DNA from: Pseudovibrio ascidiaceicola | GTDB taxonomy: Bacteria; Pseudomonadota; Alphaproteobacteria; Rhizobiales; Stappiaceae | DNA length: 56,481 bases | Assembly (NCBI RefSeq): GCF_900114245.1 | Contig: NZ_FOSK01000020.1 | Coordinates: 1 to 56,481, forward strand | Reading direction: 5' to 3' | Shown here: piece by piece, positions 1 to 56,481 of the stretch | How positions within the stretch are numbered: the stretch's first letter is position 1 | Layout: each line of letters starts with the position of its first letter | The notes under the pieces: generated by a model | What the model was told of the DNA's origin: nothing | The model's database searches: none | Seen by the model: only the letters and a program-made list of their open reading frames with translations | Translations under genes and position numbers: made by a program

Positions 1-20
1 GTTCCGTCAAAAACAGAGAC

Positions 21-536
21 TTAAGCTGCAGGTGCGCGCCAATCGTCAGCACCAGAGGTGCCGGAGACTGTGTGTTCCCACATAATTTTGCGGTAAGACA
101 GTTCAATGGTGATCAGCTGAGTGAAGTCAGCATTCTTCGGATCCTGACAATGTGGCAGGCCGCACTCGATGTTGGTGATCAGCGCATCTTCAAAGGAGGT
201 GGTGAAGAAATGCTCCTGCTTGCCGGAAGAATTGGTGCGGTACCATTTAACTTCACATTTAGGCAGCATCTCACCAGAGACCAGCGCATTATATAGCAGC
301 GGGATGGACTTGTTCATGGAGCAGGTGAACTTGAACGGTGTGTGCACACGCTGACCAGCTGGCTGGCCGGACTGGATATCACGAGGAATGATGACGGTGT
401 GATCAATGGCCTGCACCATGATCTCGTCTTCATGGCCTTCCTGCCACACGTTACCGACGGAATCTTCAGTAAACGCGCCCTGAGTGATTGGTCCCTGAGT
501 TGACCCTTCAATGGTGATATAGGCTGGTGTTGGCAT
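21..536 (-). CDS. hcp: Hcp-family type VI secretion tube protein
   Basis: The 171-residue product has the Hcp signature: it opens with MPTPAYITIEG, has the early SxG-xI-x-QG segment, then HxVIIPRD..GxP.G.R.H.PF.FT and the C-terminal W.H...SGTSG.DDWR. Hcp forms stacked hexameric rings that make the inner tube of the type VI secretion machine and can carry effectors or chaperone them. An ATG at 536 was chosen over an upstream in-frame start because an AAAGGAG ribosome site lies just ahead of it. No other T6SS gene is in the window, so it is either an orphan hcp or the edge of a locus lying to the left. Family assignment is strong; the role of this copy is inference. Confidence 0.9.
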   Translation of the reverse strand: MPTPAYITIEGSTQGPITQGAFTEDSVGNVWQEGHEDEIMVQAIDHTVIIPRDIQSGQPAGQRVHTPFKFTCSMNKSIPLLYNALVSGEMLPKCEVKWYRTNSSGKQEHFFTTSFEDALITNIECGLPHCQDPKNADFTQLITIELSYRKIMWEHTVSGTSGADDWRAPAA

Positions 537-1230
537 AAGCCGCTCCTTTAAAAAGACATAAATGAAACCCACTCAACGAGGGGCAGCACCAGCAAGCTCC
601 CCTTGCCCGGCACTCGCCCAAACAAAAGCAAATCCTGTACCAGACAGGATAATTCTGAAAGAAAAACAGTGCCAAAAACGCCAAATCTTTGAAAGTGCAA
701 GTGAAATAAAAATTCGAAAGGCGTGCTGCACTTACTATCAAAAGTTGATAAGGACACATAACGCAGCAGGAGATCTGGCCAAAAATGGCCAGATAAAACC
801 GGAGCACTTTAAGAAATCACAGATAACCTATTGAAAAAAAACAATTAACAGGCTAGCCAAAAACAACCAACCTCAAGCCATTTTTGGCAAACCGTTGCAA
901 TATGAGGGATATTTCGAATATGCATCACACATACCCAGCAATCTAGAGCGGTAATTTTAAGGGTTTTCGGATTCCCTTCCTAGGCTCCAGGAAGGACAGC
1001 TTACAGCATACTTGAATCCACTTCACCGATTTGTGTGTGGGGGGCGGCGGGACAGAAGCATCATCAGCTGAAAAATACTGCTCAGCGGGTCTGATCCCCT
1101 GTTTTCATCAGCCTGCAAGTGCTTTCATGTGCAGCACCACACGTAATATATTGAAAACAACCGTAAGGCGTGGCTGTGAGAGGAGGTAAGAGATCCACAG
1201 AGAATGAATGTTCAGTAATGCTCTTCTTAC
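537..1230. other. Intergenic region upstream of hcp, no gene seen
   Basis: No credible coding region is seen on either strand. It should hold the hcp promoter. One small perfect hairpin is present at 773-794 (8-bp arms around a 6-base loop). The right part probably derives from a lost portion of an older Tn7 family insertion, because a broken tnsA begins next to it. Confidence 0.5.
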
Positions 1231-1530
1231 TCATCTGAGTTCTCGCAGTCCAGCGTACGCATTCTCCGTCGAAGCTGTATGGACAGATCGGTTGATATGA
1301 GTGACTTCACTATGCCATTCCAGCTGCAGGAACACGGAAAGTTCGAGCTCAGACAGAAGGTGATGGGTTCTCTTCGATTTATGACCGAAGGCGCCATTTA
1401 CTCTACCAAGAGACGGCAAGTCCCGAACAGTCAGCCAGGGTTTGTATTCAGAATACGCTCCGCTCCCTCGCCCTTCTTTGACCATTTTTGCAAACTTGGC
1501 GTCAGAAAACGCTATATTCTTACCTACCAT
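1231..1530 (-). pseudogene. Truncated tnsA of a second Tn7 family element
   Basis: The first ~77 residues are nearly identical to the intact TnsA at 10121-10951 (shared FSDAKFAKM, PWLTVRDLPSLGR, GAFGHKSKRTHHLLS). Similarity stops near position 1295, after which the frame runs through unrelated sequence to a stop. The first catalytic acid (E63) is retained, but the D114 and Q130-x-K132 part of the nuclease site is gone, so the product cannot be an active TnsA. It lies beside its own transposon right end (1531-1609) and is the remnant of a related element that once sat next to the present one. Confidence 0.9.
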
Positions 1531-1609
1531 GGAAAAACCGCCAGTCTACTGCTCGCAAAGCAAACAGTAGACTGGCGGTTTCAGTAGGCAACTTTATTAC
1601 TCGCCGACA
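1531..1609 (-). repeat. Right end of the second (remnant) Tn7 family element
   Basis: This is nearly identical to the right end at 10952-11030, including the terminal TGTCGGCGAGTAAT (read on the minus strand) and a long inverted repeat with arms 1535-1551 and 1565-1581. It ends at 1609 in ACA. Exactly 5 bases (1610-1614, AAAAC) separate it from the TGT that starts the left end of the neighbouring element. A 5-bp gap is the size of a Tn7 target duplication. Confidence 0.85.
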
Positions 1610-1614
1610 AAAAC

Positions 1615-1765
1615 TGTGGGATGAAAATAAAGTATCATACTGAAACACAAAGAAGTTGGCACAAATCCGCCAACTCAAAATATGCTACAAATAATAAAGT
1701 ATCATACTGAGGATCACTAAGTTCACACTCACTACCAAATTACGAGGAATAAAGTATCATACTCA
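1615..1765. repeat. Transposon left end with three TnsB-type binding repeats
   Basis: Starting from TGTGGG at 1615, three copies of AATAAAGTATCATACTGA lie at 1626-1643, 1693-1710 and 1748-1765 (the last ends CTCA). All have the same orientation and are spaced 67 and 55 bp apart. In Tn7 the left end has three well-separated TnsB sites while the right end has closely packed ones, so this layout identifies the left end. The related right-end site reads AATGAAGTTGCCTACTGA. Confidence 0.88.
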
Positions 1766-1906
1766 ACTGCATAGTATTTGTGTTTTTGATCTTAAATTTA
1801 GAGCACCATTGCATGTGGCTCAACGTACAGCCTTACGGGGTACAATCAGTCCTTGCGATGAATTTCAAAACTTCACCGCAAGCAGCTCCTCCCTCAAAAA
1901 AATCGC

Positions 1907-3625
1907 TTACGTACTTCCTTCAGTAAGCTCAAAAATCAAACCAGATCCCTGATGTTGGCTTGGGTCACTAAAGGTTTTGGCAGCTGAGTCATTAAAGATA
2001 ACTTTTCCAACTTCAACATCTTTGTCTTCACCAGGTACCGTACAAGGTTTTGGTTTCTTGTCTGGCTTATACACAATACCTTTTGTAAAAAGAGTATCTA
2101 AAGCTTGCGGTTCAATGGCACGCGTCAGCTTATCCTTACTCGATTGATAGGCTTCATCAATTGCAGCTCGCACTTCCTTTAAAAACTCAAATCGGTGAAC
2201 TGCATCAAATGCCAAGCGTGCTGATTTTTCCACTACAAGCACGCCATCCAGCTTGGTTCCCAACTCGACTAGCTCACGTTTGGAATTTGTGTAGTAAACC
2301 ACGCATTTTATCGGAAACATTGTGGGCATAGTTTTTAACTCACCAACCCGCCCCAAGTCACTAAGTAATTTTTGCTGCAATGCAATCGCAGCATGTTCTT
2401 TCATCCGCGCCGGTAAGAAACACGGACCATCATCTGCTAACAATTTAGATAGGCTTTCTAAATCAATAGTTTCAATGTGTTTGAAGTCCCACTCAACGAC
2501 CCCTCGTTTTGTCTCACCAAGATCCAAGACCGGTGTATTTTCTCCACCAGCAACTTGTTTAAAGTTCTGAACGTCAAGATCATAAAAAAGTCCTGCGAGT
2601 AACAGAACACGTTTAGCTTTTGGAGGTTCTCGGACAAGATCACAGGCAGGCGTCAACACTAGAAAGACACGCTCTCCATCCGCCTCAAAAATCGTGCCTT
2701 TTATAGCATTATCATCACCAGCTGCTGGCGATTTTGCAATCACATCGCCTAAGGAAACAGGATAACCTTCAACTGGATCAAGTTGTCGTCTTTTGTTGTG
2801 TGTGAAAAGTGTCTTACGAACCACCTCGAGTGTGTTCTTGCTTCCTGTGATGGTGTTCGGGGGAAATGTTGTTGCTCTAACGGAGTTAAGTGCAATTGCT
2901 GCATCTATCACACCTTGGTCAGCTTCCAGTTCGTGTGTCAGTACATCATCCATAATGTCGACCATGTAACCACCAAGCGGAACCCCTTCCGATGACAGCA
3001 TTTGCTTTACATGAGACAGGTCTTCAAGATCCAATTTTCTCACTTGTTTTTGAGCCCTGTTTAGCGCATCAACAATTCCAGTTTCCCAAGATTTTAAAAA
3101 TGCCCAAAGTTTCAGCGCATCTTCACGATGCTCAGTCAACTCAAAGAGTAATTGCTCTAAACGTCCTTCATCTACGATCTCGGACTTACGTATTGTTCTA
3201 AAACCTGACGCCAAAAGCCCAGTACCATCCCGAAATTCTTCACGAAGCACTAGTAGGTTATTATGCGCCGAGGTTAGGAGAACCAGAGGAGGTTTCTCTG
3301 GTCGGCGCCCTAAAACTTCTTTCAGACCTTCAATCGAACGTTTCTTATCTATATCTGCCTGTTCAGATCCAAGAAATAGATCAATGACAATCAAATCGGC
3401 ATCACTTGCTGTGCTTACGAAATCTCGCCCAGATTCATTAACTTCCAAACCAAATGTAGTCAGTTTTTCCGATAACGCATCTATAAATTTTCGCACTTGC
3501 TCTTGATTTGCAAGAAACGCCTCAAATAATTTACCTATAGCTGCTTCCGAAAACTTCTCTCTATTCTCGAATATTAAAGTGACAAATGCTTGATCTTGCA
3601 TGAGATCCTCGGCATCTTTAGACAC
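1907..3625 (-). CDS. Receiver-like protein, likely conflict/defence component (Tn7 cargo)
   Basis: The product has 572 residues. Its N-terminal ~170 residues resemble a response-regulator receiver: a DADLIVIDLFLG strand with candidate phospho-acceptor Asp around residue 82, then a PPLVLLTSA strand. The middle is helical, and the C-terminal half has a VFLVLTPACDLV segment. I do not recognise the C-terminal fold. From memory, similar receiver-like proteins occur beside HSP90-type kinase-like ATPases in defence loci; no such partner is present here. The start is GTG at 3625, overlapping the tnsE stop by 8 bases, so the two genes are translationally linked. Its place between tnsE and the left end is the usual cargo slot of Tn7 elements. 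A defence role is inference. Confidence 0.6.
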   Translation of the reverse strand: MSKDAEDLMQDQAFVTLIFENREKFSEAAIGKLFEAFLANQEQVRKFIDALSEKLTTFGLEVNESGRDFVSTASDADLIVIDLFLGSEQADIDKKRSIEGLKEVLGRRPEKPPLVLLTSAHNNLLVLREEFRDGTGLLASGFRTIRKSEIVDEGRLEQLLFELTEHREDALKLWAFLKSWETGIVDALNRAQKQVRKLDLEDLSHVKQMLSSEGVPLGGYMVDIMDDVLTHELEADQGVIDAAIALNSVRATTFPPNTITGSKNTLEVVRKTLFTHNKRRQLDPVEGYPVSLGDVIAKSPAAGDDNAIKGTIFEADGERVFLVLTPACDLVREPPKAKRVLLLAGLFYDLDVQNFKQVAGGENTPVLDLGETKRGVVEWDFKHIETIDLESLSKLLADDGPCFLPARMKEHAAIALQQKLLSDLGRVGELKTMPTMFPIKCVVYYTNSKRELVELGTKLDGVLVVEKSARLAFDAVHRFEFLKEVRAAIDEAYQSSKDKLTRAIEPQALDTLFTKGIVYKPDKKPKPCTVPGEDKDVEVGKVIFNDSAAKTFSDPSQHQGSGLIFELTEGST

Positions 3626-4898
3626 ATACTCTGGATAGATTTCGTTTAAAATCTCCTTGCGCCGGAAGCTTCCTAAGCGGGTATTTACCCACAGTGCAGC
3701 CGTACCTGTCTTCTAGCAACGTAAGCATTTCAAAGTAGCTCTTAAACTTGTTTAAATATAAGTGGGTATCGTCTGTTTGCTCTTTTAGGCTATCCCACTC
3801 CGCGCTGGGTAATGTGCCAAATGGCCCTTGCTCCTCGGTACTCACATTCGTGGAAGTATTTCCTAGTTGACTGTTATGCTCCCGACTTTCCCGCGCAAGT
3901 CTTGACTTCTTCGCAATCCTCGAAGTTGCCACCGCCCCTGCAAATTCAAACTCTGTCTTACTTACATTGAGGGTGATTGGTTTATTCTCCCGGCTCCCCT
4001 CTGCATTATCTTCTACATTATATTGCAGAGGCTCAGACATTGGTGAGGTAGGCTGTCCTCCTGCTCCATTGCCATTGGCGTAAAACTTGGGGCTAAAGAA
4101 TTCGACCTGATCTGGAATGTTAGCGGGAATGTTCCTTACGCCAGTCACCTCGTAGACAAGCAATGTCTGGCTTTCCGGTTCAAAATTGCCCTTCACCGTT
4201 AAGCTAACATTTGTCAGCGGCGGCGGCTCAAAGTGAAAGGTCCATCGCCGATACTGCCCTATCTCACGACCACTGAGCAATTGGGATTGGCTTATGCTTT
4301 CATAGGAGCGCCTGGCCTCCTTATCCAGTAGCAACCAGGCAAGCATCCTGCGATATCCTGAGTCATTAAACACCTCCAAGGGACAATTGCAGGTTTGCAG
4401 CACATGGACGGTTGCCACACTTTTGAGCTCATCATACTTAACGGCAAACTCATTGCTGAGCACGTCATGAACCACAGATGAGCGAGCAAAATACCCATTA
4501 TGGAAGAACAGAGCCCGCGCCAGTTCGAAGTGTGGAAGGAAAACCTGAATGCCATCATGTAGTTCAAAGACAAAGCAGTATTGCCGAAGCTCCTTTGATA
4601 AGCGCCGTTCAAGAGCCGGGCAACTTTCCAAGCGATCAATCCGCCATTCATTTGCTCTTTGAACTGTAAAAGTTTTTTCAAGCCTCTTGCGATAATTGCC
4701 CTTGGTTTGATTAATGAGTGTTTTGCGCACCAGCAAAGGCGCATTTGAAAGCGAAGTTGCGTCAGCCCCGTTTTGCCTGCTTGGGAATACACTCAGGCTT
4801 ACGGCCCACCTAACCCCACCCTTTCGGCAAAACAGCTCTCCTATACCGTTGATCCAGGTATCTTCCTCAAACCCCTTGAGATGCACAATTCCATTCAA
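3618..4898 (-). CDS. tnsE: TnsE-like target selector, C-terminally truncated
   Basis: This matches Tn7 TnsE in the N-terminal and middle regions: a FELARALFF..GYFARS block (TnsE has a QLELARSLF block here, which I recall as overlapping the sliding-clamp contact), then a YESI motif and WxFxFxPPP. TnsE directs Tn7 to replicating plasmids by contacting the processivity clamp and recessed 3' ends. Tn7 TnsE has 538 residues. This product has about 426 and ends shortly after the FKSYFEMLTLL segment, so roughly 100 C-terminal residues of the DNA-binding domain are missing. The next gene starts at that point. I chose the TTG at 4898, which forms a TTGA overlap with the tnsD stop and has GAGGGAG 8 bases upstream. 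An upstream TTG at 4925 is possible. Confidence 0.85.
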   Translation of the reverse strand: MNGIVHLKGFEEDTWINGIGELFCRKGGVRWAVSLSVFPSRQNGADATSLSNAPLLVRKTLINQTKGNYRKRLEKTFTVQRANEWRIDRLESCPALERRLSKELRQYCFVFELHDGIQVFLPHFELARALFFHNGYFARSSVVHDVLSNEFAVKYDELKSVATVHVLQTCNCPLEVFNDSGYRRMLAWLLLDKEARRSYESISQSQLLSGREIGQYRRWTFHFEPPPLTNVSLTVKGNFEPESQTLLVYEVTGVRNIPANIPDQVEFFSPKFYANGNGAGGQPTSPMSEPLQYNVEDNAEGSRENKPITLNVSKTEFEFAGAVATSRIAKKSRLARESREHNSQLGNTSTNVSTEEQGPFGTLPSAEWDSLKEQTDDTHLYLNKFKSYFEMLTLLEDRYGCTVGKYPLRKLPAQGDFKRNLSRVCV

Positions 4899-6400
4899 TT
4901 TCTTAGCTCCCTCATAAGAAAACAACGAGCAGGTTCTGTGAGGCGTTCCTCACTTAATCCCGCTTCCCTTAGAACTCTCCATCGCTTCACTGAGGCGCCT
5001 TGATGTTTTAGCCCTAGGACGGTGCTTCTAATTCTTCTCATTTGATAGTCAGAAATGCTTTCACTATGACGCGCTAGAAAAGTCCGGCACTGTGGGAGTT
5101 GGTCTAAGTGCTTTTCAACGCTTGCCGCATGGTCTATTTTCCTTAGATACCAGTTCCGTGAGCGCCTTGGCCCATTCTGCTGGTTTTCAAACTGATTACG
5201 CAATCGGACCAAAGCCCGAAGGGTTTTGCTATCCCGCTTCGGCCACTCCACACGTGCTTTCCGCGTGGCCTCCGGTTTATGGTGCTTCTGATTTACCTTC
5301 ATCAACCAGTCTTTGTCGTGACGATAGAGCCACGCATAGACGGCCCCAAAGCCAGAAAGCCTGGCCTGCCTTGCGCCATACTCATCAAGAGCAACAAGCC
5401 ACTTGCCCCGGTGTGCGTTGATCTTATCCTGGCTCTGGACTGGCAAGCTCTTAACAGTAACCTTTGCTTCCTTGATCCGCGCAGCTTCAGTAACAATATC
5501 CTGCAACTTCCAACCAGGTTTTAAAAATGCATGAAGGACAATCAGATGTTCCAGGTAACTAAAAGCCTTGCGGTGTTTTCGAAACATGCTTTTTAGCCAG
5601 CTTTCACCGTCCCTAGCTGGCAAAAGAGAGTGTCCAGCAAGCCATTCTGCACCCCAGTACTCAATGACCCTTTCTTCGATACTCTGATGACGCACCTGCA
5701 CTCCCCGATTGAAGTGCTTGTCAGCCGCCAAGTTTTTATAATAAATCCCCCACTGAGTTAGCTCAGGGATATGCCTCACACGAAGGCTCAGTAGCTCGTC
5801 TACACTCAAGGCCATCACTACGCTTTGCCAACTTCCAAGCTGCGCCTTTGCCAGCGGGCAAGTATCTGGGCCAGCAGCCTTAAACGAATGGCGTTGCACG
5901 TCGTGACGGAATATTTTTGCGTCAATTAGCTTGCCATGAACACGGCAACTATCTGCTCCTGCGACTTGCCAGGCCCGCCGCCAGTAACATTCTCCATACC
6001 TTTTAAATTGCTCGATTACACAATCAGGGCAATACCGAAGGTACTTCGGCTGCTTGACGCGCGATGCTGCAACGCCAGCCATCAGATGCACGGAGCTTTT
6101 TCGGCTCCCAGTAAGCTCATGAGTAAGAGCCTTACGTCGGGCTTTGCCGATAAAAGGTGCGTATAAGGGAAAGAGCGTATGCTTGTAGAGAAGATCCAAT
6201 GGCGTAATGCCGAGCAGTTCAGGATAAAGCTCTGCTATCTTTTCTAAATGTCCAGGCAGGTCTGAAACTGCAATTATTTTGGTGTCGCCGAATACCTCAA
6301 ACAGGAGTTCTTTGTGTGAAGTAATGCCGCTATGGACCCCATGCCTTGCAATCGTGCTGTAGATCAGTTCATCGCAATAAGGTAAAGGGAAGCCCAACAT
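4895..6400 (-). CDS. tnsD: TnsD/TniQ family attTn7 recognition protein
   Basis: This 501-residue TniQ-type protein has the N-terminal LPYCDELIYSTIAR segment and a zinc-binding cluster: C124-P-D-C127 with C152-R-V-H155. TnsD binds the 3' end of glmS and recruits TnsC, so insertion occurs just downstream. The element's actual position 25 bp after glmS fits this protein. The start ATG is one base after the tnsC stop, and the stop codon overlaps tnsE in a TTGA. The reading frame is intact and close to the length of Tn7 TnsD (508). It is the most complete member of the operon apart from tnsA. Confidence 0.92.
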   Translation of the reverse strand: MLGFPLPYCDELIYSTIARHGVHSGITSHKELLFEVFGDTKIIAVSDLPGHLEKIAELYPELLGITPLDLLYKHTLFPLYAPFIGKARRKALTHELTGSRKSSVHLMAGVAASRVKQPKYLRYCPDCVIEQFKRYGECYWRRAWQVAGADSCRVHGKLIDAKIFRHDVQRHSFKAAGPDTCPLAKAQLGSWQSVVMALSVDELLSLRVRHIPELTQWGIYYKNLAADKHFNRGVQVRHQSIEERVIEYWGAEWLAGHSLLPARDGESWLKSMFRKHRKAFSYLEHLIVLHAFLKPGWKLQDIVTEAARIKEAKVTVKSLPVQSQDKINAHRGKWLVALDEYGARQARLSGFGAVYAWLYRHDKDWLMKVNQKHHKPEATRKARVEWPKRDSKTLRALVRLRNQFENQQNGPRRSRNWYLRKIDHAASVEKHLDQLPQCRTFLARHSESISDYQMRRIRSTVLGLKHQGASVKRWRVLREAGLSEERLTEPARCFLMRELRN

Positions 6401-6401
6401 A

Positions 6402-8057
6402 TCATCCCACGCTCTTTAACCAGCCAGAAACGTCGAACAGCTCCCTACCTGCTGCCAACTCATCATAAAGACGTCCCTGTTCCGCCTGAGAAAACTTATA
6501 CCTAAAGTCATCCGAGGGCAGCGAGTGCCAGTTTGAAGGTCTGATTGTCTCAACTTTAGTTGTTTTCGGCTGTACCGGGTCAGAGTACCAGCCCAGAACG
6601 ATCTGGACCAAGTCAGGTAAGGAAAGATTCGGATGTTTCTTGAAGGCACTTATTATTAAAGGCTGTAGCAACTTTGAATCGCATCCCATTGCCTGCAAAA
6701 AAGTAGACAGCTTCTTGGCCTTTTCATTGCCGTTGAATGCGTCTTCACTTTTTCTTTCTTCTTGCCGCTCATCGATCAACTTTCGCAACTCAAGAAGGCG
6801 CTTATCTATCGCAGGCATCTGTAAGTCAGAGTATTTGATAATTGCGTCAGGATCTCCCCTGCGCAGTGCATCTAACATCGGATGCACTGGCTTGAGTTCC
6901 TGCTCGTAGACTGTGCGGAGCAGCTTTACGGTTATTCGCTCCAAACCCGTGGAAATCGCCCGCAACTGAGCAAGGACAAACAGCTTAACCACGATATCAA
7001 TCACACCCTGAGATAGCTCAAACCAGCAGTCGCGGATTTCCTCACTTATGATCTCATCGCGTTGAGAAAGCCATTGGAATCGCCACAGTTTGTCAGTAAA
7101 GGCCTGCCATTCTGTCCTTCTCTGCTTGCCTGTATTGGGATCTACTCTGACAGGGCCGCGCTGCATCGGTTCCCAAAACAGAGACCCAAAGCCTGCGCTG
7201 CGCCTGCCTGCCTGCAACTCCATTTCAAATATGGGTCTCGCCTTGGGAGTGCCGACCATGACCACAGGCACGCCAACCACGTTTACCAGCGCAACAAAAA
7301 ATTCCAGCATGGCCTCCTTACTGATGGATCTCTTAAGCGTTAATCGCTGGATTTCATCAATGACCAGCACACCGACAGCCCTTTGCGTCGCAACTTGTCC
7401 CATCAGAGACAAAAGCACTTCGGTACTGTGGCGCTTGCGGGCATATTTTTCCTCATAGGCGGTACTCAGCGTGCGATCCACCTCACGGAAAAAATTCAGG
7501 CACAAGCTCTTTAAAGAGCCATCGGACGGGCATTCGATCCGAAGATAAGGCAGCTGAATGAAATTATATTGCTTGTGGTAGATGACCTACGGATAGGTTG
7601 CCAAAATCCGATTTATTGTCGAGCTTTTGCCGCTGCCAGAGCACCCGATCAGCGAGAAGCATTTAGCCGTGGACTTCGATTGAGCAAACTGAAAGTCATC
7701 TGCGGCGCCCGACATTATCCTCTGGTAGCCTTCCTGCATCCTCCTGTTCAGGGAACCATCCGCTATATTACGCCCGACATAGCCACCCCGGATCATAATC
7801 GAAATCTTTTCTTCCAACTGTTTATGCATAGACAAAGGCTGAAAGAAATCATCCAGAAGACCACTAATCTGATGGGCACGAATATGCCCTTTTTCGAAAC
7901 AATCTTGCGGCCTGAAGGCGACCTTTCCAGCTAACTTCTTCTTAAGTGCTGAAAGGTCCATGATCGGCGGCAGCGCTTCAATCAATGGATTACCGCGATA
8001 GCGTTCCAGACCCGGGTCAGCATATACAGCCTCGACAAAGTTTTCCGGCAACCCCAT
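6402..8057 (-). pseudogene. tnsC: tnsC, transposition regulator ATPase, interrupted by an amber codon
   Basis: The frame from ATG 8057 to stop 6402 would encode 551 residues, close to Tn7 TnsC (555), but codon 157 is TAG (7587-7589). Both halves are in the same frame. Upstream lies Walker A GCSGSGKSS (residues 138-146). Downstream lies Walker B VLVIDEIQRL, preceded by 27 codons without a good start. The base change CAG to TAG explains the stop. TnsC is the AAA+ switch between TnsD or TnsE and the TnsAB transposase. If the stop is real, both products separate Walker A from Walker B and would be inactive, barring amber suppression. The start overlaps the tnsB stop (TGATG). Confidence 0.9.
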
Positions 8058-9916
8058 CAGTCATCATCCTCAAACAATTCGTCAATGAAATCGGGATAAT
8101 CCAGGTCCGTTTCGGGCTGAGCAAGGTGGACTATCTCACCTGACTTACGCTCACTTTCAGCTTCAGGACGATGTGCCTTCCTTGCGCGCTCCCTTGCCTT
8201 TTCATGACGCTTGTTCTCATTAATGGCACGGATCCTCTGCACTTTGGGCTCCGCCGCAGTATCGGACGCAGACTTTTCAGCATGCGAAATTTTCTCAATC
8301 ACGAACTCTTCATGCTGGCGTTTTTTGGTTTTTAACTGCACCTTGGCAGTTGCTGACGTTTTCTTTTGCTCATCTCGAGCCTGCCACACATCCCAGAACG
8401 AACACCCGCGGAACTCGCGAGAGCGCTCTGAGAGATTACAGACCCAATATTTGTTGCTGCCTCTTTCTGGAAACAGGTAAATCCGGTCTGCAACCAACGG
8501 ATCGTAAGCTGCTTCAATGCTCGCTGGACGTTTTACATTCCGACCACGGTGCGTCCATCCAAGTCGGAGGAACTCTGTTGATGTATAATAGACACCAAAC
8601 AAGCAGGCCCCAAGCTCTGAAAGAGTCGCCTTTTTTCTGGGCAGTAAAGCGATGCGAAGTGCGTCTGGATCAGCCTGATGCAGGCGACCAGTCCTGTGCT
8701 GCAGTCCCCAGTTCCACAGATGGATTGGCGTGGCAGGAAGATCCGTCGGCATATCAGCGTCCCTGTCGTATTTCTCAAGTACAGCGTATTGGTTATGGCA
8801 GAGCACGGACGACAGGATAATTTGAGAAAAGTCCCTCACTGATAACTTAGCATCCAGCCGGTAATCCTTCCCGCCACGTTTCTTAACTGTGGTGCCGGAT
8901 ACATGGCCTGGCACAAAGGGGCCGAAAGAACTCTGAATTGTCTTGAAATTTCGTTCAACAATGCCTTTCGCATCACCTCTGTAGGGCGGCGTGTTCTCAA
9001 TCCTGACTGAAAAGTTACTCTCTAGGTTTTCTATCTGGTGCCCAAGCAGTTCGCCCCTGTCAGCTAAGACAGCGTCGGGAACACCAACGCTTGGCCAATC
9101 ATTGATATCAACATCGAACTCCATTTCCCTGCAGTAACTTGTCTTATCGGTTACCGCCATAAACAGAGCCTGTATCGCCGCCGCGTAGGAAGGTGTCTCG
9201 AAGCCGATATAGAAGCCAGCAACCATGCGGCTGAAGACATCAATCACCATGTACACCACGGGCCGGCCGACGATGTTGCCGCGCTCACTGTCGGAAACCA
9301 GATAAATGTCCGCTATAGTTGCGTCAATCTCGTAGCGGGAACCAGGCCCCAGCACCTGTGTATTGGCCGTGCCGCGTAAAGGTCTGACATCCTTATTATA
9401 CTCGATGGCAGACACCCGTTTCCTCAGTGTCTCAGCCTGCCGGTACTCGCGCTTATAGAAATGCATCATCTGCCAGTTAGACGGCAGTTCTTCTGAGGGC
9501 GTATCTGGGAAGTAGTTCAGATACATATTCTCAAAGCGGCGGTGAGCATAAGGAAATGAGTGTCCCTTATCCTTGAGAAGATAACGATCAATGGCTATGC
9601 GGAACAAGCGTTCGGTAAATTCGTCTACCTTGGCACCAACACCTGGAGTGTATTTGCGCGGGCGCCCTAACTTCTTGTCCTTCGCAAGTCTGCGCTGCCC
9701 CTTTCCTCCCGAGTTCTTATAATCAGGCAACAAAGCGTTTGGAACCTGTCCCCGTTGCCAGTATCGCCGAGCTAACCTGTAGAGGGTTTGCTTGGTAGAT
9801 CCGTTACTGGCAAGAATGGTGTTTATAGCAGCACCGCGGCTTTCCGGATCATAAAAGTCTGGCAAATCCACCAAGAGCTTGATGAGAGCGTAGTTGCTAT
9901 CCCGTTTCGCTTTCAC
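8057..9916 (-). CDS. tnsB: TnsB DDE transposase, N-terminally shortened frame
   Basis: This frame closely matches Tn7 TnsB from the helix-turn-helix region (RRYWQRGQVPNALLPDYKNSG) through the RNase H-like core and the C-terminal tail that contacts TnsC. DDE residues are D198 in RYEIDATIADIYL, D286 in VLADRGEL and E321 in GIVERNFK. TnsB binds the end repeats and makes the 3' cuts and strand joins. The open frame has 619 residues versus 702 in Tn7. The missing N-terminus is encoded upstream but broken (see 9917-10136). Translation from the GTG at 9916 is plausible because GAAGGAAG lies 6 bases ahead. Whether the shortened protein still works is unknown. Confidence 0.9.
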   Translation of the reverse strand: MKAKRDSNYALIKLLVDLPDFYDPESRGAAINTILASNGSTKQTLYRLARRYWQRGQVPNALLPDYKNSGGKGQRRLAKDKKLGRPRKYTPGVGAKVDEFTERLFRIAIDRYLLKDKGHSFPYAHRRFENMYLNYFPDTPSEELPSNWQMMHFYKREYRQAETLRKRVSAIEYNKDVRPLRGTANTQVLGPGSRYEIDATIADIYLVSDSERGNIVGRPVVYMVIDVFSRMVAGFYIGFETPSYAAAIQALFMAVTDKTSYCREMEFDVDINDWPSVGVPDAVLADRGELLGHQIENLESNFSVRIENTPPYRGDAKGIVERNFKTIQSSFGPFVPGHVSGTTVKKRGGKDYRLDAKLSVRDFSQIILSSVLCHNQYAVLEKYDRDADMPTDLPATPIHLWNWGLQHRTGRLHQADPDALRIALLPRKKATLSELGACLFGVYYTSTEFLRLGWTHRGRNVKRPASIEAAYDPLVADRIYLFPERGSNKYWVCNLSERSREFRGCSFWDVWQARDEQKKTSATAKVQLKTKKRQHEEFVIEKISHAEKSASDTAAEPKVQRIRAINENKRHEKARERARKAHRPEAESERKSGEIVHLAQPETDLDYPDFIDELFEDDD

Positions 9917-10136
9917 TGTGCTTCCTTCTGCCGGGTTCAGGAAAGTAAGCTCGCTAAAAGGATCTTGTACCCGATCAAGAACTTCGTCTTCGATGGCAGA
10001 TCTGAGCTCATCAGTCGATGCGATCTCGGGAAAAGCCGACTTGTCATCTATATCGATCTACACCAAGTGCTCGCCCATCAGCTGCAAATGCGATAGCGGC
10101 GTTGATCAAAACTCAGCACTTCATTGATTTGAAACA
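9917..10136 (-). pseudogene. Decayed 5' part of tnsB
   Basis: Translating upstream of the open tnsB frame recovers sequence like the TnsB N-terminus. A start overlapping the end of tnsA gives FQINEVLSFDQRRYRI (compare INEVVLFDNDPYRI in Tn7). Small indels then shift the frame near 10080-10090. The tnsB frame resumes but meets a TAG at 10058-10060 where Tn7 has Trp (VVWMQ), then runs open through DDKSAFPEI into the main frame. So the gene once began inside the end of tnsA and lost its first ~75 codons to frameshift and an amber codon. Confidence 0.75.
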
Positions 10137-10951
10137 AGATACACCTCCCGGATAAAACCCAGATCTCCTGCTTCCAGCTCTTTCGCCTTGAGCCTGGTGA
10201 TTGGAACGAAGATGTCGAAGGTGAAGTATCGCTTAGCTAAAAGCTGTCTCATCTCTTGAAGGGACTGGCCAAGCGGCAGCCCATAGGCCACATCCAATTC
10301 CTTACAGATACTGATGAGCGTCTTATTTGGGTTCTTTTTAAAGTGGTGACCGTAGAGTTCCATCTGCTCTAGCGTTAGCTCAATACGGCCTTCTTCCTCC
10401 CGCATTGCCGGGTGGAGCCACTTTATGTTCTTGGTAACGACAGCTGGCACTTCGCGTTCCGTGATAAGGTACCACGGCAAACCCTTTGCCTGCCAGTATC
10501 GCCGCTCTAGCTCCAGCTTTTCAACCGTGCGAGCATCCTGCAGCGCATCTTTATACTTCGCTTGCAATACGAACTTAGGCCGCTGCTCATCGCTCGTGTC
10601 CACCAAGAAGTCGGAGGACATATACTGGTCAACACCAGCTAGACTAGGATGCTTGATCCCAGCTTCAAGCGCAAGCTTGCGGGTATCATCTCTTTCAAGG
10701 GGGAACTGCTCACGGATTTGAATAACTTCGCTATTCCATTCAAGCAGCAGGAACACGGAAAGTTCGAGATCAGACAGCAGGTGATGGGTTCTCTTCGATT
10801 TATGACCGAAGGCGCCATTTACTCTCCCAAGAGACGGCAAATCCCGAACGGTTAGCCAGGGCATGTATTCAGAATACTCACCACTGCCCCGTCCCTCTTT
10901 AATCATCTTTGCAAACTTGGCGTCAGAAAACGCTTTACTCTTACCTACCAT
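10121..10951 (-). CDS. tnsA: TnsA endonuclease-like transposase subunit
   Basis: This intact 276-residue protein is close to Tn7 TnsA in length (273). The restriction-enzyme-like active site is at the expected numbers: E63 (LELSVF), D114 (SSDFLVD), Q130 and K132 (LQAKYK). TnsA cuts the 5' strands at the transposon ends, so with TnsB the element moves by cut-and-paste. The ATG at 10951 immediately follows the right-end hairpin (10956-11002), which probably insulates it from glmS transcription. A partial copy of its 5' end lies at 1231-1530. Confidence 0.93.
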   Translation of the reverse strand: MVGKSKAFSDAKFAKMIKEGRGSGEYSEYMPWLTVRDLPSLGRVNGAFGHKSKRTHHLLSDLELSVFLLLEWNSEVIQIREQFPLERDDTRKLALEAGIKHPSLAGVDQYMSSDFLVDTSDEQRPKFVLQAKYKDALQDARTVEKLELERRYWQAKGLPWYLITEREVPAVVTKNIKWLHPAMREEEGRIELTLEQMELYGHHFKKNPNKTLISICKELDVAYGLPLGQSLQEMRQLLAKRYFTFDIFVPITRLKAKELEAGDLGFIREVYLVSNQ

Positions 10952-11030
10952 GGAAAAACCGCCAGTCTACAGTTCGCAAAGCAAGCAGTAGACTGGCGGT
11001 TTCAGTAGGCAACTTCATTACTCGCCGACA
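10952..11030 (-). repeat. Transposon right end
   Basis: Reading inward on the minus strand it starts TGTCGGCGAGTAATGAAG at 11030, includes a TnsB-like site (AATGAAGTTGCCTACTGA), then the large inverted repeat, and ends at the tnsA start codon. It is matched by the remnant end at 1531-1609 and, through the outer 34 bases, by the left end at 1615. Confidence 0.88.
10956..11002 (-). terminator. Rho-independent-type terminator inside the transposon right end
   Basis: Arms 10956-10970 and 10988-11002 are perfect 15-base inverted repeats around a 17-base loop. On the minus strand the stem is followed by TTTTT. glmS transcription points into the element, so this would stop read-through before tnsA. 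The same structure is kept in the remnant end at 1535-1581, with a stem two pairs longer. Confidence 0.75.
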
Positions 11031-11055
11031 ACAGACCATCAGCGTATCTAAGTAC
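11031..11055. other. attTn7 insertion segment between glmS and the transposon
   Basis: Exactly 25 bases separate the glmS stop codon from the terminal ACA of the element, the spacing used by TnsD-directed Tn7 insertion. The first five bases (ACAGA) would be the target duplication but are not repeated at the other end. Confidence 0.85.
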
Positions 11056-12882
11056 TTATTCGACCGTAACAGACTTGGCTAGATTCCGTGGCTGATCCAC
11101 GTCTGTGCCCATGAACACGGCGGTGTGGTAGGAAAGCATCTGCAGCGGCAGGGCGTAGATGAGTGGCGCGACGATTTCAGGGAGTTCTGGCAGAATAATC
11201 ATCTGGTCAGCAGCAACACCTGCAGCCTCAGCGCCCTTTTCATCCGTAAACAGAGCAATCTCACCGCCACGAGCTGCTACTTCTTGCATATTGGAAACAG
11301 TCTTCTCGTAAACGCCATCAAACGGCGCCACAACCAGTACTGGCATATTCTCATCAATCAGTGCAATTGGACCATGCTTCAGCTCACCTGCTGCATAGCC
11401 TTCTGCATGAATGTAAGAAAGCTCCTTCAGCTTCAGCGCACCTTCTAGTGCCAATGGGAAGCTCGTCCCACGACCAAGGAACAACGCATGATGCTTCTTG
11501 GACATCCATGGTGCCAGCTTCTCAATCTCAGGCTCTAGCTTCAAAGCCTGCATCGCATGTGCTGGAAGCTCGGAAAGAGCACCAACCAGCTCTTTTTCCT
11601 GTGCCTCACTCAAGCTTCCACGCTGACGACCAGCAAGTACGGCAAGGCTGGCAAGCACAGCCAGCTGACACGTGAAGGCTTTCGTAGACGCGACGCCAAT
11701 TTCAGGTCCTGCAAAGATTGGGAATACCAGATCAGCTTCACGTGCAATCGTGCTCTCTGGCACGTTAACCACCGCACCGATGGTCATGCCCTGCTCTTTA
11801 CAATAGCGCAGCGATGCCAGCGTATCTGCCGTCTCACCAGACTGGGAAATGAACAGCGCCAGATCACCTTCTCCAAGCGGCATTTCGCGATAACGGAATT
11901 CCGAAGCGATATCGATATCTACCGGAAGGCGTGCATACTTTTCAAACCAATACTTCGCAGTCAGACCAGCGTAATACGCAGTACCACACGCTGAGATCAC
12001 CAGTCGATTGATCTTGGAGAAGTCAAAATCATTGCCCTCAGGCAGGGTCACTTTACCTTCATTAAACTTCAGGTACTGGGAAATCGCATGACCCAGAACC
12101 TCTGGCTGCTCGTGGATTTCTTTTGCCATGAAGTGACGATAGTTGCCCTTGTCCATCATGGTTGAGCTGACGCTGGACGTCTGAACCACACGCTCAGCAG
12201 CAGAGTTGTTCTCGTCAAAGATCTGCGCCCCAGCGCGTGTCAAAACAACCCAGTCGCCCTCTTCAAGGTAGCTGATGCGGTCAGTAAACGGAGACAGGGC
12301 AATTGCGTCAGATCCGAGGAACATTTCGCCCTCGCCATATCCAACAGCAAGTGGTGACCCACGACGTGCACCAATCATCAGATCATCCTGATCGGCAAAC
12401 ACAATCGCAAGAGAAAAGGCACCTTTCAGGCGACCAAGAACGGCAGCAACAGCATCCTGCGGAGCTTTACCGCTTTTAACTTCGAGTGAAATCAGGTGTG
12501 CAACAACTTCAGAATCCGTTTCAGTGGAAAGTTTCACACCTGCACCGCGCACCTCTTCGCGCAGTTCAAGGAAGTTCTCGATGATACCATTGTGGACGAC
12601 CATGACGCCATCAGAGGCGTGTGGATGCGCATTCTCAACAGTCGGAGCACCATGCGTCGCCCAACGGGTATGACCAATGCCGCTCACACCCCCAAGAGGG
12701 TTGTCTTCCAGCACAGCTTCCAGATTGCGCAGTTTCCCTTTCGCACGGCGGCGAACCAGCGCACCATCTTGGACAGTTGCAATACCAGCAGAGTCATATC
12801 CGCGATACTCAAGCCGTTTCAGCGCATCTACCAGCAATGGTGCAACAGGTGTCTGCCCCAAAATTCCGACAATACCGCACAT
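11056..12882 (-). CDS. glmS: Glucosamine-6-phosphate synthase (isomerizing)
   Basis: GlmS converts fructose-6-phosphate and glutamine to glucosamine-6-phosphate, the first step to UDP-GlcNAc. The start is ATG 12882, so that Cys2 of MCGIVGILG becomes the N-terminal nucleophile of the glutaminase domain; AAGGAG lies just upstream. Two SIS domains follow (SQSGETADT, GRGTSFPLALEGALKLKE). The C-terminus DVDQPRNLAKSVTVE is the conserved segment whose DNA is bound by TnsD. 608 residues is typical. It follows glmU on the same strand by ~170 bp, giving a likely glmU-glmS unit. No ribozyme is expected outside Gram-positive bacteria and none was seen. Confidence 0.98.
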   Translation of the reverse strand: MCGIVGILGQTPVAPLLVDALKRLEYRGYDSAGIATVQDGALVRRRAKGKLRNLEAVLEDNPLGGVSGIGHTRWATHGAPTVENAHPHASDGVMVVHNGIIENFLELREEVRGAGVKLSTETDSEVVAHLISLEVKSGKAPQDAVAAVLGRLKGAFSLAIVFADQDDLMIGARRGSPLAVGYGEGEMFLGSDAIALSPFTDRISYLEEGDWVVLTRAGAQIFDENNSAAERVVQTSSVSSTMMDKGNYRHFMAKEIHEQPEVLGHAISQYLKFNEGKVTLPEGNDFDFSKINRLVISACGTAYYAGLTAKYWFEKYARLPVDIDIASEFRYREMPLGEGDLALFISQSGETADTLASLRYCKEQGMTIGAVVNVPESTIAREADLVFPIFAGPEIGVASTKAFTCQLAVLASLAVLAGRQRGSLSEAQEKELVGALSELPAHAMQALKLEPEIEKLAPWMSKKHHALFLGRGTSFPLALEGALKLKELSYIHAEGYAAGELKHGPIALIDENMPVLVVAPFDGVYEKTVSNMQEVAARGGEIALFTDEKGAEAAGVAADQMIILPELPEIVAPLIYALPLQMLSYHTAVFMGTDVDQPRNLAKSVTVE

Positions 12883-13052
12883 ATATGTTCTCCTTGAATT
12901 CCCACCTCGCAACTGGTGCGAGCATCAACTTTAGGCCAAGTCTTTAGCCCGATGCTCCTATGCGAGGGAAATCAATCCGTGTTTCGTTTCGTTACAGCTT
13001 GAGGATAATTGGCAAGCGCACCGCTAGCCTCAGCAGTGTGCACCAATATTAC

Positions 13053-14411
13053 TCAGCCCTTTCTTGAAGCTTTAGCCGCAGCAAGCTTTTCACGCATTGC
13101 AGCGGCACGACCTTCTTTGTTGACCTGCTGACCTCGGCCAATCGCCAGTGCGTCCGCTGGCACATCAAAGGTCACCACAGACCCAGCAGCAACAAAAGCG
13201 CCGTCTCCCAGCGTCACAGGCGCAACAAGCACACTGTCTGAGCCAACAAAACTGCCTGCACCGATATCTGTGTGATGCTTCAGATAACCATCATAGTTGC
13301 AGGTGATTGTACCCGCTCCGATATTGGACTTCGCACCAATGCGTGCATCACCAATGTAGGAAAGATGATTGACTTTGGCACCAGCCTCGATCGTCGCGTT
13401 CTTGATCTCAACAAAGTTGCCGATGTGAGCCCCCTCGCCAATCTCAGCGCCAGGACGCAGCCGAGCATATGGCCCCACAGTTGCATCAACACCCACATGC
13501 GCATTCTCCAGATGGGAGAACGCGCGGACGCGGGCTCCACCGTCAACATGCACGCCCGGACCAAACACCACGTTTGGCTCCACAATCACATCCGGTTCAA
13601 TCTCAGTATCAAATGAGAAATAGACCGTCTCTGGTGCACGCAATGTCACACCGTTTTCCATAAAGGTTTCGCGCTGCACTTGCTGGAAGACAGCTTCACA
13701 GGAAGCAAGTTGGGCCCGGTTATTGATACCCTGAACTTCCTTCTCATCAGCAAGTTCAGAAACAACCTTCATCCCTTTGCTGCGCGCAACCTCGACAGCA
13801 TCGGTCAGATAGTACTCGCCCTTCGCATTGTCGTTTTTGATTTCCGCAATCAAATCAGGCAGAGCCTTGCCCTTGAACGCCATGATACCCGCATTGCAAA
13901 GAGTGACTCTGCGTTCTTCATCTGTTGCTTCTTTTTCTTCACGGATCGCAACAAGTTCGCCATCACTCTCAAGCAAGCGACCATAACCAAATGGATCGTC
14001 AGCCTCAAAGCCAAGCACGACAACATCCGCACCGCCAGACAAACGCGCCCGTAGACGATGCAGCGTATCAGCCTTCACAAGCGGGGTATCTCCGAAAAGA
14101 ACGAGAACGTGATCAGAGGCATCTTTATAAGCTTCCTCGGCGGCCTTTACAGCATGCGCAGTACCCAATCGGTCCACCTGAACGTGACACGTTGCGCCAG
14201 GAACGCGCAGGGCAACATGCTCCTCCAGCTTCGCCATCTCAGGACCGACCACAACGGCGACATTGTCAGCCCCAGCATGCATAACGGAGTTGAGGACGTG
14301 CCCGACAAGCGGCAGCCCACCGATCTCATGCATCACCTTTGGCAGGGCCGAACGCATACGCGTTCCTAATCCAGCAGCCAGAACAATTGCCAAACAAGAA
14401 CTATTGGACAT
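13053..14411 (-). CDS. glmU: Bifunctional GlmU: N-acetyltransferase / UDP-GlcNAc pyrophosphorylase
   Basis: The N-terminal nucleotidyltransferase domain has LAAGLGTRMRS and the left-handed beta-helix C-terminal domain has repeated hexapeptides (VGPYARLRPGAEIG, IGNFVEIKN, GAGTITCNYDG). It acetylates glucosamine-1-phosphate and transfers UMP to give UDP-GlcNAc for peptidoglycan and LPS. 452 residues is the usual length. The ATG at 14411 has AAGGGG upstream. It sits directly upstream of glmS, so both ends of the pathway are co-oriented. Confidence 0.98.
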   Translation of the reverse strand: MSNSSCLAIVLAAGLGTRMRSALPKVMHEIGGLPLVGHVLNSVMHAGADNVAVVVGPEMAKLEEHVALRVPGATCHVQVDRLGTAHAVKAAEEAYKDASDHVLVLFGDTPLVKADTLHRLRARLSGGADVVVLGFEADDPFGYGRLLESDGELVAIREEKEATDEERRVTLCNAGIMAFKGKALPDLIAEIKNDNAKGEYYLTDAVEVARSKGMKVVSELADEKEVQGINNRAQLASCEAVFQQVQRETFMENGVTLRAPETVYFSFDTEIEPDVIVEPNVVFGPGVHVDGGARVRAFSHLENAHVGVDATVGPYARLRPGAEIGEGAHIGNFVEIKNATIEAGAKVNHLSYIGDARIGAKSNIGAGTITCNYDGYLKHHTDIGAGSFVGSDSVLVAPVTLGDGAFVAAGSVVTFDVPADALAIGRGQQVNKEGRAAAMREKLAAAKASRKG

Positions 14412-14643
14412 GCAAACCCCTTGGGAGACTTAGAATTAAAAACTGACAGGCAAATTGCACGAGTGCTTTGACATTTCAAAGGACATCCCCGTGCTTTCAC
14501 CAAGAAAATCAAAGCACCCATTAGAAGTAGCAGATAGTGTTTAATGCATCTTTTTCAGATTGCATTTGCACTTTGTTAACCATAAAAAACCAAGGTAATA
14601 CATATAGTTAGGATTAGATTCGAATACGAGGCGACTGGAAGCT

Positions 14644-15630
14644 TTGAGACTTCCTCATAAAATCAACGAGTTACGACAGAAACCGGAAGTCCTGCGAGAA
14701 CGTATTACCGTTCTTGCATGGGGTATTGCTGCGCTCTCGTGTGTCGCCCTCGCCGCCTCTGCTGTGCAGATGCCTGGCAAACTTGCCTCACAACAAGCAC
14801 TTTACACGCAAGTAACGCTCCCTCTCCCTGCGCCCGGACCCGTTACAACAACCGCCTCTATTGGCAGTCAAACAGCACAAAACGCCTTTCAGGTATATAG
14901 CGATGCCCCCAGAAACGAATCACAACAGGGCCTGCAAAACTCAAAAGAGCTGCGCATTGTAAGGGAAGAAATTATATCTCTGCGCCGTTCCGTGCTGCGC
15001 CTTACCGAGCAAAATCGCAGACTATCCAGTCATGTAAACGCGCTTGATGAAGCAACCGCCCAAGAAACATCAAAAGCGGAAACCACCTCGGCTCCAGCCA
15101 AAATCTCAGTCAAGCCGAAGCAAGAGCCGACCACACCAATAGAAACCCTGCCAGCACCTGAACTCTTACAAATTTCAGCGCCAATCGCCACAGTAAGCCC
15201 GCTGCCAGACATCAAACTCTCTGAAGTCGGTACACTTGCCACCATCGCTTTGCCAACAACCACCGATCCAGAGACTGTTGCATCCATTACCAAAAATGCA
15301 GTGCCTCTCGATATGCCAGAGTTTCAAAAAACCCCGGCAGCAGGCAAGCTTCGCCAGTCGGGCACCCGCAGAATTCTGCGCACGTCCTTTGCCATTGAAC
15401 TAGGTAATTTCGAAGACACAAACCTGCTGGAGAGCAAGTGGCTAAAGCTAAAAGACAATAACCCGCTGCTGCTTGGTGATCTGAAGACGCGCATCTCTGC
15501 TGCAAAAGTAGACGGCGCTACAAAGTATACTCTGACAGCTGGCCCGTTTTACAATGCAGCAGACACCGCTGTTGTGTGCGCAAGACTGGCGCGAGAAAAA
15601 GTCAATTGCATGCCTACCATTTTCCAATAA
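14644..15630 (+). CDS. Membrane-anchored SPOR-domain-like protein
   Basis: The product has 328 residues: a short cytoplasmic N-terminus, one transmembrane segment (about residues 24-43, WGIAALSCVALAASAV), a coiled-coil-prone stretch (ELRIVREEIISLRRSVLRLTEQNRR), a Pro/Ala/Thr-rich linker, and a C-terminal ~80 residues like a SPOR repeat (FAIELGNFEDTNLLESKW ... YTLTAGPFYNAADTAVVCARL). SPOR domains bind denuded glycan strands at division sites. The start is TTG at 14644, with only a weak ribosome site (GGAAG), so the exact start is uncertain. It is divergent from glmU, with a 232-bp gap holding both promoters. Confidence 0.65.
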   Translation: MRLPHKINELRQKPEVLRERITVLAWGIAALSCVALAASAVQMPGKLASQQALYTQVTLPLPAPGPVTTTASIGSQTAQNAFQVYSDAPRNESQQGLQNSKELRIVREEIISLRRSVLRLTEQNRRLSSHVNALDEATAQETSKAETTSAPAKISVKPKQEPTTPIETLPAPELLQISAPIATVSPLPDIKLSEVGTLATIALPTTTDPETVASITKNAVPLDMPEFQKTPAAGKLRQSGTRRILRTSFAIELGNFEDTNLLESKWLKLKDNNPLLLGDLKTRISAAKVDGATKYTLTAGPFYNAADTAVVCARLAREKVNCMPTIFQ

Positions 15631-15726
15631 ATTGCTCTCATCTTTTTGCACCTGAGCATTGGGGCATTCATCAGCAATGATGTAAGGGCATCCTTATGCG
15701 TGACAGGTCTTTTCGGAATACCATGC

Positions 15727-16659
15727 GTGTCTAACTCATCAACGAGCTCAAGTTGGGCCTCAACCTACGCCCTGTTGTTTCTCATGCCCATTTTCATGAG
15801 CTCCAACATCATAATTGCCAAACCTGCCATTGCTCATACCGAGCCATGGACCCTTGCATTTTTTAGATGGGGTCTTGCCTCGCTTATTCTTTTGCCGTTC
15901 ACATATCGTGAGCTGAAAGCCAACATGCCGCTGATCCGGAAAAACCTGAAGCTTCTTAGCTTCATGGCCTTCCTTGCAATGTGGATCTGCGGAGCTATTG
16001 TCTATCTGGCACTGAAAGAAACCTCCGCTACCAATGGAACATTGATCTATTCAGCAGCCCCAGCTCTTATTTTGGCGCTTGAATGGCTCTTCCGCGGACG
16101 AGCCGTCGCAACAAGAGAGCTTGCAGGTATCTCGCTTGCTATCATTGGTGTCTTTGTGATTGTGACCAAAGGCTCGCTCGGCAATCTACTCAGCTTGCAA
16201 CTTAACAGCGGTGACTTGTTGTTTGCCCTGTGCACGCTGAGCTGGGCAATTTACTCCGTACTCATCAAGAAAAGCCAATTACAGGCAATCTCAACGGCGC
16301 CTCTGTTTGCGATCCTCGCCATTCTCGGAACCATCATCCTCGCGCCATTCGCAGTCGCTGAAATGGCAATCACAGCTTCCGTACCCAATACAGGCGAAGT
16401 CTGGATGTCTATCGCAGGTGTCGCGCTAATCGCTTCTGTGGCCTCTTTCCTGACCTACCAGTTCAGTATCCGTCTGGTTGGCCCATCGATTGCTGGCATG
16501 TTCATGTATCTGATGACGCCATACGGTGTTGGCATGGCAGTTCTGTTTCTGGGAGAACAGCTCCAGATGTTCCATTATTTGGGCTTCATCCCAATCATGG
16601 CAGGGCTTCTGCTGGCAACCTTGCCCGCAAGCTTATTCCGGCGAAAAGCCAGCGCTTAG
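15727..16659 (+). CDS. EamA/DMT-family transporter
   Basis: About ten hydrophobic helices form two EamA repeats (first ALLFLMPIFMSSNIIIAKPAI, second SGDLLFALCTLSWAIYSVLIKK), typical of drug/metabolite exporters of unknown substrate. The frame is open from 15646, but the first part is not membrane-like. The GTG at 15727, giving MSNSSTSSSW, is the likelier start. A strong bidirectional terminator follows. Substrate cannot be inferred. Confidence 0.85.
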   Translation: MSNSSTSSSWASTYALLFLMPIFMSSNIIIAKPAIAHTEPWTLAFFRWGLASLILLPFTYRELKANMPLIRKNLKLLSFMAFLAMWICGAIVYLALKETSATNGTLIYSAAPALILALEWLFRGRAVATRELAGISLAIIGVFVIVTKGSLGNLLSLQLNSGDLLFALCTLSWAIYSVLIKKSQLQAISTAPLFAILAILGTIILAPFAVAEMAITASVPNTGEVWMSIAGVALIASVASFLTYQFSIRLVGPSIAGMFMYLMTPYGVGMAVLFLGEQLQMFHYLGFIPIMAGLLLATLPASLFRRKASA

Positions 16660-16683
16660 TATCTAAAGCAGCACTCCAAACAC

Positions 16684-16713
16684 AAAAAAGCAGGCCTGAA
16701 GCCTGCCTTTTTT
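16684..16713. terminator. Bidirectional Rho-independent terminator
   Basis: GCAGGC / GCCTGC arms around CTGAA are flanked by A-run and T-run on opposite sides. It serves the EamA gene (+) and ccdA (-), which converge here. Confidence 0.88.
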
Positions 16714-16735
16714 ATATCAAAATCTGGAGCTGCCA

Positions 16736-17473
16736 TTAGCCGATCTGCGAAAAGACCGGGAATGTTTCCAGCAACCAGAAAGAAAGCGCTTGAATGTACC
16801 CGGTTAAGAAGCCAACACCGGTGAGCACAAGAAATGCCCCCATAACCTTCTCAACCATACCCATGTGCTTACGAAAGCGCGCCATAAAGCCCATAAACGG
16901 CCCTGCAAACATCGCAGCAATCATGAACGGCACACCAATACCCAGCGCATAGGCAGCAAGCAGAATAACGCCCTGGTTAACTGAAGCCTGGGTACCTGCA
17001 ATCAATAGAATACTCGCCAGAACTGGACCAATACACGGCGTCCAGCCAAAACCAAAGGCAAGCCCCATCAGATAAGCACCACCAAATCCACCTGGCTGAC
17101 GGTCAATCTGCACACGCGCCTCGCGGTAAAGGAACCCAATTTTAAAGGCGCCAAGGAAATGCAGCCCCATGACAATGATCATGCCGCCAGCAAGATAAGC
17201 AAGGTACTGCGAATACTGCAGAACAAACTGGCCAAGGAACGACGCGCTTGCACCAAGCAATACAAACACAGTTGAGAAGCCAGCGACGAAACACATCGCA
17301 GCAATCATAACCCGGTTGCTCTGAGCGGCGCTCTTTTCCTCGCTCGTCACTTCTTCAATGGACAAGCCAGCAATATACCCAAGATATGGCGGCACCAGCG
17401 GCAAAACGCAGGGAGAAACAAAAGACAAAATGCCTGCGAAAAAAGCGCCCCAAAGGGTGATGTCTTGCAACAT
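16736..17473 (-). CDS. ccdA: CcdA-type cytochrome c biogenesis / thiol-reducing membrane protein
   Basis: This 245-residue protein has six or so membrane helices with the two conserved cysteines of the family: SFVSPCVLPLVPPYLGY and FGWTPCIGPVLASIL. CcdA/DsbD-like proteins pass electrons from cytoplasmic thioredoxin to periplasmic thiol proteins, for cytochrome c maturation or repair. No other cytochrome c maturation gene is adjacent. Confidence 0.93.
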   Translation of the reverse strand: MLQDITLWGAFFAGILSFVSPCVLPLVPPYLGYIAGLSIEEVTSEEKSAAQSNRVMIAAMCFVAGFSTVFVLLGASASFLGQFVLQYSQYLAYLAGGMIIVMGLHFLGAFKIGFLYREARVQIDRQPGGFGGAYLMGLAFGFGWTPCIGPVLASILLIAGTQASVNQGVILLAAYALGIGVPFMIAAMFAGPFMGFMARFRKHMGMVEKVMGAFLVLTGVGFLTGYIQALSFWLLETFPVFSQIG

Positions 17474-17700
17474 ATAGCTATCCTAATTCCACTTGGAATG
17501 CATCTATAGGACCTGACGCTTGCACGCGTGGGAGCGTGACATCATCATAGTCTATCAATAGATCACCAAGGCTTATATATACAATTTTGCTGAAAGTTGG
17601 ATGTGTTTCGTCAAACAGGCAAGAAAATCTGCGACACATTTTGGTGAACGGTAGGCAGGAACCACTACCTACCGTCGACCGTAAATATCAACTGTGACCT

Positions 17701-18135
17701 TTAGTTGTCACGAACAACCAGTACAGACTGGTTGGCATGGCGCACAACACGCGCCGCATTCGGTCCAAGCAGGAAGTCCTTTAGCTCAGGACGATGCGAA
17801 GACAGAACAATCAGATCAGTACCCAGCTTATCCGCCGCGCTTGTGATCTCTTCGTAAATTGTTCCGTGGGCGATATGCCCTTTTACATCCAGCTCCTCAT
17901 CAGGAAGCTGCGTATCGAGAAACTCCTCAAGAGCCTCACGCGTACGCTCCAAAGCCTCAGTTTCAAACTCGCGAGCGAAATAACCACCAACGATAGATTT
18001 GCCAAAGTCTGGCAGAACCGTCACCACATGAAGCTGTGCTTTGTAATGACGAGCCAGATCAACAGCCACGGGAAGCGCAGTTTTCCAGCTGCTTTCTTCG
18101 TTCAAATCCAAAGGCAGCAAGATATTGGAGTACAT
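17701..18135 (-). CDS. UspA-family protein, TeaD-like position after a TRAP transporter
   Basis: This is a 144-residue single-domain universal stress protein: MYSNILLPLDLNEESSWK at the start and the nucleotide loop LLGPNAARVVRHANQSVLVV near the end (the G-x2-G-x9-G-(S/T) pattern is only partly met). The start is ATG 18135 with GAGGAG seven bases upstream. It follows the TRAP permease by ~40 bp on the same strand. In Halomonas elongata the UspA protein TeaD follows the ectoine TRAP genes teaABC and modulates transport, so a similar role is a reasonable inference. Confidence 0.85.
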   Translation of the reverse strand: MYSNILLPLDLNEESSWKTALPVAVDLARHYKAQLHVVTVLPDFGKSIVGGYFAREFETEALERTREALEEFLDTQLPDEELDVKGHIAHGTIYEEITSAADKLGTDLIVLSSHRPELKDFLLGPNAARVVRHANQSVLVVRDN

Positions 18136-18167
18136 TTCCCAACTCCTCAAAAATTATAGTTTTATGG

Positions 18168-18194
18168 CACAGCCCGCTTAAAAAGCGGGCTGTG
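18168..18194 (-). other. Hairpin overlapping the TRAP permease stop codon
   Basis: A perfect 12-base inverted repeat (CACAGCCCGCTT / AAGCGGGCTGTG) around AAA contains the permease stop codon. No T-run follows, so it is more likely an mRNA stabiliser or partial attenuator than a terminator. Confidence 0.55.
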
Positions 18195-20793
18195 TTTGGC
18201 GTCGACGTTGAAGTGCAACAACCAGCAAAAGCAGAAGCAAAGCCGGAATATAGAACAACTGTTTTGGCAGTCGCTCTGCATCCACCTGAGAGCTTACAAT
18301 CACAACCGGAACATCTCCGTAAAAGTCAAAGCCCTGCAGTTTCTCAGCAAATGTCGTGCCTGGGAATGGTTCATCAAGCACCACAGCTCCATCATCCTGC
18401 ATGGTAACCAGGCCAGATGCGTCAAGTCGTGCGTCAGCCCCCTGCTCCTCACCAATAGATAGAGGCAATGTCAGTGTCAGGATTTTATCCATGTCATCAA
18501 AATCCGGACCTGCGAGGTTAAGACGCACCATATCACCCGGCTGCGCATCACCAACCATCTCCATGATTTGCGGACCTGTGGCAGTTACGTACGGATCCTG
18601 CACCTGGTCGAGCCAGAAGCCCGGGCGGAACAGTGTAAACGCAATGAGAAGCAGCGTTACGGATTCCCACAGACGGGAGCGCGCAAAGAAGTACCCTTGC
18701 GTTGCCGCAGCAAACAACATCATCGCCACAACCGAGACGATAAAGACAAAGACAGCCTGAAGTGGCTCAACATCAATCAGAAGAAGATCAGTGTTGAAGA
18801 TGAACAGGAACGGCAAAGCAGCAGTACGCAGAGAATAGATAAAGCCTTGAACACCGGTCTTGATCGGGTCACCACGACTGATCGCAGCTGCCGCAAAGGC
18901 GGCGAGTCCCACCGGAGGCGTCACATCCGCCATAATGCCGAAATAGAAGACAAAGAAGTGAACTGCGATCAACGGAACGATAAATCCGGTCTGCTCACCA
19001 AGGTCCACAACAACCAGTGCCATCAGAGAGGATACAACAAGGTAGTTCGCCGTCGTTGGCAGGCCCATACCCAGGATCAAACTCATCACCGCAACCAGCA
19101 CCAGCATCAGCAACAGGTTACCGCCAGATAGGAACTCAACCAATGCAGCAATCATCTGGTGCATACCGGTCAGGGACACAGTACCCACGATGATACCCGC
19201 AGCAGCTGTCGCAACTGCAATGCCGATCATGTTGCGCGCGCCGCCGATCATACCTTCCACGAAGTCCACAATACCCTGCCATGTACGGCCGACCTGAGAT
19301 TCTTTGCGGAAGAAAGCTTTCAACTGATGCTGGGTCACAACGATAAAGGTCATCGCCATTGTCGCGTAGAACGCAGACAGGGACGGTGAGAACCGCTCGA
19401 CGAGAATACACCAGATCAGAACAACAATCGGCAGGATGAAGTAATAACCGGTACGGCCAACATCACCAGCAGCAGGCAACTCACTCACCGGCGCGTTTGG
19501 ATCATCCACTTCAAGGTCTGGAACCTGCGCGGCGATATACACCAACCACAAATAGCCAGCAGCAAACAACGCAAGCACAACAGGGAACGTGAGTGCCGGG
19601 AACGCAGTCTTCGTCCAGCCCAGACCGTAATACACGGCTGCACCAACAAGAGTGATCCCGATAAAGCCTGTCAGAACGCCAATCAGGCGCTGCAAAATGG
19701 TTACATGAACCGGAGGCTTAGGCAGACCTTTCAGGTTCATCTTCAAAGCTTCAAGGTGCACGATGTACACCAGCGCGATGTAAGAAATCACGGCAGGAAT
19801 GAAAGCGTGAATAACAACCTGATGGTAGCTGGTGCCGGTAAACTCAGCGATCAGGAAGGCTGCAGCACCCATCACAGGCGGCATCAACTGACCATTCACA
19901 GAGGAAGCCACTTCAACAGCACCTGCCTTTTCAGCAGGAAAGCCAGTCCGCTTCATCAATGGGATGGTGAACGTACCAGTGGTCACAACATTCGCAATGG
20001 AAGAACCAGAATAAAGACCACTCATCGCAGAGGCAAGCACCGCAGCTTTTGCTGGTCCACCACGCAGGTGGCCAAGCAGCGCAAACGCCGCTTTAATGAA
20101 GTAGTTCCCTGCCCCAGCCTTTTCCAGCAGTGAGCCAAACAGAACGAACAGGAAGATCATGGAAGCTGAAACGCCAACAGCAACACCAAAGACGCCCTCC
20201 TCCTGAATCCAGTAATGCCACATGGCTTTACCATAGGAAGCACCACGCCACTGAATGACGTCTGGCAGCCATGGCGAGTTGCCAAACATCGCGTAGCCGA
20301 CAAACACTGCAGCGACAATAACGAGTGGCAGACCGAGGCTCCGGTACACCGCAATCGCAAGCACAGTCAGGCCAGTGGTGGCCACAATCAGATCCATCTG
20401 AGTTGGAAGACCGGCGCGATTAGCGATTTCAGAGCGCATAATCACAAGGTAGAGACAAGCCGCAGCGCCTAAAAATGCAAGGATCCAATCGTACCACGGT
20501 ATGGTATGTCGGGGGCTGCGGGAAAACAGAGGGTAGGCAAAAGCAGCAAGCACCAGGCCGAATGCCAAGTGAATGTTTCTGACAGCAGAGTTATTGAAAA
20601 TGAGATTGATGCCAAAGGTATCATTCAACCAAAATGGAACGTTTGACGCCACATAGAGCTGAAACACGGACCAGATAAAGGCAATGGCAGCAATCATCAC
20701 ACCTAGCCCGCCAGCTAGGCTTCGTGCGCCGGTATCCGCCTGAGCGACCAATTCTTGCGCATCAACTTGCGCTTTGTGTCGTTCTGGACTCAT
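18178..20793 (-). CDS. TAXI-TRAP transporter fused permease (DctQM-type)
   Basis: This ~871-residue multi-helix protein belongs to the fused small-plus-large TRAP permease group that works with TAXI-type binding proteins. The DctM-like core shows SAMSGLYSGSSIANVVTTGTFTIP and GMGLPTTANYLV. The C-terminal ~150 residues form an extra, partly soluble region between the last helices. It is driven by an ion gradient rather than ATP. The ATG at 20793 with GGGGGTG upstream is preferred over a TTG at 20805. It lies downstream of its binding-protein gene, separated by a terminator. Substrate is unknown. Confidence 0.93.
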   Translation of the reverse strand: MSPERHKAQVDAQELVAQADTGARSLAGGLGVMIAAIAFIWSVFQLYVASNVPFWLNDTFGINLIFNNSAVRNIHLAFGLVLAAFAYPLFSRSPRHTIPWYDWILAFLGAAACLYLVIMRSEIANRAGLPTQMDLIVATTGLTVLAIAVYRSLGLPLVIVAAVFVGYAMFGNSPWLPDVIQWRGASYGKAMWHYWIQEEGVFGVAVGVSASMIFLFVLFGSLLEKAGAGNYFIKAAFALLGHLRGGPAKAAVLASAMSGLYSGSSIANVVTTGTFTIPLMKRTGFPAEKAGAVEVASSVNGQLMPPVMGAAAFLIAEFTGTSYHQVVIHAFIPAVISYIALVYIVHLEALKMNLKGLPKPPVHVTILQRLIGVLTGFIGITLVGAAVYYGLGWTKTAFPALTFPVVLALFAAGYLWLVYIAAQVPDLEVDDPNAPVSELPAAGDVGRTGYYFILPIVVLIWCILVERFSPSLSAFYATMAMTFIVVTQHQLKAFFRKESQVGRTWQGIVDFVEGMIGGARNMIGIAVATAAAGIIVGTVSLTGMHQMIAALVEFLSGGNLLLMLVLVAVMSLILGMGLPTTANYLVVSSLMALVVVDLGEQTGFIVPLIAVHFFVFYFGIMADVTPPVGLAAFAAAAISRGDPIKTGVQGFIYSLRTAALPFLFIFNTDLLLIDVEPLQAVFVFIVSVVAMMLFAAATQGYFFARSRLWESVTLLLIAFTLFRPGFWLDQVQDPYVTATGPQIMEMVGDAQPGDMVRLNLAGPDFDDMDKILTLTLPLSIGEEQGADARLDASGLVTMQDDGAVVLDEPFPGTTFAEKLQGFDFYGDVPVVIVSSQVDAERLPKQLFYIPALLLLLLVVALQRRRQTQPAF

Positions 20794-20872
20794 TTGCACC
20801 CCCAAATACAGTTCCCCCTTTGCCTTAGCTGTAAAGGCAGAGCAAGAAACCTACTAAATCTCATAGAAAGCC

Positions 20873-20902
20873 AAAAAATGCGGGGCCAGAACAGCCCCGC
20901 AT
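20873..20902 (-). terminator. Intercistronic terminator/attenuator between binding protein and permease
   Basis: Nine-base arms ATGCGGGGC / GCCCCGCAT around a 7-base loop are followed on the minus strand by T6. It lies after the binding-protein gene and before the permease gene, which should give excess binding protein relative to permease. Confidence 0.85.
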
Positions 20903-20921
20903 CGTAGAAAACTTGGTTAGA

Positions 20922-21881
20922 TTACATCCAGCCACGTTCTTTGTAGTACTTCACCGCACCGTCATGCAGAGGAGCAGTCAAGGAAGCCTTGATCATCTCT
21001 TCTTCTTTCAGGTTTTTGAATGCAGGGTGCAGCTTTTTGAAGTCGTCGAAGTTTTCGAAGACAGATTTCACAATGGTGTAAACAACATCGTTAGGCACAG
21101 CAGCGGAAGAAACGAAGGTCGCGCCAACACCAAAGGTATTGATGTCTTCTGCGTTGTTGTACATGCCCGCTGGGATAGTTGCTTTACGGTAGAAGGAGTA
21201 TTTGTCGACCAGATCGTCGATCGCTTTACCTTCAACGTTTACAAGCTGCGCATCACAGGTGCTTACAGTTTCCTGAGTAGATGCGGATGGGTGACCAACC
21301 AGCCAGTAGTAAGCATCGATCTTGCCGTCACAAAGTGCAGAACCAGCTTCAGCAGATTTCAACTCAGTTGCCAGAGCGAGATCAGCCTTGTTCACGATAC
21401 CTTCTTTTTCAAGAAGCTGCCATGTTGCATACTGACCGGAACCTGGGTTGCCGATGTTGACTTTCTTACCCTTAAGGTCGGTGTAGTTGTTTACGCCGGA
21501 ACCTTTAGAAGCAAGCATTGTCACTGGTTCAGGGTGCACGGAGAATACAGAGCGCAACTCGCCGAAAGGCTTGCCTTCCCACTGGGAGCGACCTTCGTAT
21601 GCATTCGCCTGAACGTCAGACTGAGCAACACCGAACTCCAACTCACCATTCTGAATGGTGTTGATGTTGTAAACAGAACCACCAGTAGATTCTACAGAAC
21701 AACGGATGCCGTGCTCTTTACGGGTCTTGTTTACAAGACGACAGATCGCACCACCGGTTGGGTAGTAAACACCGGTAACACCGCCGGTGCCGATGGATAC
21801 AAAACGATTTTCTGCCGAAGCTCCAGTTGCAACGCTAACCGCAATCAGCGCAGCTCCAACTGCAACATTGCTAAGTTTCAT
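20922..21881 (-). CDS. TAXI-family TRAP solute-binding protein
   Basis: This is a secreted protein of 319 residues with a signal peptide ([23 protein letters not shown], cleavage likely after ASA). The mature start [25 protein letters not shown] is the hallmark of the TAXI family. It captures substrate in the periplasm and hands it to the downstream permease. The ATG at 21881 has GGAGG at good spacing. Ligands known for the family include glutamate or other organic acids; none can be assigned here. Confidence 0.94.
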
Positions 21882-22643
21882 ACGAACCTCCACTTAAGTT
21901 GTAATTGCGCGACCCCGTTACTCACGGTATCGCGAATAGGAAATCTTGGCATTTTAACCATCAGACACGCCTATTTCCCACTGGCACAGAATGAAAGATG
22001 CCAAAAGCGGTGAAATACGTACACATCTATTGCTTGGATTACCAGTAAACTCTCAAGGCTGCTGGTAACAACCAAGCTGCATATCTATTCACCTAACAAA
22101 CTGATTCAAATATATATTTTTAGATATATGAGCATTTCGCACACGCGAAAGCCCCACAGATATTTCACGAAAAACTGCCAAAAATCAGGTGATACACCAG
22201 CAAACTGCCGATTGCTTCCACAAAATAGTATACTAAGGTATTACAGATTTTGTGAAGTATCACGCCACATTTTGAGCAACACCTCTACGTTATTTCACCT
22301 AGAGAACTAATAATACCCCAAAAACCAAGGGATGAATGAAATGATTGCAGCAGTCTCCCGTCTTAGAGCAGATCATAGCCCCAGGCGCATTTTGTGCACC
22401 GCACCCTACACTCTGCCTGATGAGGAACGAGCCCCTTGTTAAACAAGAAAGTGAAATCTAACGTCATTTCACCACTCACATTTACATTGAGCTGATTTCA
22501 GCAATCTCATCACTTGGACAACATAAGAACGGTAAATAAGCATAAAAAACGCACTGTGTGGAAAATCGAAAAAACCGCTTGCGCTAAGCCCCTGCAATCC
22601 TTAGAAGACCCCTCACAGGCAGCGACCTAGCGGTCCCGCCCAA
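21882..22643. other. Intergenic region between TRAP genes and tRNA-Lys
   Basis: No credible gene was seen. It should contain the promoter of the TRAP operon on the left and that of the tRNA on the right. It is AT-rich around 22,080-22,320. Confidence 0.5.
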
Positions 22644-22719
22644 GAGCCCGTAGCTCAGCTGGTAGAGCAACTGACTTTTAATCAGTAGGTCCACGGTTCG
22701 AACCCGTGCGGGCTCACCA
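22644..22719 (+). tRNA. tRNA-Lys (anticodon TTT)
   Basis: It folds as a complete cloverleaf: acceptor GAGCCCG / CGGGCTC, D arm GCTCAGCTGGTAGAGC, anticodon arm ACTGA-CTTTTAA-TCAGT with TTT at 34-36, T arm with GGTTCGAACCC, and an encoded CCA at 22717-22719. Total 76 nt. Confidence 0.97.
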
Positions 22720-22750
22720 TTTAACCTCATGGTATATAAAGAGGTTTAGC

Positions 22751-22775
22751 AAAGCTCCCTTCTGGGAGCTTTTTG
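22751..22775 (+). terminator. Terminator after tRNA-Lys
   Basis: AAAGCTCCC / GGGAGCTTT around TTCT followed by a T-run, about 30 bp after the tRNA. Confidence 0.85.
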
Positions 22776-23103
22776 CTTTTGAGCTTTGTGTCAGCACTAT
22801 GTAAGCAAATGAGAGTGTTTGAAAGCGCAATTTCACCTCTCTTAGTTCCTACCAATACCCTTTCAAATTAATTCTGGAAAAGCTGTGAAAGTCGTCACTA
22901 GTCGTCAGAACACAGACTTATCATAAGGCTCAAGCTCTGAAGAGTTGTCAGAGAACTGTAACGTGTCGTCAGGGTGCAACTTTAATGCTTCTTGATAAAA
23001 GGCATGCCCGCTTCAAGCGAATACAAAAAATGGCCTGAGAAGCATCACGCTTCCCAAGCCAGAATATTCCATGAGAGGCGAAGCCTCTCTTCATTCCGTA
23101 TTT

Positions 23104-23367
23104 TTAGTCTTTGGAGACTTCCAGCGCGCAAGGTTCGAGCAGCTCGGAGATTTTCTCGCTACTTCCCTGCACATCTTCAATGTGATTGCGCACAGTATCA
23201 AATAGCGTCAGCAACGCTTCATATTCCTGTGTGTGCTCCATGCGTTCACTCAGAACCACACTCATGGAATAAACCAGATTTTTGAGGTGGTTGGTTGCTA
23301 AGCTAAGCTGGTCCACTTCATTGCGAAGGGACGTATGGGCACATTTCTCTTTACCAGTTTCTGTCAT
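23104..23367 (-). CDS. Small helical protein, unknown function
   Basis: About 87 residues, mostly amphipathic helix (RNEVDQLSLATNHLKNLVYSM ... LLTLFDTVRNHIEDV). No membrane segment or signal peptide. The start ATG at 23367 was chosen because AGAGGG lies seven bases upstream; the longer frame from 23427 lacks this. A short hairpin (23073-23089) follows. I do not recognise the family. Confidence 0.55.
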   Translation of the reverse strand: MTETGKEKCAHTSLRNEVDQLSLATNHLKNLVYSMSVVLSERMEHTQEYEALLTLFDTVRNHIEDVQGSSEKISELLEPCALEVSKD

Positions 23368-24257
23368 TTCAAGCCCTCTACTTTGGGTGTTGAACAACCA
23401 CTCAGCAGAAGGCTTCTGACGGCCCACTGGCGAGCGGGAGGTTCAGAACCTGCAAGTAGACAGGCGGGTTTATTCCCCCGCGAAGGGTATTGTATTCACC
23501 GCCCTCCCGCCCATAAGCGAGAGTTTGCGTTTGAAGGGCTAACTCCAGACACAAAAAGACCGCGGATTAACGGATGCGGTAACCGCTTCGTAGAGGTTTC
23601 GACGCCTCAAGATGAGCATGCGATGATTGAGACAAGGTGTCAATGCAAGGAAACTGAATTCCTCCACAAACCCATAGGATTAGCGGGGCTAAAAAGTGAG
23701 AACAACAACATGAACATAAACAACAAGCCCTTGCGAAAACCACATAGCCGCTTGCGCCGTGGTCCCGAACTACCCGTAGTCAAGGAAAAGCCTAGGAAGG
23801 ACCCATGATGTTTTGAAGAAGAAGAGATTGGATCATATCCAGCCTAACGAGCATTTGCCGCCCTTTAAGATAGCTAAAGTCAATACCCGTTTTTACCGAA
23901 AAGGCCTAACAGCTTCTCGAGGTAAAGAAGTTATGAGCACTGCAATTCAGAGTGAACAAAAATTCGACCATCGGACGTTCCCATTATGGGTTGAATCGCG
24001 CTCACCTGTAGGCTTCTACAATAGCTCTTATTGGTGATCTGCAATTACTCATGACCAATTGCGGACATTCGACTTTGATCCAGTGCGGTCAAAATCCAGC
24101 TGCAAGTTCAACTTCTGAGCGATTTGGCCCAACTTACTGCTTAAGAAAGATCTGATGCATCAGAAAGGACTTCAGATCTTATGAGGGAGGTAACACTCAT
24201 TAGAACCCTTCCCACTTAGTGAGTTTGAGAAAGAAAAAAGCACTAAGTACTAGCTAA
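23368..24257. other. Region between tRNA-Lys side and Avs-like gene, no gene seen
   Basis: Open frames here lack ribosome sites and coding character. A TTG-started plus-strand frame at 23813-24037 was considered and not accepted. No integrase or repeat of the tRNA 3' end was found. Confidence 0.45.
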
Positions 24258-27200
24258 TTAAATCAACTTAAATGCATAATAACAACCGCCAAGATCACTC
24301 TCTTTACCCCATCTTGCATCAACGATTTTTAGTTTTGCAATCAAAGCAAAGTTGCCGCTGCTATTCTCTCTGATTAGGTGCATGATTTCGCGACGACATT
24401 TAAGTTGTGTACCGATATTGGGGCCTAGCTCACTCTTTCTTGCAGGGAACCATTGATGTAACCAATATTTCCATTGCGCTATTTCACTACCTTTTGCGTC
24501 AGCATAAATCACAGCATCTTCTTTGAAGTCTTGGGTAGGTGGAGGTACGCCGATAAAAAAAGCAGGCTGGAAATAGCCCCGGCCTAGCAGATCGGTTAGC
24601 CATCGACCGGTATGCTCAAAAAATATTTTTTTGGTGACATGTGCCCCGTGCGCTGTAGAATCTTTGTGAAACAGCTCTTCAATTTGAGCTTGATCCAACA
24701 GGGTGGTGCCACAGTTAATCAATGCTATCTCGAAATCAGCCTCTAATTTCTCATCATCACATTTTATCGGTCCTGAAGCGCGCAATACAAACTCATTATC
24801 CATTGAAGGGCTAATACTATTGAGAACAGCGTCGACATCGATACTGCCATTCTCAGTCTTAAATTGCGAGAAAATTGGCCAATTAGCAGGCTTTTGGGAT
24901 GGCTCCAATCGTCCCAAAGAGTCCTCGAATGGGATTGTTAGTAGTGACAGCTCCCTTGCTTGGTCATTATTAATGATGCCTTCTCCTAGAGCAAATTCAA
25001 CCGTCTTAAGAAATGCAGATAAATACCCAGCCTCAGCACGCCACGATAATGAGCATCCAATATTATCTATCCCATTGTATTTTTCGGAACAGAAATTGTG
25101 AGGATTAAAAGTAGGGATACTTGCTTGTTTTTTGATCTCATTCCATTCTATCGCAAGTTGACTTTGAAGCGTTTCTTTGTATTCGCAGCCACAATACTCT
25201 TCAAGTAGAGAAACATATATTTGAGGAATTCCGTTTTTATAGATTTGTTCAATCGGCGTAGCATCCTCTGAAGTGGTTTTTTGGAGGATATATTCAAACC
25301 GATCTGAACCAAAAATTTTAGCGATGTAATGCTCTGAGAGAAGCGATGGGCTTTTAATAGCTTCCCTGATTTCATTTTCTTCTATCCCCACGTCGCCAGA
25401 AAGAGTTAATATGGATAGGAAGTCACAAATCTCTATGTCCAAATCCAGCTTTGAAAGCTTATGGATGTAACGCTCTCTAAAACTACGTTTAGTTTTTAGT
25501 AACATTGCGATCTGTTTCGCCGACTTAAGCCGAGCTTGCTTATCTGGCCAGAAAAAATACTCCAATAAGATGTCATAGGATGCATTTTCGATTGAATAGC
25601 TCTTATCAGTCCATGCAAGAATAGGTAGCGGTAAATGGGAAATTTCTTGTTCTAATGAGCTAAGCATTACGTTGGTAACGGAAATAGCTAACTCCTTCTG
25701 ACCAGCATTAAGAAGGAACAATACCAAAGAGCTTGTTGGCACAACTTTCCAAACATTCTCGTCGCTGAAATTTTGAACACCTTCTAAAGTTTGCGCAAGA
25801 ATATCATTCCATCTGTTTTTGTAAATGCGGGCATATTTTACGATCTGTTCTTCAGATGTGGCGCCCGACCATTTTGACCAGTGATGGTTGTCATTTATAT
25901 CGTTGATGCACCACTCCAAGGCTTGGTTCTTTCCTTGGAGTTTATGACTGATATCAAATACCGCTGGTAGGCATCTCTCTAAACCCCAAATTTTCTCACG
26001 CCCCTTTATGTAAGCCTTACGAAAAGCTTGAATGACATCTAATCCTTTTCCATGATTAGTCCAAACCTTTGCCCATTCTTCAACTTGCTTATGATTAAGA
26101 AAGCGATGTTCTTTTGTTAAGGCATCGATTAATTCTGAGAGATTATCTGGTGGGAAATGATCGTAGTTTAATTTCACGTAATCATTATCAAAAGGAGTGT
26201 TTTTTTCTTCAGGAACTAAATAATGTCCACCAATGAAAGTTAATTGAGCATCATAAATGGACTTTAAAGAAGTATCATTCTTTGACTGCTCTTTGAGAGT
26301 CTCTAACCAACTTCTATTCAACAGGCTATACAAGATCGAGTGATCTGCAGGTGCATTTAATGGGAAGTACTTAATATATGCTGAGATAACGCTATCAACC
26401 CACCCCCAATCTTGCTCGCGCAAATGGTATTCCAAAATTGCGGGCAATTTTTCCGGCATAAATTGGGCGATTAGGTTGATGAACTTTTCTGGCAGATGGC
26501 GTATCTCTCGCTCAGTGAAGTTAAACATCCCAACCGTAAATGGCGCGACTCTACTGAGCCATTCTCTGTGATAACCAACTTCAAATTCGGCACAATACTC
26601 AATGGCCTTATAGAGTTCATGAAACGTTGTATCCTTACGTTCACCATACCCTAAGGTGTATTGGCCGACAGTTTTCATGATTTTAGTCACTACTGAATTA
26701 AGTCGAAGACCGTTCGCAATTTTAGCGAGGTCAAGAGCATCGTTTGCTAGATATCCAGTGTTTTCGCGTCTTTGATAAAGATCATTATGGAGTTGTGTAA
26801 CAAGCACCTCTAGAACTTCACTTTTTACCAAACTGTCAGCAGATCTCTCAGACAAACATGTGAGCCAAGCGTGAGCATTCCAATACTTGCAATTGTGAAC
26901 TTGGTTGAACTGATGAATATCGAGTTCAATAGATTTATTACATGCGTGAGCGATTACATATAAATCTACTGAGATTTTGTTCAATACATGCTGCGCTGTA
27001 TGCCATAACATAGACACGTCATGATCGATTTCTCGACGGTTAGGAAATTTAAGTTCATCAAAATAGGAGTAAATAGATAGTGGGTTAACCTTTTTCCGGC
27101 GATTAAGATCTATAGCCACTTCTTTGGCTAAGAATGAGAATGCAGCATTCATGGACTGTAGAAATGCATCTTTTCCACGACCAACGATGACTGGCTTTTC

Positions 27201-29939
27201 AACATTTTCACAAGATGAATTTGCGAACTTAGATAGCTCCCAAAAGAAAAAATCATAATGTGATATTAGATTACTAGATTCAATCGAATTGTTAAACTTC
27301 ACATCTCCATAAACTAGAGAAAAGTAAAGTGCACCTAAAGCATCTAACTTTAGTTTTGGAGCTTCAGGGCGATGTGTAAGATTTATTCCTTCTAAGCAGC
27401 AAGAAATCACAAAACTTCTGTTGAACTTTTCCTTTGAATGAACTGGTATCGTCTGCTCTGAGAGGTTAAATATAACTTCGAAATTCCCAGCGGATATTAA
27501 ATGATCTAAGAAATTATTAAAAAGATCAGAATGGTGTTTGCTATCTACTGGTGCTAGCAACTTAAAAAATTTATCTATGTGCTCTTCACCTGCATGGGAG
27601 AGTATTTCTATACAGCAGTTGATTAGATCATGAATACGGTCCTGCTGACCGTCAAATGAGAATTTGCTATAAACACGCAAACGCCTCATAACTTCATTAT
27701 AGCAACTCAAAATAATTTCTGGATATTCTTCCTTTTTGGCCCATGAAAGTGCTACTAGTTCAGCGTCTGAAGCCGATCTTAAATTTTCTGTTTTAAGGAC
27801 GTAGACGTGATCTTCAGACGAATGCCGTAAAGCAAGCGCTAATAAGCTAGGGTAACTTTGAATTTGAAATTCTGGACCATTGATCAACCGTATGCGAATT
27901 AGGCGCAGATCTACGAGCTTGGGATAGTTCTGATCATTGAATGCATACTCTTCGGCTTTGGAGATAATATGATCAATATGTGCCAACGAATAGCCTGAAG
28001 AGAAACTTTCTAGTACCCATTCCCTCGTCACGCCATTAATTAATGGTAAGGCATTGCCCAAACTGGCAGAATTAATCCAGTGCCAGCCCCATTGCCAATA
28101 ACTAGGAGCATCCTTTTCGAGCCATTGATCAATTTTCTTGCGCAAAGAGAGATCAAGCGAGGAGAAGTATTTTTCTTTAACAACGAAAGCTTTCAAACTG
28201 TTGTGGTATGGTTGAACTCCAACTTTAGAAAAATCTATCAAGTGTTGAATTTCAGCAAATGCATTCTCAAAAGCTAAGGTATCTTCGTAACATATAGATA
28301 AATGATGTTTGCTTGGCCAGGCGAAATCCGTAGCCGCAATAAGACATAAGATACTCTTCGCTCCAGCACTTAGTCGCCCCCAAAGAGATCTATAGTAGTT
28401 ATTTATATCCTCGCTACTTACCTCTTCCAACTGGGAAACAGCATATTGACTGATACAACGACCAATATAGATAAGTTGTTGAAGTGCATAGATAAGATAT
28501 AGTGGATAGCCTTTAGTCTTCCGCACCAACTCAATTGCAATGCTCCCAATCTCATCTTGGTCCTCATTTGCCAATGAGAACTCGCCATTATCAAACAGGA
28601 CTGATAGCCAAGTACGAACGCAGTCCTCATCCATGTTTGGAATCAGCGCCCAATCATCACGCTTTATCTCGGCGACCAGTTTATTCGGTAGTGCCTCGTC
28701 CCTAACTGGCTGAGTACTAATGAGAAGGCTTATTCGGTTTAAGAAAGGATGCAACCTATTGTATAAATGCTCCAACTGATCAATATTTGAACGCTCTCGA
28801 TACACATGATCTAAGCCATCAATAACAACAATCAACTTCTGCTCAGTACGATCCAGATAATCTATAGTTTGCGTTATAGCTTTGGAGAACTGCTCATCAA
28901 CTTTATTGGTGTCGTCTAAGCTTATCTGCTCTGCGACAGTCTTTGGTAGATATTGCTTTATTTGCAATATTAGAGACTTTAGAGCATTTTCGCTATTTAA
29001 GCGGTCAATAATATTGTCAGTTTGTAGCCAATAATGGTGTCGCACTACAAACTTGCCTTGTCCTTTCAAAATCTCAGTAAGGTAGGAAAGGTATGTACTT
29101 TTGCCCGTGCCGGGCAACCCTGATATGACCGTACACCCAACTCGGGAGGTAGCTTCTATGATCCCTGCATGAAATTGAGCGGAAGGAGGAATATAACCAG
29201 TTGGGACTTCAAATTCCTGTGAAAGCGGCTGCGTAATGTTGGTTTGGAATATGCGACGAAGATCTGAAAGGTAAAACGCGCCGTCATTACTTGGAAACTT
29301 TTTTCTAAGGGCTGATTTTTTGACAGCTTCTTTAAAGCGATACCATCCCTCGTTTGAAGTATGGTCGGGAACTACATTGCTTTTAAGTTCATCATCATAT
29401 TTCTCTATCGTCTTCAGGCTGTGATGAAATTCAAAACAGGCAAAAAAGTGTCTAACTTTTTGCTCATCACCTATCTGAGCAATCAGCTCCTGTCGTCGGT
29501 TGTCTGGCAGCTTGTCGAATGAGATTCTATTATTCTCTAGGCTTCTAAGCAGTTCGTCGTCTGGAATTCTATTTGTTTTAAGGCATGCGCTGTATAATTC
29601 ATTACGCTCTTGAATGGTAACAACATCATGAGACCACTTTTGAACTAGTGAAGTTCCTCTCTTTTTTTTACTTAAGAGCCAATCTAAGCTTAACGCCAAA
29701 TCTTCTCGACTTGGATCAATAGTAAATTTGACTTGGGTGAGTTCATATCGGTCATCACTTCTACATGCGATGACATCATCTAGCCCTTCTAACTTATCTT
29801 TTAAAACCTCACCTTCAACTTTAATCCATCTATAGCGCTCTGGATCATGATACCAGTTGATGAGAATCTCGATACAAACGAGATCTTGATATTCGTAACC
29901 TGCTCTTGTCAGCTGAGTTGGTTTAATAGAGCTCGTCAT
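24258..29939 (-). CDS. Avs-like STAND NTPase with N-terminal nuclease-like domain
   Basis: The product has 1893 residues. Residues ~15-75 look like a PD-(D/E)xK nuclease of the DUF4297/Cap4 kind (GYEYQDLVCIEIL, D54-D55, then YELTQVK71). A P-loop follows: Walker A ISGLPGTGKST at 272-282 and Walker B LIVVIDGLDHV at 369-379, with a STAND-like ATPase to ~600. The remaining ~1300 residues are helix-rich without sharp repeats, as in the sensor part of Avs proteins. Avs proteins detect conserved phage proteins (terminase or portal), then oligomerise and cut DNA. The combination of Cap4-like nuclease, STAND ATPase and length resembles Avs2. It stands alone on the minus strand and is visibly more AT-rich than its neighbours, suggesting transfer. 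The exact Avs class is inference. Confidence 0.8.
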   Translation of the reverse strand: MTSSIKPTQLTRAGYEYQDLVCIEILINWYHDPERYRWIKVEGEVLKDKLEGLDDVIACRSDDRYELTQVKFTIDPSREDLALSLDWLLSKKKRGTSLVQKWSHDVVTIQERNELYSACLKTNRIPDDELLRSLENNRISFDKLPDNRRQELIAQIGDEQKVRHFFACFEFHHSLKTIEKYDDELKSNVVPDHTSNEGWYRFKEAVKKSALRKKFPSNDGAFYLSDLRRIFQTNITQPLSQEFEVPTGYIPPSAQFHAGIIEATSRVGCTVISGLPGTGKSTYLSYLTEILKGQGKFVVRHHYWLQTDNIIDRLNSENALKSLILQIKQYLPKTVAEQISLDDTNKVDEQFSKAITQTIDYLDRTEQKLIVVIDGLDHVYRERSNIDQLEHLYNRLHPFLNRISLLISTQPVRDEALPNKLVAEIKRDDWALIPNMDEDCVRTWLSVLFDNGEFSLANEDQDEIGSIAIELVRKTKGYPLYLIYALQQLIYIGRCISQYAVSQLEEVSSEDINNYYRSLWGRLSAGAKSILCLIAATDFAWPSKHHLSICYEDTLAFENAFAEIQHLIDFSKVGVQPYHNSLKAFVVKEKYFSSLDLSLRKKIDQWLEKDAPSYWQWGWHWINSASLGNALPLINGVTREWVLESFSSGYSLAHIDHIISKAEEYAFNDQNYPKLVDLRLIRIRLINGPEFQIQSYPSLLALALRHSSEDHVYVLKTENLRSASDAELVALSWAKKEEYPEIILSCYNEVMRRLRVYSKFSFDGQQDRIHDLINCCIEILSHAGEEHIDKFFKLLAPVDSKHHSDLFNNFLDHLISAGNFEVIFNLSEQTIPVHSKEKFNRSFVISCCLEGINLTHRPEAPKLKLDALGALYFSLVYGDVKFNNSIESSNLISHYDFFFWELSKFANSSCENVEKPVIVGRGKDAFLQSMNAAFSFLAKEVAIDLNRRKKVNPLSIYSYFDELKFPNRREIDHDVSMLWHTAQHVLNKISVDLYVIAHACNKSIELDIHQFNQVHNCKYWNAHAWLTCLSERSADSLVKSEVLEVLVTQLHNDLYQRRENTGYLANDALDLAKIANGLRLNSVVTKIMKTVGQYTLGYGERKDTTFHELYKAIEYCAEFEVGYHREWLSRVAPFTVGMFNFTEREIRHLPEKFINLIAQFMPEKLPAILEYHLREQDWGWVDSVISAYIKYFPLNAPADHSILYSLLNRSWLETLKEQSKNDTSLKSIYDAQLTFIGGHYLVPEEKNTPFDNDYVKLNYDHFPPDNLSELIDALTKEHRFLNHKQVEEWAKVWTNHGKGLDVIQAFRKAYIKGREKIWGLERCLPAVFDISHKLQGKNQALEWCINDINDNHHWSKWSGATSEEQIVKYARIYKNRWNDILAQTLEGVQNFSDENVWKVVPTSSLVLFLLNAGQKELAISVTNVMLSSLEQEISHLPLPILAWTDKSYSIENASYDILLEYFFWPDKQARLKSAKQIAMLLKTKRSFRERYIHKLSKLDLDIEICDFLSILTLSGDVGIEENEIREAIKSPSLLSEHYIAKIFGSDRFEYILQKTTSEDATPIEQIYKNGIPQIYVSLLEEYCGCEYKETLQSQLAIEWNEIKKQASIPTFNPHNFCSEKYNGIDNIGCSLSWRAEAGYLSAFLKTVEFALGEGIINNDQARELSLLTIPFEDSLGRLEPSQKPANWPIFSQFKTENGSIDVDAVLNSISPSMDNEFVLRASGPIKCDDEKLEADFEIALINCGTTLLDQAQIEELFHKDSTAHGAHVTKKIFFEHTGRWLTDLLGRGYFQPAFFIGVPPPTQDFKEDAVIYADAKGSEIAQWKYWLHQWFPARKSELGPNIGTQLKCRREIMHLIRENSSGNFALIAKLKIVDARWGKESDLGGCYYAFKLI

Positions 29940-30216
29940 TTTTCAATCACATATTGTAAATTTGAATAAGGATATCGCTTGGAGAGATTCATAGGAAGCT
30001 AAATCGAGAACCCTCACCTCAATACCTAAGCACCAACCGCATCAATTATCTACTGGCGTATAACAGAGCACGTACAAAGCACCTAGCAAACCCTCTAAGA
30101 ATTTACATCAACCCATGATGGAAACGCCTCAATGGCGGCTTTTGGCCCTCTGCTAGCGGCTACTGCAACTTGCTTTTTCATTACCTTCAATTTGACTAGC
30201 TTTCGTATAAACAGAT

Positions 30217-30762
30217 CTACTTCCATTTTATTGAACAGCCCATGCTCGGAATCTGATGCTTCGGTCCGCAGCCGGTTTTGGCAACCTGACGCATGGCATT
30301 GAGAAGTTCTGGTGTGCGGTTGGTTGGGTCGTCGAAGCCAGCATCATCCAAGCGGCCACGGTATTGCAGCTCACCCTTGTTGTTGAAGCCGAAGAAATCT
30401 GGCGTACAAACTGCGTTATATGCTCTGCCAACTTCTTGTGTCTCATCCAGCAAATACGGAAACTTGAAGCCAAATTCCTTGGCAAACTTTTTCATGAAGC
30501 TCGGTCCATCAGCAGGCACTGAGCGATAATCATTGGACATGACAGCAAGAACGCCGAAGCCTTCGGCTTTGAGCTGTTTCATGTCTTCTGCCAAGCGATC
30601 TGCAATGGCCTGCACATAAGGGCAATGATTGCAAATAAAGGCGATGAGCAAACCGCTTTCACCAATCTGGTCAGACATGGTGAAGCTGGTGCCATCAGCA
30701 TCTTTGAGCGTAAATTCTGGCGCTTTCCAACCAAAATCGCAGATTGGTGTGTTCAAAAGCAT
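30217..30762 (-). CDS. Thioredoxin-fold redoxin (AhpC/TSA-like)
   Basis: This 181-residue redoxin-like protein has APEFTLKDADGTSF at the start and FICNHCPYV in the active-site position (a C-N-H-C pair), with a second cysteine in NAVCTPDFFGF. No signal peptide is present, so it is probably cytoplasmic. Its substrate is unknown. It follows the MRJP-like gene by ~90 bp on the same strand. Confidence 0.88.
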   Translation of the reverse strand: MLLNTPICDFGWKAPEFTLKDADGTSFTMSDQIGESGLLIAFICNHCPYVQAIADRLAEDMKQLKAEGFGVLAVMSNDYRSVPADGPSFMKKFAKEFGFKFPYLLDETQEVGRAYNAVCTPDFFGFNNKGELQYRGRLDDAGFDDPTNRTPELLNAMRQVAKTGCGPKHQIPSMGCSIKWK

Positions 30763-30849
30763 GGGAGCCTCTCAATCTCTTGTATTTGATCTTAAATGTG
30801 CAAATGACGAGCTGTTTGAACCCGTCAGTCACATCCGTTTCTTTGAAAC

Positions 30850-31944
30850 TTATTTGCCCGGAACCGGAAAACGCATCACGTAGAATGGAGCCTTTGAACC
30901 ATTGACACCTTGATTGAAAGCCGGGTGCTTATGCAACTGGTTTTGCGTAACATAGACATATCCGTCTTGAGCAACATCAAAGCCATCCGGCCAGGAAAGC
31001 CGTTCGTCCTGAATGAGAACTTCGTACTTTCCAGCGGTGGTCAGGCCAATGGCTGAGTTCTCGATATCAGAAACGAAGAGACCACCATTGGAATAGAAAG
31101 TCATACCATCGCTAGGCTTTTTGGGACCGTATTCTTCAATGAAAGTATTCAGATCGGCAGAATTTACGGAGGGATCTGCAAGTTTTGCAGCCGGGATGCG
31201 GAAGATCTGCTCGCCATTCACAGTGCCGAAGTAGACCCATTTGCTGTCATCAGAGATGGCAATTGGGTTGAGGCCGAAGCGTAGATTATTGAGGGAGCCA
31301 TCTTCTCCTTTGGCTGCCATCAGGCCACCGTCAATCACCACATCGCGGTCTGGGGAGATAAATTGCTCTGCCGCTTCCAGCAGGCGGCGGGCTTCGCCGG
31401 TCTTCAGGTCCACGATAACGATGGCTGGCTTGGATGGCCCCGCCAGATTGCCGAGGGTCATATCCGCGATATAAATCTGACCACGTTTTTCATCGATCGC
31501 AAAGTCCTGAAGGAAGGAGTTTGCTGTCAGAGCAGATTTGTCAATCTGCAAGTCTGCGTGAAGCGTGTTGGTCTCAGAGTTCCAGCCCAGCAGACGAGGT
31601 GCAGAAGTATCGCTTCCCATGTCCAGCATCCAGACCACGCCATTGGAGTCTGTGTCGATACCAATCACAGCAGACAAGCCGAGTTCGCCTACTTCCGGAC
31701 CATCTGCCCAATCTTGAGTTGGGAACGGCGCCTTGCTGCCATCTTTCAGAACTTCAACCACCTTCAACGCCGGCCCATCCAACGGCTGCATGCTGACAAT
31801 CATGCGTCCGTTTGGCGTTACGGTGATGTTACCCGGGCGGGTTTCAGAGAATTTTGCCACTTCTTCCAACTGAAGCGGCTCGCCAGCTACCGCTGCCAGA
31901 GAAATAAGAGAAAGTGCAGATGCTGCGAGCACAGATTTCAGCAT
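30850..31944 (-). CDS. Secreted Yellow/major royal jelly-like protein
   Basis: This ~364-residue protein has a signal peptide (MLKSVLAASALSLISLAAVAG) and a beta-propeller pattern: GVVWMLDMGS, LQDFAIDEKRGQIYIAD, IVIVDLKTGEARRLL, GLNPIAISDDSKWVYFGT, LSWPDGFDV. Bacterial members of the family are periplasmic, of unknown or lactonase-like function. The start is ATG 31944 because it begins the signal peptide. It is divergent from a LysR regulator with ~90 bp between, a common regulator-target arrangement. Confidence 0.8.
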   Translation of the reverse strand: MLKSVLAASALSLISLAAVAGEPLQLEEVAKFSETRPGNITVTPNGRMIVSMQPLDGPALKVVEVLKDGSKAPFPTQDWADGPEVGELGLSAVIGIDTDSNGVVWMLDMGSDTSAPRLLGWNSETNTLHADLQIDKSALTANSFLQDFAIDEKRGQIYIADMTLGNLAGPSKPAIVIVDLKTGEARRLLEAAEQFISPDRDVVIDGGLMAAKGEDGSLNNLRFGLNPIAISDDSKWVYFGTVNGEQIFRIPAAKLADPSVNSADLNTFIEEYGPKKPSDGMTFYSNGGLFVSDIENSAIGLTTAGKYEVLIQDERLSWPDGFDVAQDGYVYVTQNQLHKHPAFNQGVNGSKAPFYVMRFPVPGK

Positions 31945-32034
31945 GAATAAAAATTCCTTATTGATTGTTGATGTTCTATGAGACATATGGCTAAACACGA
32001 TCGATTAGTAAAACTAGAAATATAAATAGGTCCT

Positions 32035-32913
32035 ATGAGCAACGCCAATAGATCTCCCTTCCGACTTGATACGGACCTGACTGTGCTTCGCTCTTTGATC
32101 GCAGTCATTGAGGAGGGTAGTTTCTCCGCTGCGGCAGAAAAAGTGGGGCGGACGCAATCAGCAATCAGCCTGCAAATTGCCAAGCTGGAAGAGCGGTTGG
32201 ATGTGAAACTATTTGAGCGTACGAGCCGTTCTCTTTCCCAAACCAGCGAAGGTGAGATTTTTATCGGCTATGCTCGAAAGATTTTGGAGTTGGCTGATGA
32301 GGCTGTGTTGAGCGTTTCTGCGCCCAAGGAGCAAAGCATGCTGCGCGTAGGGTTTGCAGAGTATCTGGTACCGCAGCACCTACATATTCATCTGGCCCGC
32401 TTCAAACGAGCACACCCCACTTGTGATCTCAACTTGATCCTCGGCGGTGGGGCTGACTTGTTGTGTCTTTTAGATGCCGGGGAGCTGGATGTGGTATTCG
32501 CCGGACCAGAGGCCTCTGGCGGCAAACAGTTATGGCAGGAGCCGCTGGTCTGGTGCGGGCAGCTGCCTGCGGCTGATAAACCACTGGAACTGATCTTGAT
32601 GCAGGAACCATGCAGCTATCGCGCTATAGCAATCTCTGCCATGGAAGCCATGGCCTCAGACTGGAAGATCTCAATCACTGCGAACTCCATTCAGGCTGTA
32701 CAGTCCGCCATAAAAGCTGGGCTTGGAGTTTCCATTCTACCGGCCTCTGCATTGCTGGAGGACATTCCTGTGATTGAGAGCGCCCTACCAGGGCTGCCAG
32801 TAACTAGCGTCTTAAGTTATTTGTCCGCACAGGAAGAAAATCCACTGGCGCAGCGCTTCATTGATTACTTGCTGTGTTATCTAGAAAAGACGGGTGCTCT
32901 ACAAACTGCTTAG
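32035..32913 (+). CDS. LysR-family transcriptional regulator
   Basis: 292 residues. The N-terminal winged helix-turn-helix is clear (LRSLIAVIEEGSFSAAAEKVGRTQSAISLQIAKLEERLD), with a ligand-binding periplasmic-like domain after it. It probably regulates the divergent MRJP-like/redoxin pair. No inducer can be inferred. Confidence 0.93.
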   Translation: MSNANRSPFRLDTDLTVLRSLIAVIEEGSFSAAAEKVGRTQSAISLQIAKLEERLDVKLFERTSRSLSQTSEGEIFIGYARKILELADEAVLSVSAPKEQSMLRVGFAEYLVPQHLHIHLARFKRAHPTCDLNLILGGGADLLCLLDAGELDVVFAGPEASGGKQLWQEPLVWCGQLPAADKPLELILMQEPCSYRAIAISAMEAMASDWKISITANSIQAVQSAIKAGLGVSILPASALLEDIPVIESALPGLPVTSVLSYLSAQEENPLAQRFIDYLLCYLEKTGALQTA

Positions 32914-33110
32914 TTTGATGAGTGCGTTGACGAGATTTCATATGAGTGCTCCCTACTGTTGATCACATGTGCAATCTATGGTTCGCTTCGCACGATGCAT
33001 TCCATATTAGTGTACTCAAGAGTTAAGAAGGTTTATCTATCAAGCTGCATGAGGGGACTTGCTGCCAACAATCTCAATCCTTGGTGGACCCAGCCGAATG
33101 GCCGGTAATT

Positions 33111-33180
33111 GCCCTCGTCGCTGGCAACAGCCTCTCACTTACACGAGTTCTCGCAGTGCAATGAACGGAAGCAAAGTCAG
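33111..33180 (+). repeat. Dispersed repeat copy
   Basis: GCCCTCGTCGCTGGCAAC and the following CTTACACGAGTTCTCGCAGTGCA recur, in inverted orientation, at 47243-47303. A 13-base core (GAGTTCTCGCAGT) also occurs at 1237-1249, beside the broken tnsA. Probably remnants of one mobile element; I cannot name it. Confidence 0.5.
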
Positions 33181-33356
33181 CTCTTCTACAGTTCATAATT
33201 AATGTGGATTCGGACTTATGACTGCAGGCTGGTTGCAAACAATGTGGATTAATTCGCAAATAATGCGGGTTTGAGCTTGCCGATAGTGTCAAATAATTTG
33301 AGCTCAAAATAGCGATGTTTGCAAGCCGAAGTGATCACGATTGCTGGTCGCCATAG

Positions 33357-33749
33357 GTACTGCCTTTTTATGAGGAGTACACTCTGCCGGTTCTGCGCAT
33401 CCTGACCGACAGGGGCACGGAATATTGTGGCAGGCAGGACAAGCATGATTACCAGCTTTTTCTGGCCATCAATGATATCGACCACACCAAGACCAAGGTT
33501 AAGCACCCACAGACCAACGGCATCTGCGAGCGCTTCTACAAGACCATCCTACAGGAATTTTATCAGGTCACGTTCAGAAGAAAATTGTATCAAAGCATCG
33601 AACAGTTGCAGGCTGATCTGGATGTGTGGCTCCATCATTACAACACCGAACGCATCCATCAAGGCAAAATGTGTTGCGACAGAACGCCAATAGAAACTAT
33701 GATTGATAGGCAGAAGATCTGGATAGAAAAATTCGTAGATCAAATCTGA
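33357..33749 (+). pseudogene. IS481-family transposase, C-terminal remnant
   Basis: The frame reads VLPFYEEYTLPVLRILTDRGTEYCG onward and contains DIDHTKTKVKHPQTNGICERFYKTILQEFY and HHYNTERIHQGKMC, the DDE core (second D and E) of IS481-type transposases. The N-terminal DNA-binding half is missing and an in-frame TAG lies just upstream, so it is inactive. IS-end-like sequence with repeated TCAAATCTGA follows (33740-33800). Confidence 0.88.
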
Positions 33750-33895
33750 CCTGACAAATCGCTATCGTCAAAACGGTAACTGTCAGATCAAATCTGAGCT
33801 TCTACGCATGAGGGAGATTGGAGCCGATGCAGGTTGCGTTCATTTGCATTCACGTTCCCTGCTCAAAAGCTGATTAAACTTTGCGACAGAGCCAC

Positions 33896-35092
33896 TCATA
33901 CAAAACAAGTTTGCGATGCTAGCTGGTCTTTTACCAGTGCAGTCCAGAACTTAAGACCGATTGGCAAGAGATCATCATTGAAGTCGTATGTGGGCATATG
34001 CAATGCAACTCCACCTTTATGCCCTTTTGCACCATTTCCGATTAACAGATAGCAACTTGGGGCTTCCCGTTGCATGAATGAAAAGTCTTCAGAAATGCAG
34101 TAAGGTGAACATTGGCCGTTTACATTTTCAGCGCCAACAATTTTCTCAGCTATGCGCACGGCGACTGCGGCTTCCTGCTCTGAGTTCACTGTAGATAGAA
34201 CGCAGTTTGAAAACTCGAAGCAATACTCCAAGCCCGCAGATTGACACTGCCCAGCAATAACACGTTCCATTGTCGTTTGGAGCTTGGCTTGAGCTTCATC
34301 GGTGAAACAACGCATATCACCAGAAAGAGTCACACGAGTTGGAATAACGTTTGCGCCACCATTGGTTTCAAAATTGGTAACGGAAAGGACAGCAGGTTCA
34401 CCAATCGAGCTTAACTCGCGTGTAATGATGGTTTGTAGTGCTGTTACAATTGCCGCTCCCACTGGGATAGGATCACTACCTAGATGTGGCATAGCAGCAT
34501 GACCACCGGCGGCCTTAATCTCAATCTTGAAATGGTTCTCAGCTGCCATAACAGAACTGGGACTTGTTTCGACATGCCCCAACGGCAAACCAGGCAAGTT
34601 ATGCATTGCATAGACTGAATCGATTTGCCAACGCGTAAATAGACCATCGGCAATCATAGCCGGCGCGCCAGTGCCCTGCTCTTCTGCTGGCTGGAATATG
34701 AAGTAAACTGTTCCATCGAAGTCGCGGCTGCGGGATAACTCATAGGCAGCACCAAGAAGCATGGAGGTATGGCCGTCGTGACCACATCCATGCATCATTC
34801 CGGCATTTTGTGATCTATATTCGAACACGTTTTCTTCTTGAACCGGAATTGCATCAAAGTCTGCTCGTAGGCCAATTGACCGGTCATTGGATCCACATTT
34901 CAGCACACCAACAAGCCCAGTCTTCCCGATGTTGCGATGTACTTCAATTCCGAACTCATCCAGTTTTTTGGCAATAAAATCTGAAGTCAGATTTCCACTA
35001 AACTCAATCTCTGGGTTTTGATGAAGGTACTGCCGCCACTCTACCATCTTCTTTTCGATGTGCACGATTTGAGCTCCCAAACCACTGACCAT
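33896..35092 (-). CDS. M20-family amidohydrolase/deacetylase (DoeB- or YgeY-like role possible)
   Basis: This 398-residue zinc amidohydrolase has HGCGHDGHTSMLLGAA, FQPAEEQGTGAPAMI and a C-terminal CISEDFSF. Such enzymes remove acyl groups from amino acids. With the M24 hydrolase gene 140 bp upstream on the same strand it matches the DoeB/DoeA pair of ectoine degradation. With the diaminopropionate ammonia-lyase nearby it could instead be a diamino-acid deacylase. The exact substrate is inference. Confidence 0.88.
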   Translation of the reverse strand: MVSGLGAQIVHIEKKMVEWRQYLHQNPEIEFSGNLTSDFIAKKLDEFGIEVHRNIGKTGLVGVLKCGSNDRSIGLRADFDAIPVQEENVFEYRSQNAGMMHGCGHDGHTSMLLGAAYELSRSRDFDGTVYFIFQPAEEQGTGAPAMIADGLFTRWQIDSVYAMHNLPGLPLGHVETSPSSVMAAENHFKIEIKAAGGHAAMPHLGSDPIPVGAAIVTALQTIITRELSSIGEPAVLSVTNFETNGGANVIPTRVTLSGDMRCFTDEAQAKLQTTMERVIAGQCQSAGLEYCFEFSNCVLSTVNSEQEAAVAVRIAEKIVGAENVNGQCSPYCISEDFSFMQREAPSCYLLIGNGAKGHKGGVALHMPTYDFNDDLLPIGLKFWTALVKDQLASQTCFV

Positions 35093-35232
35093 AATTAGGT
35101 GTCAGCCAAATGTTTTTTACTTGTCTTTATCTTCGTTTGTGCAGCAGCACATGTGGGGTATTTGCCTCCACACATGCGCCAATGGGCTGGAACACTAAAA
35201 GCAGAACTTCAGAATTCCAGCATTGTCCTTGT

Positions 35233-36399
35233 CTATTTAATGATTATGAGTTCTGGTTCGGCGCGCTCACTAAGCCACTCAGAACCGTCCTCTGTGATCA
35301 CGATATTTTCCTCGTGCAGCATCATTTTACCCGGAGCATAGTTCATACCTGGCTCCAAAGTCATGACCATACCAGGAACCAACAGAGTATTATCAGTTGC
35401 AGTATTTGACGGCCGTTCAGTTAGCTCCATGCCCAGGCCATGGCCAATGCGCCCTACGTCGTTACCAAGGGCCCCAGCTGCTTCCAATACTTGCCACATT
35501 GCATTGTAAATATCTGTTGTTGTGTTTCCAGGCTTCGCGGCTTCAAACCCCTTCGTAGTCGCCTCATAAGTGGCGCGATAAGCGGCTTTGGTTTGCTCGC
35601 TTGCATGACCAAACGCCCAGTTACGGTCGAAGTCTGAGAAGTAACCATCCCACACCGCCCCCGTATCTATCATAAGCAGGTCTCCTTCCTGCATAGCGCG
35701 GTCACTCGGTCCGGTTAGAATTTCTCCAATTGCATCTGGTCCAGAGCCAGCAATGATGAATGGTGTTTCGTCTGCTCCTGCTGCCAACATATTCATGCTG
35801 AAGCGTTTGCAGATCTCCCTCTCAGTCATACCAATGCAAGCATACCCTGGAATTTTATTGAACCCAATATTGGTAATGCGGCAAATTTCGCGCGTTTTGG
35901 CGATCTCTGCTTGGGATTTAATCTGACGAAGTGCGTGCATTTCCAATGCAATATCAACGAACTCTGAACTAACGCCTTGGCGTAGTTCGCTAAAGTTTGC
36001 ATTAGGCATACGTAAATGGGATTCGATACCCAAAGTAGCGCCAATTCGCCCGAATTTCTTAGGTAGCTCATTGATAGTGGTGGCAAGCAGGCTAATGCCA
36101 TCATCCTCTGGGCAAGGAGCAGCCCAACTGCGGATATCTTCAATCCAGGTTTGTTTCATACTGCTTACGCCAATCTCAGGAATAACCATAATTGGCTTAC
36201 CTTCGGCAGGTACAACGACAAACCAAGGGCGAGTCGGACTATGCCAAAACTGAGATTTGAAACCAGTGAAGTAACGGAAATTGGGCTCTGTAGTTAGAAA
36301 AATGGCATCAAGTTTCTTTTCGGCCATCATGCGTTGAGCACGAGCTGTCCTGTTTTCAAATTCTGAAACTTCAAAACCACGCATTAAGAGTGACGACAT
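35233..36399 (-). CDS. M24-family hydrolase (ectoine hydrolase DoeA-like or X-Pro dipeptidase)
   Basis: 388 residues with a pita-bread fold pattern: DTGAVWDGYFSDFDRNW, GRIGHGLGMELTE and LEPGMNYAPGKMMLHEENIVIT supply the usual metal ligands. Length and its pairing with an M20 enzyme resemble DoeA-DoeB (EutD-EutE). The start ATG at 36399 has GGGAGAA upstream. A C-terminal fragment of a second, related gene is found at 38480-38637. Confidence 0.85.
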   Translation of the reverse strand: MSSLLMRGFEVSEFENRTARAQRMMAEKKLDAIFLTTEPNFRYFTGFKSQFWHSPTRPWFVVVPAEGKPIMVIPEIGVSSMKQTWIEDIRSWAAPCPEDDGISLLATTINELPKKFGRIGATLGIESHLRMPNANFSELRQGVSSEFVDIALEMHALRQIKSQAEIAKTREICRITNIGFNKIPGYACIGMTEREICKRFSMNMLAAGADETPFIIAGSGPDAIGEILTGPSDRAMQEGDLLMIDTGAVWDGYFSDFDRNWAFGHASEQTKAAYRATYEATTKGFEAAKPGNTTTDIYNAMWQVLEAAGALGNDVGRIGHGLGMELTERPSNTATDNTLLVPGMVMTLEPGMNYAPGKMMLHEENIVITEDGSEWLSERAEPELIIIK

Positions 36400-36810
36400 C
36401 TGTTTCTCCCATTCTTGTATGTATTACCGTTGAGAATTACTTAATGAGCAATTAGATGAACTAAGAACATGCAGTAATTATTGGTTTATATTTGGGTAAA
36501 TATCGATATAATAAATATATTAGTCAATTAATTTATGTAATAATAGATATTATATCATGCACATAAATTATAGTAATTTTCATTACACAGATATTGACTA
36601 ATGTATTCACGAGCTAAAGTAAAAATCACCCTCGTGTAACTTGTTTTACTTTATGTTGCGGTACATTTACATCAGACCCACGCAGAGCACTGATGAGATC
36701 TTGAGCCTCTTGGCTCGTAGCTCGAAAACCTATGACTTCGTCCTACTTTTTGCCAAAGGTAGCAGAGGCAGCTTTTGGGCGAGCCGCCTCTACCGGTCTT
36801 GGGGGAGGAG
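36400..36810. other. AT-rich promoter region upstream of the M24 gene
   Basis: No gene. Very AT-rich at 36,420-36,600. A possible weak terminator for the BCCT gene lies at 36,758-36,794 (GGTAGCAGAGGC / GCCTCTACC). Confidence 0.5.
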
Positions 36811-38373
36811 TTATTCTGCCGCTTGTTGAACTGTAGTAGGTTCCTCAGCTACTGCAGTGTCAGTTTCAAATTCTTCGCGGAACATCTTGAATGTACTAAT
36901 CAAAGCTACGAAGAGTACAAACATCAATGGCAGAGCGAAGATCAAGCTGATGGACTGAAGGAGGTCGATACCGGACTTGGTTGCCAGCATCAGTGTCAGA
37001 GCCATCGCACCTTGAGCAATGGTCCACAAAACTTTCTGCTTGTTGCTTGGGTTTTGCGAGCCATCTTCACTCATAGATGCCAAGGTAAAGGTTGAACTGT
37101 TCATGGAAGTGATGAAGCAGGTGAACAGAGCGATCACAACGCCGACAGAGATCACGGTACCGAGTGGGAAGTCTTCAAGCACGATAAACGTTGCAGCTTT
37201 AGAAGATGCAGCGGCGGCGGCAATGGTTTCTGGAGAAGATTCCAAACCGATTGTACCAAAGAAGGCAACCCAGACAAAAATTGCGAGGCAAGGCAAGATC
37301 ATGGAGCCAAGAATGAACTCACGAACGGTACGGCCTTTAGATACACGAGCAATGAACGGACCTACAAACGGCGCCCATGCTACCCCCCACGCGTAGTAGT
37401 AGATAGGCCAGCCACCAACCCAGGAAGTTTCTTTTTCGGCATCAAAAGCAGGCAACAGCAACGCATCTGTAAAGAAGTCGTTCATGTAGTTGCCCATCGT
37501 GTCGAAGTACACGTTGATCATTTGGGTTGTCGGACCAAGCGCGCCAACCAGAACAATCAAACCAACCAAAAGATAGGCGTTGTAATCAGAAAGGATCTTA
37601 ATACCCTTTTTAAGACCCGTAGTTGTACATAAGATGGTGATCAGGGTGATTGTACCAACAAGGATGATTTTGGCCATGGCACCATCTGGCGTGCCGATCA
37701 GGTAAGATGAACTGATGGACAGGGACAGACCGGTCTGACCGAGAGAAGTGGAGATACCAGCAATTGCGCCGAAGACACAGATCAGGTTGATCAGCTTACC
37801 CCAGCCACCATTGGCTTTATCACGACCCCAAGGCAATAGAATGTTACTGATCAGGCCGCTTTCACCCTTGCGGTACATCAGGTAACCAAGAATCAACCCA
37901 ACCACCGAGAAGGAAGCCCAAGTTTGAATGCCTTGGTGAATGAAGCTCTGCTTCATTGCGTATTCAGCCGCTGCTGGCGTTTGTGCCGCAATGCCCGTTG
38001 TCTCAAGCGGGTTAATGTAGTGGTAAACTGGTTCTGCAACACCCCAGTAGAGCATCACGGTACCCATACCAGCGGAAAACAGCATCGCGATCCATGAAAA
38101 TGTGCTGAATTCTGGTTTGGAGTCGTCCGGACCAAAGCGGATGTTACCGTATTTACTGAAGGCGAAGAAGAACATCAGCATAACAAAAGCGAAGGAGCCA
38201 CCAATATAGATCCAACCGAACTTATCGGTTAGATAGTTCATGGTGCCTACACCAACATTGAACAGTTGGTCTGGATACAAAATGCCCGACAAAACAACCA
38301 CAACAATGAATGTCATGGTGCTGCCGAAGAGCATCTTACCTTGTTTTAGTTCTTGTACAGGTTGGTTACTCAT
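36811..38373 (-). CDS. BCCT-family betaine/carnitine/choline-type transporter
   Basis: About 520 residues and 12 helices, with the BCCT signatures MLYWGVAEPVYHYINP and YYYAWGVAWAPFVGPFIARVSKGRTVREF. The start ATG at 38373 has GGGGAG four bases upstream; the longer frame begins in non-membrane sequence. These carriers import quaternary amines or ectoine with Na+ or H+. Lying among catabolic genes, it most likely feeds the M24/M20/lyase enzymes. Confidence 0.93.
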   Translation of the reverse strand: MSNQPVQELKQGKMLFGSTMTFIVVVVLSGILYPDQLFNVGVGTMNYLTDKFGWIYIGGSFAFVMLMFFFAFSKYGNIRFGPDDSKPEFSTFSWIAMLFSAGMGTVMLYWGVAEPVYHYINPLETTGIAAQTPAAAEYAMKQSFIHQGIQTWASFSVVGLILGYLMYRKGESGLISNILLPWGRDKANGGWGKLINLICVFGAIAGISTSLGQTGLSLSISSSYLIGTPDGAMAKIILVGTITLITILCTTTGLKKGIKILSDYNAYLLVGLIVLVGALGPTTQMINVYFDTMGNYMNDFFTDALLLPAFDAEKETSWVGGWPIYYYAWGVAWAPFVGPFIARVSKGRTVREFILGSMILPCLAIFVWVAFFGTIGLESSPETIAAAAASSKAATFIVLEDFPLGTVISVGVVIALFTCFITSMNSSTFTLASMSEDGSQNPSNKQKVLWTIAQGAMALTLMLATKSGIDLLQSISLIFALPLMFVLFVALISTFKMFREEFETDTAVAEEPTTVQQAAE

Positions 38374-38479
38374 AATTCTCCCCTGAGTTAACCGCTGCAG
38401 TGTTCGAAGAACTGAAAGCTGGACCAGCTGTTCGTCACTGCCTTCGAGCAAAGCCGCTTCCCTGCAATAGGGGGACGGC

Positions 38480-38637
38480 TTATGTTTTTTTGTTTTGTTT
38501 AATGATGATCATTTTTGGGACAGCGCGCTCAGAGAGCCATTCAGCACCGTCTTCGGTGATGAGGATGTTTTCTCCATGAACCATCTGCTTGCCCGGCGCA
38601 TAGTTCATGCCCGGCTCCAGCGTCAGCACCATGCCCA
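38480..38637 (-). pseudogene. C-terminal fragment of a second M24 hydrolase
   Basis: On the minus strand this encodes MVLTLEPGMNYAPGKQMVH, then ENILITEDGAEWLSERAVPK and a stop, closely similar to the end of the M24 enzyme at 35233-36399. The rest of the gene is absent. It sits between the ammonia-lyase and BCCT genes, so the cluster once had a second M24 gene or was rearranged by recombination. Confidence 0.88.
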
Positions 38638-38726
38638 ACAACGCCCCTCATCAACCTGATAATCCCCTCGCTTCTTATTTAGAAAACTGGAGACCTTCTC
38701 ATTCATTACGCTGTCCCCCAAACTTG

Positions 38727-39932
38727 TTAGCGTGCGCCGTAGACGATTTCGTCGTACAGCTCAGGATCGGTATTGCCTTCCGTGCTGAACAAAAGAACGC
38801 GGGAGGTTGCATTTAGCTCTAGCGCTTTGCGCAACTCAGTAGCATGTTGATTGGTCATCAGGTGGTAGAGAATACCAGCACCCAGAGAGCCTGATTCACC
38901 GGACACAACCTTTGGATCATCTCCGACTGGTGCGGCCAAGAGCCGGGTGCCATTGCGGGACATTTGATCAGAGCAAGAAAGGTAACCAGTCAGAATACTT
39001 GGCAATATCTTGAAGGCTTCGGTGTTCATTTCCCCCACAGATAGACCAGCCATAATGGTTTCGAGGTCACCCATGATGCGAACAGCTTCACCTTTGCGCA
39101 TAGAAGCAAAGTAGCAACTCGCATTTCTTGCCTCCATAAGAATGATCTTTGGCGGATTCTTGGAGAGCACATTGGTAAGGTAGGCGGCAAGACCGACAGC
39201 CATTGAACCTGCACCGGCTTGCAAGAACACGTGTGTCGGGGCTTTGTCACCGCTGAAGTACAGTTGGTTTAATGCTTCATAAGCGATGGTCATATAGCCT
39301 TGGGAAATCCAGTTTGGAATGTCCTCGTAGCCTTCCCAAGCCTGATCCTGCACATGCAACTGCTTACCATCTTTCGCAGCTTTATCGATTACAACACGCA
39401 GGGTATCATCGTAGTTTAAGTCGGTCACAAACACTTCTGCACCCAACTCTCGCAGCGCATTGACACGCGCCTCTGCAGAGCCTTTTGGCATATGGATCGC
39501 TACTTTGCAGCTCAGCTCTTTGCCAGCCCAGGCCAGGCCGCAACCGTGATTGCCGTCTGTAGCAGAAACAATAGTCACCGCATCTAGTTTCTCGCGATGC
39601 TCTGGGGCTTTCAGGTCTTCAAAATCAAGTGTCTCGAAGTCCAAGCCTAAGTATTTAGCCAGAACATTAGCAAGACCATAAACGCCACCAACCACTTTAA
39701 AAGCATTCAATCCAAAACGGTATGACTCATCTTTAACATGAAGGGAGCCAACACCAATCTTTTTTGCAAGACCTTTTAAGTTCGCCAGCGGGGTTGCCTT
39801 ATACTGCTCCATGGACGCGTGGAACTTTACAACACGGCTGGCAGCTGCTTCATCAAATAGCGGCGACCGCATAGGAGAGGCTTGAGGTGTGACGATTGCC
39901 TCGATGTGCTCATCAAGTTCAATTTCCTGCAT
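38727..39932 (-). CDS. dpaL: Diaminopropionate ammonia-lyase-like PLP enzyme
   Basis: 401 residues, fold type II PLP enzyme. K79 in the RFGLNAFKVVGG motif should bind PLP; SATDGNHGCGLAWAG and QAGAGSMAVGLAAYL are as in DpaL/YgeX. DpaL converts diaminopropionate to pyruvate and ammonia. In E. coli ygeX is beside an M20 enzyme gene (ygeY), also seen in this cluster. A related serine/threonine dehydratase role (as eutB in ectoine clusters) is possible. The ATG at 39932 has AAGAGAA upstream. Confidence 0.88.
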   Translation of the reverse strand: MQEIELDEHIEAIVTPQASPMRSPLFDEAAASRVVKFHASMEQYKATPLANLKGLAKKIGVGSLHVKDESYRFGLNAFKVVGGVYGLANVLAKYLGLDFETLDFEDLKAPEHREKLDAVTIVSATDGNHGCGLAWAGKELSCKVAIHMPKGSAEARVNALRELGAEVFVTDLNYDDTLRVVIDKAAKDGKQLHVQDQAWEGYEDIPNWISQGYMTIAYEALNQLYFSGDKAPTHVFLQAGAGSMAVGLAAYLTNVLSKNPPKIILMEARNASCYFASMRKGEAVRIMGDLETIMAGLSVGEMNTEAFKILPSILTGYLSCSDQMSRNGTRLLAAPVGDDPKVVSGESGSLGAGILYHLMTNQHATELRKALELNATSRVLLFSTEGNTDPELYDEIVYGAR

Positions 39933-40448
39933 AGTGTTCTCTTTTGCTTATTCTAATACAACTACTGTTCTCACTGTTAAGACGCAGATAAAGTGGGTTT
40001 TGCCCTTCTTTATCGGTGATTTCACCTATTCCAGGGAGAGTTGTCATCGCTTTTATTTAGAGTTACATCGACTTTGTTTCATGATTAGAATAATCAATAT
40101 TGAAGAATTTACTGCTCTATTTTGGTTGTTGTTGTGAGTTTAAAAATCACATCCGGCCATGTAATGATTAAATTATTCATGCGCTGTTTAAGGGTGTTGG
40201 AACAGCGGACGAGACAGCTTGCTTCACCGGCGAACTTCATGATGAGCATTGTTGCAAAAAATCGAACTCTGCTCACAGCTTACCCCCTTACGTTTGACGT
40301 CATGAAACGCGCTCGAACGCTGGTCGCCCGAGGACTGTCATTGCGTTAAGGACACAGACGCCGACCTTTGCTTCGGTGCTGTGGTTTTCAAACGTCTGCG
40401 ATTTGAGTTTTTTCCAATCACATACTTACAGCGCCCCATCAGAGCTAC
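39933..40448. other. Intergenic region upstream of dpaL, no intact gene
   Basis: It should hold the dpaL promoter. The plus-strand frame at 40122-40349 is not recognised and has no clear ribosome site. Confidence 0.4.
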
Positions 40449-40679
40449 AGGAAGAGGTGGCTCAACCGCGATGGCATGCTGCACATGATGTTCAAACTCG
40501 GCCAACTCGCTCAGGGGAGCTGCAGAAAACTACGTGGTTTTGCAGGCCTTGGCAAAGTCATCACAGGTATCAATGTCAAGGGTGGAATTGAACAACCAAG
40601 ACCCGATAAAAAAGCTACTTATGCAAAAGCTCTTACACAAAATTTGACAATATCTCTTTTTCGTCTCAAATCAATTTAA
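40449..40679 (+). pseudogene. IS256-like transposase, C-terminal remnant
   Basis: The frame gives RWLNRDGMLHMMFKLGQLAQ, then CRKLRGFAGLGKVITGINVKGGIEQ, resembling the C-terminus of IS256-type transposases (W-R-K-L-x-G ... VI.G..F.DGI). The catalytic part is absent. Confidence 0.6.
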
Positions 40680-40826
40680 TAGCCCTTACACATGACCGCA
40701 TCTGATCACTAGTTTGAACGGCTCAAAACTCTTGCATTCAACAGGGGAACTACACATGACAATAGCGCCTAATGAAACCCCGGTTAGTGCAGATTAACTA
40801 CACCATTTTAGAACAGCGCAGACAAA

Positions 40827-41303
40827 ATGATGAACGAACAGAAAATTGAGTTGGACAGCTTTGATTTTGCAATCCTACGAATTTTGCAAAAAGACAATAC
40901 TCTTCCTCACCGAGTAATCGCGGAAGAAGTCAATTTATCGGCACCTTCGGTGCAACGGCGGATTAAACGATTGAATGAAACCGGGATTATAGAAAGTAAT
41001 GTCTCAATCATTTCCGGCGAGCAGATAGGATATGCGCTTACTGTCATCGTTACTGTAGAACTCAGTAATGATGCGATTGAACTTATGGACCATGCTCGAG
41101 AAGCGTTTCTTAAAGCCCCAGAAGTTCAACAATGCTATTTTGTATCTGGTCAGATAGACATTGTCTTAGTGATTGTTGTGCAAAGCATGTCGGAGTTTAG
41201 CGAGCTTACAAGACAGCTGTTCTTCAAAAACAAAAATGTAAAAAAGTTCAATACTTATGTCTGTATGAGTAAGGTTAAGGCAGGAGCCGAGTTGCCAATA
41301 TAG
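40827..41303 (+). CDS. Lrp/AsnC-family regulator
   Basis: 158 residues: an N-terminal helix-turn-helix (SFDFAILRILQKDNTLPHRVIAEEVNLSAPSVQRRIKRLNETGII) and a RAM-type effector domain. In ectoine gene clusters an AsnC-type regulator (DoeX) commonly controls doeAB. Facing away from dpaL, this gene is the likely regulator of the lyase/BCCT/M24/M20 group. Confidence 0.92.
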   Translation: MMNEQKIELDSFDFAILRILQKDNTLPHRVIAEEVNLSAPSVQRRIKRLNETGIIESNVSIISGEQIGYALTVIVTVELSNDAIELMDHAREAFLKAPEVQQCYFVSGQIDIVLVIVVQSMSEFSELTRQLFFKNKNVKKFNTYVCMSKVKAGAELPI

Positions 41304-41386
41304 ACGCAAAAGGCCTCAAGTTACAAAAAGTGACCAGGGCATTATCAACTAAAAACAGCTATCTCGGATCTGACGAAAATACCACC

Positions 41387-41671
41387 TTACTGGGTCCACC
41401 GCATTTGATGCCCAACAGCATTGCGCAGCAGTTTTGCAATTTGCAGGGCAGGAGGAACACGTGACCATATGGTTCTAAGTTTTTTCTTATCATTGCGGGT
41501 TTGTCTAACAGCTTGCCCCTTTACAACGCATTGTGACCAGCGAAAGCCAATTTCATGCATATCAAGATTAGCATGGGTTGTGCTGATATGATGAAAAACA
41601 CCGGAAACGGTTCGCTTGACTTTGGAGCGGAAACCCTCGCTGGAGTTTATATGCACACGGTCCGTGAACTG
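41387..41671 (-). pseudogene. IS1595 (ISXO2-like) transposase, C-terminal remnant
   Basis: VHINSSEGFRSKVKRTVSGV followed by FHHISTTHANLDMHEIGFRW matches the C-terminal part of ISXO2-type DDE transposases (H-T-N-x-x-E-G ... K-R ... YHH). The upstream part of the open frame (to 41953) is not recognisable and appears to be a fusion. Confidence 0.75.
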
Positions 41672-41939
41672 TTCCCCGCCGAAGCCATATGGACAGGTGG
41701 GTGGGTTTGAGTAAGGGAGTGTTTTGACCCAGGATCCCGCTGACTGGAGTGAGAAATAAGGTAGAACGGCATGCTGCATGAATGCCTGTTTGGAGAATTT
41801 CAGGCCCTTCATGAAGATAACTGAAGACGCTTCTGGATGAATTAGATCAACTCTTGATAGATTAGCTCGAATGACGGCTGTTGGCCCACTTTGCCAAATC
41901 CCCGACGATCTCAGTGCGTTGCATTCATTCTCAGAAATC

Positions 41940-42002
41940 TGAGCCTGTCTCAACTAATTCGAGCCCAGTCTCAAATAATCTGAGCCCAAAATCGCGATGA
42001 TC
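41940..42002. repeat. IS-end-like direct repeats
   Basis: Three spaced copies of a (C/A)T(G/C)AGCC(C/T)..TCTCAA..AAT pattern end in AAAATCGCGATGATCTCAAGCC. The same sequence, diverged, is at 33288-33318 beside the IS481 remnant. This is likely a terminal segment of an IS481-type element. Confidence 0.55.
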
Positions 42003-42072
42003 TCAAGCCGAGCCATCGATAATATCAAGCCGCTACACTTAGCCTCCCTGACCCTCAAGGTGGATTATCAAG

Positions 42073-42303
42073 CTACTGATCCGTTTCCTGGAACTGTTTT
42101 TCACGCGCGGCAATCTCCGGATAGGCATCCGTCAGCAGTTTTCCGCCGACCCCGATATTGTCGTAGGAATGCTCTTCGATATGGATGGTCAGGAGGTTGG
42201 CGTCCAGCCCTGTGCTTTCTTCAAAAGCTTTTGTCAATGCGGCGACGCAAGCGACCTTTTTCTCTCTGGGAAGGCGCGGTGAATAAACAACGATGTGTGG
42301 CAT
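42073..42303 (-). CDS. 4-oxalocrotonate tautomerase-like small enzyme
   Basis: 76 residues. The ATG at 42303 puts Pro directly after Met (MPHIVVYSPR), giving the N-terminal catalytic proline of the tautomerase superfamily; GGAA lies upstream. An ATG at 42315 would bury that proline, so the shorter start is preferred. It follows the second SPASM radical SAM gene by ~45 bp on the same strand and is probably the last gene of that operon. Its partner reaction is unknown; it may tautomerise a modified product or be a passenger. Confidence 0.8.
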   Translation of the reverse strand: MPHIVVYSPRLPREKKVACVAALTKAFEESTGLDANLLTIHIEEHSYDNIGVGGKLLTDAYPEIAAREKQFQETDQ

Positions 42304-42346
42304 GGCATTTTCCATTTCTGTCGTGAGTTTGATTTTATTAAGAAGC

Positions 42347-43342
42347 TCAAGCGCTCAGTCTATCATGTATGAGCCAGCAGTAAGGGTCCTCTGCCATCAT
42401 ATCTTGGTCCACCGCCCAGGCGGCGGCTCTGCACCCGCCGCATTGCCATTTGAAAGAGCAAGAGGCGCATCCACCCTTAACATCGCGTTGGTGTAGTGCC
42501 TTGATGTGAGGGGAGTTTGACCAGATCTCGCCAAAGGAAGTATCCTTCAGGTTTCCCAATGACAACGGGAACATAACGCAAGGTGTCACATCACCCTCAG
42601 CGGTGACACATGCAATGCTGATCCCCGCCTGACAGCCTCCCCGGCACGCATCAGCATCGGGTGCAAGTGAAGCCAGTCCTGACGAATGGGCGGACAGATA
42701 TATATCGGGGTAATCAGCCTTGGCTGCCAGCCATGTCTGCAATAAGGCGCGCGCTGTATCAGGCTTCAACCCTTCGCTCAATGCACCGCGTCCGGTGGGT
42801 ATGAACTGGGAGAGGTTGAACCCATCAACTTTGAGCTGTGCGCACAACTCCAGCATATCAGGCAATAGGTGCGCATTGCGGCGCATCGCCGTGAAGCAGA
42901 TGTGTGTTTTCAGCCCTGCCTCAAGGGCAGTTTCAACCGCCTCTAACGCCTTTTGAAAGGAGCCAAGCCCGCGAACGGCATCGTGCACTTCTTTGGTGCC
43001 GTCAATGCTCACCTGTAACCGTGAGAGACTAGCTTGTTTCAATTTTTCGGCTGTCTTTTCCGTAAGAGGGTACCCGTTAGTACTGGTGCCCACAGTCATG
43101 TTGAGGCTGCGGGCATACGTCACCAGTTCTGGTAGGTCCCGGCGCAGCAGTGGTTCTCCGCCGGAAAATGCAACGTCCACAACGCCAACATCATTCATTT
43201 GCTGCAAAATCTCTTTTGCGCGGCTGGTGGAATAGCCTTTATCGCCTTCCTTGTCCGCATTAGAAGAGCAGTGAATGCAGGACAGGTTGCAATGATTGCT
43301 TAAAATGAAAACCACGTGCAAAGGATAGGAGGGTCTGAACAT
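42347..43342 (-). CDS. Radical SAM/SPASM enzyme 2
   Basis: 331 residues. The [4Fe-4S] motif is CNLSCIHC (C18, C22, C25), followed by the GGEPLLR motif. The C-terminal half is a SPASM domain with many cysteines: CRGGCQAGISIAC, TPCVMFPLSLGNLKD, CASCSFKWQCGGCRAAAWA, DPYCW. SPASM enzymes usually modify peptides or proteins. The ATG at 43342 with GAGAGG upstream was preferred to a GTG at 43348. It begins 9 bases after the cobalamin radical SAM gene. It is paralogous to the SPASM protein at 45092-46141, especially in the SPASM region. Confidence 0.92.
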   Translation of the reverse strand: MFRPSYPLHVVFILSNHCNLSCIHCSSNADKEGDKGYSTSRAKEILQQMNDVGVVDVAFSGGEPLLRRDLPELVTYARSLNMTVGTSTNGYPLTEKTAEKLKQASLSRLQVSIDGTKEVHDAVRGLGSFQKALEAVETALEAGLKTHICFTAMRRNAHLLPDMLELCAQLKVDGFNLSQFIPTGRGALSEGLKPDTARALLQTWLAAKADYPDIYLSAHSSGLASLAPDADACRGGCQAGISIACVTAEGDVTPCVMFPLSLGNLKDTSFGEIWSNSPHIKALHQRDVKGGCASCSFKWQCGGCRAAAWAVDQDMMAEDPYCWLIHDRLSA

Positions 43343-43351
43343 GACCACCTC

Positions 43352-44803
43352 TCAGAAAAAGGATTGCAGGATACGGCTTTCGACAGATTTCAAATCCGGT
43401 TGCATGCCGCTGGTTTCATAAAACTCTTCAACAAGATGCAGATTTTGGGCGATAAACTTGCGCAACCGCTGCGAGGCATTGCAAATATCTTCATAACTGG
43501 AGCCGATGCTTTTGTGAGTGATGGTGTCTGAAAACAAGACAGCCTCTGCCAGCGTCGCCTGAGAGAATTTCGAGTAATCTTCAAAGTCCCTAAAGCGTGG
43601 CTCTACGCCAAAGCGGGCGGGATCTTCATGAATAGACGTGTGCGGAAACAGGATCATCGGGCTTACCCAGCGCGGAATGCCGCCAATCTTCATGGTTTCA
43701 AGGATCAGCTTCTCCGTATCGCGTAGCGCAGTTTCATCCTCACCGGGAAGGCCCGCCATCCACCATGTAAACGGTTCCACCTTAGCCTGCACCGCCTCGG
43801 AAATACTGAGCACCACCTCTTCGTGGTCGAGATGGCGGTTGTTTATCCGCGCCACGTCGTAAGAGCCGGTTTCGACGCCAAAATCCACGCTGGCCAGCTC
43901 ACAACATGCAGCAAGGGCAGCGTACCCCTCATATCCATAGCTTTCCGGATGGGCAAAGATGTTGAGATGGTCGGGGCGAATATCGCGCCGCATCAATTCC
44001 TCACTCAGCTCAATGAGTTTGACATTCCCGCCTACAAAAAAGTTGTCTTGAATGGTAAAGCGCGTAATGCCCTCGCTCATCAGCGCTGCAATCTGGTCTA
44101 CGATACGTCTTGCGGAATGAAACATCAGCTTACGCCGACCCTGAAGGCGGCCAATGACGGGTTCCACACACCAGGCGCATTTGAATGGACATGCGCCGCG
44201 TGTGGTGGAGATTGCCCCTGCATCTGGTCGCAGTGAGCGGGGTTTGAGCACCGAGTAGCGATAAACTGGAAGATCATCCATTTCTTCCAGCACCTGCGGC
44301 GCCCCGCCGTCACCTGTGCTTGTCACCAGTCCCGACACCTCTTCAGTGACTCTTCCAGACCGGGCAACCTGCTGGCAAATAGAAAGCAGCGCATGTTCGG
44401 CCTCACCCCTGATGACCCCATCTACATAGGGTGCATTGGTACTGGCGATTTCTTCAGCAAACATCGTGGCGTGTTGTCCGCCAACATAGACAGGGACATG
44501 AGGTAGCAAAGCCTTTACAAGACAGGCCACCTCAAGTGCACCAGAGCTGAAATGAACCCAGTTGAGACCAATGGCGATAACTATTGGGTCCTCTTTGAGG
44601 ATGAAAGCTTTCACATCCTCCTCCTCAAACCCATAGTGCAGCGCTAAGGGCACGTGCAGACCACGTACCTCAAAGCCATGCGCTTCCAGCCACGCGGCAT
44701 TGGCCAGCAAACCAAGTCCAAATTGCTTGTCATCCAGACACGGTGAAGTTTGACTAAAGGAGGTTGGCGGCTGGATAAATAAAACCCGATCACGCTGCCC
44801 CAT
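43352..44803 (-). CDS. Cobalamin-type (B12-binding) radical SAM enzyme
   Basis: 483 residues. The N-terminal ~180 residues have a Rossmann-like B12-binding domain (VLFIQPPTS, VYVGGQHATMFAEE), without the DxHxxG histidine of methylcobalamin enzymes. The radical SAM motif is CPFKCAWC (C205, C209, C212), and the barrel follows. Such enzymes do methylations, rearrangements or cyclisations at unreactive carbons. The ATG at 44803 is four bases after the PqqD-like stop and has GGTGAGG upstream. Its setting between a PqqD-like protein and SPASM enzymes points to peptide or protein maturation. Confidence 0.92.
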   Translation of the reverse strand: MGQRDRVLFIQPPTSFSQTSPCLDDKQFGLGLLANAAWLEAHGFEVRGLHVPLALHYGFEEEDVKAFILKEDPIVIAIGLNWVHFSSGALEVACLVKALLPHVPVYVGGQHATMFAEEIASTNAPYVDGVIRGEAEHALLSICQQVARSGRVTEEVSGLVTSTGDGGAPQVLEEMDDLPVYRYSVLKPRSLRPDAGAISTTRGACPFKCAWCVEPVIGRLQGRRKLMFHSARRIVDQIAALMSEGITRFTIQDNFFVGGNVKLIELSEELMRRDIRPDHLNIFAHPESYGYEGYAALAACCELASVDFGVETGSYDVARINNRHLDHEEVVLSISEAVQAKVEPFTWWMAGLPGEDETALRDTEKLILETMKIGGIPRWVSPMILFPHTSIHEDPARFGVEPRFRDFEDYSKFSQATLAEAVLFSDTITHKSIGSSYEDICNASQRLRKFIAQNLHLVEEFYETSGMQPDLKSVESRILQSFF

Positions 44804-44807
44804 AACC

Positions 44808-45095
44808 TCACCCGAACTCAATGAGATTACGCTTGTTCAGCTCTTGTAAAAAGGAAAGGACTGAGCCTCTCAGCACTTCTTCCTCCATGTCGCTTTCCTG
44901 CAAGAGCAGTTTACCACCCAGATGAACGACTTCATCGATTTCCTTGCCATCACACTGATCAAAGATTGCCTTACCGCTGCTGGTGACAATGTGAAGCTGG
45001 TCGGTTTTGGGGTGATAGAGCAGAAAGTTGCCTTCCTCCTCGGTTCGGCAGCGCACGCCCTCGGTGTGGCGCACTGTTGTAAAATGCTCGCTCAA
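44808..45095 (-). CDS. PqqD-like peptide recognition (RRE) protein
   Basis: 95 residues with the PqqD winged-helix pattern: VRCRTEEEGNFLLYHPKTDQLHIV (strands), SSGKAIFDQCDG, then a helix and FLQELNKRNLIEFG. PqqD-type domains bind leader peptides and present them to the radical SAM enzyme. The start is TTG at 45095, forming a TTGA overlap with the stop of the upstream SPASM gene; GGGAGG lies seven bases ahead. It is the main pointer that this cluster works on a peptide. Confidence 0.85.
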   Translation of the reverse strand: MSEHFTTVRHTEGVRCRTEEEGNFLLYHPKTDQLHIVTSSGKAIFDQCDGKEIDEVVHLGGKLLLQESDMEEEVLRGSVLSFLQELNKRNLIEFG

Positions 45096-46141
45096 CCTCT
45101 TGCCTCCCTTTTACAACTGGTACCGGAGCCGAACTCTGGCATATCGGGTTTGATCCAACAGGTTGGGTCGCCAGCATAAACATCACCGTACCAAGCATAA
45201 CTGGCTGCGCGGCACCCTCCACATTTCGCCTTGTGCTCACACACAGAACAGTTGCCTGAGCTGATGTTATCCCGGGAGCGGATCTTGTGAAGCTCGGGCG
45301 CGCTGCGCCAGATGTCCGCAAAGCTCTGTTCTTTGAGGTTACCAACAGCAACAGGCAGAACAACGCAAGGGGTTACATCTCGGTCTACGGTTATGCGGCA
45401 GTGAGTATATCCAGCCCCACACCCCTTGTAGGGGTCTGCTTCAGCTTCTGGGAGCAGCAAGCCAACCCGACAATCGTGCCAGTCGATTTCCAGCTTACCT
45501 TTCCACGTCTCACCAGCCTTGATCCAAGCTTCCAAAAGCGTACCAAGCTCTTGAGGAGAGGGCATCAGGTCAACACCACCCCGTGTGGTATAAACATACT
45601 CCGTGAGGTTGATTTTTTCCGCGCCAAGGCGATGCGCCAGTGCAATCATATCCTGAGCCTCGCCCAAGTTGGGTTTCATTGGGGTGTAATTTATGGTTAC
45701 CCGCACACCAGCCTCAGTCAGGTATTGTGCTGCTGCACAGGCCTTGTCAAAAATACCCGACAGCCCGCGGATTGCATCATGAGTTTCGGCTGTCGCACCA
45801 TCCAAACTGACGCTCACATTAGAAACCCCGAGCTCCTTCAGTCGTCTTGCGACCTCCGGAGTTACCAATATTCCATTGGTCGCAAACGTGACCCGCATAC
45901 CTAGGGAGGTAGCATGGTCTATCAGTTGCTCCCAATCCGAACGTAACAGCACCTCACCACCAGAAAGCGCAAGAATGAAGACACCGGCCTCTGCAAGCTG
46001 ATCAATCAACTCCAGTGCATCCTCAAGGGGCCAATAGTCAGGCCCTCTGCCAAACAAAGCGTCGGAATAGCAATGCACGCAGCGGGCATTGCAATCCAGT
46101 GTTGTTTCCCAAACAACATAAAGGGGAGAAGATAGCTTCAT
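45092..46141 (-). CDS. Radical SAM/SPASM enzyme 1
   Basis: 349 residues. The cluster motif is CNARCVHC (C17, C21, C24), with LSGGEVLLR next. The SPASM part has CGAGYTHC, TPCVVLPVAVGNLKE, CSVCEHKAKCGGCRAASYA and DPTCW. It follows the NTF2-like gene after a hairpin. The ATG at 46141 has GAGGTG upstream. Together with PqqD (4-base overlap) it probably acts first on the substrate. Confidence 0.93.
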   Translation of the reverse strand: MKLSSPLYVVWETTLDCNARCVHCYSDALFGRGPDYWPLEDALELIDQLAEAGVFILALSGGEVLLRSDWEQLIDHATSLGMRVTFATNGILVTPEVARRLKELGVSNVSVSLDGATAETHDAIRGLSGIFDKACAAAQYLTEAGVRVTINYTPMKPNLGEAQDMIALAHRLGAEKINLTEYVYTTRGGVDLMPSPQELGTLLEAWIKAGETWKGKLEIDWHDCRVGLLLPEAEADPYKGCGAGYTHCRITVDRDVTPCVVLPVAVGNLKEQSFADIWRSAPELHKIRSRDNISSGNCSVCEHKAKCGGCRAASYAWYGDVYAGDPTCWIKPDMPEFGSGTSCKREARG

Positions 46142-46164
46142 CGCGACACCTCAATTAAGGGGTG

Positions 46165-46186
46165 CAACGGCGCCGAAACGCCGTTG
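46165..46186 (-). other. Hairpin between the NTF2-like gene and the radical SAM genes
   Basis: CAACGGCG / CGCCGTTG around CCGAAA, with no T-run. Such hairpins after a precursor gene often protect its 3' end and give more precursor than enzyme mRNA. Confidence 0.65.
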
Positions 46187-46220
46187 TCCTCAACCAATTT
46201 TTAAAGATAGGTTTGGCAGA

Positions 46221-46748
46221 TTAGGCAACCATCCACGCCATGGCAGAGAGAGATCCAAGATCGTCGATTGATAGTGCGCCGACAGGAGCTACTTCAGTTT
46301 TACCTGGCGTTCCCACATGAATGTCGAGAGAGCTGATACGACCATCCTGGAGGCGGAAGTTATGGGTAAAGGGCGCCTGAAGGCCTTCTCCCTTTTTGTT
46401 GATGATGTAGCGCAGGCCACTTACAACGATGTGCTCATCATTCTTGGCGTTGGCTACATTTACCTTAGACAAGTTGGTTGCCAACATGCCATCCACGCCT
46501 CTGGCGCGGTTTTGGTAGAACCCTGCAATTTCATCATGTTTCGTATAGCTTTTTTCGCCGATCGACTCTTTGCCGTGAATGGAAAGCGTTCCGCCTGAGT
46601 GCCACAGCTCCATAATGGTGTCAGTATTAAACTTTTCACCCTTCACTGCATGAGCATCCATTTCCTTCACCGCGGCAAAGTACTTTTCAATGACACTCAT
46701 GTTACTTAAAGGCGTCAAGCTAGTTTTATTAAGCTCGCGTATATCCAT
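46221..46748 (-). CDS. NTF2/SnoaL-like protein with C-terminal tail, candidate modification substrate
   Basis: 175 residues. Residues ~18-145 look like an NTF2/SnoaL fold (VIEKYFAAVKEMDAHA ... IMELWHSGGTLSIHG ... FTHNFRLQDGRISSLDIHVG). The last ~25 residues form a flexible tail with GALSIDDLGSLSAMAWMVA. The LS-x-D-D-L-x-x-(L/V)-(S/A) pattern resembles the end of large NHLP/Nif11-type leaders, and the tail could hold the modified core. First gene of an operon with PqqD-like and radical SAM enzymes. The ATG at 46748 has GAGAGGA upstream; the longer frame is less likely. Alternatively it may be an ordinary NTF2-like enzyme of the pathway. Confidence 0.7.
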   Translation of the reverse strand: MDIRELNKTSLTPLSNMSVIEKYFAAVKEMDAHAVKGEKFNTDTIMELWHSGGTLSIHGKESIGEKSYTKHDEIAGFYQNRARGVDGMLATNLSKVNVANAKNDEHIVVSGLRYIINKKGEGLQAPFTHNFRLQDGRISSLDIHVGTPGKTEVAPVGALSIDDLGSLSAMAWMVA

Positions 46749-46829
46749 AACTGTATTCCTCTCTTTCACTTATTTCGCTAATAAAAGGAAGTTGCCATGA
46801 AAATAAAGCACGACATTCAGTAGACCAAC

Positions 46830-46843
46830 TTGATGTAAATCAA
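46830..46843 (-). promoter_or_regulatory. Perfect FNR-type box upstream of the radical SAM operon
   Basis: TTGATGTAAATCAA fits TTGAT-N4-ATCAA exactly and is palindromic. If it acts at -41.5, the start of transcription would be near 46795, with a TTTATT-type -10 at about 46801-46807 and a leader of ~47 bases. This predicts activation under low oxygen by an Fnr/FnrL protein. Confidence 0.75.
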
Positions 46844-47630
46844 CTATCCTTCTGCTGATTTTACATTTGATGCCTGCTATTCATCAATATATTTCGCGCT
46901 AATATGGCATTATTCATAATAACTAAATTTATGTAGTACTTAGCAAGAGGGCGAATTAATCAGGTGCGCGTAAATGTGTAATTTGAATATGCTCTGATGA
47001 GAAAATATACTTTCTTCAGCATAAATTGAATGAGATCGACTTGAAGTTGTGTCTTACTCCGACGGGTGAGTTTGCAAAGCCGGATTGACTGGCGGGTATG
47101 GTCACTCAGCAACGAGCTGACCGATATCTAGGTCCAACTGGACCGAGCGTGTATATTTGGTCGTTACGAAGAACAACAAGGGAACATTGAAATACATTTA
47201 CCCACGTTTAGTGATTTTGAACTGGTAAGATGCGGACTAGGCTGACCTTTGCTGCACTGCAGGAACTCAGGTAAATGAGTAGCGGTTGCCAGCGACCAGG
47301 GCCAGAAGTTGACATTCAGTCGTTTCTATCAAGGGTTGAGACCAACTTGGATTGATGATGCAGTGGCCTCTGCTTAGTACGGCCCAATCATCGATTGTGG
47401 TTCTCATCAAGCTTAAGCAAGTTCCAACACGCCTCTTCTCTCTTTTGATGGGCCTGCGCACTGCGATAGAGCATTTTTTCTGGTCTAGAGGGCCACAATT
47501 TCTGGAAACTTCCTCACATATCTTATCAAAGGCAAATACTTAGTCCCGAGCAAGCTAATCAAGACTTTTAGAAGAGAGGTTGCAATGAGCATCTGATTGG
47601 AGATTACGTAAGGCTTACTTTAGCAACTTA
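46844..47630. other. Intergenic region with a dispersed repeat copy (47243-47303)
   Basis: No gene seen. It holds an inverted copy of the repeat at 33111-33180. The terminator of the response-regulator gene should lie near 47600, but I see no clear hairpin. Confidence 0.5.
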
Positions 47631-48323
47631 TCAGTTCTGGAATGTATACCCCTTCCCCCACTCAGTCAGGATGTGCATTGGATTTGAAGGTTCAATTTCG
47701 ATCTTTCGCCGCAAGCGCTTGATTAGCGTGTCAACAGAACGATCATCCTTGCCAGCGTGCTGTCGAGTTCTGGCAACGGCAAGTATGTCTTCGCGGGAGA
47801 AAACAACGCCAGGGCTTTGCGCAAAAAAACGAAGGACTGCAGCTTCACTTTGAGTGAGCGGTACGGTAAGGCCTTTAATGTTGGAAATGCGCCGCAGCTG
47901 AAGATCAAATGTCCAATCTCCAATCTGTATTGCAGAAGCCGTATATTGTTGAGTGTGATCTTTACGACGACGTAGCACGGCTCGTGCGCGGGCTAACATC
48001 TCCGGAAAAGTGAATGGTTTGACGATGTAGTCATCAGCACCAATGTCAAGCAACGCAATGATCGTGTCCTGGTCGCTGAGTGAGCTCATCATAATGATAG
48101 CGGCGTCAGAACGCTCTCTGATTTCGCGACAAAACACTTTACCAGAAGGGCCAGGCATTACGATATCGACTAAGCAGAGGTCAATCTTCGCCTTGTTCCA
48201 AACCTGCCGAGCCTCGGGGACATTCGTCGTGTAATGGGTTGTATATCCAGCATTGGTCAAAGCTTTTACCAGCTCTTCCCCAAGAGTGTGATCGTCGTCC
48301 ACGATCAAAATGCTCTCGCCCAT
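47631..48323 (-). CDS. OmpR-family response regulator
   Basis: About 230 residues. Receiver: DDD near the start, phospho-acceptor D53 in LCLVDIVMPG, conserved K102 in DDYIVKPF. The winged-helix output domain (VPLTQSEAAVLRFF ... DRSVDTLIKRLRRKIE ... GKGYTF) binds DNA. It is divergent from its partner kinase, with ~67 bp between. Targets are unknown; the RTX/T1SS locus is adjacent. Confidence 0.95.
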   Translation of the reverse strand: MGESILIVDDDHTLGEELVKALTNAGYTTHYTTNVPEARQVWNKAKIDLCLVDIVMPGPSGKVFCREIRERSDAAIIMMSSLSDQDTIIALLDIGADDYIVKPFTFPEMLARARAVLRRRKDHTQQYTASAIQIGDWTFDLQLRRISNIKGLTVPLTQSEAAVLRFFAQSPGVVFSREDILAVARTRQHAGKDDRSVDTLIKRLRRKIEIEPSNPMHILTEWGKGYTFQN

Positions 48324-48390
48324 CAAGTATAAACCTCAGGTGATCAATTGACTTTGCAGCACGCATATATTGTAACATCGTTGCGTCAAC

Positions 48391-49911
48391 ATGTCCCAAT
48401 GCCGAGATAGATATATGAAATCAATGAGGTTTTTAGCCCGTTTTACGCTTGGTCAACAACTAATATTACTGGTTATTGGGCTGGTAATGGCAGTTCAGTT
48501 CGTAAATGTAATTGTAGCGCGTATAGCTGACGTGCAATTTGTTTCAGCTAGTCAGAAAAGCCTTCACCTTACATTCGCAGGTCGGTCTTTTCGTGGAGTT
48601 CTAGCGCTACCAGAAAACCAACGTGGCAGATATGCGCAAACTCTATCTAATTTGGCTATTCATGTAGAATGGGGAACTCCACGAGATATACTCGATGGCG
48701 ATAAACGGCGCCCTGATGTCGAGGCTGAAGCACTTTCTTGGTACAGTCGCGCAGGGCTACCTGTCTCAGAAGTCGTTGTCACAGAACGTGGCTTTCCAAC
48801 TCCTCCTCCGCCCCGTGGAATGGTGGCAAATCAGGCACCTATGTTAGGCCTCGGTGAGCCACCACGCACTCTTTTGACGCATGAGTTAGATTGGACAACA
48901 GTCCCAAGATGGGTCTTTGAGGAGAAACCGACTTCACCTGAAAGTTTTCTTGACTTTTTTCGACCTCAACCACGCGCAGAAGTGCACCGGATTGCGTTAC
49001 GCCATGATGCAACTGGCGAATGGCTGACGGTCTATCAGCTTAGGCGTTTTCCACCCGTCAACGTCGCCTTCACAAATCTCATCATATCGAGCCTCATCTC
49101 CCTATTTATCGCAGTGATCATCTTCTTGATCAGTCGGCGTGTCATGAGGCCATTTTGGCGTCTTTCCCATGAAGCAGAACGACTTGGTCGTGGCGAGAGT
49201 ACGACCTCTTTAGCTGTAGAAGGACCGCGTGATACCCGAGAAATCATCAAGTCCTTCAATCGTATGAATGAGCGCGTTTCATTGGCTGTCGATTATCAAA
49301 TTGGCCTTTTACGCAGTCTTGCTCATGATCTAAAGGGGCCTTTATCTGGGGTCAAAAGGCTTAGTAAAACAATCAAACCAGATACAGCACGAGATCAGAT
49401 TTCAGCTCGTTTGGATCAAGTACAAAACACCTTAGATTCAATAATGACTTTTTCACGCGCGGTGATGCGAGATGGAGATTTTCAGCGTGTAGACCTCGCA
49501 CTTCTGCTGGACGTGGTGATTGAGGAGCGCTGTGAGCTGGGGGATGCCGCTGAAATGGCAGATGCAGCACCTGTCATCGTGTCATGTCGCGTGAACGCCA
49601 TCCAGCGCTGCTTATCCAACCTCGTTGAAAATGCTTGCAAATACGGCGAGGCAGCTCAAGCAACCGTTTCTAAGGATGGTGATGAGGCTGTTATCACCAT
49701 CGATGATAATGGCCCTGGCATTCCAGAGGATGAGCTGGAACTCGTATTCCAGCCGTTTGAGCGCTTGGCGACAGACGTACCTGGCAGTGGCTTGGGGCTA
49801 GCAATTGTGAAGACAATTGTAACTGACCAAGGTGGATCTATACGTCTGTTAAACCGCGCTGAAGGTGGGTTGCGAGCTGAGCTTCGTCTTCCACTCCATC
49901 GGCAGGATTAA
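48391..49911 (+). CDS. Sensor histidine kinase
   Basis: 506 residues: TM1 ~20-44, a periplasmic sensor of ~180 residues with a proline-rich stretch (~137-141), TM2 ~226-248, HAMP (~250-305), H-box with H312 (LLRSLAHDLKGPLSG), N-box CLSNLVENACKYG, G1 DDNGPGIPED and G2 GSGLGLAIVK. A complete kinase of the same pair as the divergent regulator. Ligand unknown. A later ATG at 48415 is possible. Confidence 0.94.
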   Translation: MSQCRDRYMKSMRFLARFTLGQQLILLVIGLVMAVQFVNVIVARIADVQFVSASQKSLHLTFAGRSFRGVLALPENQRGRYAQTLSNLAIHVEWGTPRDILDGDKRRPDVEAEALSWYSRAGLPVSEVVVTERGFPTPPPPRGMVANQAPMLGLGEPPRTLLTHELDWTTVPRWVFEEKPTSPESFLDFFRPQPRAEVHRIALRHDATGEWLTVYQLRRFPPVNVAFTNLIISSLISLFIAVIIFLISRRVMRPFWRLSHEAERLGRGESTTSLAVEGPRDTREIIKSFNRMNERVSLAVDYQIGLLRSLAHDLKGPLSGVKRLSKTIKPDTARDQISARLDQVQNTLDSIMTFSRAVMRDGDFQRVDLALLLDVVIEERCELGDAAEMADAAPVIVSCRVNAIQRCLSNLVENACKYGEAAQATVSKDGDEAVITIDDNGPGIPEDELELVFQPFERLATDVPGSGLGLAIVKTIVTDQGGSIRLLNRAEGGLRAELRLPLHRQD

Positions 49912-50081
49912 TCAGCCTTTCAAACAGTGACAGATGTTTGTCACAGTTTGTCACGAGACCCGAAAACAGACCCACAGTATCCATGTAGGAGTTGGACAAT
50001 TCCGTCCTTAGAAACTCGGCGTTGCGCTCACCTGAGGTTTGCTTAGGTAGAAGAGCGTGCGCCCGACATGTGGGTATTCAA

Positions 50082-52838
50082 ATGGCACGAAGCATCGACA
50101 ATAAGAACGAACATGTTACCGGTAGCGTGACGTTCGACAAGATCGCAAAAAGACAGAAGAACTTCGATATTTTCGGCACTAACGAGAACGAACAAGTAAC
50201 GCTGGAATCGTTGTCAAAATCTAAAGGGGAGGTAAGGAAGAACCCGGACCTCGATTACTATGGTTATGGTGGTGTAGATTCTTTAATCTATAGCGGAGAT
50301 GAAACAAAGTCGATCGATCTCGTGGTTCTCGATGGAGATACTGTCCGTATAGAAGGGGGGCATCAAAAAGGTGGCGACTACCCTCTCGGTAGCCTGACCG
50401 TTAAAGCACACAATGTTGAGATCTTCGACTTCACCAATGAAGACGACAAAGCCAACTTTTACGGCCTTTCATATGGTATTACGGCCTACGGGGGGAAGGG
50501 TAATGACACACTGAAAGGCACAAAGGACCACGCTGACACGCTTTATGGGGGCGGCGGCAATGACGAGCTGATCGGTTATTATGGAGATGACCACATTGAT
50601 GGGGGAGAAGACGCAGATAGGATCTTTGGTGGCTCGGGGGCTGACTTACTCATAGGTGGCAAAGGAAATGACACAATTTGGGGGGGCGCATCTGGGGATA
50701 CTTTAGATAGCGCCAACGAAATGCATGGTGGTGAAGGTGATGACATCATTTATGGAGCAGTTTGGGAGCTGACAACAGACAATATCGACATAGCCTACGG
50801 TGGTTCGGGCGACGACGAAATCAGAGGTTATGATGGGAATGATATTCTTGATGGCGGTACTGGTGCCGATGTGATCTATGGGGGAACAGGGAACGATATT
50901 ATTTCCTCAGGCTCGCTAAAGGACCAAGCCGTAAGTGACCAGCTTTGGGGTGGCTCTGGTGCGGATATGTTCATCATTGGTGATGGCAGCACCGATTACA
51001 CCAGTGATCTTGTTATTGATATTTCTGCAGCTTTTCCTGACAAGGGCAATGATTGGACATCTATTCTGGATGCGGCTGGCAGCGCAGCGGGGATCATACC
51101 GGGCGTAAAAGTACTCGGCACAGTCGCGAAAGCAATAGCCTCTGGCTTCGATGCTTATTACACAGCAACCAACTCATCACAGACAATCTTTACCATTGAT
51201 GCTAGTTGGGGCAAAACTGCCGAAGTTCAGATTAAAGACTTCAATCCATTTGAAGATCACGTCATGATTCCGGTTGCAGTCACTGAGGGAGATTTTAACT
51301 CCAACTACTCCTTCGCATGGAATCCAGCAGGCAATTTAGCATTTGCGGTAACAGACACACGTCAGGGTGAAAGCCAGCAAATCGTTGTTGCCCAATGGGC
51401 TGAAGATCTCATTGATTATGTTCCCGACTATATGACGGAAAATGGCCTAGGTGAATTGATTAATGATGAAGTTCTTAAAGCTATCGGGTTCAGTATGCGA
51501 GAGAGCTACTCCATGTATGATGGGGAGAACTTCTACTATGGAACCGATAAACAGAATTTGGGCGATTGGGTCGGAGAAATGCAAGACTCCAATCTGGGTT
51601 ACATAGATATCGGTGCCTACTCAGGTCGGACAATTTATGACGACGTAACTGATAACTACCGTTGGGCCGGAACCAATTTCGGAGATGTTCTTGGTGGTTT
51701 TGTACCATCAGCTATCAACTCCACCACAACTGCGAAAGCAAATAAAGCTCAGGACGTAGTATTGTGGGGCATGGGAGGAGATGACCTGCTGTTTGGTGGT
51801 AAAGGTAATGATCTCATTTTTGGTGGTGAAAATCGTGATGGCTCATCTGACAGCGATACCGTGGCCTTTTATGATGCGACTTCTGTTATCGTTGATTTGG
51901 GCGCAAAGAAATGGGATGACGAATACAAAATCTACTACGCAAACTCCCAAGCTACCTATCTTATTGAGTCTGCAACAGAGTACTCAGCTGAAATAACAAA
52001 GACAGATTCAGACCGTTTGTATGAAATTGAAAACGTGATCGGATCAGACGGAGACGATATCATTAAAGGTGATGACGAGCGAAACATCCTTTCAGGTGCT
52101 GGTGGAGATGACAACTTAACTGGAGGGGCTGGTGCCGACACCTTTGTCTTTACAGCCAACTCTGGGAAAGACACGATAACCGATCTGGACAAAGCCGATG
52201 TACTCGTTTTCGAAGGATTGACCGCCTCTGAACGCGATGCACTGATCAGCTCTTTATCTGGTTCAGGCAATAGCCTTTTGATTGATAGCGACAATTCAGT
52301 AAGCTGGACTGGTCTGGATAAATCTTCATTCCAAACAAGTATCTCCACCAATGAAGGCGATACGGTAACTTATGATGTGACGGTTGCAGCAGCCCAAGCA
52401 GCTGAACGAGCGTATCATGCAGGGCTCTCAAACCTGACAGACACTCTGAACGCCAGTGCTGCAACACAGTCAAGCAACTATAACGACAATGCGTACCTCG
52501 CACACAACGTTCTTGATGGTGACATCGATACAATTAACCACACGGGCAAAAACGATCCAGCTCCATGGCTAAGTATTAATCTTGGTGAAGATGCATTGAT
52601 TGAGTTCATCGATCTGGAAAACCGTCAGGACAATTGGACAAGCTCGCGTCTGAGCGGCGCTCACATCGAAGTGTGGGATGATGGTGCAGTGGTCTGGTCA
52701 TCTTCAGATCTGACTTCAGCGCACAACCAGCTGATCGAAGTTGGCGGTATTGTTGGCGATGAAGTCCGCATCGATCATGCAGGTGGGCATTATCTGCACA
52801 TTGCTGAGATTGATATTTATGGTGATTTCATAGCCTAA
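50082..52838 (+). CDS. RTX protein with C-terminal discoidin-like domain
   Basis: About 918 residues. Three groups of RTX-type Ca-binding nonapeptides (GGxGxDxxx): ~50490-50920, ~51770-51840 and ~52040-52150. The C-terminal ~130 residues (SSNYNDNAYLAHNVLDGDID, WLSINLGEDALIEFIDLEN, AHIEVWDDGAVVW, GHYLHIAEIDIYG) look like an F5/8 type C (discoidin) sugar- or lipid-binding domain. No N-terminal signal is present, as expected for type I export. The ATG at 50082 was chosen; TTG 49992 and GTG 50070 are possible but no start has a strong ribosome site. The next two genes encode its likely exporter. Activity unknown; adhesion or surface binding is a guess. Confidence 0.82.
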   Translation: MARSIDNKNEHVTGSVTFDKIAKRQKNFDIFGTNENEQVTLESLSKSKGEVRKNPDLDYYGYGGVDSLIYSGDETKSIDLVVLDGDTVRIEGGHQKGGDYPLGSLTVKAHNVEIFDFTNEDDKANFYGLSYGITAYGGKGNDTLKGTKDHADTLYGGGGNDELIGYYGDDHIDGGEDADRIFGGSGADLLIGGKGNDTIWGGASGDTLDSANEMHGGEGDDIIYGAVWELTTDNIDIAYGGSGDDEIRGYDGNDILDGGTGADVIYGGTGNDIISSGSLKDQAVSDQLWGGSGADMFIIGDGSTDYTSDLVIDISAAFPDKGNDWTSILDAAGSAAGIIPGVKVLGTVAKAIASGFDAYYTATNSSQTIFTIDASWGKTAEVQIKDFNPFEDHVMIPVAVTEGDFNSNYSFAWNPAGNLAFAVTDTRQGESQQIVVAQWAEDLIDYVPDYMTENGLGELINDEVLKAIGFSMRESYSMYDGENFYYGTDKQNLGDWVGEMQDSNLGYIDIGAYSGRTIYDDVTDNYRWAGTNFGDVLGGFVPSAINSTTTAKANKAQDVVLWGMGGDDLLFGGKGNDLIFGGENRDGSSDSDTVAFYDATSVIVDLGAKKWDDEYKIYYANSQATYLIESATEYSAEITKTDSDRLYEIENVIGSDGDDIIKGDDERNILSGAGGDDNLTGGAGADTFVFTANSGKDTITDLDKADVLVFEGLTASERDALISSLSGSGNSLLIDSDNSVSWTGLDKSSFQTSISTNEGDTVTYDVTVAAAQAAERAYHAGLSNLTDTLNASAATQSSNYNDNAYLAHNVLDGDIDTINHTGKNDPAPWLSINLGEDALIEFIDLENRQDNWTSSRLSGAHIEVWDDGAVVWSSSDLTSAHNQLIEVGGIVGDEVRIDHAGGHYLHIAEIDIYGDFIA

Positions 52839-52848
52839 GACGGCACAA

Positions 52849-52876
52849 AGACACGGGCCGAATAAGGTCCGTGTCT
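52849..52876 (+). other. Hairpin between the RTX gene and its exporter genes
   Basis: AGACACGGGCC / GGTCCGTGTCT around GAATAA, an 11-bp stem with one G-T pair, without a good T-run. It likely reduces but does not abolish read-through into the exporter genes. Confidence 0.65.
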
Positions 52877-52979
52877 CACTTATCTCGGGTGAAGTTGTCA
52901 TCTATCATTACGCCTAGGGCAACTGCCGCCTATCTGACCTGTCTTTATGGGTTTCTTGCTTACTGATCGTGAGTGAAAC

Positions 52980-54773
52980 ATGTCTTCGCAACAATCTAGT
53001 TCACCAAAGCGCCCTATGGTGGCTGAGGCGTTTGCGGCGTCTCGGTCCGGGTATGCGGGCGTCGGGGTTTTGAGTCTGGTCATCAACCTGTTGATGCTGA
53101 CGGGTCCGATGTTCATGCTGCAGATCTATGATCGCGTGCTCGCCAGCCACAGCGTGCCAACACTGGTGATCATCGCCAGCTTCGCCGGTATCCTCTACCT
53201 GTTCTTCGCGCTGCTGGAAGGCATCCGTGCCCGTGGCCTGTCGCGTATTTCTCAGGAAATTGATGCCCGTCTGTCGCGCACCGCGTTTCTTGCCAACCTG
53301 CGCGTGCCACTGCGCATGGGCAACAGCGGCAAAAACGTAGATCCTATCCGCGATCTGGAGACCATGCGCCAGTTCTGGGGTGGTCAGGGTCCAGCCGCGC
53401 TCTTTGATATTCCATGGATGCCGATCTATCTGGGTCTGGTGTTCGTGCTGCACTTCTGGCTTGGCATGCTGGCACTGGCCGGTGCAGTGATCATCCTCTC
53501 GCTGGTGCTTGCCAACGAGTTCATGAGCCGCGATCCCTCCAAAGAGCTGGCCTCGCAAAACGCACAGCGCAGCAACACCCGCTCTGGTGCTCGGCGCAAT
53601 GCGGAAGTGGTGCGCGCCCTTGGCATGAGCTCAACGCTCACCAACAAGTGGGATGAAGCCAACGCCCGCTTTTATGATGCGCAGACCAAAGCAGGCGACC
53701 GCGCCTCGCTGTTCGCCACCGCCATCAAAGCCTTCCGCTTCCTGCTTGGTTCTGCCGTTCTGGCGGTTGGTGCATGGCTTGCGATCCTTCAGGAAGTCTC
53801 TCCTGGTGTTATGATCGCAGCGTCCATCATCACCTCCCGTGCTCTGTCTCCAGTGGAGCAAGCTGTTGGCCAGTGGCGCGTGTTCATCGCCGCCCGTCAG
53901 GCCCGAGCTCGTTTGGAGAAATCGCTGGAAGGTCTGGATGAGACCCCGCCAGAAACCGAACTGCCACTGCCAAGCAAGGCCCTCAATGTACAACAGATCG
54001 CAACAGCCCCTCCCGGTGCACGCGCTGTCACTCTGGCTGGTGTCAACTTTGAGCTCAAAGCGGGCGATGGCATGGGCATTATTGGCCCATCCGGGTCCGG
54101 TAAAACCAGTTTGGTGCGCGCGCTTGTGGGCGTCTGGCCAATCCTGCGCGGTGCCGTTCGTCTGGATGGGGCTGAGCTAAGCCAGTGGTCAGAAGATCGT
54201 CTGGGCACTGCCGTTGGCTACCTGCCGCAGGATGTGGAACTGTTTGACGGTACCATTGCTGAAAACATCTCCCGCTTTGCAGCAGAACGTGATGACGAGA
54301 AGATTTTGGAAGCCGCCCAGCTCGCCAATGTGCATGAGCTGGTCACCAGTCTGGCTGACGGTTATGACACGCAAGTTGGTGAAGGCGGGGCTCTGCTTTC
54401 TGCCGGACAGCGCCAGCGTGTGGGTCTGGCCCGTGCGCTTTATGACAGCCCGTTCCTGATTGTGCTGGATGAACCGAACTCTAATCTGGATTCAGAAGGC
54501 GAAGCAGCCCTGACCCGTGCTATCAAACTGATGCGTGAGACCGGCAGCATCGTCATTGTCGTTGCCCACCGTCCAAGCGCGATCTCAGCTGTTGATCTGC
54601 TGCTTGTTGTGAAGGATGGCCAACAGGCCGCCTTTGGCCCGAAAGACGAAGTCCTGCCAAAAATCAGCGCTCCTGCTGGCGTGCCAGCCCCCGGAGCGGT
54701 TCCAGCTCCCGGCGCAAAACCAGCCCCAGCTGCTGCAAAAACAGGACCATTGAGCGTGGTGCCACATGCCTGA
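52980..54773 (+). CDS. Type I secretion ABC transporter (PrtD-like)
   Basis: 597 residues: membrane part in the first ~300 residues, then an ATPase with Walker A IGPSGSGKTSLVR, signature LSAGQRQRVGLARALY and Walker B FLIVLDEPNSNLDSEG. The C-terminal tail is rich in Pro-Ala-Gly repeats. It energises export of RTX proteins through HlyD and TolC. Overlaps the HlyD-type gene by 8 bases. Codon use is more GC-rich than in the RTX gene. Confidence 0.95.
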   Translation: MSSQQSSSPKRPMVAEAFAASRSGYAGVGVLSLVINLLMLTGPMFMLQIYDRVLASHSVPTLVIIASFAGILYLFFALLEGIRARGLSRISQEIDARLSRTAFLANLRVPLRMGNSGKNVDPIRDLETMRQFWGGQGPAALFDIPWMPIYLGLVFVLHFWLGMLALAGAVIILSLVLANEFMSRDPSKELASQNAQRSNTRSGARRNAEVVRALGMSSTLTNKWDEANARFYDAQTKAGDRASLFATAIKAFRFLLGSAVLAVGAWLAILQEVSPGVMIAASIITSRALSPVEQAVGQWRVFIAARQARARLEKSLEGLDETPPETELPLPSKALNVQQIATAPPGARAVTLAGVNFELKAGDGMGIIGPSGSGKTSLVRALVGVWPILRGAVRLDGAELSQWSEDRLGTAVGYLPQDVELFDGTIAENISRFAAERDDEKILEAAQLANVHELVTSLADGYDTQVGEGGALLSAGQRQRVGLARALYDSPFLIVLDEPNSNLDSEGEAALTRAIKLMRETGSIVIVVAHRPSAISAVDLLLVVKDGQQAAFGPKDEVLPKISAPAGVPAPGAVPAPGAKPAPAAAKTGPLSVVPHA

Positions 54774-56082
54774 GCAAACAACCCTTTCCACCATTCAGAC
54801 CTCTCGTAAGAAACACATGCGCTGGGGCCTCGTCCTTGTGGGCGTTCTTGTTCTTGGCCTTGGCGGCTGGTCCTCCGTTGCCAAGATCAACAGCGCGGTG
54901 ATCACCTCTGGCGCCATCGCAGTCGATGGACAGGCCAAGAAGGTACAGCATCAGGAAGGCGGCATCGTCGGCGAAATCCTCGTCAAAGACGGCGATGAAG
55001 TCAAAGCCGGTGATGTGCTGTTCCGTCTGGATGAGACCGTGGTGAAAGCAAACCTTGCCATCACCCGCAAGCGCCTTCACCAGATGCAGGCTCAGGAAGC
55101 CCGTCTTTCTGCCGAATGGCGCAACGACGATCAGGTCGCCTTCCCGGACTATCTGGTCGAACTGGCAAAGACTGACAAGATTGCCGCCACCGCACTGGAT
55201 GGTGAGCAGGCTCTGTTCGCTGCCCGTCAGCAGGGCATCAAAGGCCGCAAAAAGCAACTTGGCGAGCAGATTGCTCAGCTGGAGCAGCAGATTGAAGGCC
55301 TGCAGGTGCAGCGCGACGCCAAGGCCGAAAGCATTGATCTGGTCACCCAGCAGCTCGCCGACTTCGCCTCTCTATTGGAAAAACGCCTGATCAACGCCTC
55401 TCAGGTCACCGCTATCAAGCGGGAACGGGCCGAGCTGGTTGGTGATCGCGGCGGATTGATCTCGCAAGTCGCCCAGACCAAGGAAGCCATCAGCGAAAAG
55501 CGCGTACAGATCCTGCAGCTGGACGAAGAGTTTTTGGAGAAGGTCCTATCCGACCTGCAAAACATCCGCTCGCAGATTGCCGAACTGGAAGAGCAGGAAG
55601 TGGCTGCACAGGATCGCCTGAAGCGCATCGACATTCGCGCCCCACAATCCGGGTATGTGCACCAGCTCAACGTTCATACCGTTGGCGGCGTGATCGCACC
55701 GGGTGATACCCTCATGCTGGTGGTGCCGGAAGACAGTGATCTGGTGATTGAAAGCCGCGTTCAGCCCGTTGATGTGGATCAGCTTCAAGTGGGACAGGAC
55801 GCCTATGTGCGCCTTGCCGCCTTCGACCAGCGCACCACACCAGAGCTGGGTGCAGCTGTGCTCAACGTCTCCCCGGATCTGACCCGCGATGAGGTCACCG
55901 GCGAGCCGTTCTATCTGGCACGCCTGAAGATCCTGGATAGCGAAATGCCGAAGCTGAACGGCCAGACCCTCGTCCCGGGCATGCCCGTCGAAGGCTTCAT
56001 CCAAACCGGTGAACGCACCGTCCTCTCCTACTTCATAAAACCCCTCCAGGATCAGATTGCACATGCGCTGAAGGAGAAGTGA
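54766..56082 (+). CDS. HlyD-family membrane fusion protein
   Basis: 438 residues: an N-terminal TM (~20-37), a biotinyl-lipoyl-like HQEGGIVGEILVKDGDEVKAGDVL, long coiled coil (~130-290) and a beta-barrel domain with RIDIRAPQSGYV. Type I secretion periplasmic adaptor (PrtE/HlyD type). No TolC gene follows in the window. Confidence 0.95.
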   Translation: MPEQTTLSTIQTSRKKHMRWGLVLVGVLVLGLGGWSSVAKINSAVITSGAIAVDGQAKKVQHQEGGIVGEILVKDGDEVKAGDVLFRLDETVVKANLAITRKRLHQMQAQEARLSAEWRNDDQVAFPDYLVELAKTDKIAATALDGEQALFAARQQGIKGRKKQLGEQIAQLEQQIEGLQVQRDAKAESIDLVTQQLADFASLLEKRLINASQVTAIKRERAELVGDRGGLISQVAQTKEAISEKRVQILQLDEEFLEKVLSDLQNIRSQIAELEEQEVAAQDRLKRIDIRAPQSGYVHQLNVHTVGGVIAPGDTLMLVVPEDSDLVIESRVQPVDVDQLQVGQDAYVRLAAFDQRTTPELGAAVLNVSPDLTRDEVTGEPFYLARLKILDSEMPKLNGQTLVPGMPVEGFIQTGERTVLSYFIKPLQDQIAHALKEK

Positions 56083-56481
56083 GGCGATAGGCTGGCAACA
56101 GCTGAAATAAGCAGAGAGAGAAGGAGCATCTTGTGGCAGTAGTCAGAAGAGGTCTCAGGAACAGCGCCTTCTCACACCTACACGCACCCCTTGATGATCC
56201 TGTGTGAGTGTCTGTTTATCGCTCGGCAAGTCAGCCATTGAGGGAGTGCCTTTCACACCTCAAGTCTCTTGGAAATGCACACAACCAGAAATAGCAGGAT
56301 TAGAAATACGATGTGGGCCTAACATTAAGGCGAATGACAGCTATTGGTCAAAAGCTTCATGTGGTGCTCGCAAGTATCCAAATAATTACCTCCAAATGCC
56401 TGTAGCGGAGTTCTCATTCTCGTCCTTCCAATCCAGCCTCAATCCGTTCACCAATCGTCTCTGACAGCACCCGGATTGGAT
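56083..56481. other. Right edge, no gene seen
   Basis: An open frame at 56204-56464 has no ribosome site or recognisable sequence and was not accepted. Confidence 0.4.

What the first reader, a model, noticed from the sequence alone, without database searches (positions are those of the whole stretch)
42073..46843. Candidate undescribed radical SAM modification cluster with an NTF2-like protein as possible substrate
Seen: six co-oriented, closely spaced genes: NTF2-like protein with a tail, SPASM radical SAM, PqqD-like RRE, cobalamin radical SAM, second SPASM radical SAM, 4-OT-like tautomerase. Known: PqqD-type proteins bind leader peptides and SPASM enzymes modify RiPPs or proteins. Inference: the 175-residue NTF2-like protein, first in the operon and followed by a hairpin, is the substrate; its last ~20 residues (ending AMAWMVA after an LSIDDL motif) would be the modified region. 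No short precursor peptide was found, which is why the NTF2-like protein stands out. I do not recall a characterised system with this set.
Basis: partly seen in the sequence, partly recalled or inferred. Interest (0 to 1): 0.88.

Follow-up and report, generated by a model that had tools for sequence, protein, structure and literature searches.

The report
Radical-SAM cassette with tailed NTF2-like protein
A rare, compact set of six bacterial genes looks built to make an unusual chemical change, probably under low oxygen, on the unvarying tail of a small pocket-shaped protein, which would be a new kind of protein-derived product or cofactor.

Summary
The six genes are real and lie together on the minus strand (46748-42073). 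The order NTF2-like, SPASM rSAM, PqqD-like RRE, B12-rSAM, SPASM rSAM recurs in all 8 loci whose operon start I could read (4 Pseudovibrio including the window, Bauldia, Rubrivivax and Opitutaceae MAGs, an Indioceanicola plasmid); the tautomerase follows in 7 of 8. Neither protein search listed a tail-less relative, and no other small ORF is shared at an equivalent place by distant cassettes. New here: an FNR-type palindrome upstream of the operon in all 8 loci (8-10 of 10 positions; weak in one), a block of about 5 kb with unrelated flanks in each Pseudovibrio genome compared, and one decayed copy lacking both tail and intact enzymes. Modification itself is untested; whether the product stays on the protein or is clipped off is open. 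My paper searches showed no description of the cassette. Best class: new variant of a known kind.

The parts
46830..46843 (-). FNR/DNR-type palindrome TTGATTTACATCAA (10 of 10 consensus positions), 81 nt upstream of the NTF2-like ATG
   Evidence: 8-9 of 10 positions upstream of the operon in the other 7 readable loci (in L024 upstream of a preceding glyoxalase-family gene)
46221..46748 (-). NTF2/KSI-fold protein, 175 aa, C-terminal extension ending AWMVA; proposed substrate
46221..46274 (-). Proposed modified tail LSIDDLGSLSAMAWMVA (residues 159-175) and stop codon
   Evidence: AWMVA in 57 of 57 non-identical sequences; L159, D163, G165, L167 also invariant
46142..46220 (-). 79-nt spacer with a strong stem-loop (CAACGGCGU stem, UUCG loop) between substrate and enzyme genes
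   Evidence: seen in the window, L021, L022 and L023 only
45092..46141 (-). SPASM1: radical SAM/SPASM protein, 349 aa, CX3CX2C plus SPASM cysteines
   Evidence: 13 of 14 Cys columns invariant in 7 loci
44808..45095 (-). Discrete PqqD-like RRE, 95 aa, TTG start overlapping the SPASM1 stop by 4 nt
43352..44803 (-). B12-binding-domain radical SAM protein, 483 aa, CX3CX2C at 205/209/212
42347..43342 (-). SPASM2: second radical SAM/SPASM protein, 331 aa, 38% identical to SPASM1
   Evidence: 12 of 14 Cys columns invariant in 7 loci
42073..42303 (-). Tautomerase-superfamily protein, 76 aa with Pro directly after the initiator Met
   Evidence: (DmpI 69.4 bits, cut-off 70); of the 8 readable loci only L025 lacks it

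Best explanation
A self-contained, oxygen-responsive post-translational modification cassette. An FNR/DNR-family regulator switches the operon on at low oxygen or with NO (inferred from the box). The NTF2-like protein is made first. The discrete PqqD-like RRE presents it to the radical SAM enzymes (inferred from the family). SPASM1, the B12-rSAM and SPASM2 act on the C-terminal tail, with W172-M173-V174-A175 as the likely site. The B12 enzyme would most likely C-methylate, and the SPASM pair would oxidise, decarboxylate or cross-link (inferred from characterised relatives; chemistry and order unknown). The tautomerase isomerises the altered residue, an indole-derived quinone-like group being one possibility (speculation). 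Because the tail does not vary, the product is more likely a conserved cofactor-like group than a diversifying antibiotic. Because the KSI-like domain is in most pairs as conserved as the B12 enzyme, and no peptidase or exporter was seen in more than one cassette, I favour a group kept on the protein, used in or near its pocket, over a peptide clipped from it (about 55:45).
For: Tail: AWMVA in 57 of 57 non-identical sequences (one, P0136, is a fragment contained in P0130); entropy 0.00 against a mean of 1.33 bits over 51 sequences, the lowest of any pentapeptide; silent positions of its GCN and GTN codons differ between loci. Most matched KSI chains end near model residue 150-157, before the tail; a few reach 168-175. 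No tail-less relative among the 51 profile hits (49 with E below 1e-60). Adjacency: NTF2-SPASM1-RRE-B12-SPASM2 in 8 of 8 loci; 18 of 51 NTF2-like representatives share a longest-contig length with a B12-rSAM representative (indirect). No other small ORF shared at an equivalent place by distant cassettes. In the decayed copy of G010 the NTF2-like frame loses its tail, SPASM1 is split and lacks the first Cys of its CX3CX2C motif, and the B12 match covers 140 residues. FNR-type box in 8 of 8. Precedents: MftC oxidatively decarboxylates and cross-links the last residues of MftA, with MftB as chaperone (passages of PMC9012708; its text says 'N-terminal Tyr30', the title of its reference 48 says C-terminus); ApyD, a B12-rSAM, methylates the penultimate Tyr of ApyA (passages of PMC10635010).
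Against: No modification, binding or expression was measured. An invariant tail could be a docking, sealing or stability element. Five of 12 genome loci found with the B12-rSAM (L027, L029-L032; 31-41% identity) have no NTF2-like gene; one more (L026) is cut before it. Eight NTF2 representatives on contigs of 5 kb or more, the window aside, had no B12 representative of equal contig length; uninformative rather than negative. In the Bauldia cassette the NTF2-like protein is only 37% identical while the B12 enzyme is 60%, which speaks for scaffold rather than functional protein. The FNR-type site is weak in L021 (8 of 10; 36% of shuffles reach it), no shuffle test was made for L024's site, and the consensus was chosen after seeing the Pseudovibrio copies. 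The tautomerase is missing in L025.
Confidence: 0.7

Rival explanations
1. Released RiPP or cofactor: the KSI-fold domain is an oversized folded leader; the modified AWMVA end is clipped off, as in PQQ or mycofactocin, by a host peptidase encoded elsewhere. (A variant of the best explanation: the tail is still the substrate.)
For: The exact C-terminus is invariant, as expected if the end residues become the product; RRE plus SPASM is PQQ/mycofactocin logic; proteusins show large leaders resembling an enzyme subunit (passage of PMC8326336); in Bauldia the domain has diverged (37%) while the tail is kept.
Against: No peptidase or exporter family in more than one cassette among 17 flanking ORFs of L022, L024, L025 and L028 put to Pfam (single S24 and zincin-like domains occur in L024 and L025) or in the L034 annotation. 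Against L025, L028 and L034 the domain is about as conserved as the B12 enzyme (55-58% against 57-58%).
Confidence: 0.35
2. The NTF2-like protein is an enzyme or carrier, and the rSAM enzymes act on a small molecule (for instance a tetrapyrrole); the tail only docks the RRE or closes the pocket.
For: Both SPASM proteins score best against AhbD, TIGR04053 and NirJ2, of which AhbD and NirJ-type are named for haem b and haem d1 (all far below cut-off); KSI-fold proteins are often enzymes or binders; invariant Y23, W49, Y78, R113, H129 could line a pocket (position in the pocket not checked).
Against: A discrete PqqD-like RRE implies a peptide or protein substrate; no further gene is shared by the cassettes examined; docking alone does not readily explain zero variation up to the last residue in 57 sequences.
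Confidence: 0.17
3. The true precursor is a short peptide encoded elsewhere in the genome, and the NTF2-like protein is an accessory.
For: Detached precursors are known in principle (recalled).
Against: Between any two of four Pseudovibrio copies (L021, L039, L040, L041) the only shared stretch around the site is the cassette, and beside the window's cassette nothing adjacent is shared with them; distant taxa share no extra gene in the flanks examined; the NTF2-like gene is the only constant non-enzyme found.
Confidence: 0.07

Closest known systems
Mycofactocin system (MftA/MftB/MftC)
   Same: Discrete RRE, SPASM rSAM enzyme, modification expected at the extreme C-terminus of a gene-encoded substrate, product probably a cofactor
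   Different: Substrate is a folded 175-aa protein; two SPASM enzymes plus a B12-rSAM and a tautomerase; MftC score 158.9 and 160.3 against a cut-off of 265
PQQ biosynthesis (PqqA/D/E)
   Same: PqqD-type chaperone with a PqqE-like SPASM enzyme; PqqE is the closest solved chain to SPASM1 by sequence (6c8v, E 2.2e-22)
   Different: No other pqq-type gene among the six; PqqE 144.3 against 381.35 and PqqD 16.1 against 46 bits
GeoRSP system (TIGR04302/TIGR04303)
   Same: Best NCBIfam match of the RRE; SPASM protein plus PqqD-family chaperone
   Different: Scores far below cut-off (31.6/100; 168.9 and 172 of 400); no B12-rSAM or NTF2-like protein recalled for it
Aminopyruvatide (apy) RiPPs
   Same: B12-rSAM of distant similarity (ApyD model 78.4 bits) acting near the C-terminus of the substrate
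   Different: Apy uses an MNIO, a P450 and a methyltransferase on a short peptide; ApyD cut-off is 750 bits
Proteusins (nitrile-hydratase-like leader)
   Same: Large leader resembling an enzyme subunit, followed by a C-terminal core modified by rSAM enzymes (passage)
   Different: Domain here is NTF2/KSI; the tail does not vary
QhpD-matured quinohemoprotein amine dehydrogenase
   Same: rSAM/SPASM chemistry on a protein that keeps the modification
   Different: Thioether chemistry on a different protein; compared from one passage and recall

Membership tests
RRE-dependent radical-SAM peptide/protein modification system | Discrete or fused RRE (PqqD-like) beside rSAM/SPASM enzymes | tested here: met
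   PqqD 35.2 bits over cut-off 23.4; SPASM and Radical_SAM over cut-off
RRE-dependent radical-SAM peptide/protein modification system | Linked gene-encoded candidate substrate with a conserved core region | tested here: met
   NTF2-like gene first in 8 of 8 loci; AWMVA in 57 of 57
RRE-dependent radical-SAM peptide/protein modification system | Substrate shown to be modified | not testable with these tools
   Needs co-expression and mass spectrometry
RiPP in the strict sense | Proteolytic release of the modified core | tested here: inconclusive
   No peptidase in more than one cassette among the flanks examined; a host peptidase elsewhere is not excluded
Mycofactocin | MftC equivalog score | tested here: not met
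   TIGR03962 158.9 bits (SPASM1) and 160.3 (SPASM2) against 265
PQQ biosynthesis | PqqE and PqqD equivalog scores | tested here: not met
   144.3/381.35 (SPASM1), 136.2/381.35 (SPASM2) and 16.1/46
GeoRSP | TIGR04302 and TIGR04303 scores | tested here: not met
   31.6/100; 168.9/400 (SPASM1), 172/400 (SPASM2)
NTF2-like/KSI fold superfamily | NTF2-type alpha+beta fold | tested here: met
Proteusin | Nitrile-hydratase-like leader | tested here: not met
   No such model at E <= 0.1 in Pfam or NCBIfam for the NTF2-like protein; it matches the NTF2/KSI fold instead
Tautomerase superfamily | Pfam score and Pro as first residue after Met | tested here: met
   PF01361 26.8/22; Pro2 in 5 of 5 aligned loci and in the L034 ORF
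DmpI-type 4-oxalocrotonate tautomerase | NF041920 equivalog score | tested here: not met
   69.4 bits against 70, a near miss

The most novel reading that the evidence does not exclude
A self-contained, horizontally mobile cassette that, under low oxygen, turns the invariant C-terminal AWMVA tail of a ketosteroid-isomerase-fold protein into a new protein-derived cofactor through three radical SAM enzymes and a tautomerase, the group then working in the pocket of the protein that carries it.
Probability: 0.33. Interest if true: 0.92.

Novelty: new variant of a known kind. Interest (0 to 1): 0.73.

Why it matters
Most characterised RRE/radical-SAM pathways act on short peptides (recalled). A folded, pocket-bearing protein with an invariant modified tail would extend this chemistry to whole proteins, would be a candidate new protein-derived cofactor, and is small enough (six genes, about 4.7 kb) to be tested directly by co-expression. 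Its presence in Alphaproteobacteria, a Thiodiazotropha MAG, a Rubrivivax MAG and an Opitutaceae-assigned MAG (binning could be wrong), its block-like mobility and its FNR-type site suggest a useful function under oxygen limitation that I found no name for.

Tried and rejected
Viral origin: the NTF2-like profile found no relative in viral contigs (72 pattern matches, 0 confirmed) and the protein none in phage records. Broader distribution: only the window's own genome matched in 385 class-level and 398 phylum-level genomes at E <= 1e-6. Solved relatives of the NTF2-like protein: none at E <= 1 with the 51-sequence profile; the single-sequence search gave 3 at E 0.75-0.89, not used. Defence-system membership: PADLOC hits are radical-SAM matches to viperin models (31-70 bits) and one weak match of the B12-rSAM (18.9 bits); not taken as evidence. 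Tree of the SPASM proteins with five own-genome regions: long branches, and some of the ORFs picked were probably not the rSAM genes; discarded. BLAST identities kept: SPASM1 and SPASM2 38% to each other, at most 32% to the two own-genome proteins that matched. Repeats bounding the cassette: none convincing. KSI-type and 4-OT-type active-site residues were compared only from recall, so no claim is made.

Literature: ten searches. Eight were aimed at radical SAM with NTF2, Pseudovibrio, SnoaL, GeoRSP, nuclear transport factor 2, tautomerase, or PqqD plus cobalamin, and at NTF2 leaders; two were background. Searches listed no paper; one search listed 5 of 1,385. I saw no description of the cassette. 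PMC12538549, PMC12114271 and PMC12257519 were opened by passages, and what I saw concerns other systems. PMC5563371 (passages), on Pseudovibrio gene clusters, has no 'radical SAM', SPASM or PqqD in its text but mentions SnoaL/NTF2-like proteins in Pseudovibrio, including in a PKS-bacteriocin cluster of two P. denitrificans strains; its supplementary lists could not be opened, so this gene may be listed there as a SnoaL-like protein. In L040 (P. denitrificans) I saw no PKS-like ORF by eye within about 11 kb upstream and 2 kb downstream of the cassette. PMC9012708, PMC8326336 and PMC10635010: passages only. Other papers: listings only. Most subscription papers are not held, so absence from print is not proven.
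Full report
What is there. The six genes described lie on the minus strand between 46748 and 42073. SPASM1, RRE, B12-rSAM and SPASM2 are packed with one 4-nt overlap and gaps of 4 and 9 nt; the NTF2-like gene is separated from SPASM1 by 79 nt containing a strong stem-loop. Pfam places five of the six proteins over its curated cut-offs; the NTF2-like protein is just below by sequence, but its AlphaFold2 model from 21 sequences (mean pLDDT 87.8) has the KSI/NTF2 fold. Most matched chains cover model residues about 12-157; a few rows extend to 158-175. The tail is predicted as a short helix (161-171) and loose end, with mean pLDDT 81 for residues 161-170 and 71 for 171-175. The window lies in a 5.85 Mb genome; three of its same-genus relatives coincide with named Pseudovibrio contigs, so the organism is a Pseudovibrio by inference.

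Conservation of the cassette. A genome-collection scan with a B12-rSAM alignment gave 12 loci. Six carry the NTF2-like gene and the enzymes (L021-L025, L028), one is cut at its contig end inside the B12 gene (L026), and five with 31-41% identical B12 enzymes have no NTF2-like gene (L027, L029-L032). A plasmid search added Indioceanicola profundi (L034). With the window this makes 8 loci whose operon start can be read, and all 8 have the order NTF2-SPASM1-RRE-B12-SPASM2; 7 of 8 also have the tautomerase, which in L034 is an unannotated ORF (18390-18620) and in L025 is not found. The window, L021, L022 and L023 are Pseudovibrio, so the independent lineages are fewer than eight. In L023 SPASM1 and B12 are split between frames in a draft assembly; not mended.

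The tail. Two protein searches gave 51 sequences including the window's own; six further non-identical ones came from the loci. All 57 end in AWMVA, and L159, D163, G165 and L167 are invariant too; two of the 57 are short (146 and 119 aa), and one of these (P0136) is contained in P0130. In the 51-sequence alignment AWMVA has zero entropy against a mean of 1.33 bits; that 5 of 5 columns there are invariant has a hypergeometric chance of 1.6e-4, a figure to be read loosely because these five columns were chosen after seeing the alignment. Codons for these residues differ at silent positions between loci. The most diverged cassette, the Bauldia MAG, keeps only 37% identity in the NTF2-like protein while its enzymes are 51-73% identical, yet still ends EDMGKLASVAWMVA. 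The profile search returned no relative without the tail; it reaches only proteins sharing short exact words. Six-frame searches of 385, 398 and 16 genomes gave, besides the window's own gene, three intact copies and one decayed copy, all in the genus.

Is something else the substrate? Non-core ORFs of at least 20 codons in 8 cassettes with up to 1.5 kb of flank (28-53 per locus) were compared all against all: seven shared pairs were between Pseudovibrio copies, and one weak L028/L034 pair lies at non-equivalent places. So the NTF2-like protein is the only constant non-enzyme found.

Flanks. Seventeen flanking ORFs of L022, L024, L025 and L028 were put to Pfam. No family occurs in the flanks of more than one cassette, apart from generic AAA/NACHT-type ATPase domains (L024, L028). 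Several are mobile-element genes: a transposase (L022), a VapE-like protein (L024), an ArdC-type antirestriction protein (L025) and a TrbI conjugation protein (L028). Peptidase-type domains appear singly (S24 in L024, zincin-like in L025). Not every flanking ORF was tested.

Regulation. A TTGAT-N4-ATCAA-type palindrome lies upstream of the operon: window 10 of 10 positions (81 nt before the ATG; 2 of 1000 dinucleotide shuffles reach it), L022 9, L023 9, L025 9, L034 9, L028 8 (0.6-3.5% of shuffles reach these) and L021 8 (36%). In L024 the best match before the NTF2-like gene is poor, but the operon there begins with a glyoxalase-family gene and a 9-of-10 site lies 47 nt before it (no shuffle test). 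The consensus was chosen after seeing the Pseudovibrio copies, so the distant loci are the real test. FNR-type sites fit oxygen-sensitive iron-sulfur enzymes (established knowledge); which regulator binds is unknown.

Mobility and loss. The block shared between the window and the other Pseudovibrio copies spans at most about 42046 to 47110 (in the decayed copy 44388 to 47110), and between any two of L021, L040, L041 and L039 nothing but the cassette is shared around the site. An ORF with a borderline IS1595-type transposase match (27.1 bits, cut-off 27) lies at 41387-41953, beside the block. Of 16 genomes of the genus, 5 hold the NTF2-like gene. One of them, G010, is decayed: the NTF2-like match stops at position 141 of 175 with one stop inside, SPASM1 is split and lacks its first motif Cys, the B12 match covers 140 residues, SPASM2 and tautomerase were not matched there, and an IS110-type transposase lies about 1 kb away. 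Tail and enzymes were lost together, as expected if each needs the other; one case is weak evidence.

Enzymes. SPASM1 and SPASM2 are 38% identical and keep the CX3CX2C and SPASM cysteines in 7 of 7 loci aligned, apart from one C-terminal Cys in SPASM1 and two positions in SPASM2 (167, and 245 in L024) that vary. Their best NCBIfam matches are AhbD, TIGR04053 and NirJ2; none of the listed families (best 25 of 77 and of 93) reaches its cut-off, and the RRE's best is the GeoRSP chaperone at 31.6 of 100 bits. The closest solved relative of SPASM1 by sequence is PqqE. The B12-rSAM has only a weak one, a Trp C2-methyltransferase (6wte, E 0.0094). The tautomerase misses DmpI by 0.6 bits.

Mechanism. 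Shown: gene set, order, tail invariance, predicted fold, upstream box, block-like distribution. Inferred: RRE-guided modification of the tail by three radical enzymes, with C-methylation as the likeliest B12 reaction and oxidation, decarboxylation or cross-linking by the SPASM pair. Precedents are MftC acting on the last residues of MftA and ApyD methylating the penultimate Tyr of ApyA. Speculative: that Trp is the centre and the tautomerase acts on an indole-derived intermediate. Fate of the product: an unvarying tail argues for a cofactor-like role rather than a diversifying antibiotic. The domain is about as conserved as the B12 enzyme against L025, L028 and L034 but not in Bauldia, and no shared peptidase was seen; together this argues only mildly for a protein-bound group.

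Verdict. It works like an RRE/radical-SAM modification system; membership in RiPPs proper is open because release is untested. I rate it a new variant of a known kind.

Noticed in passing
window 24258-29939 (-): 1893-aa protein with a NACHT/NPHP3-type STAND NTPase domain; possible defence or signalling protein.
   Followed up: partly
window 49992-56082 (+): RTX-repeat protein with an F5/8 type C domain, followed by an ABC transporter and an HlyD-type adaptor: looks like a type I secretion set.
   Followed up: partly
window 41387-41953 (-): ORF with a borderline IS1595/ISXO2-type transposase match (27.1 bits, cut-off 27) directly beside the cassette's downstream border.
   Followed up: partly
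L034 1-1118, 18779-21876: On the Indioceanicola plasmid the cassette lies between TIR-domain and SIR2-family genes, a defence-island-like setting.
   Followed up: no
L024 2292-2738: A glyoxalase-family gene opens the Bauldia operon, with the FNR-type box in front of it; a possible extra component in that lineage.
   Followed up: partly
L025 2-742 and 11552-12694: Two ORFs with near-identical starts flank the Opitutaceae cassette; the second is ArdC-like. Suggests a duplicated or repeat-bounded mobile segment.
   Followed up: partly
L027 9001-10485: Terasakiella carries a 41% identical B12-rSAM with none of the other five genes found within 9 kb: a relative that may have a different substrate.
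   Followed up: no
L029 2933-14861: Clostridium sp. KNHs214 has a distant B12-rSAM (33%) among several other rSAM-like ORFs, perhaps another modification cluster.
   Followed up: no
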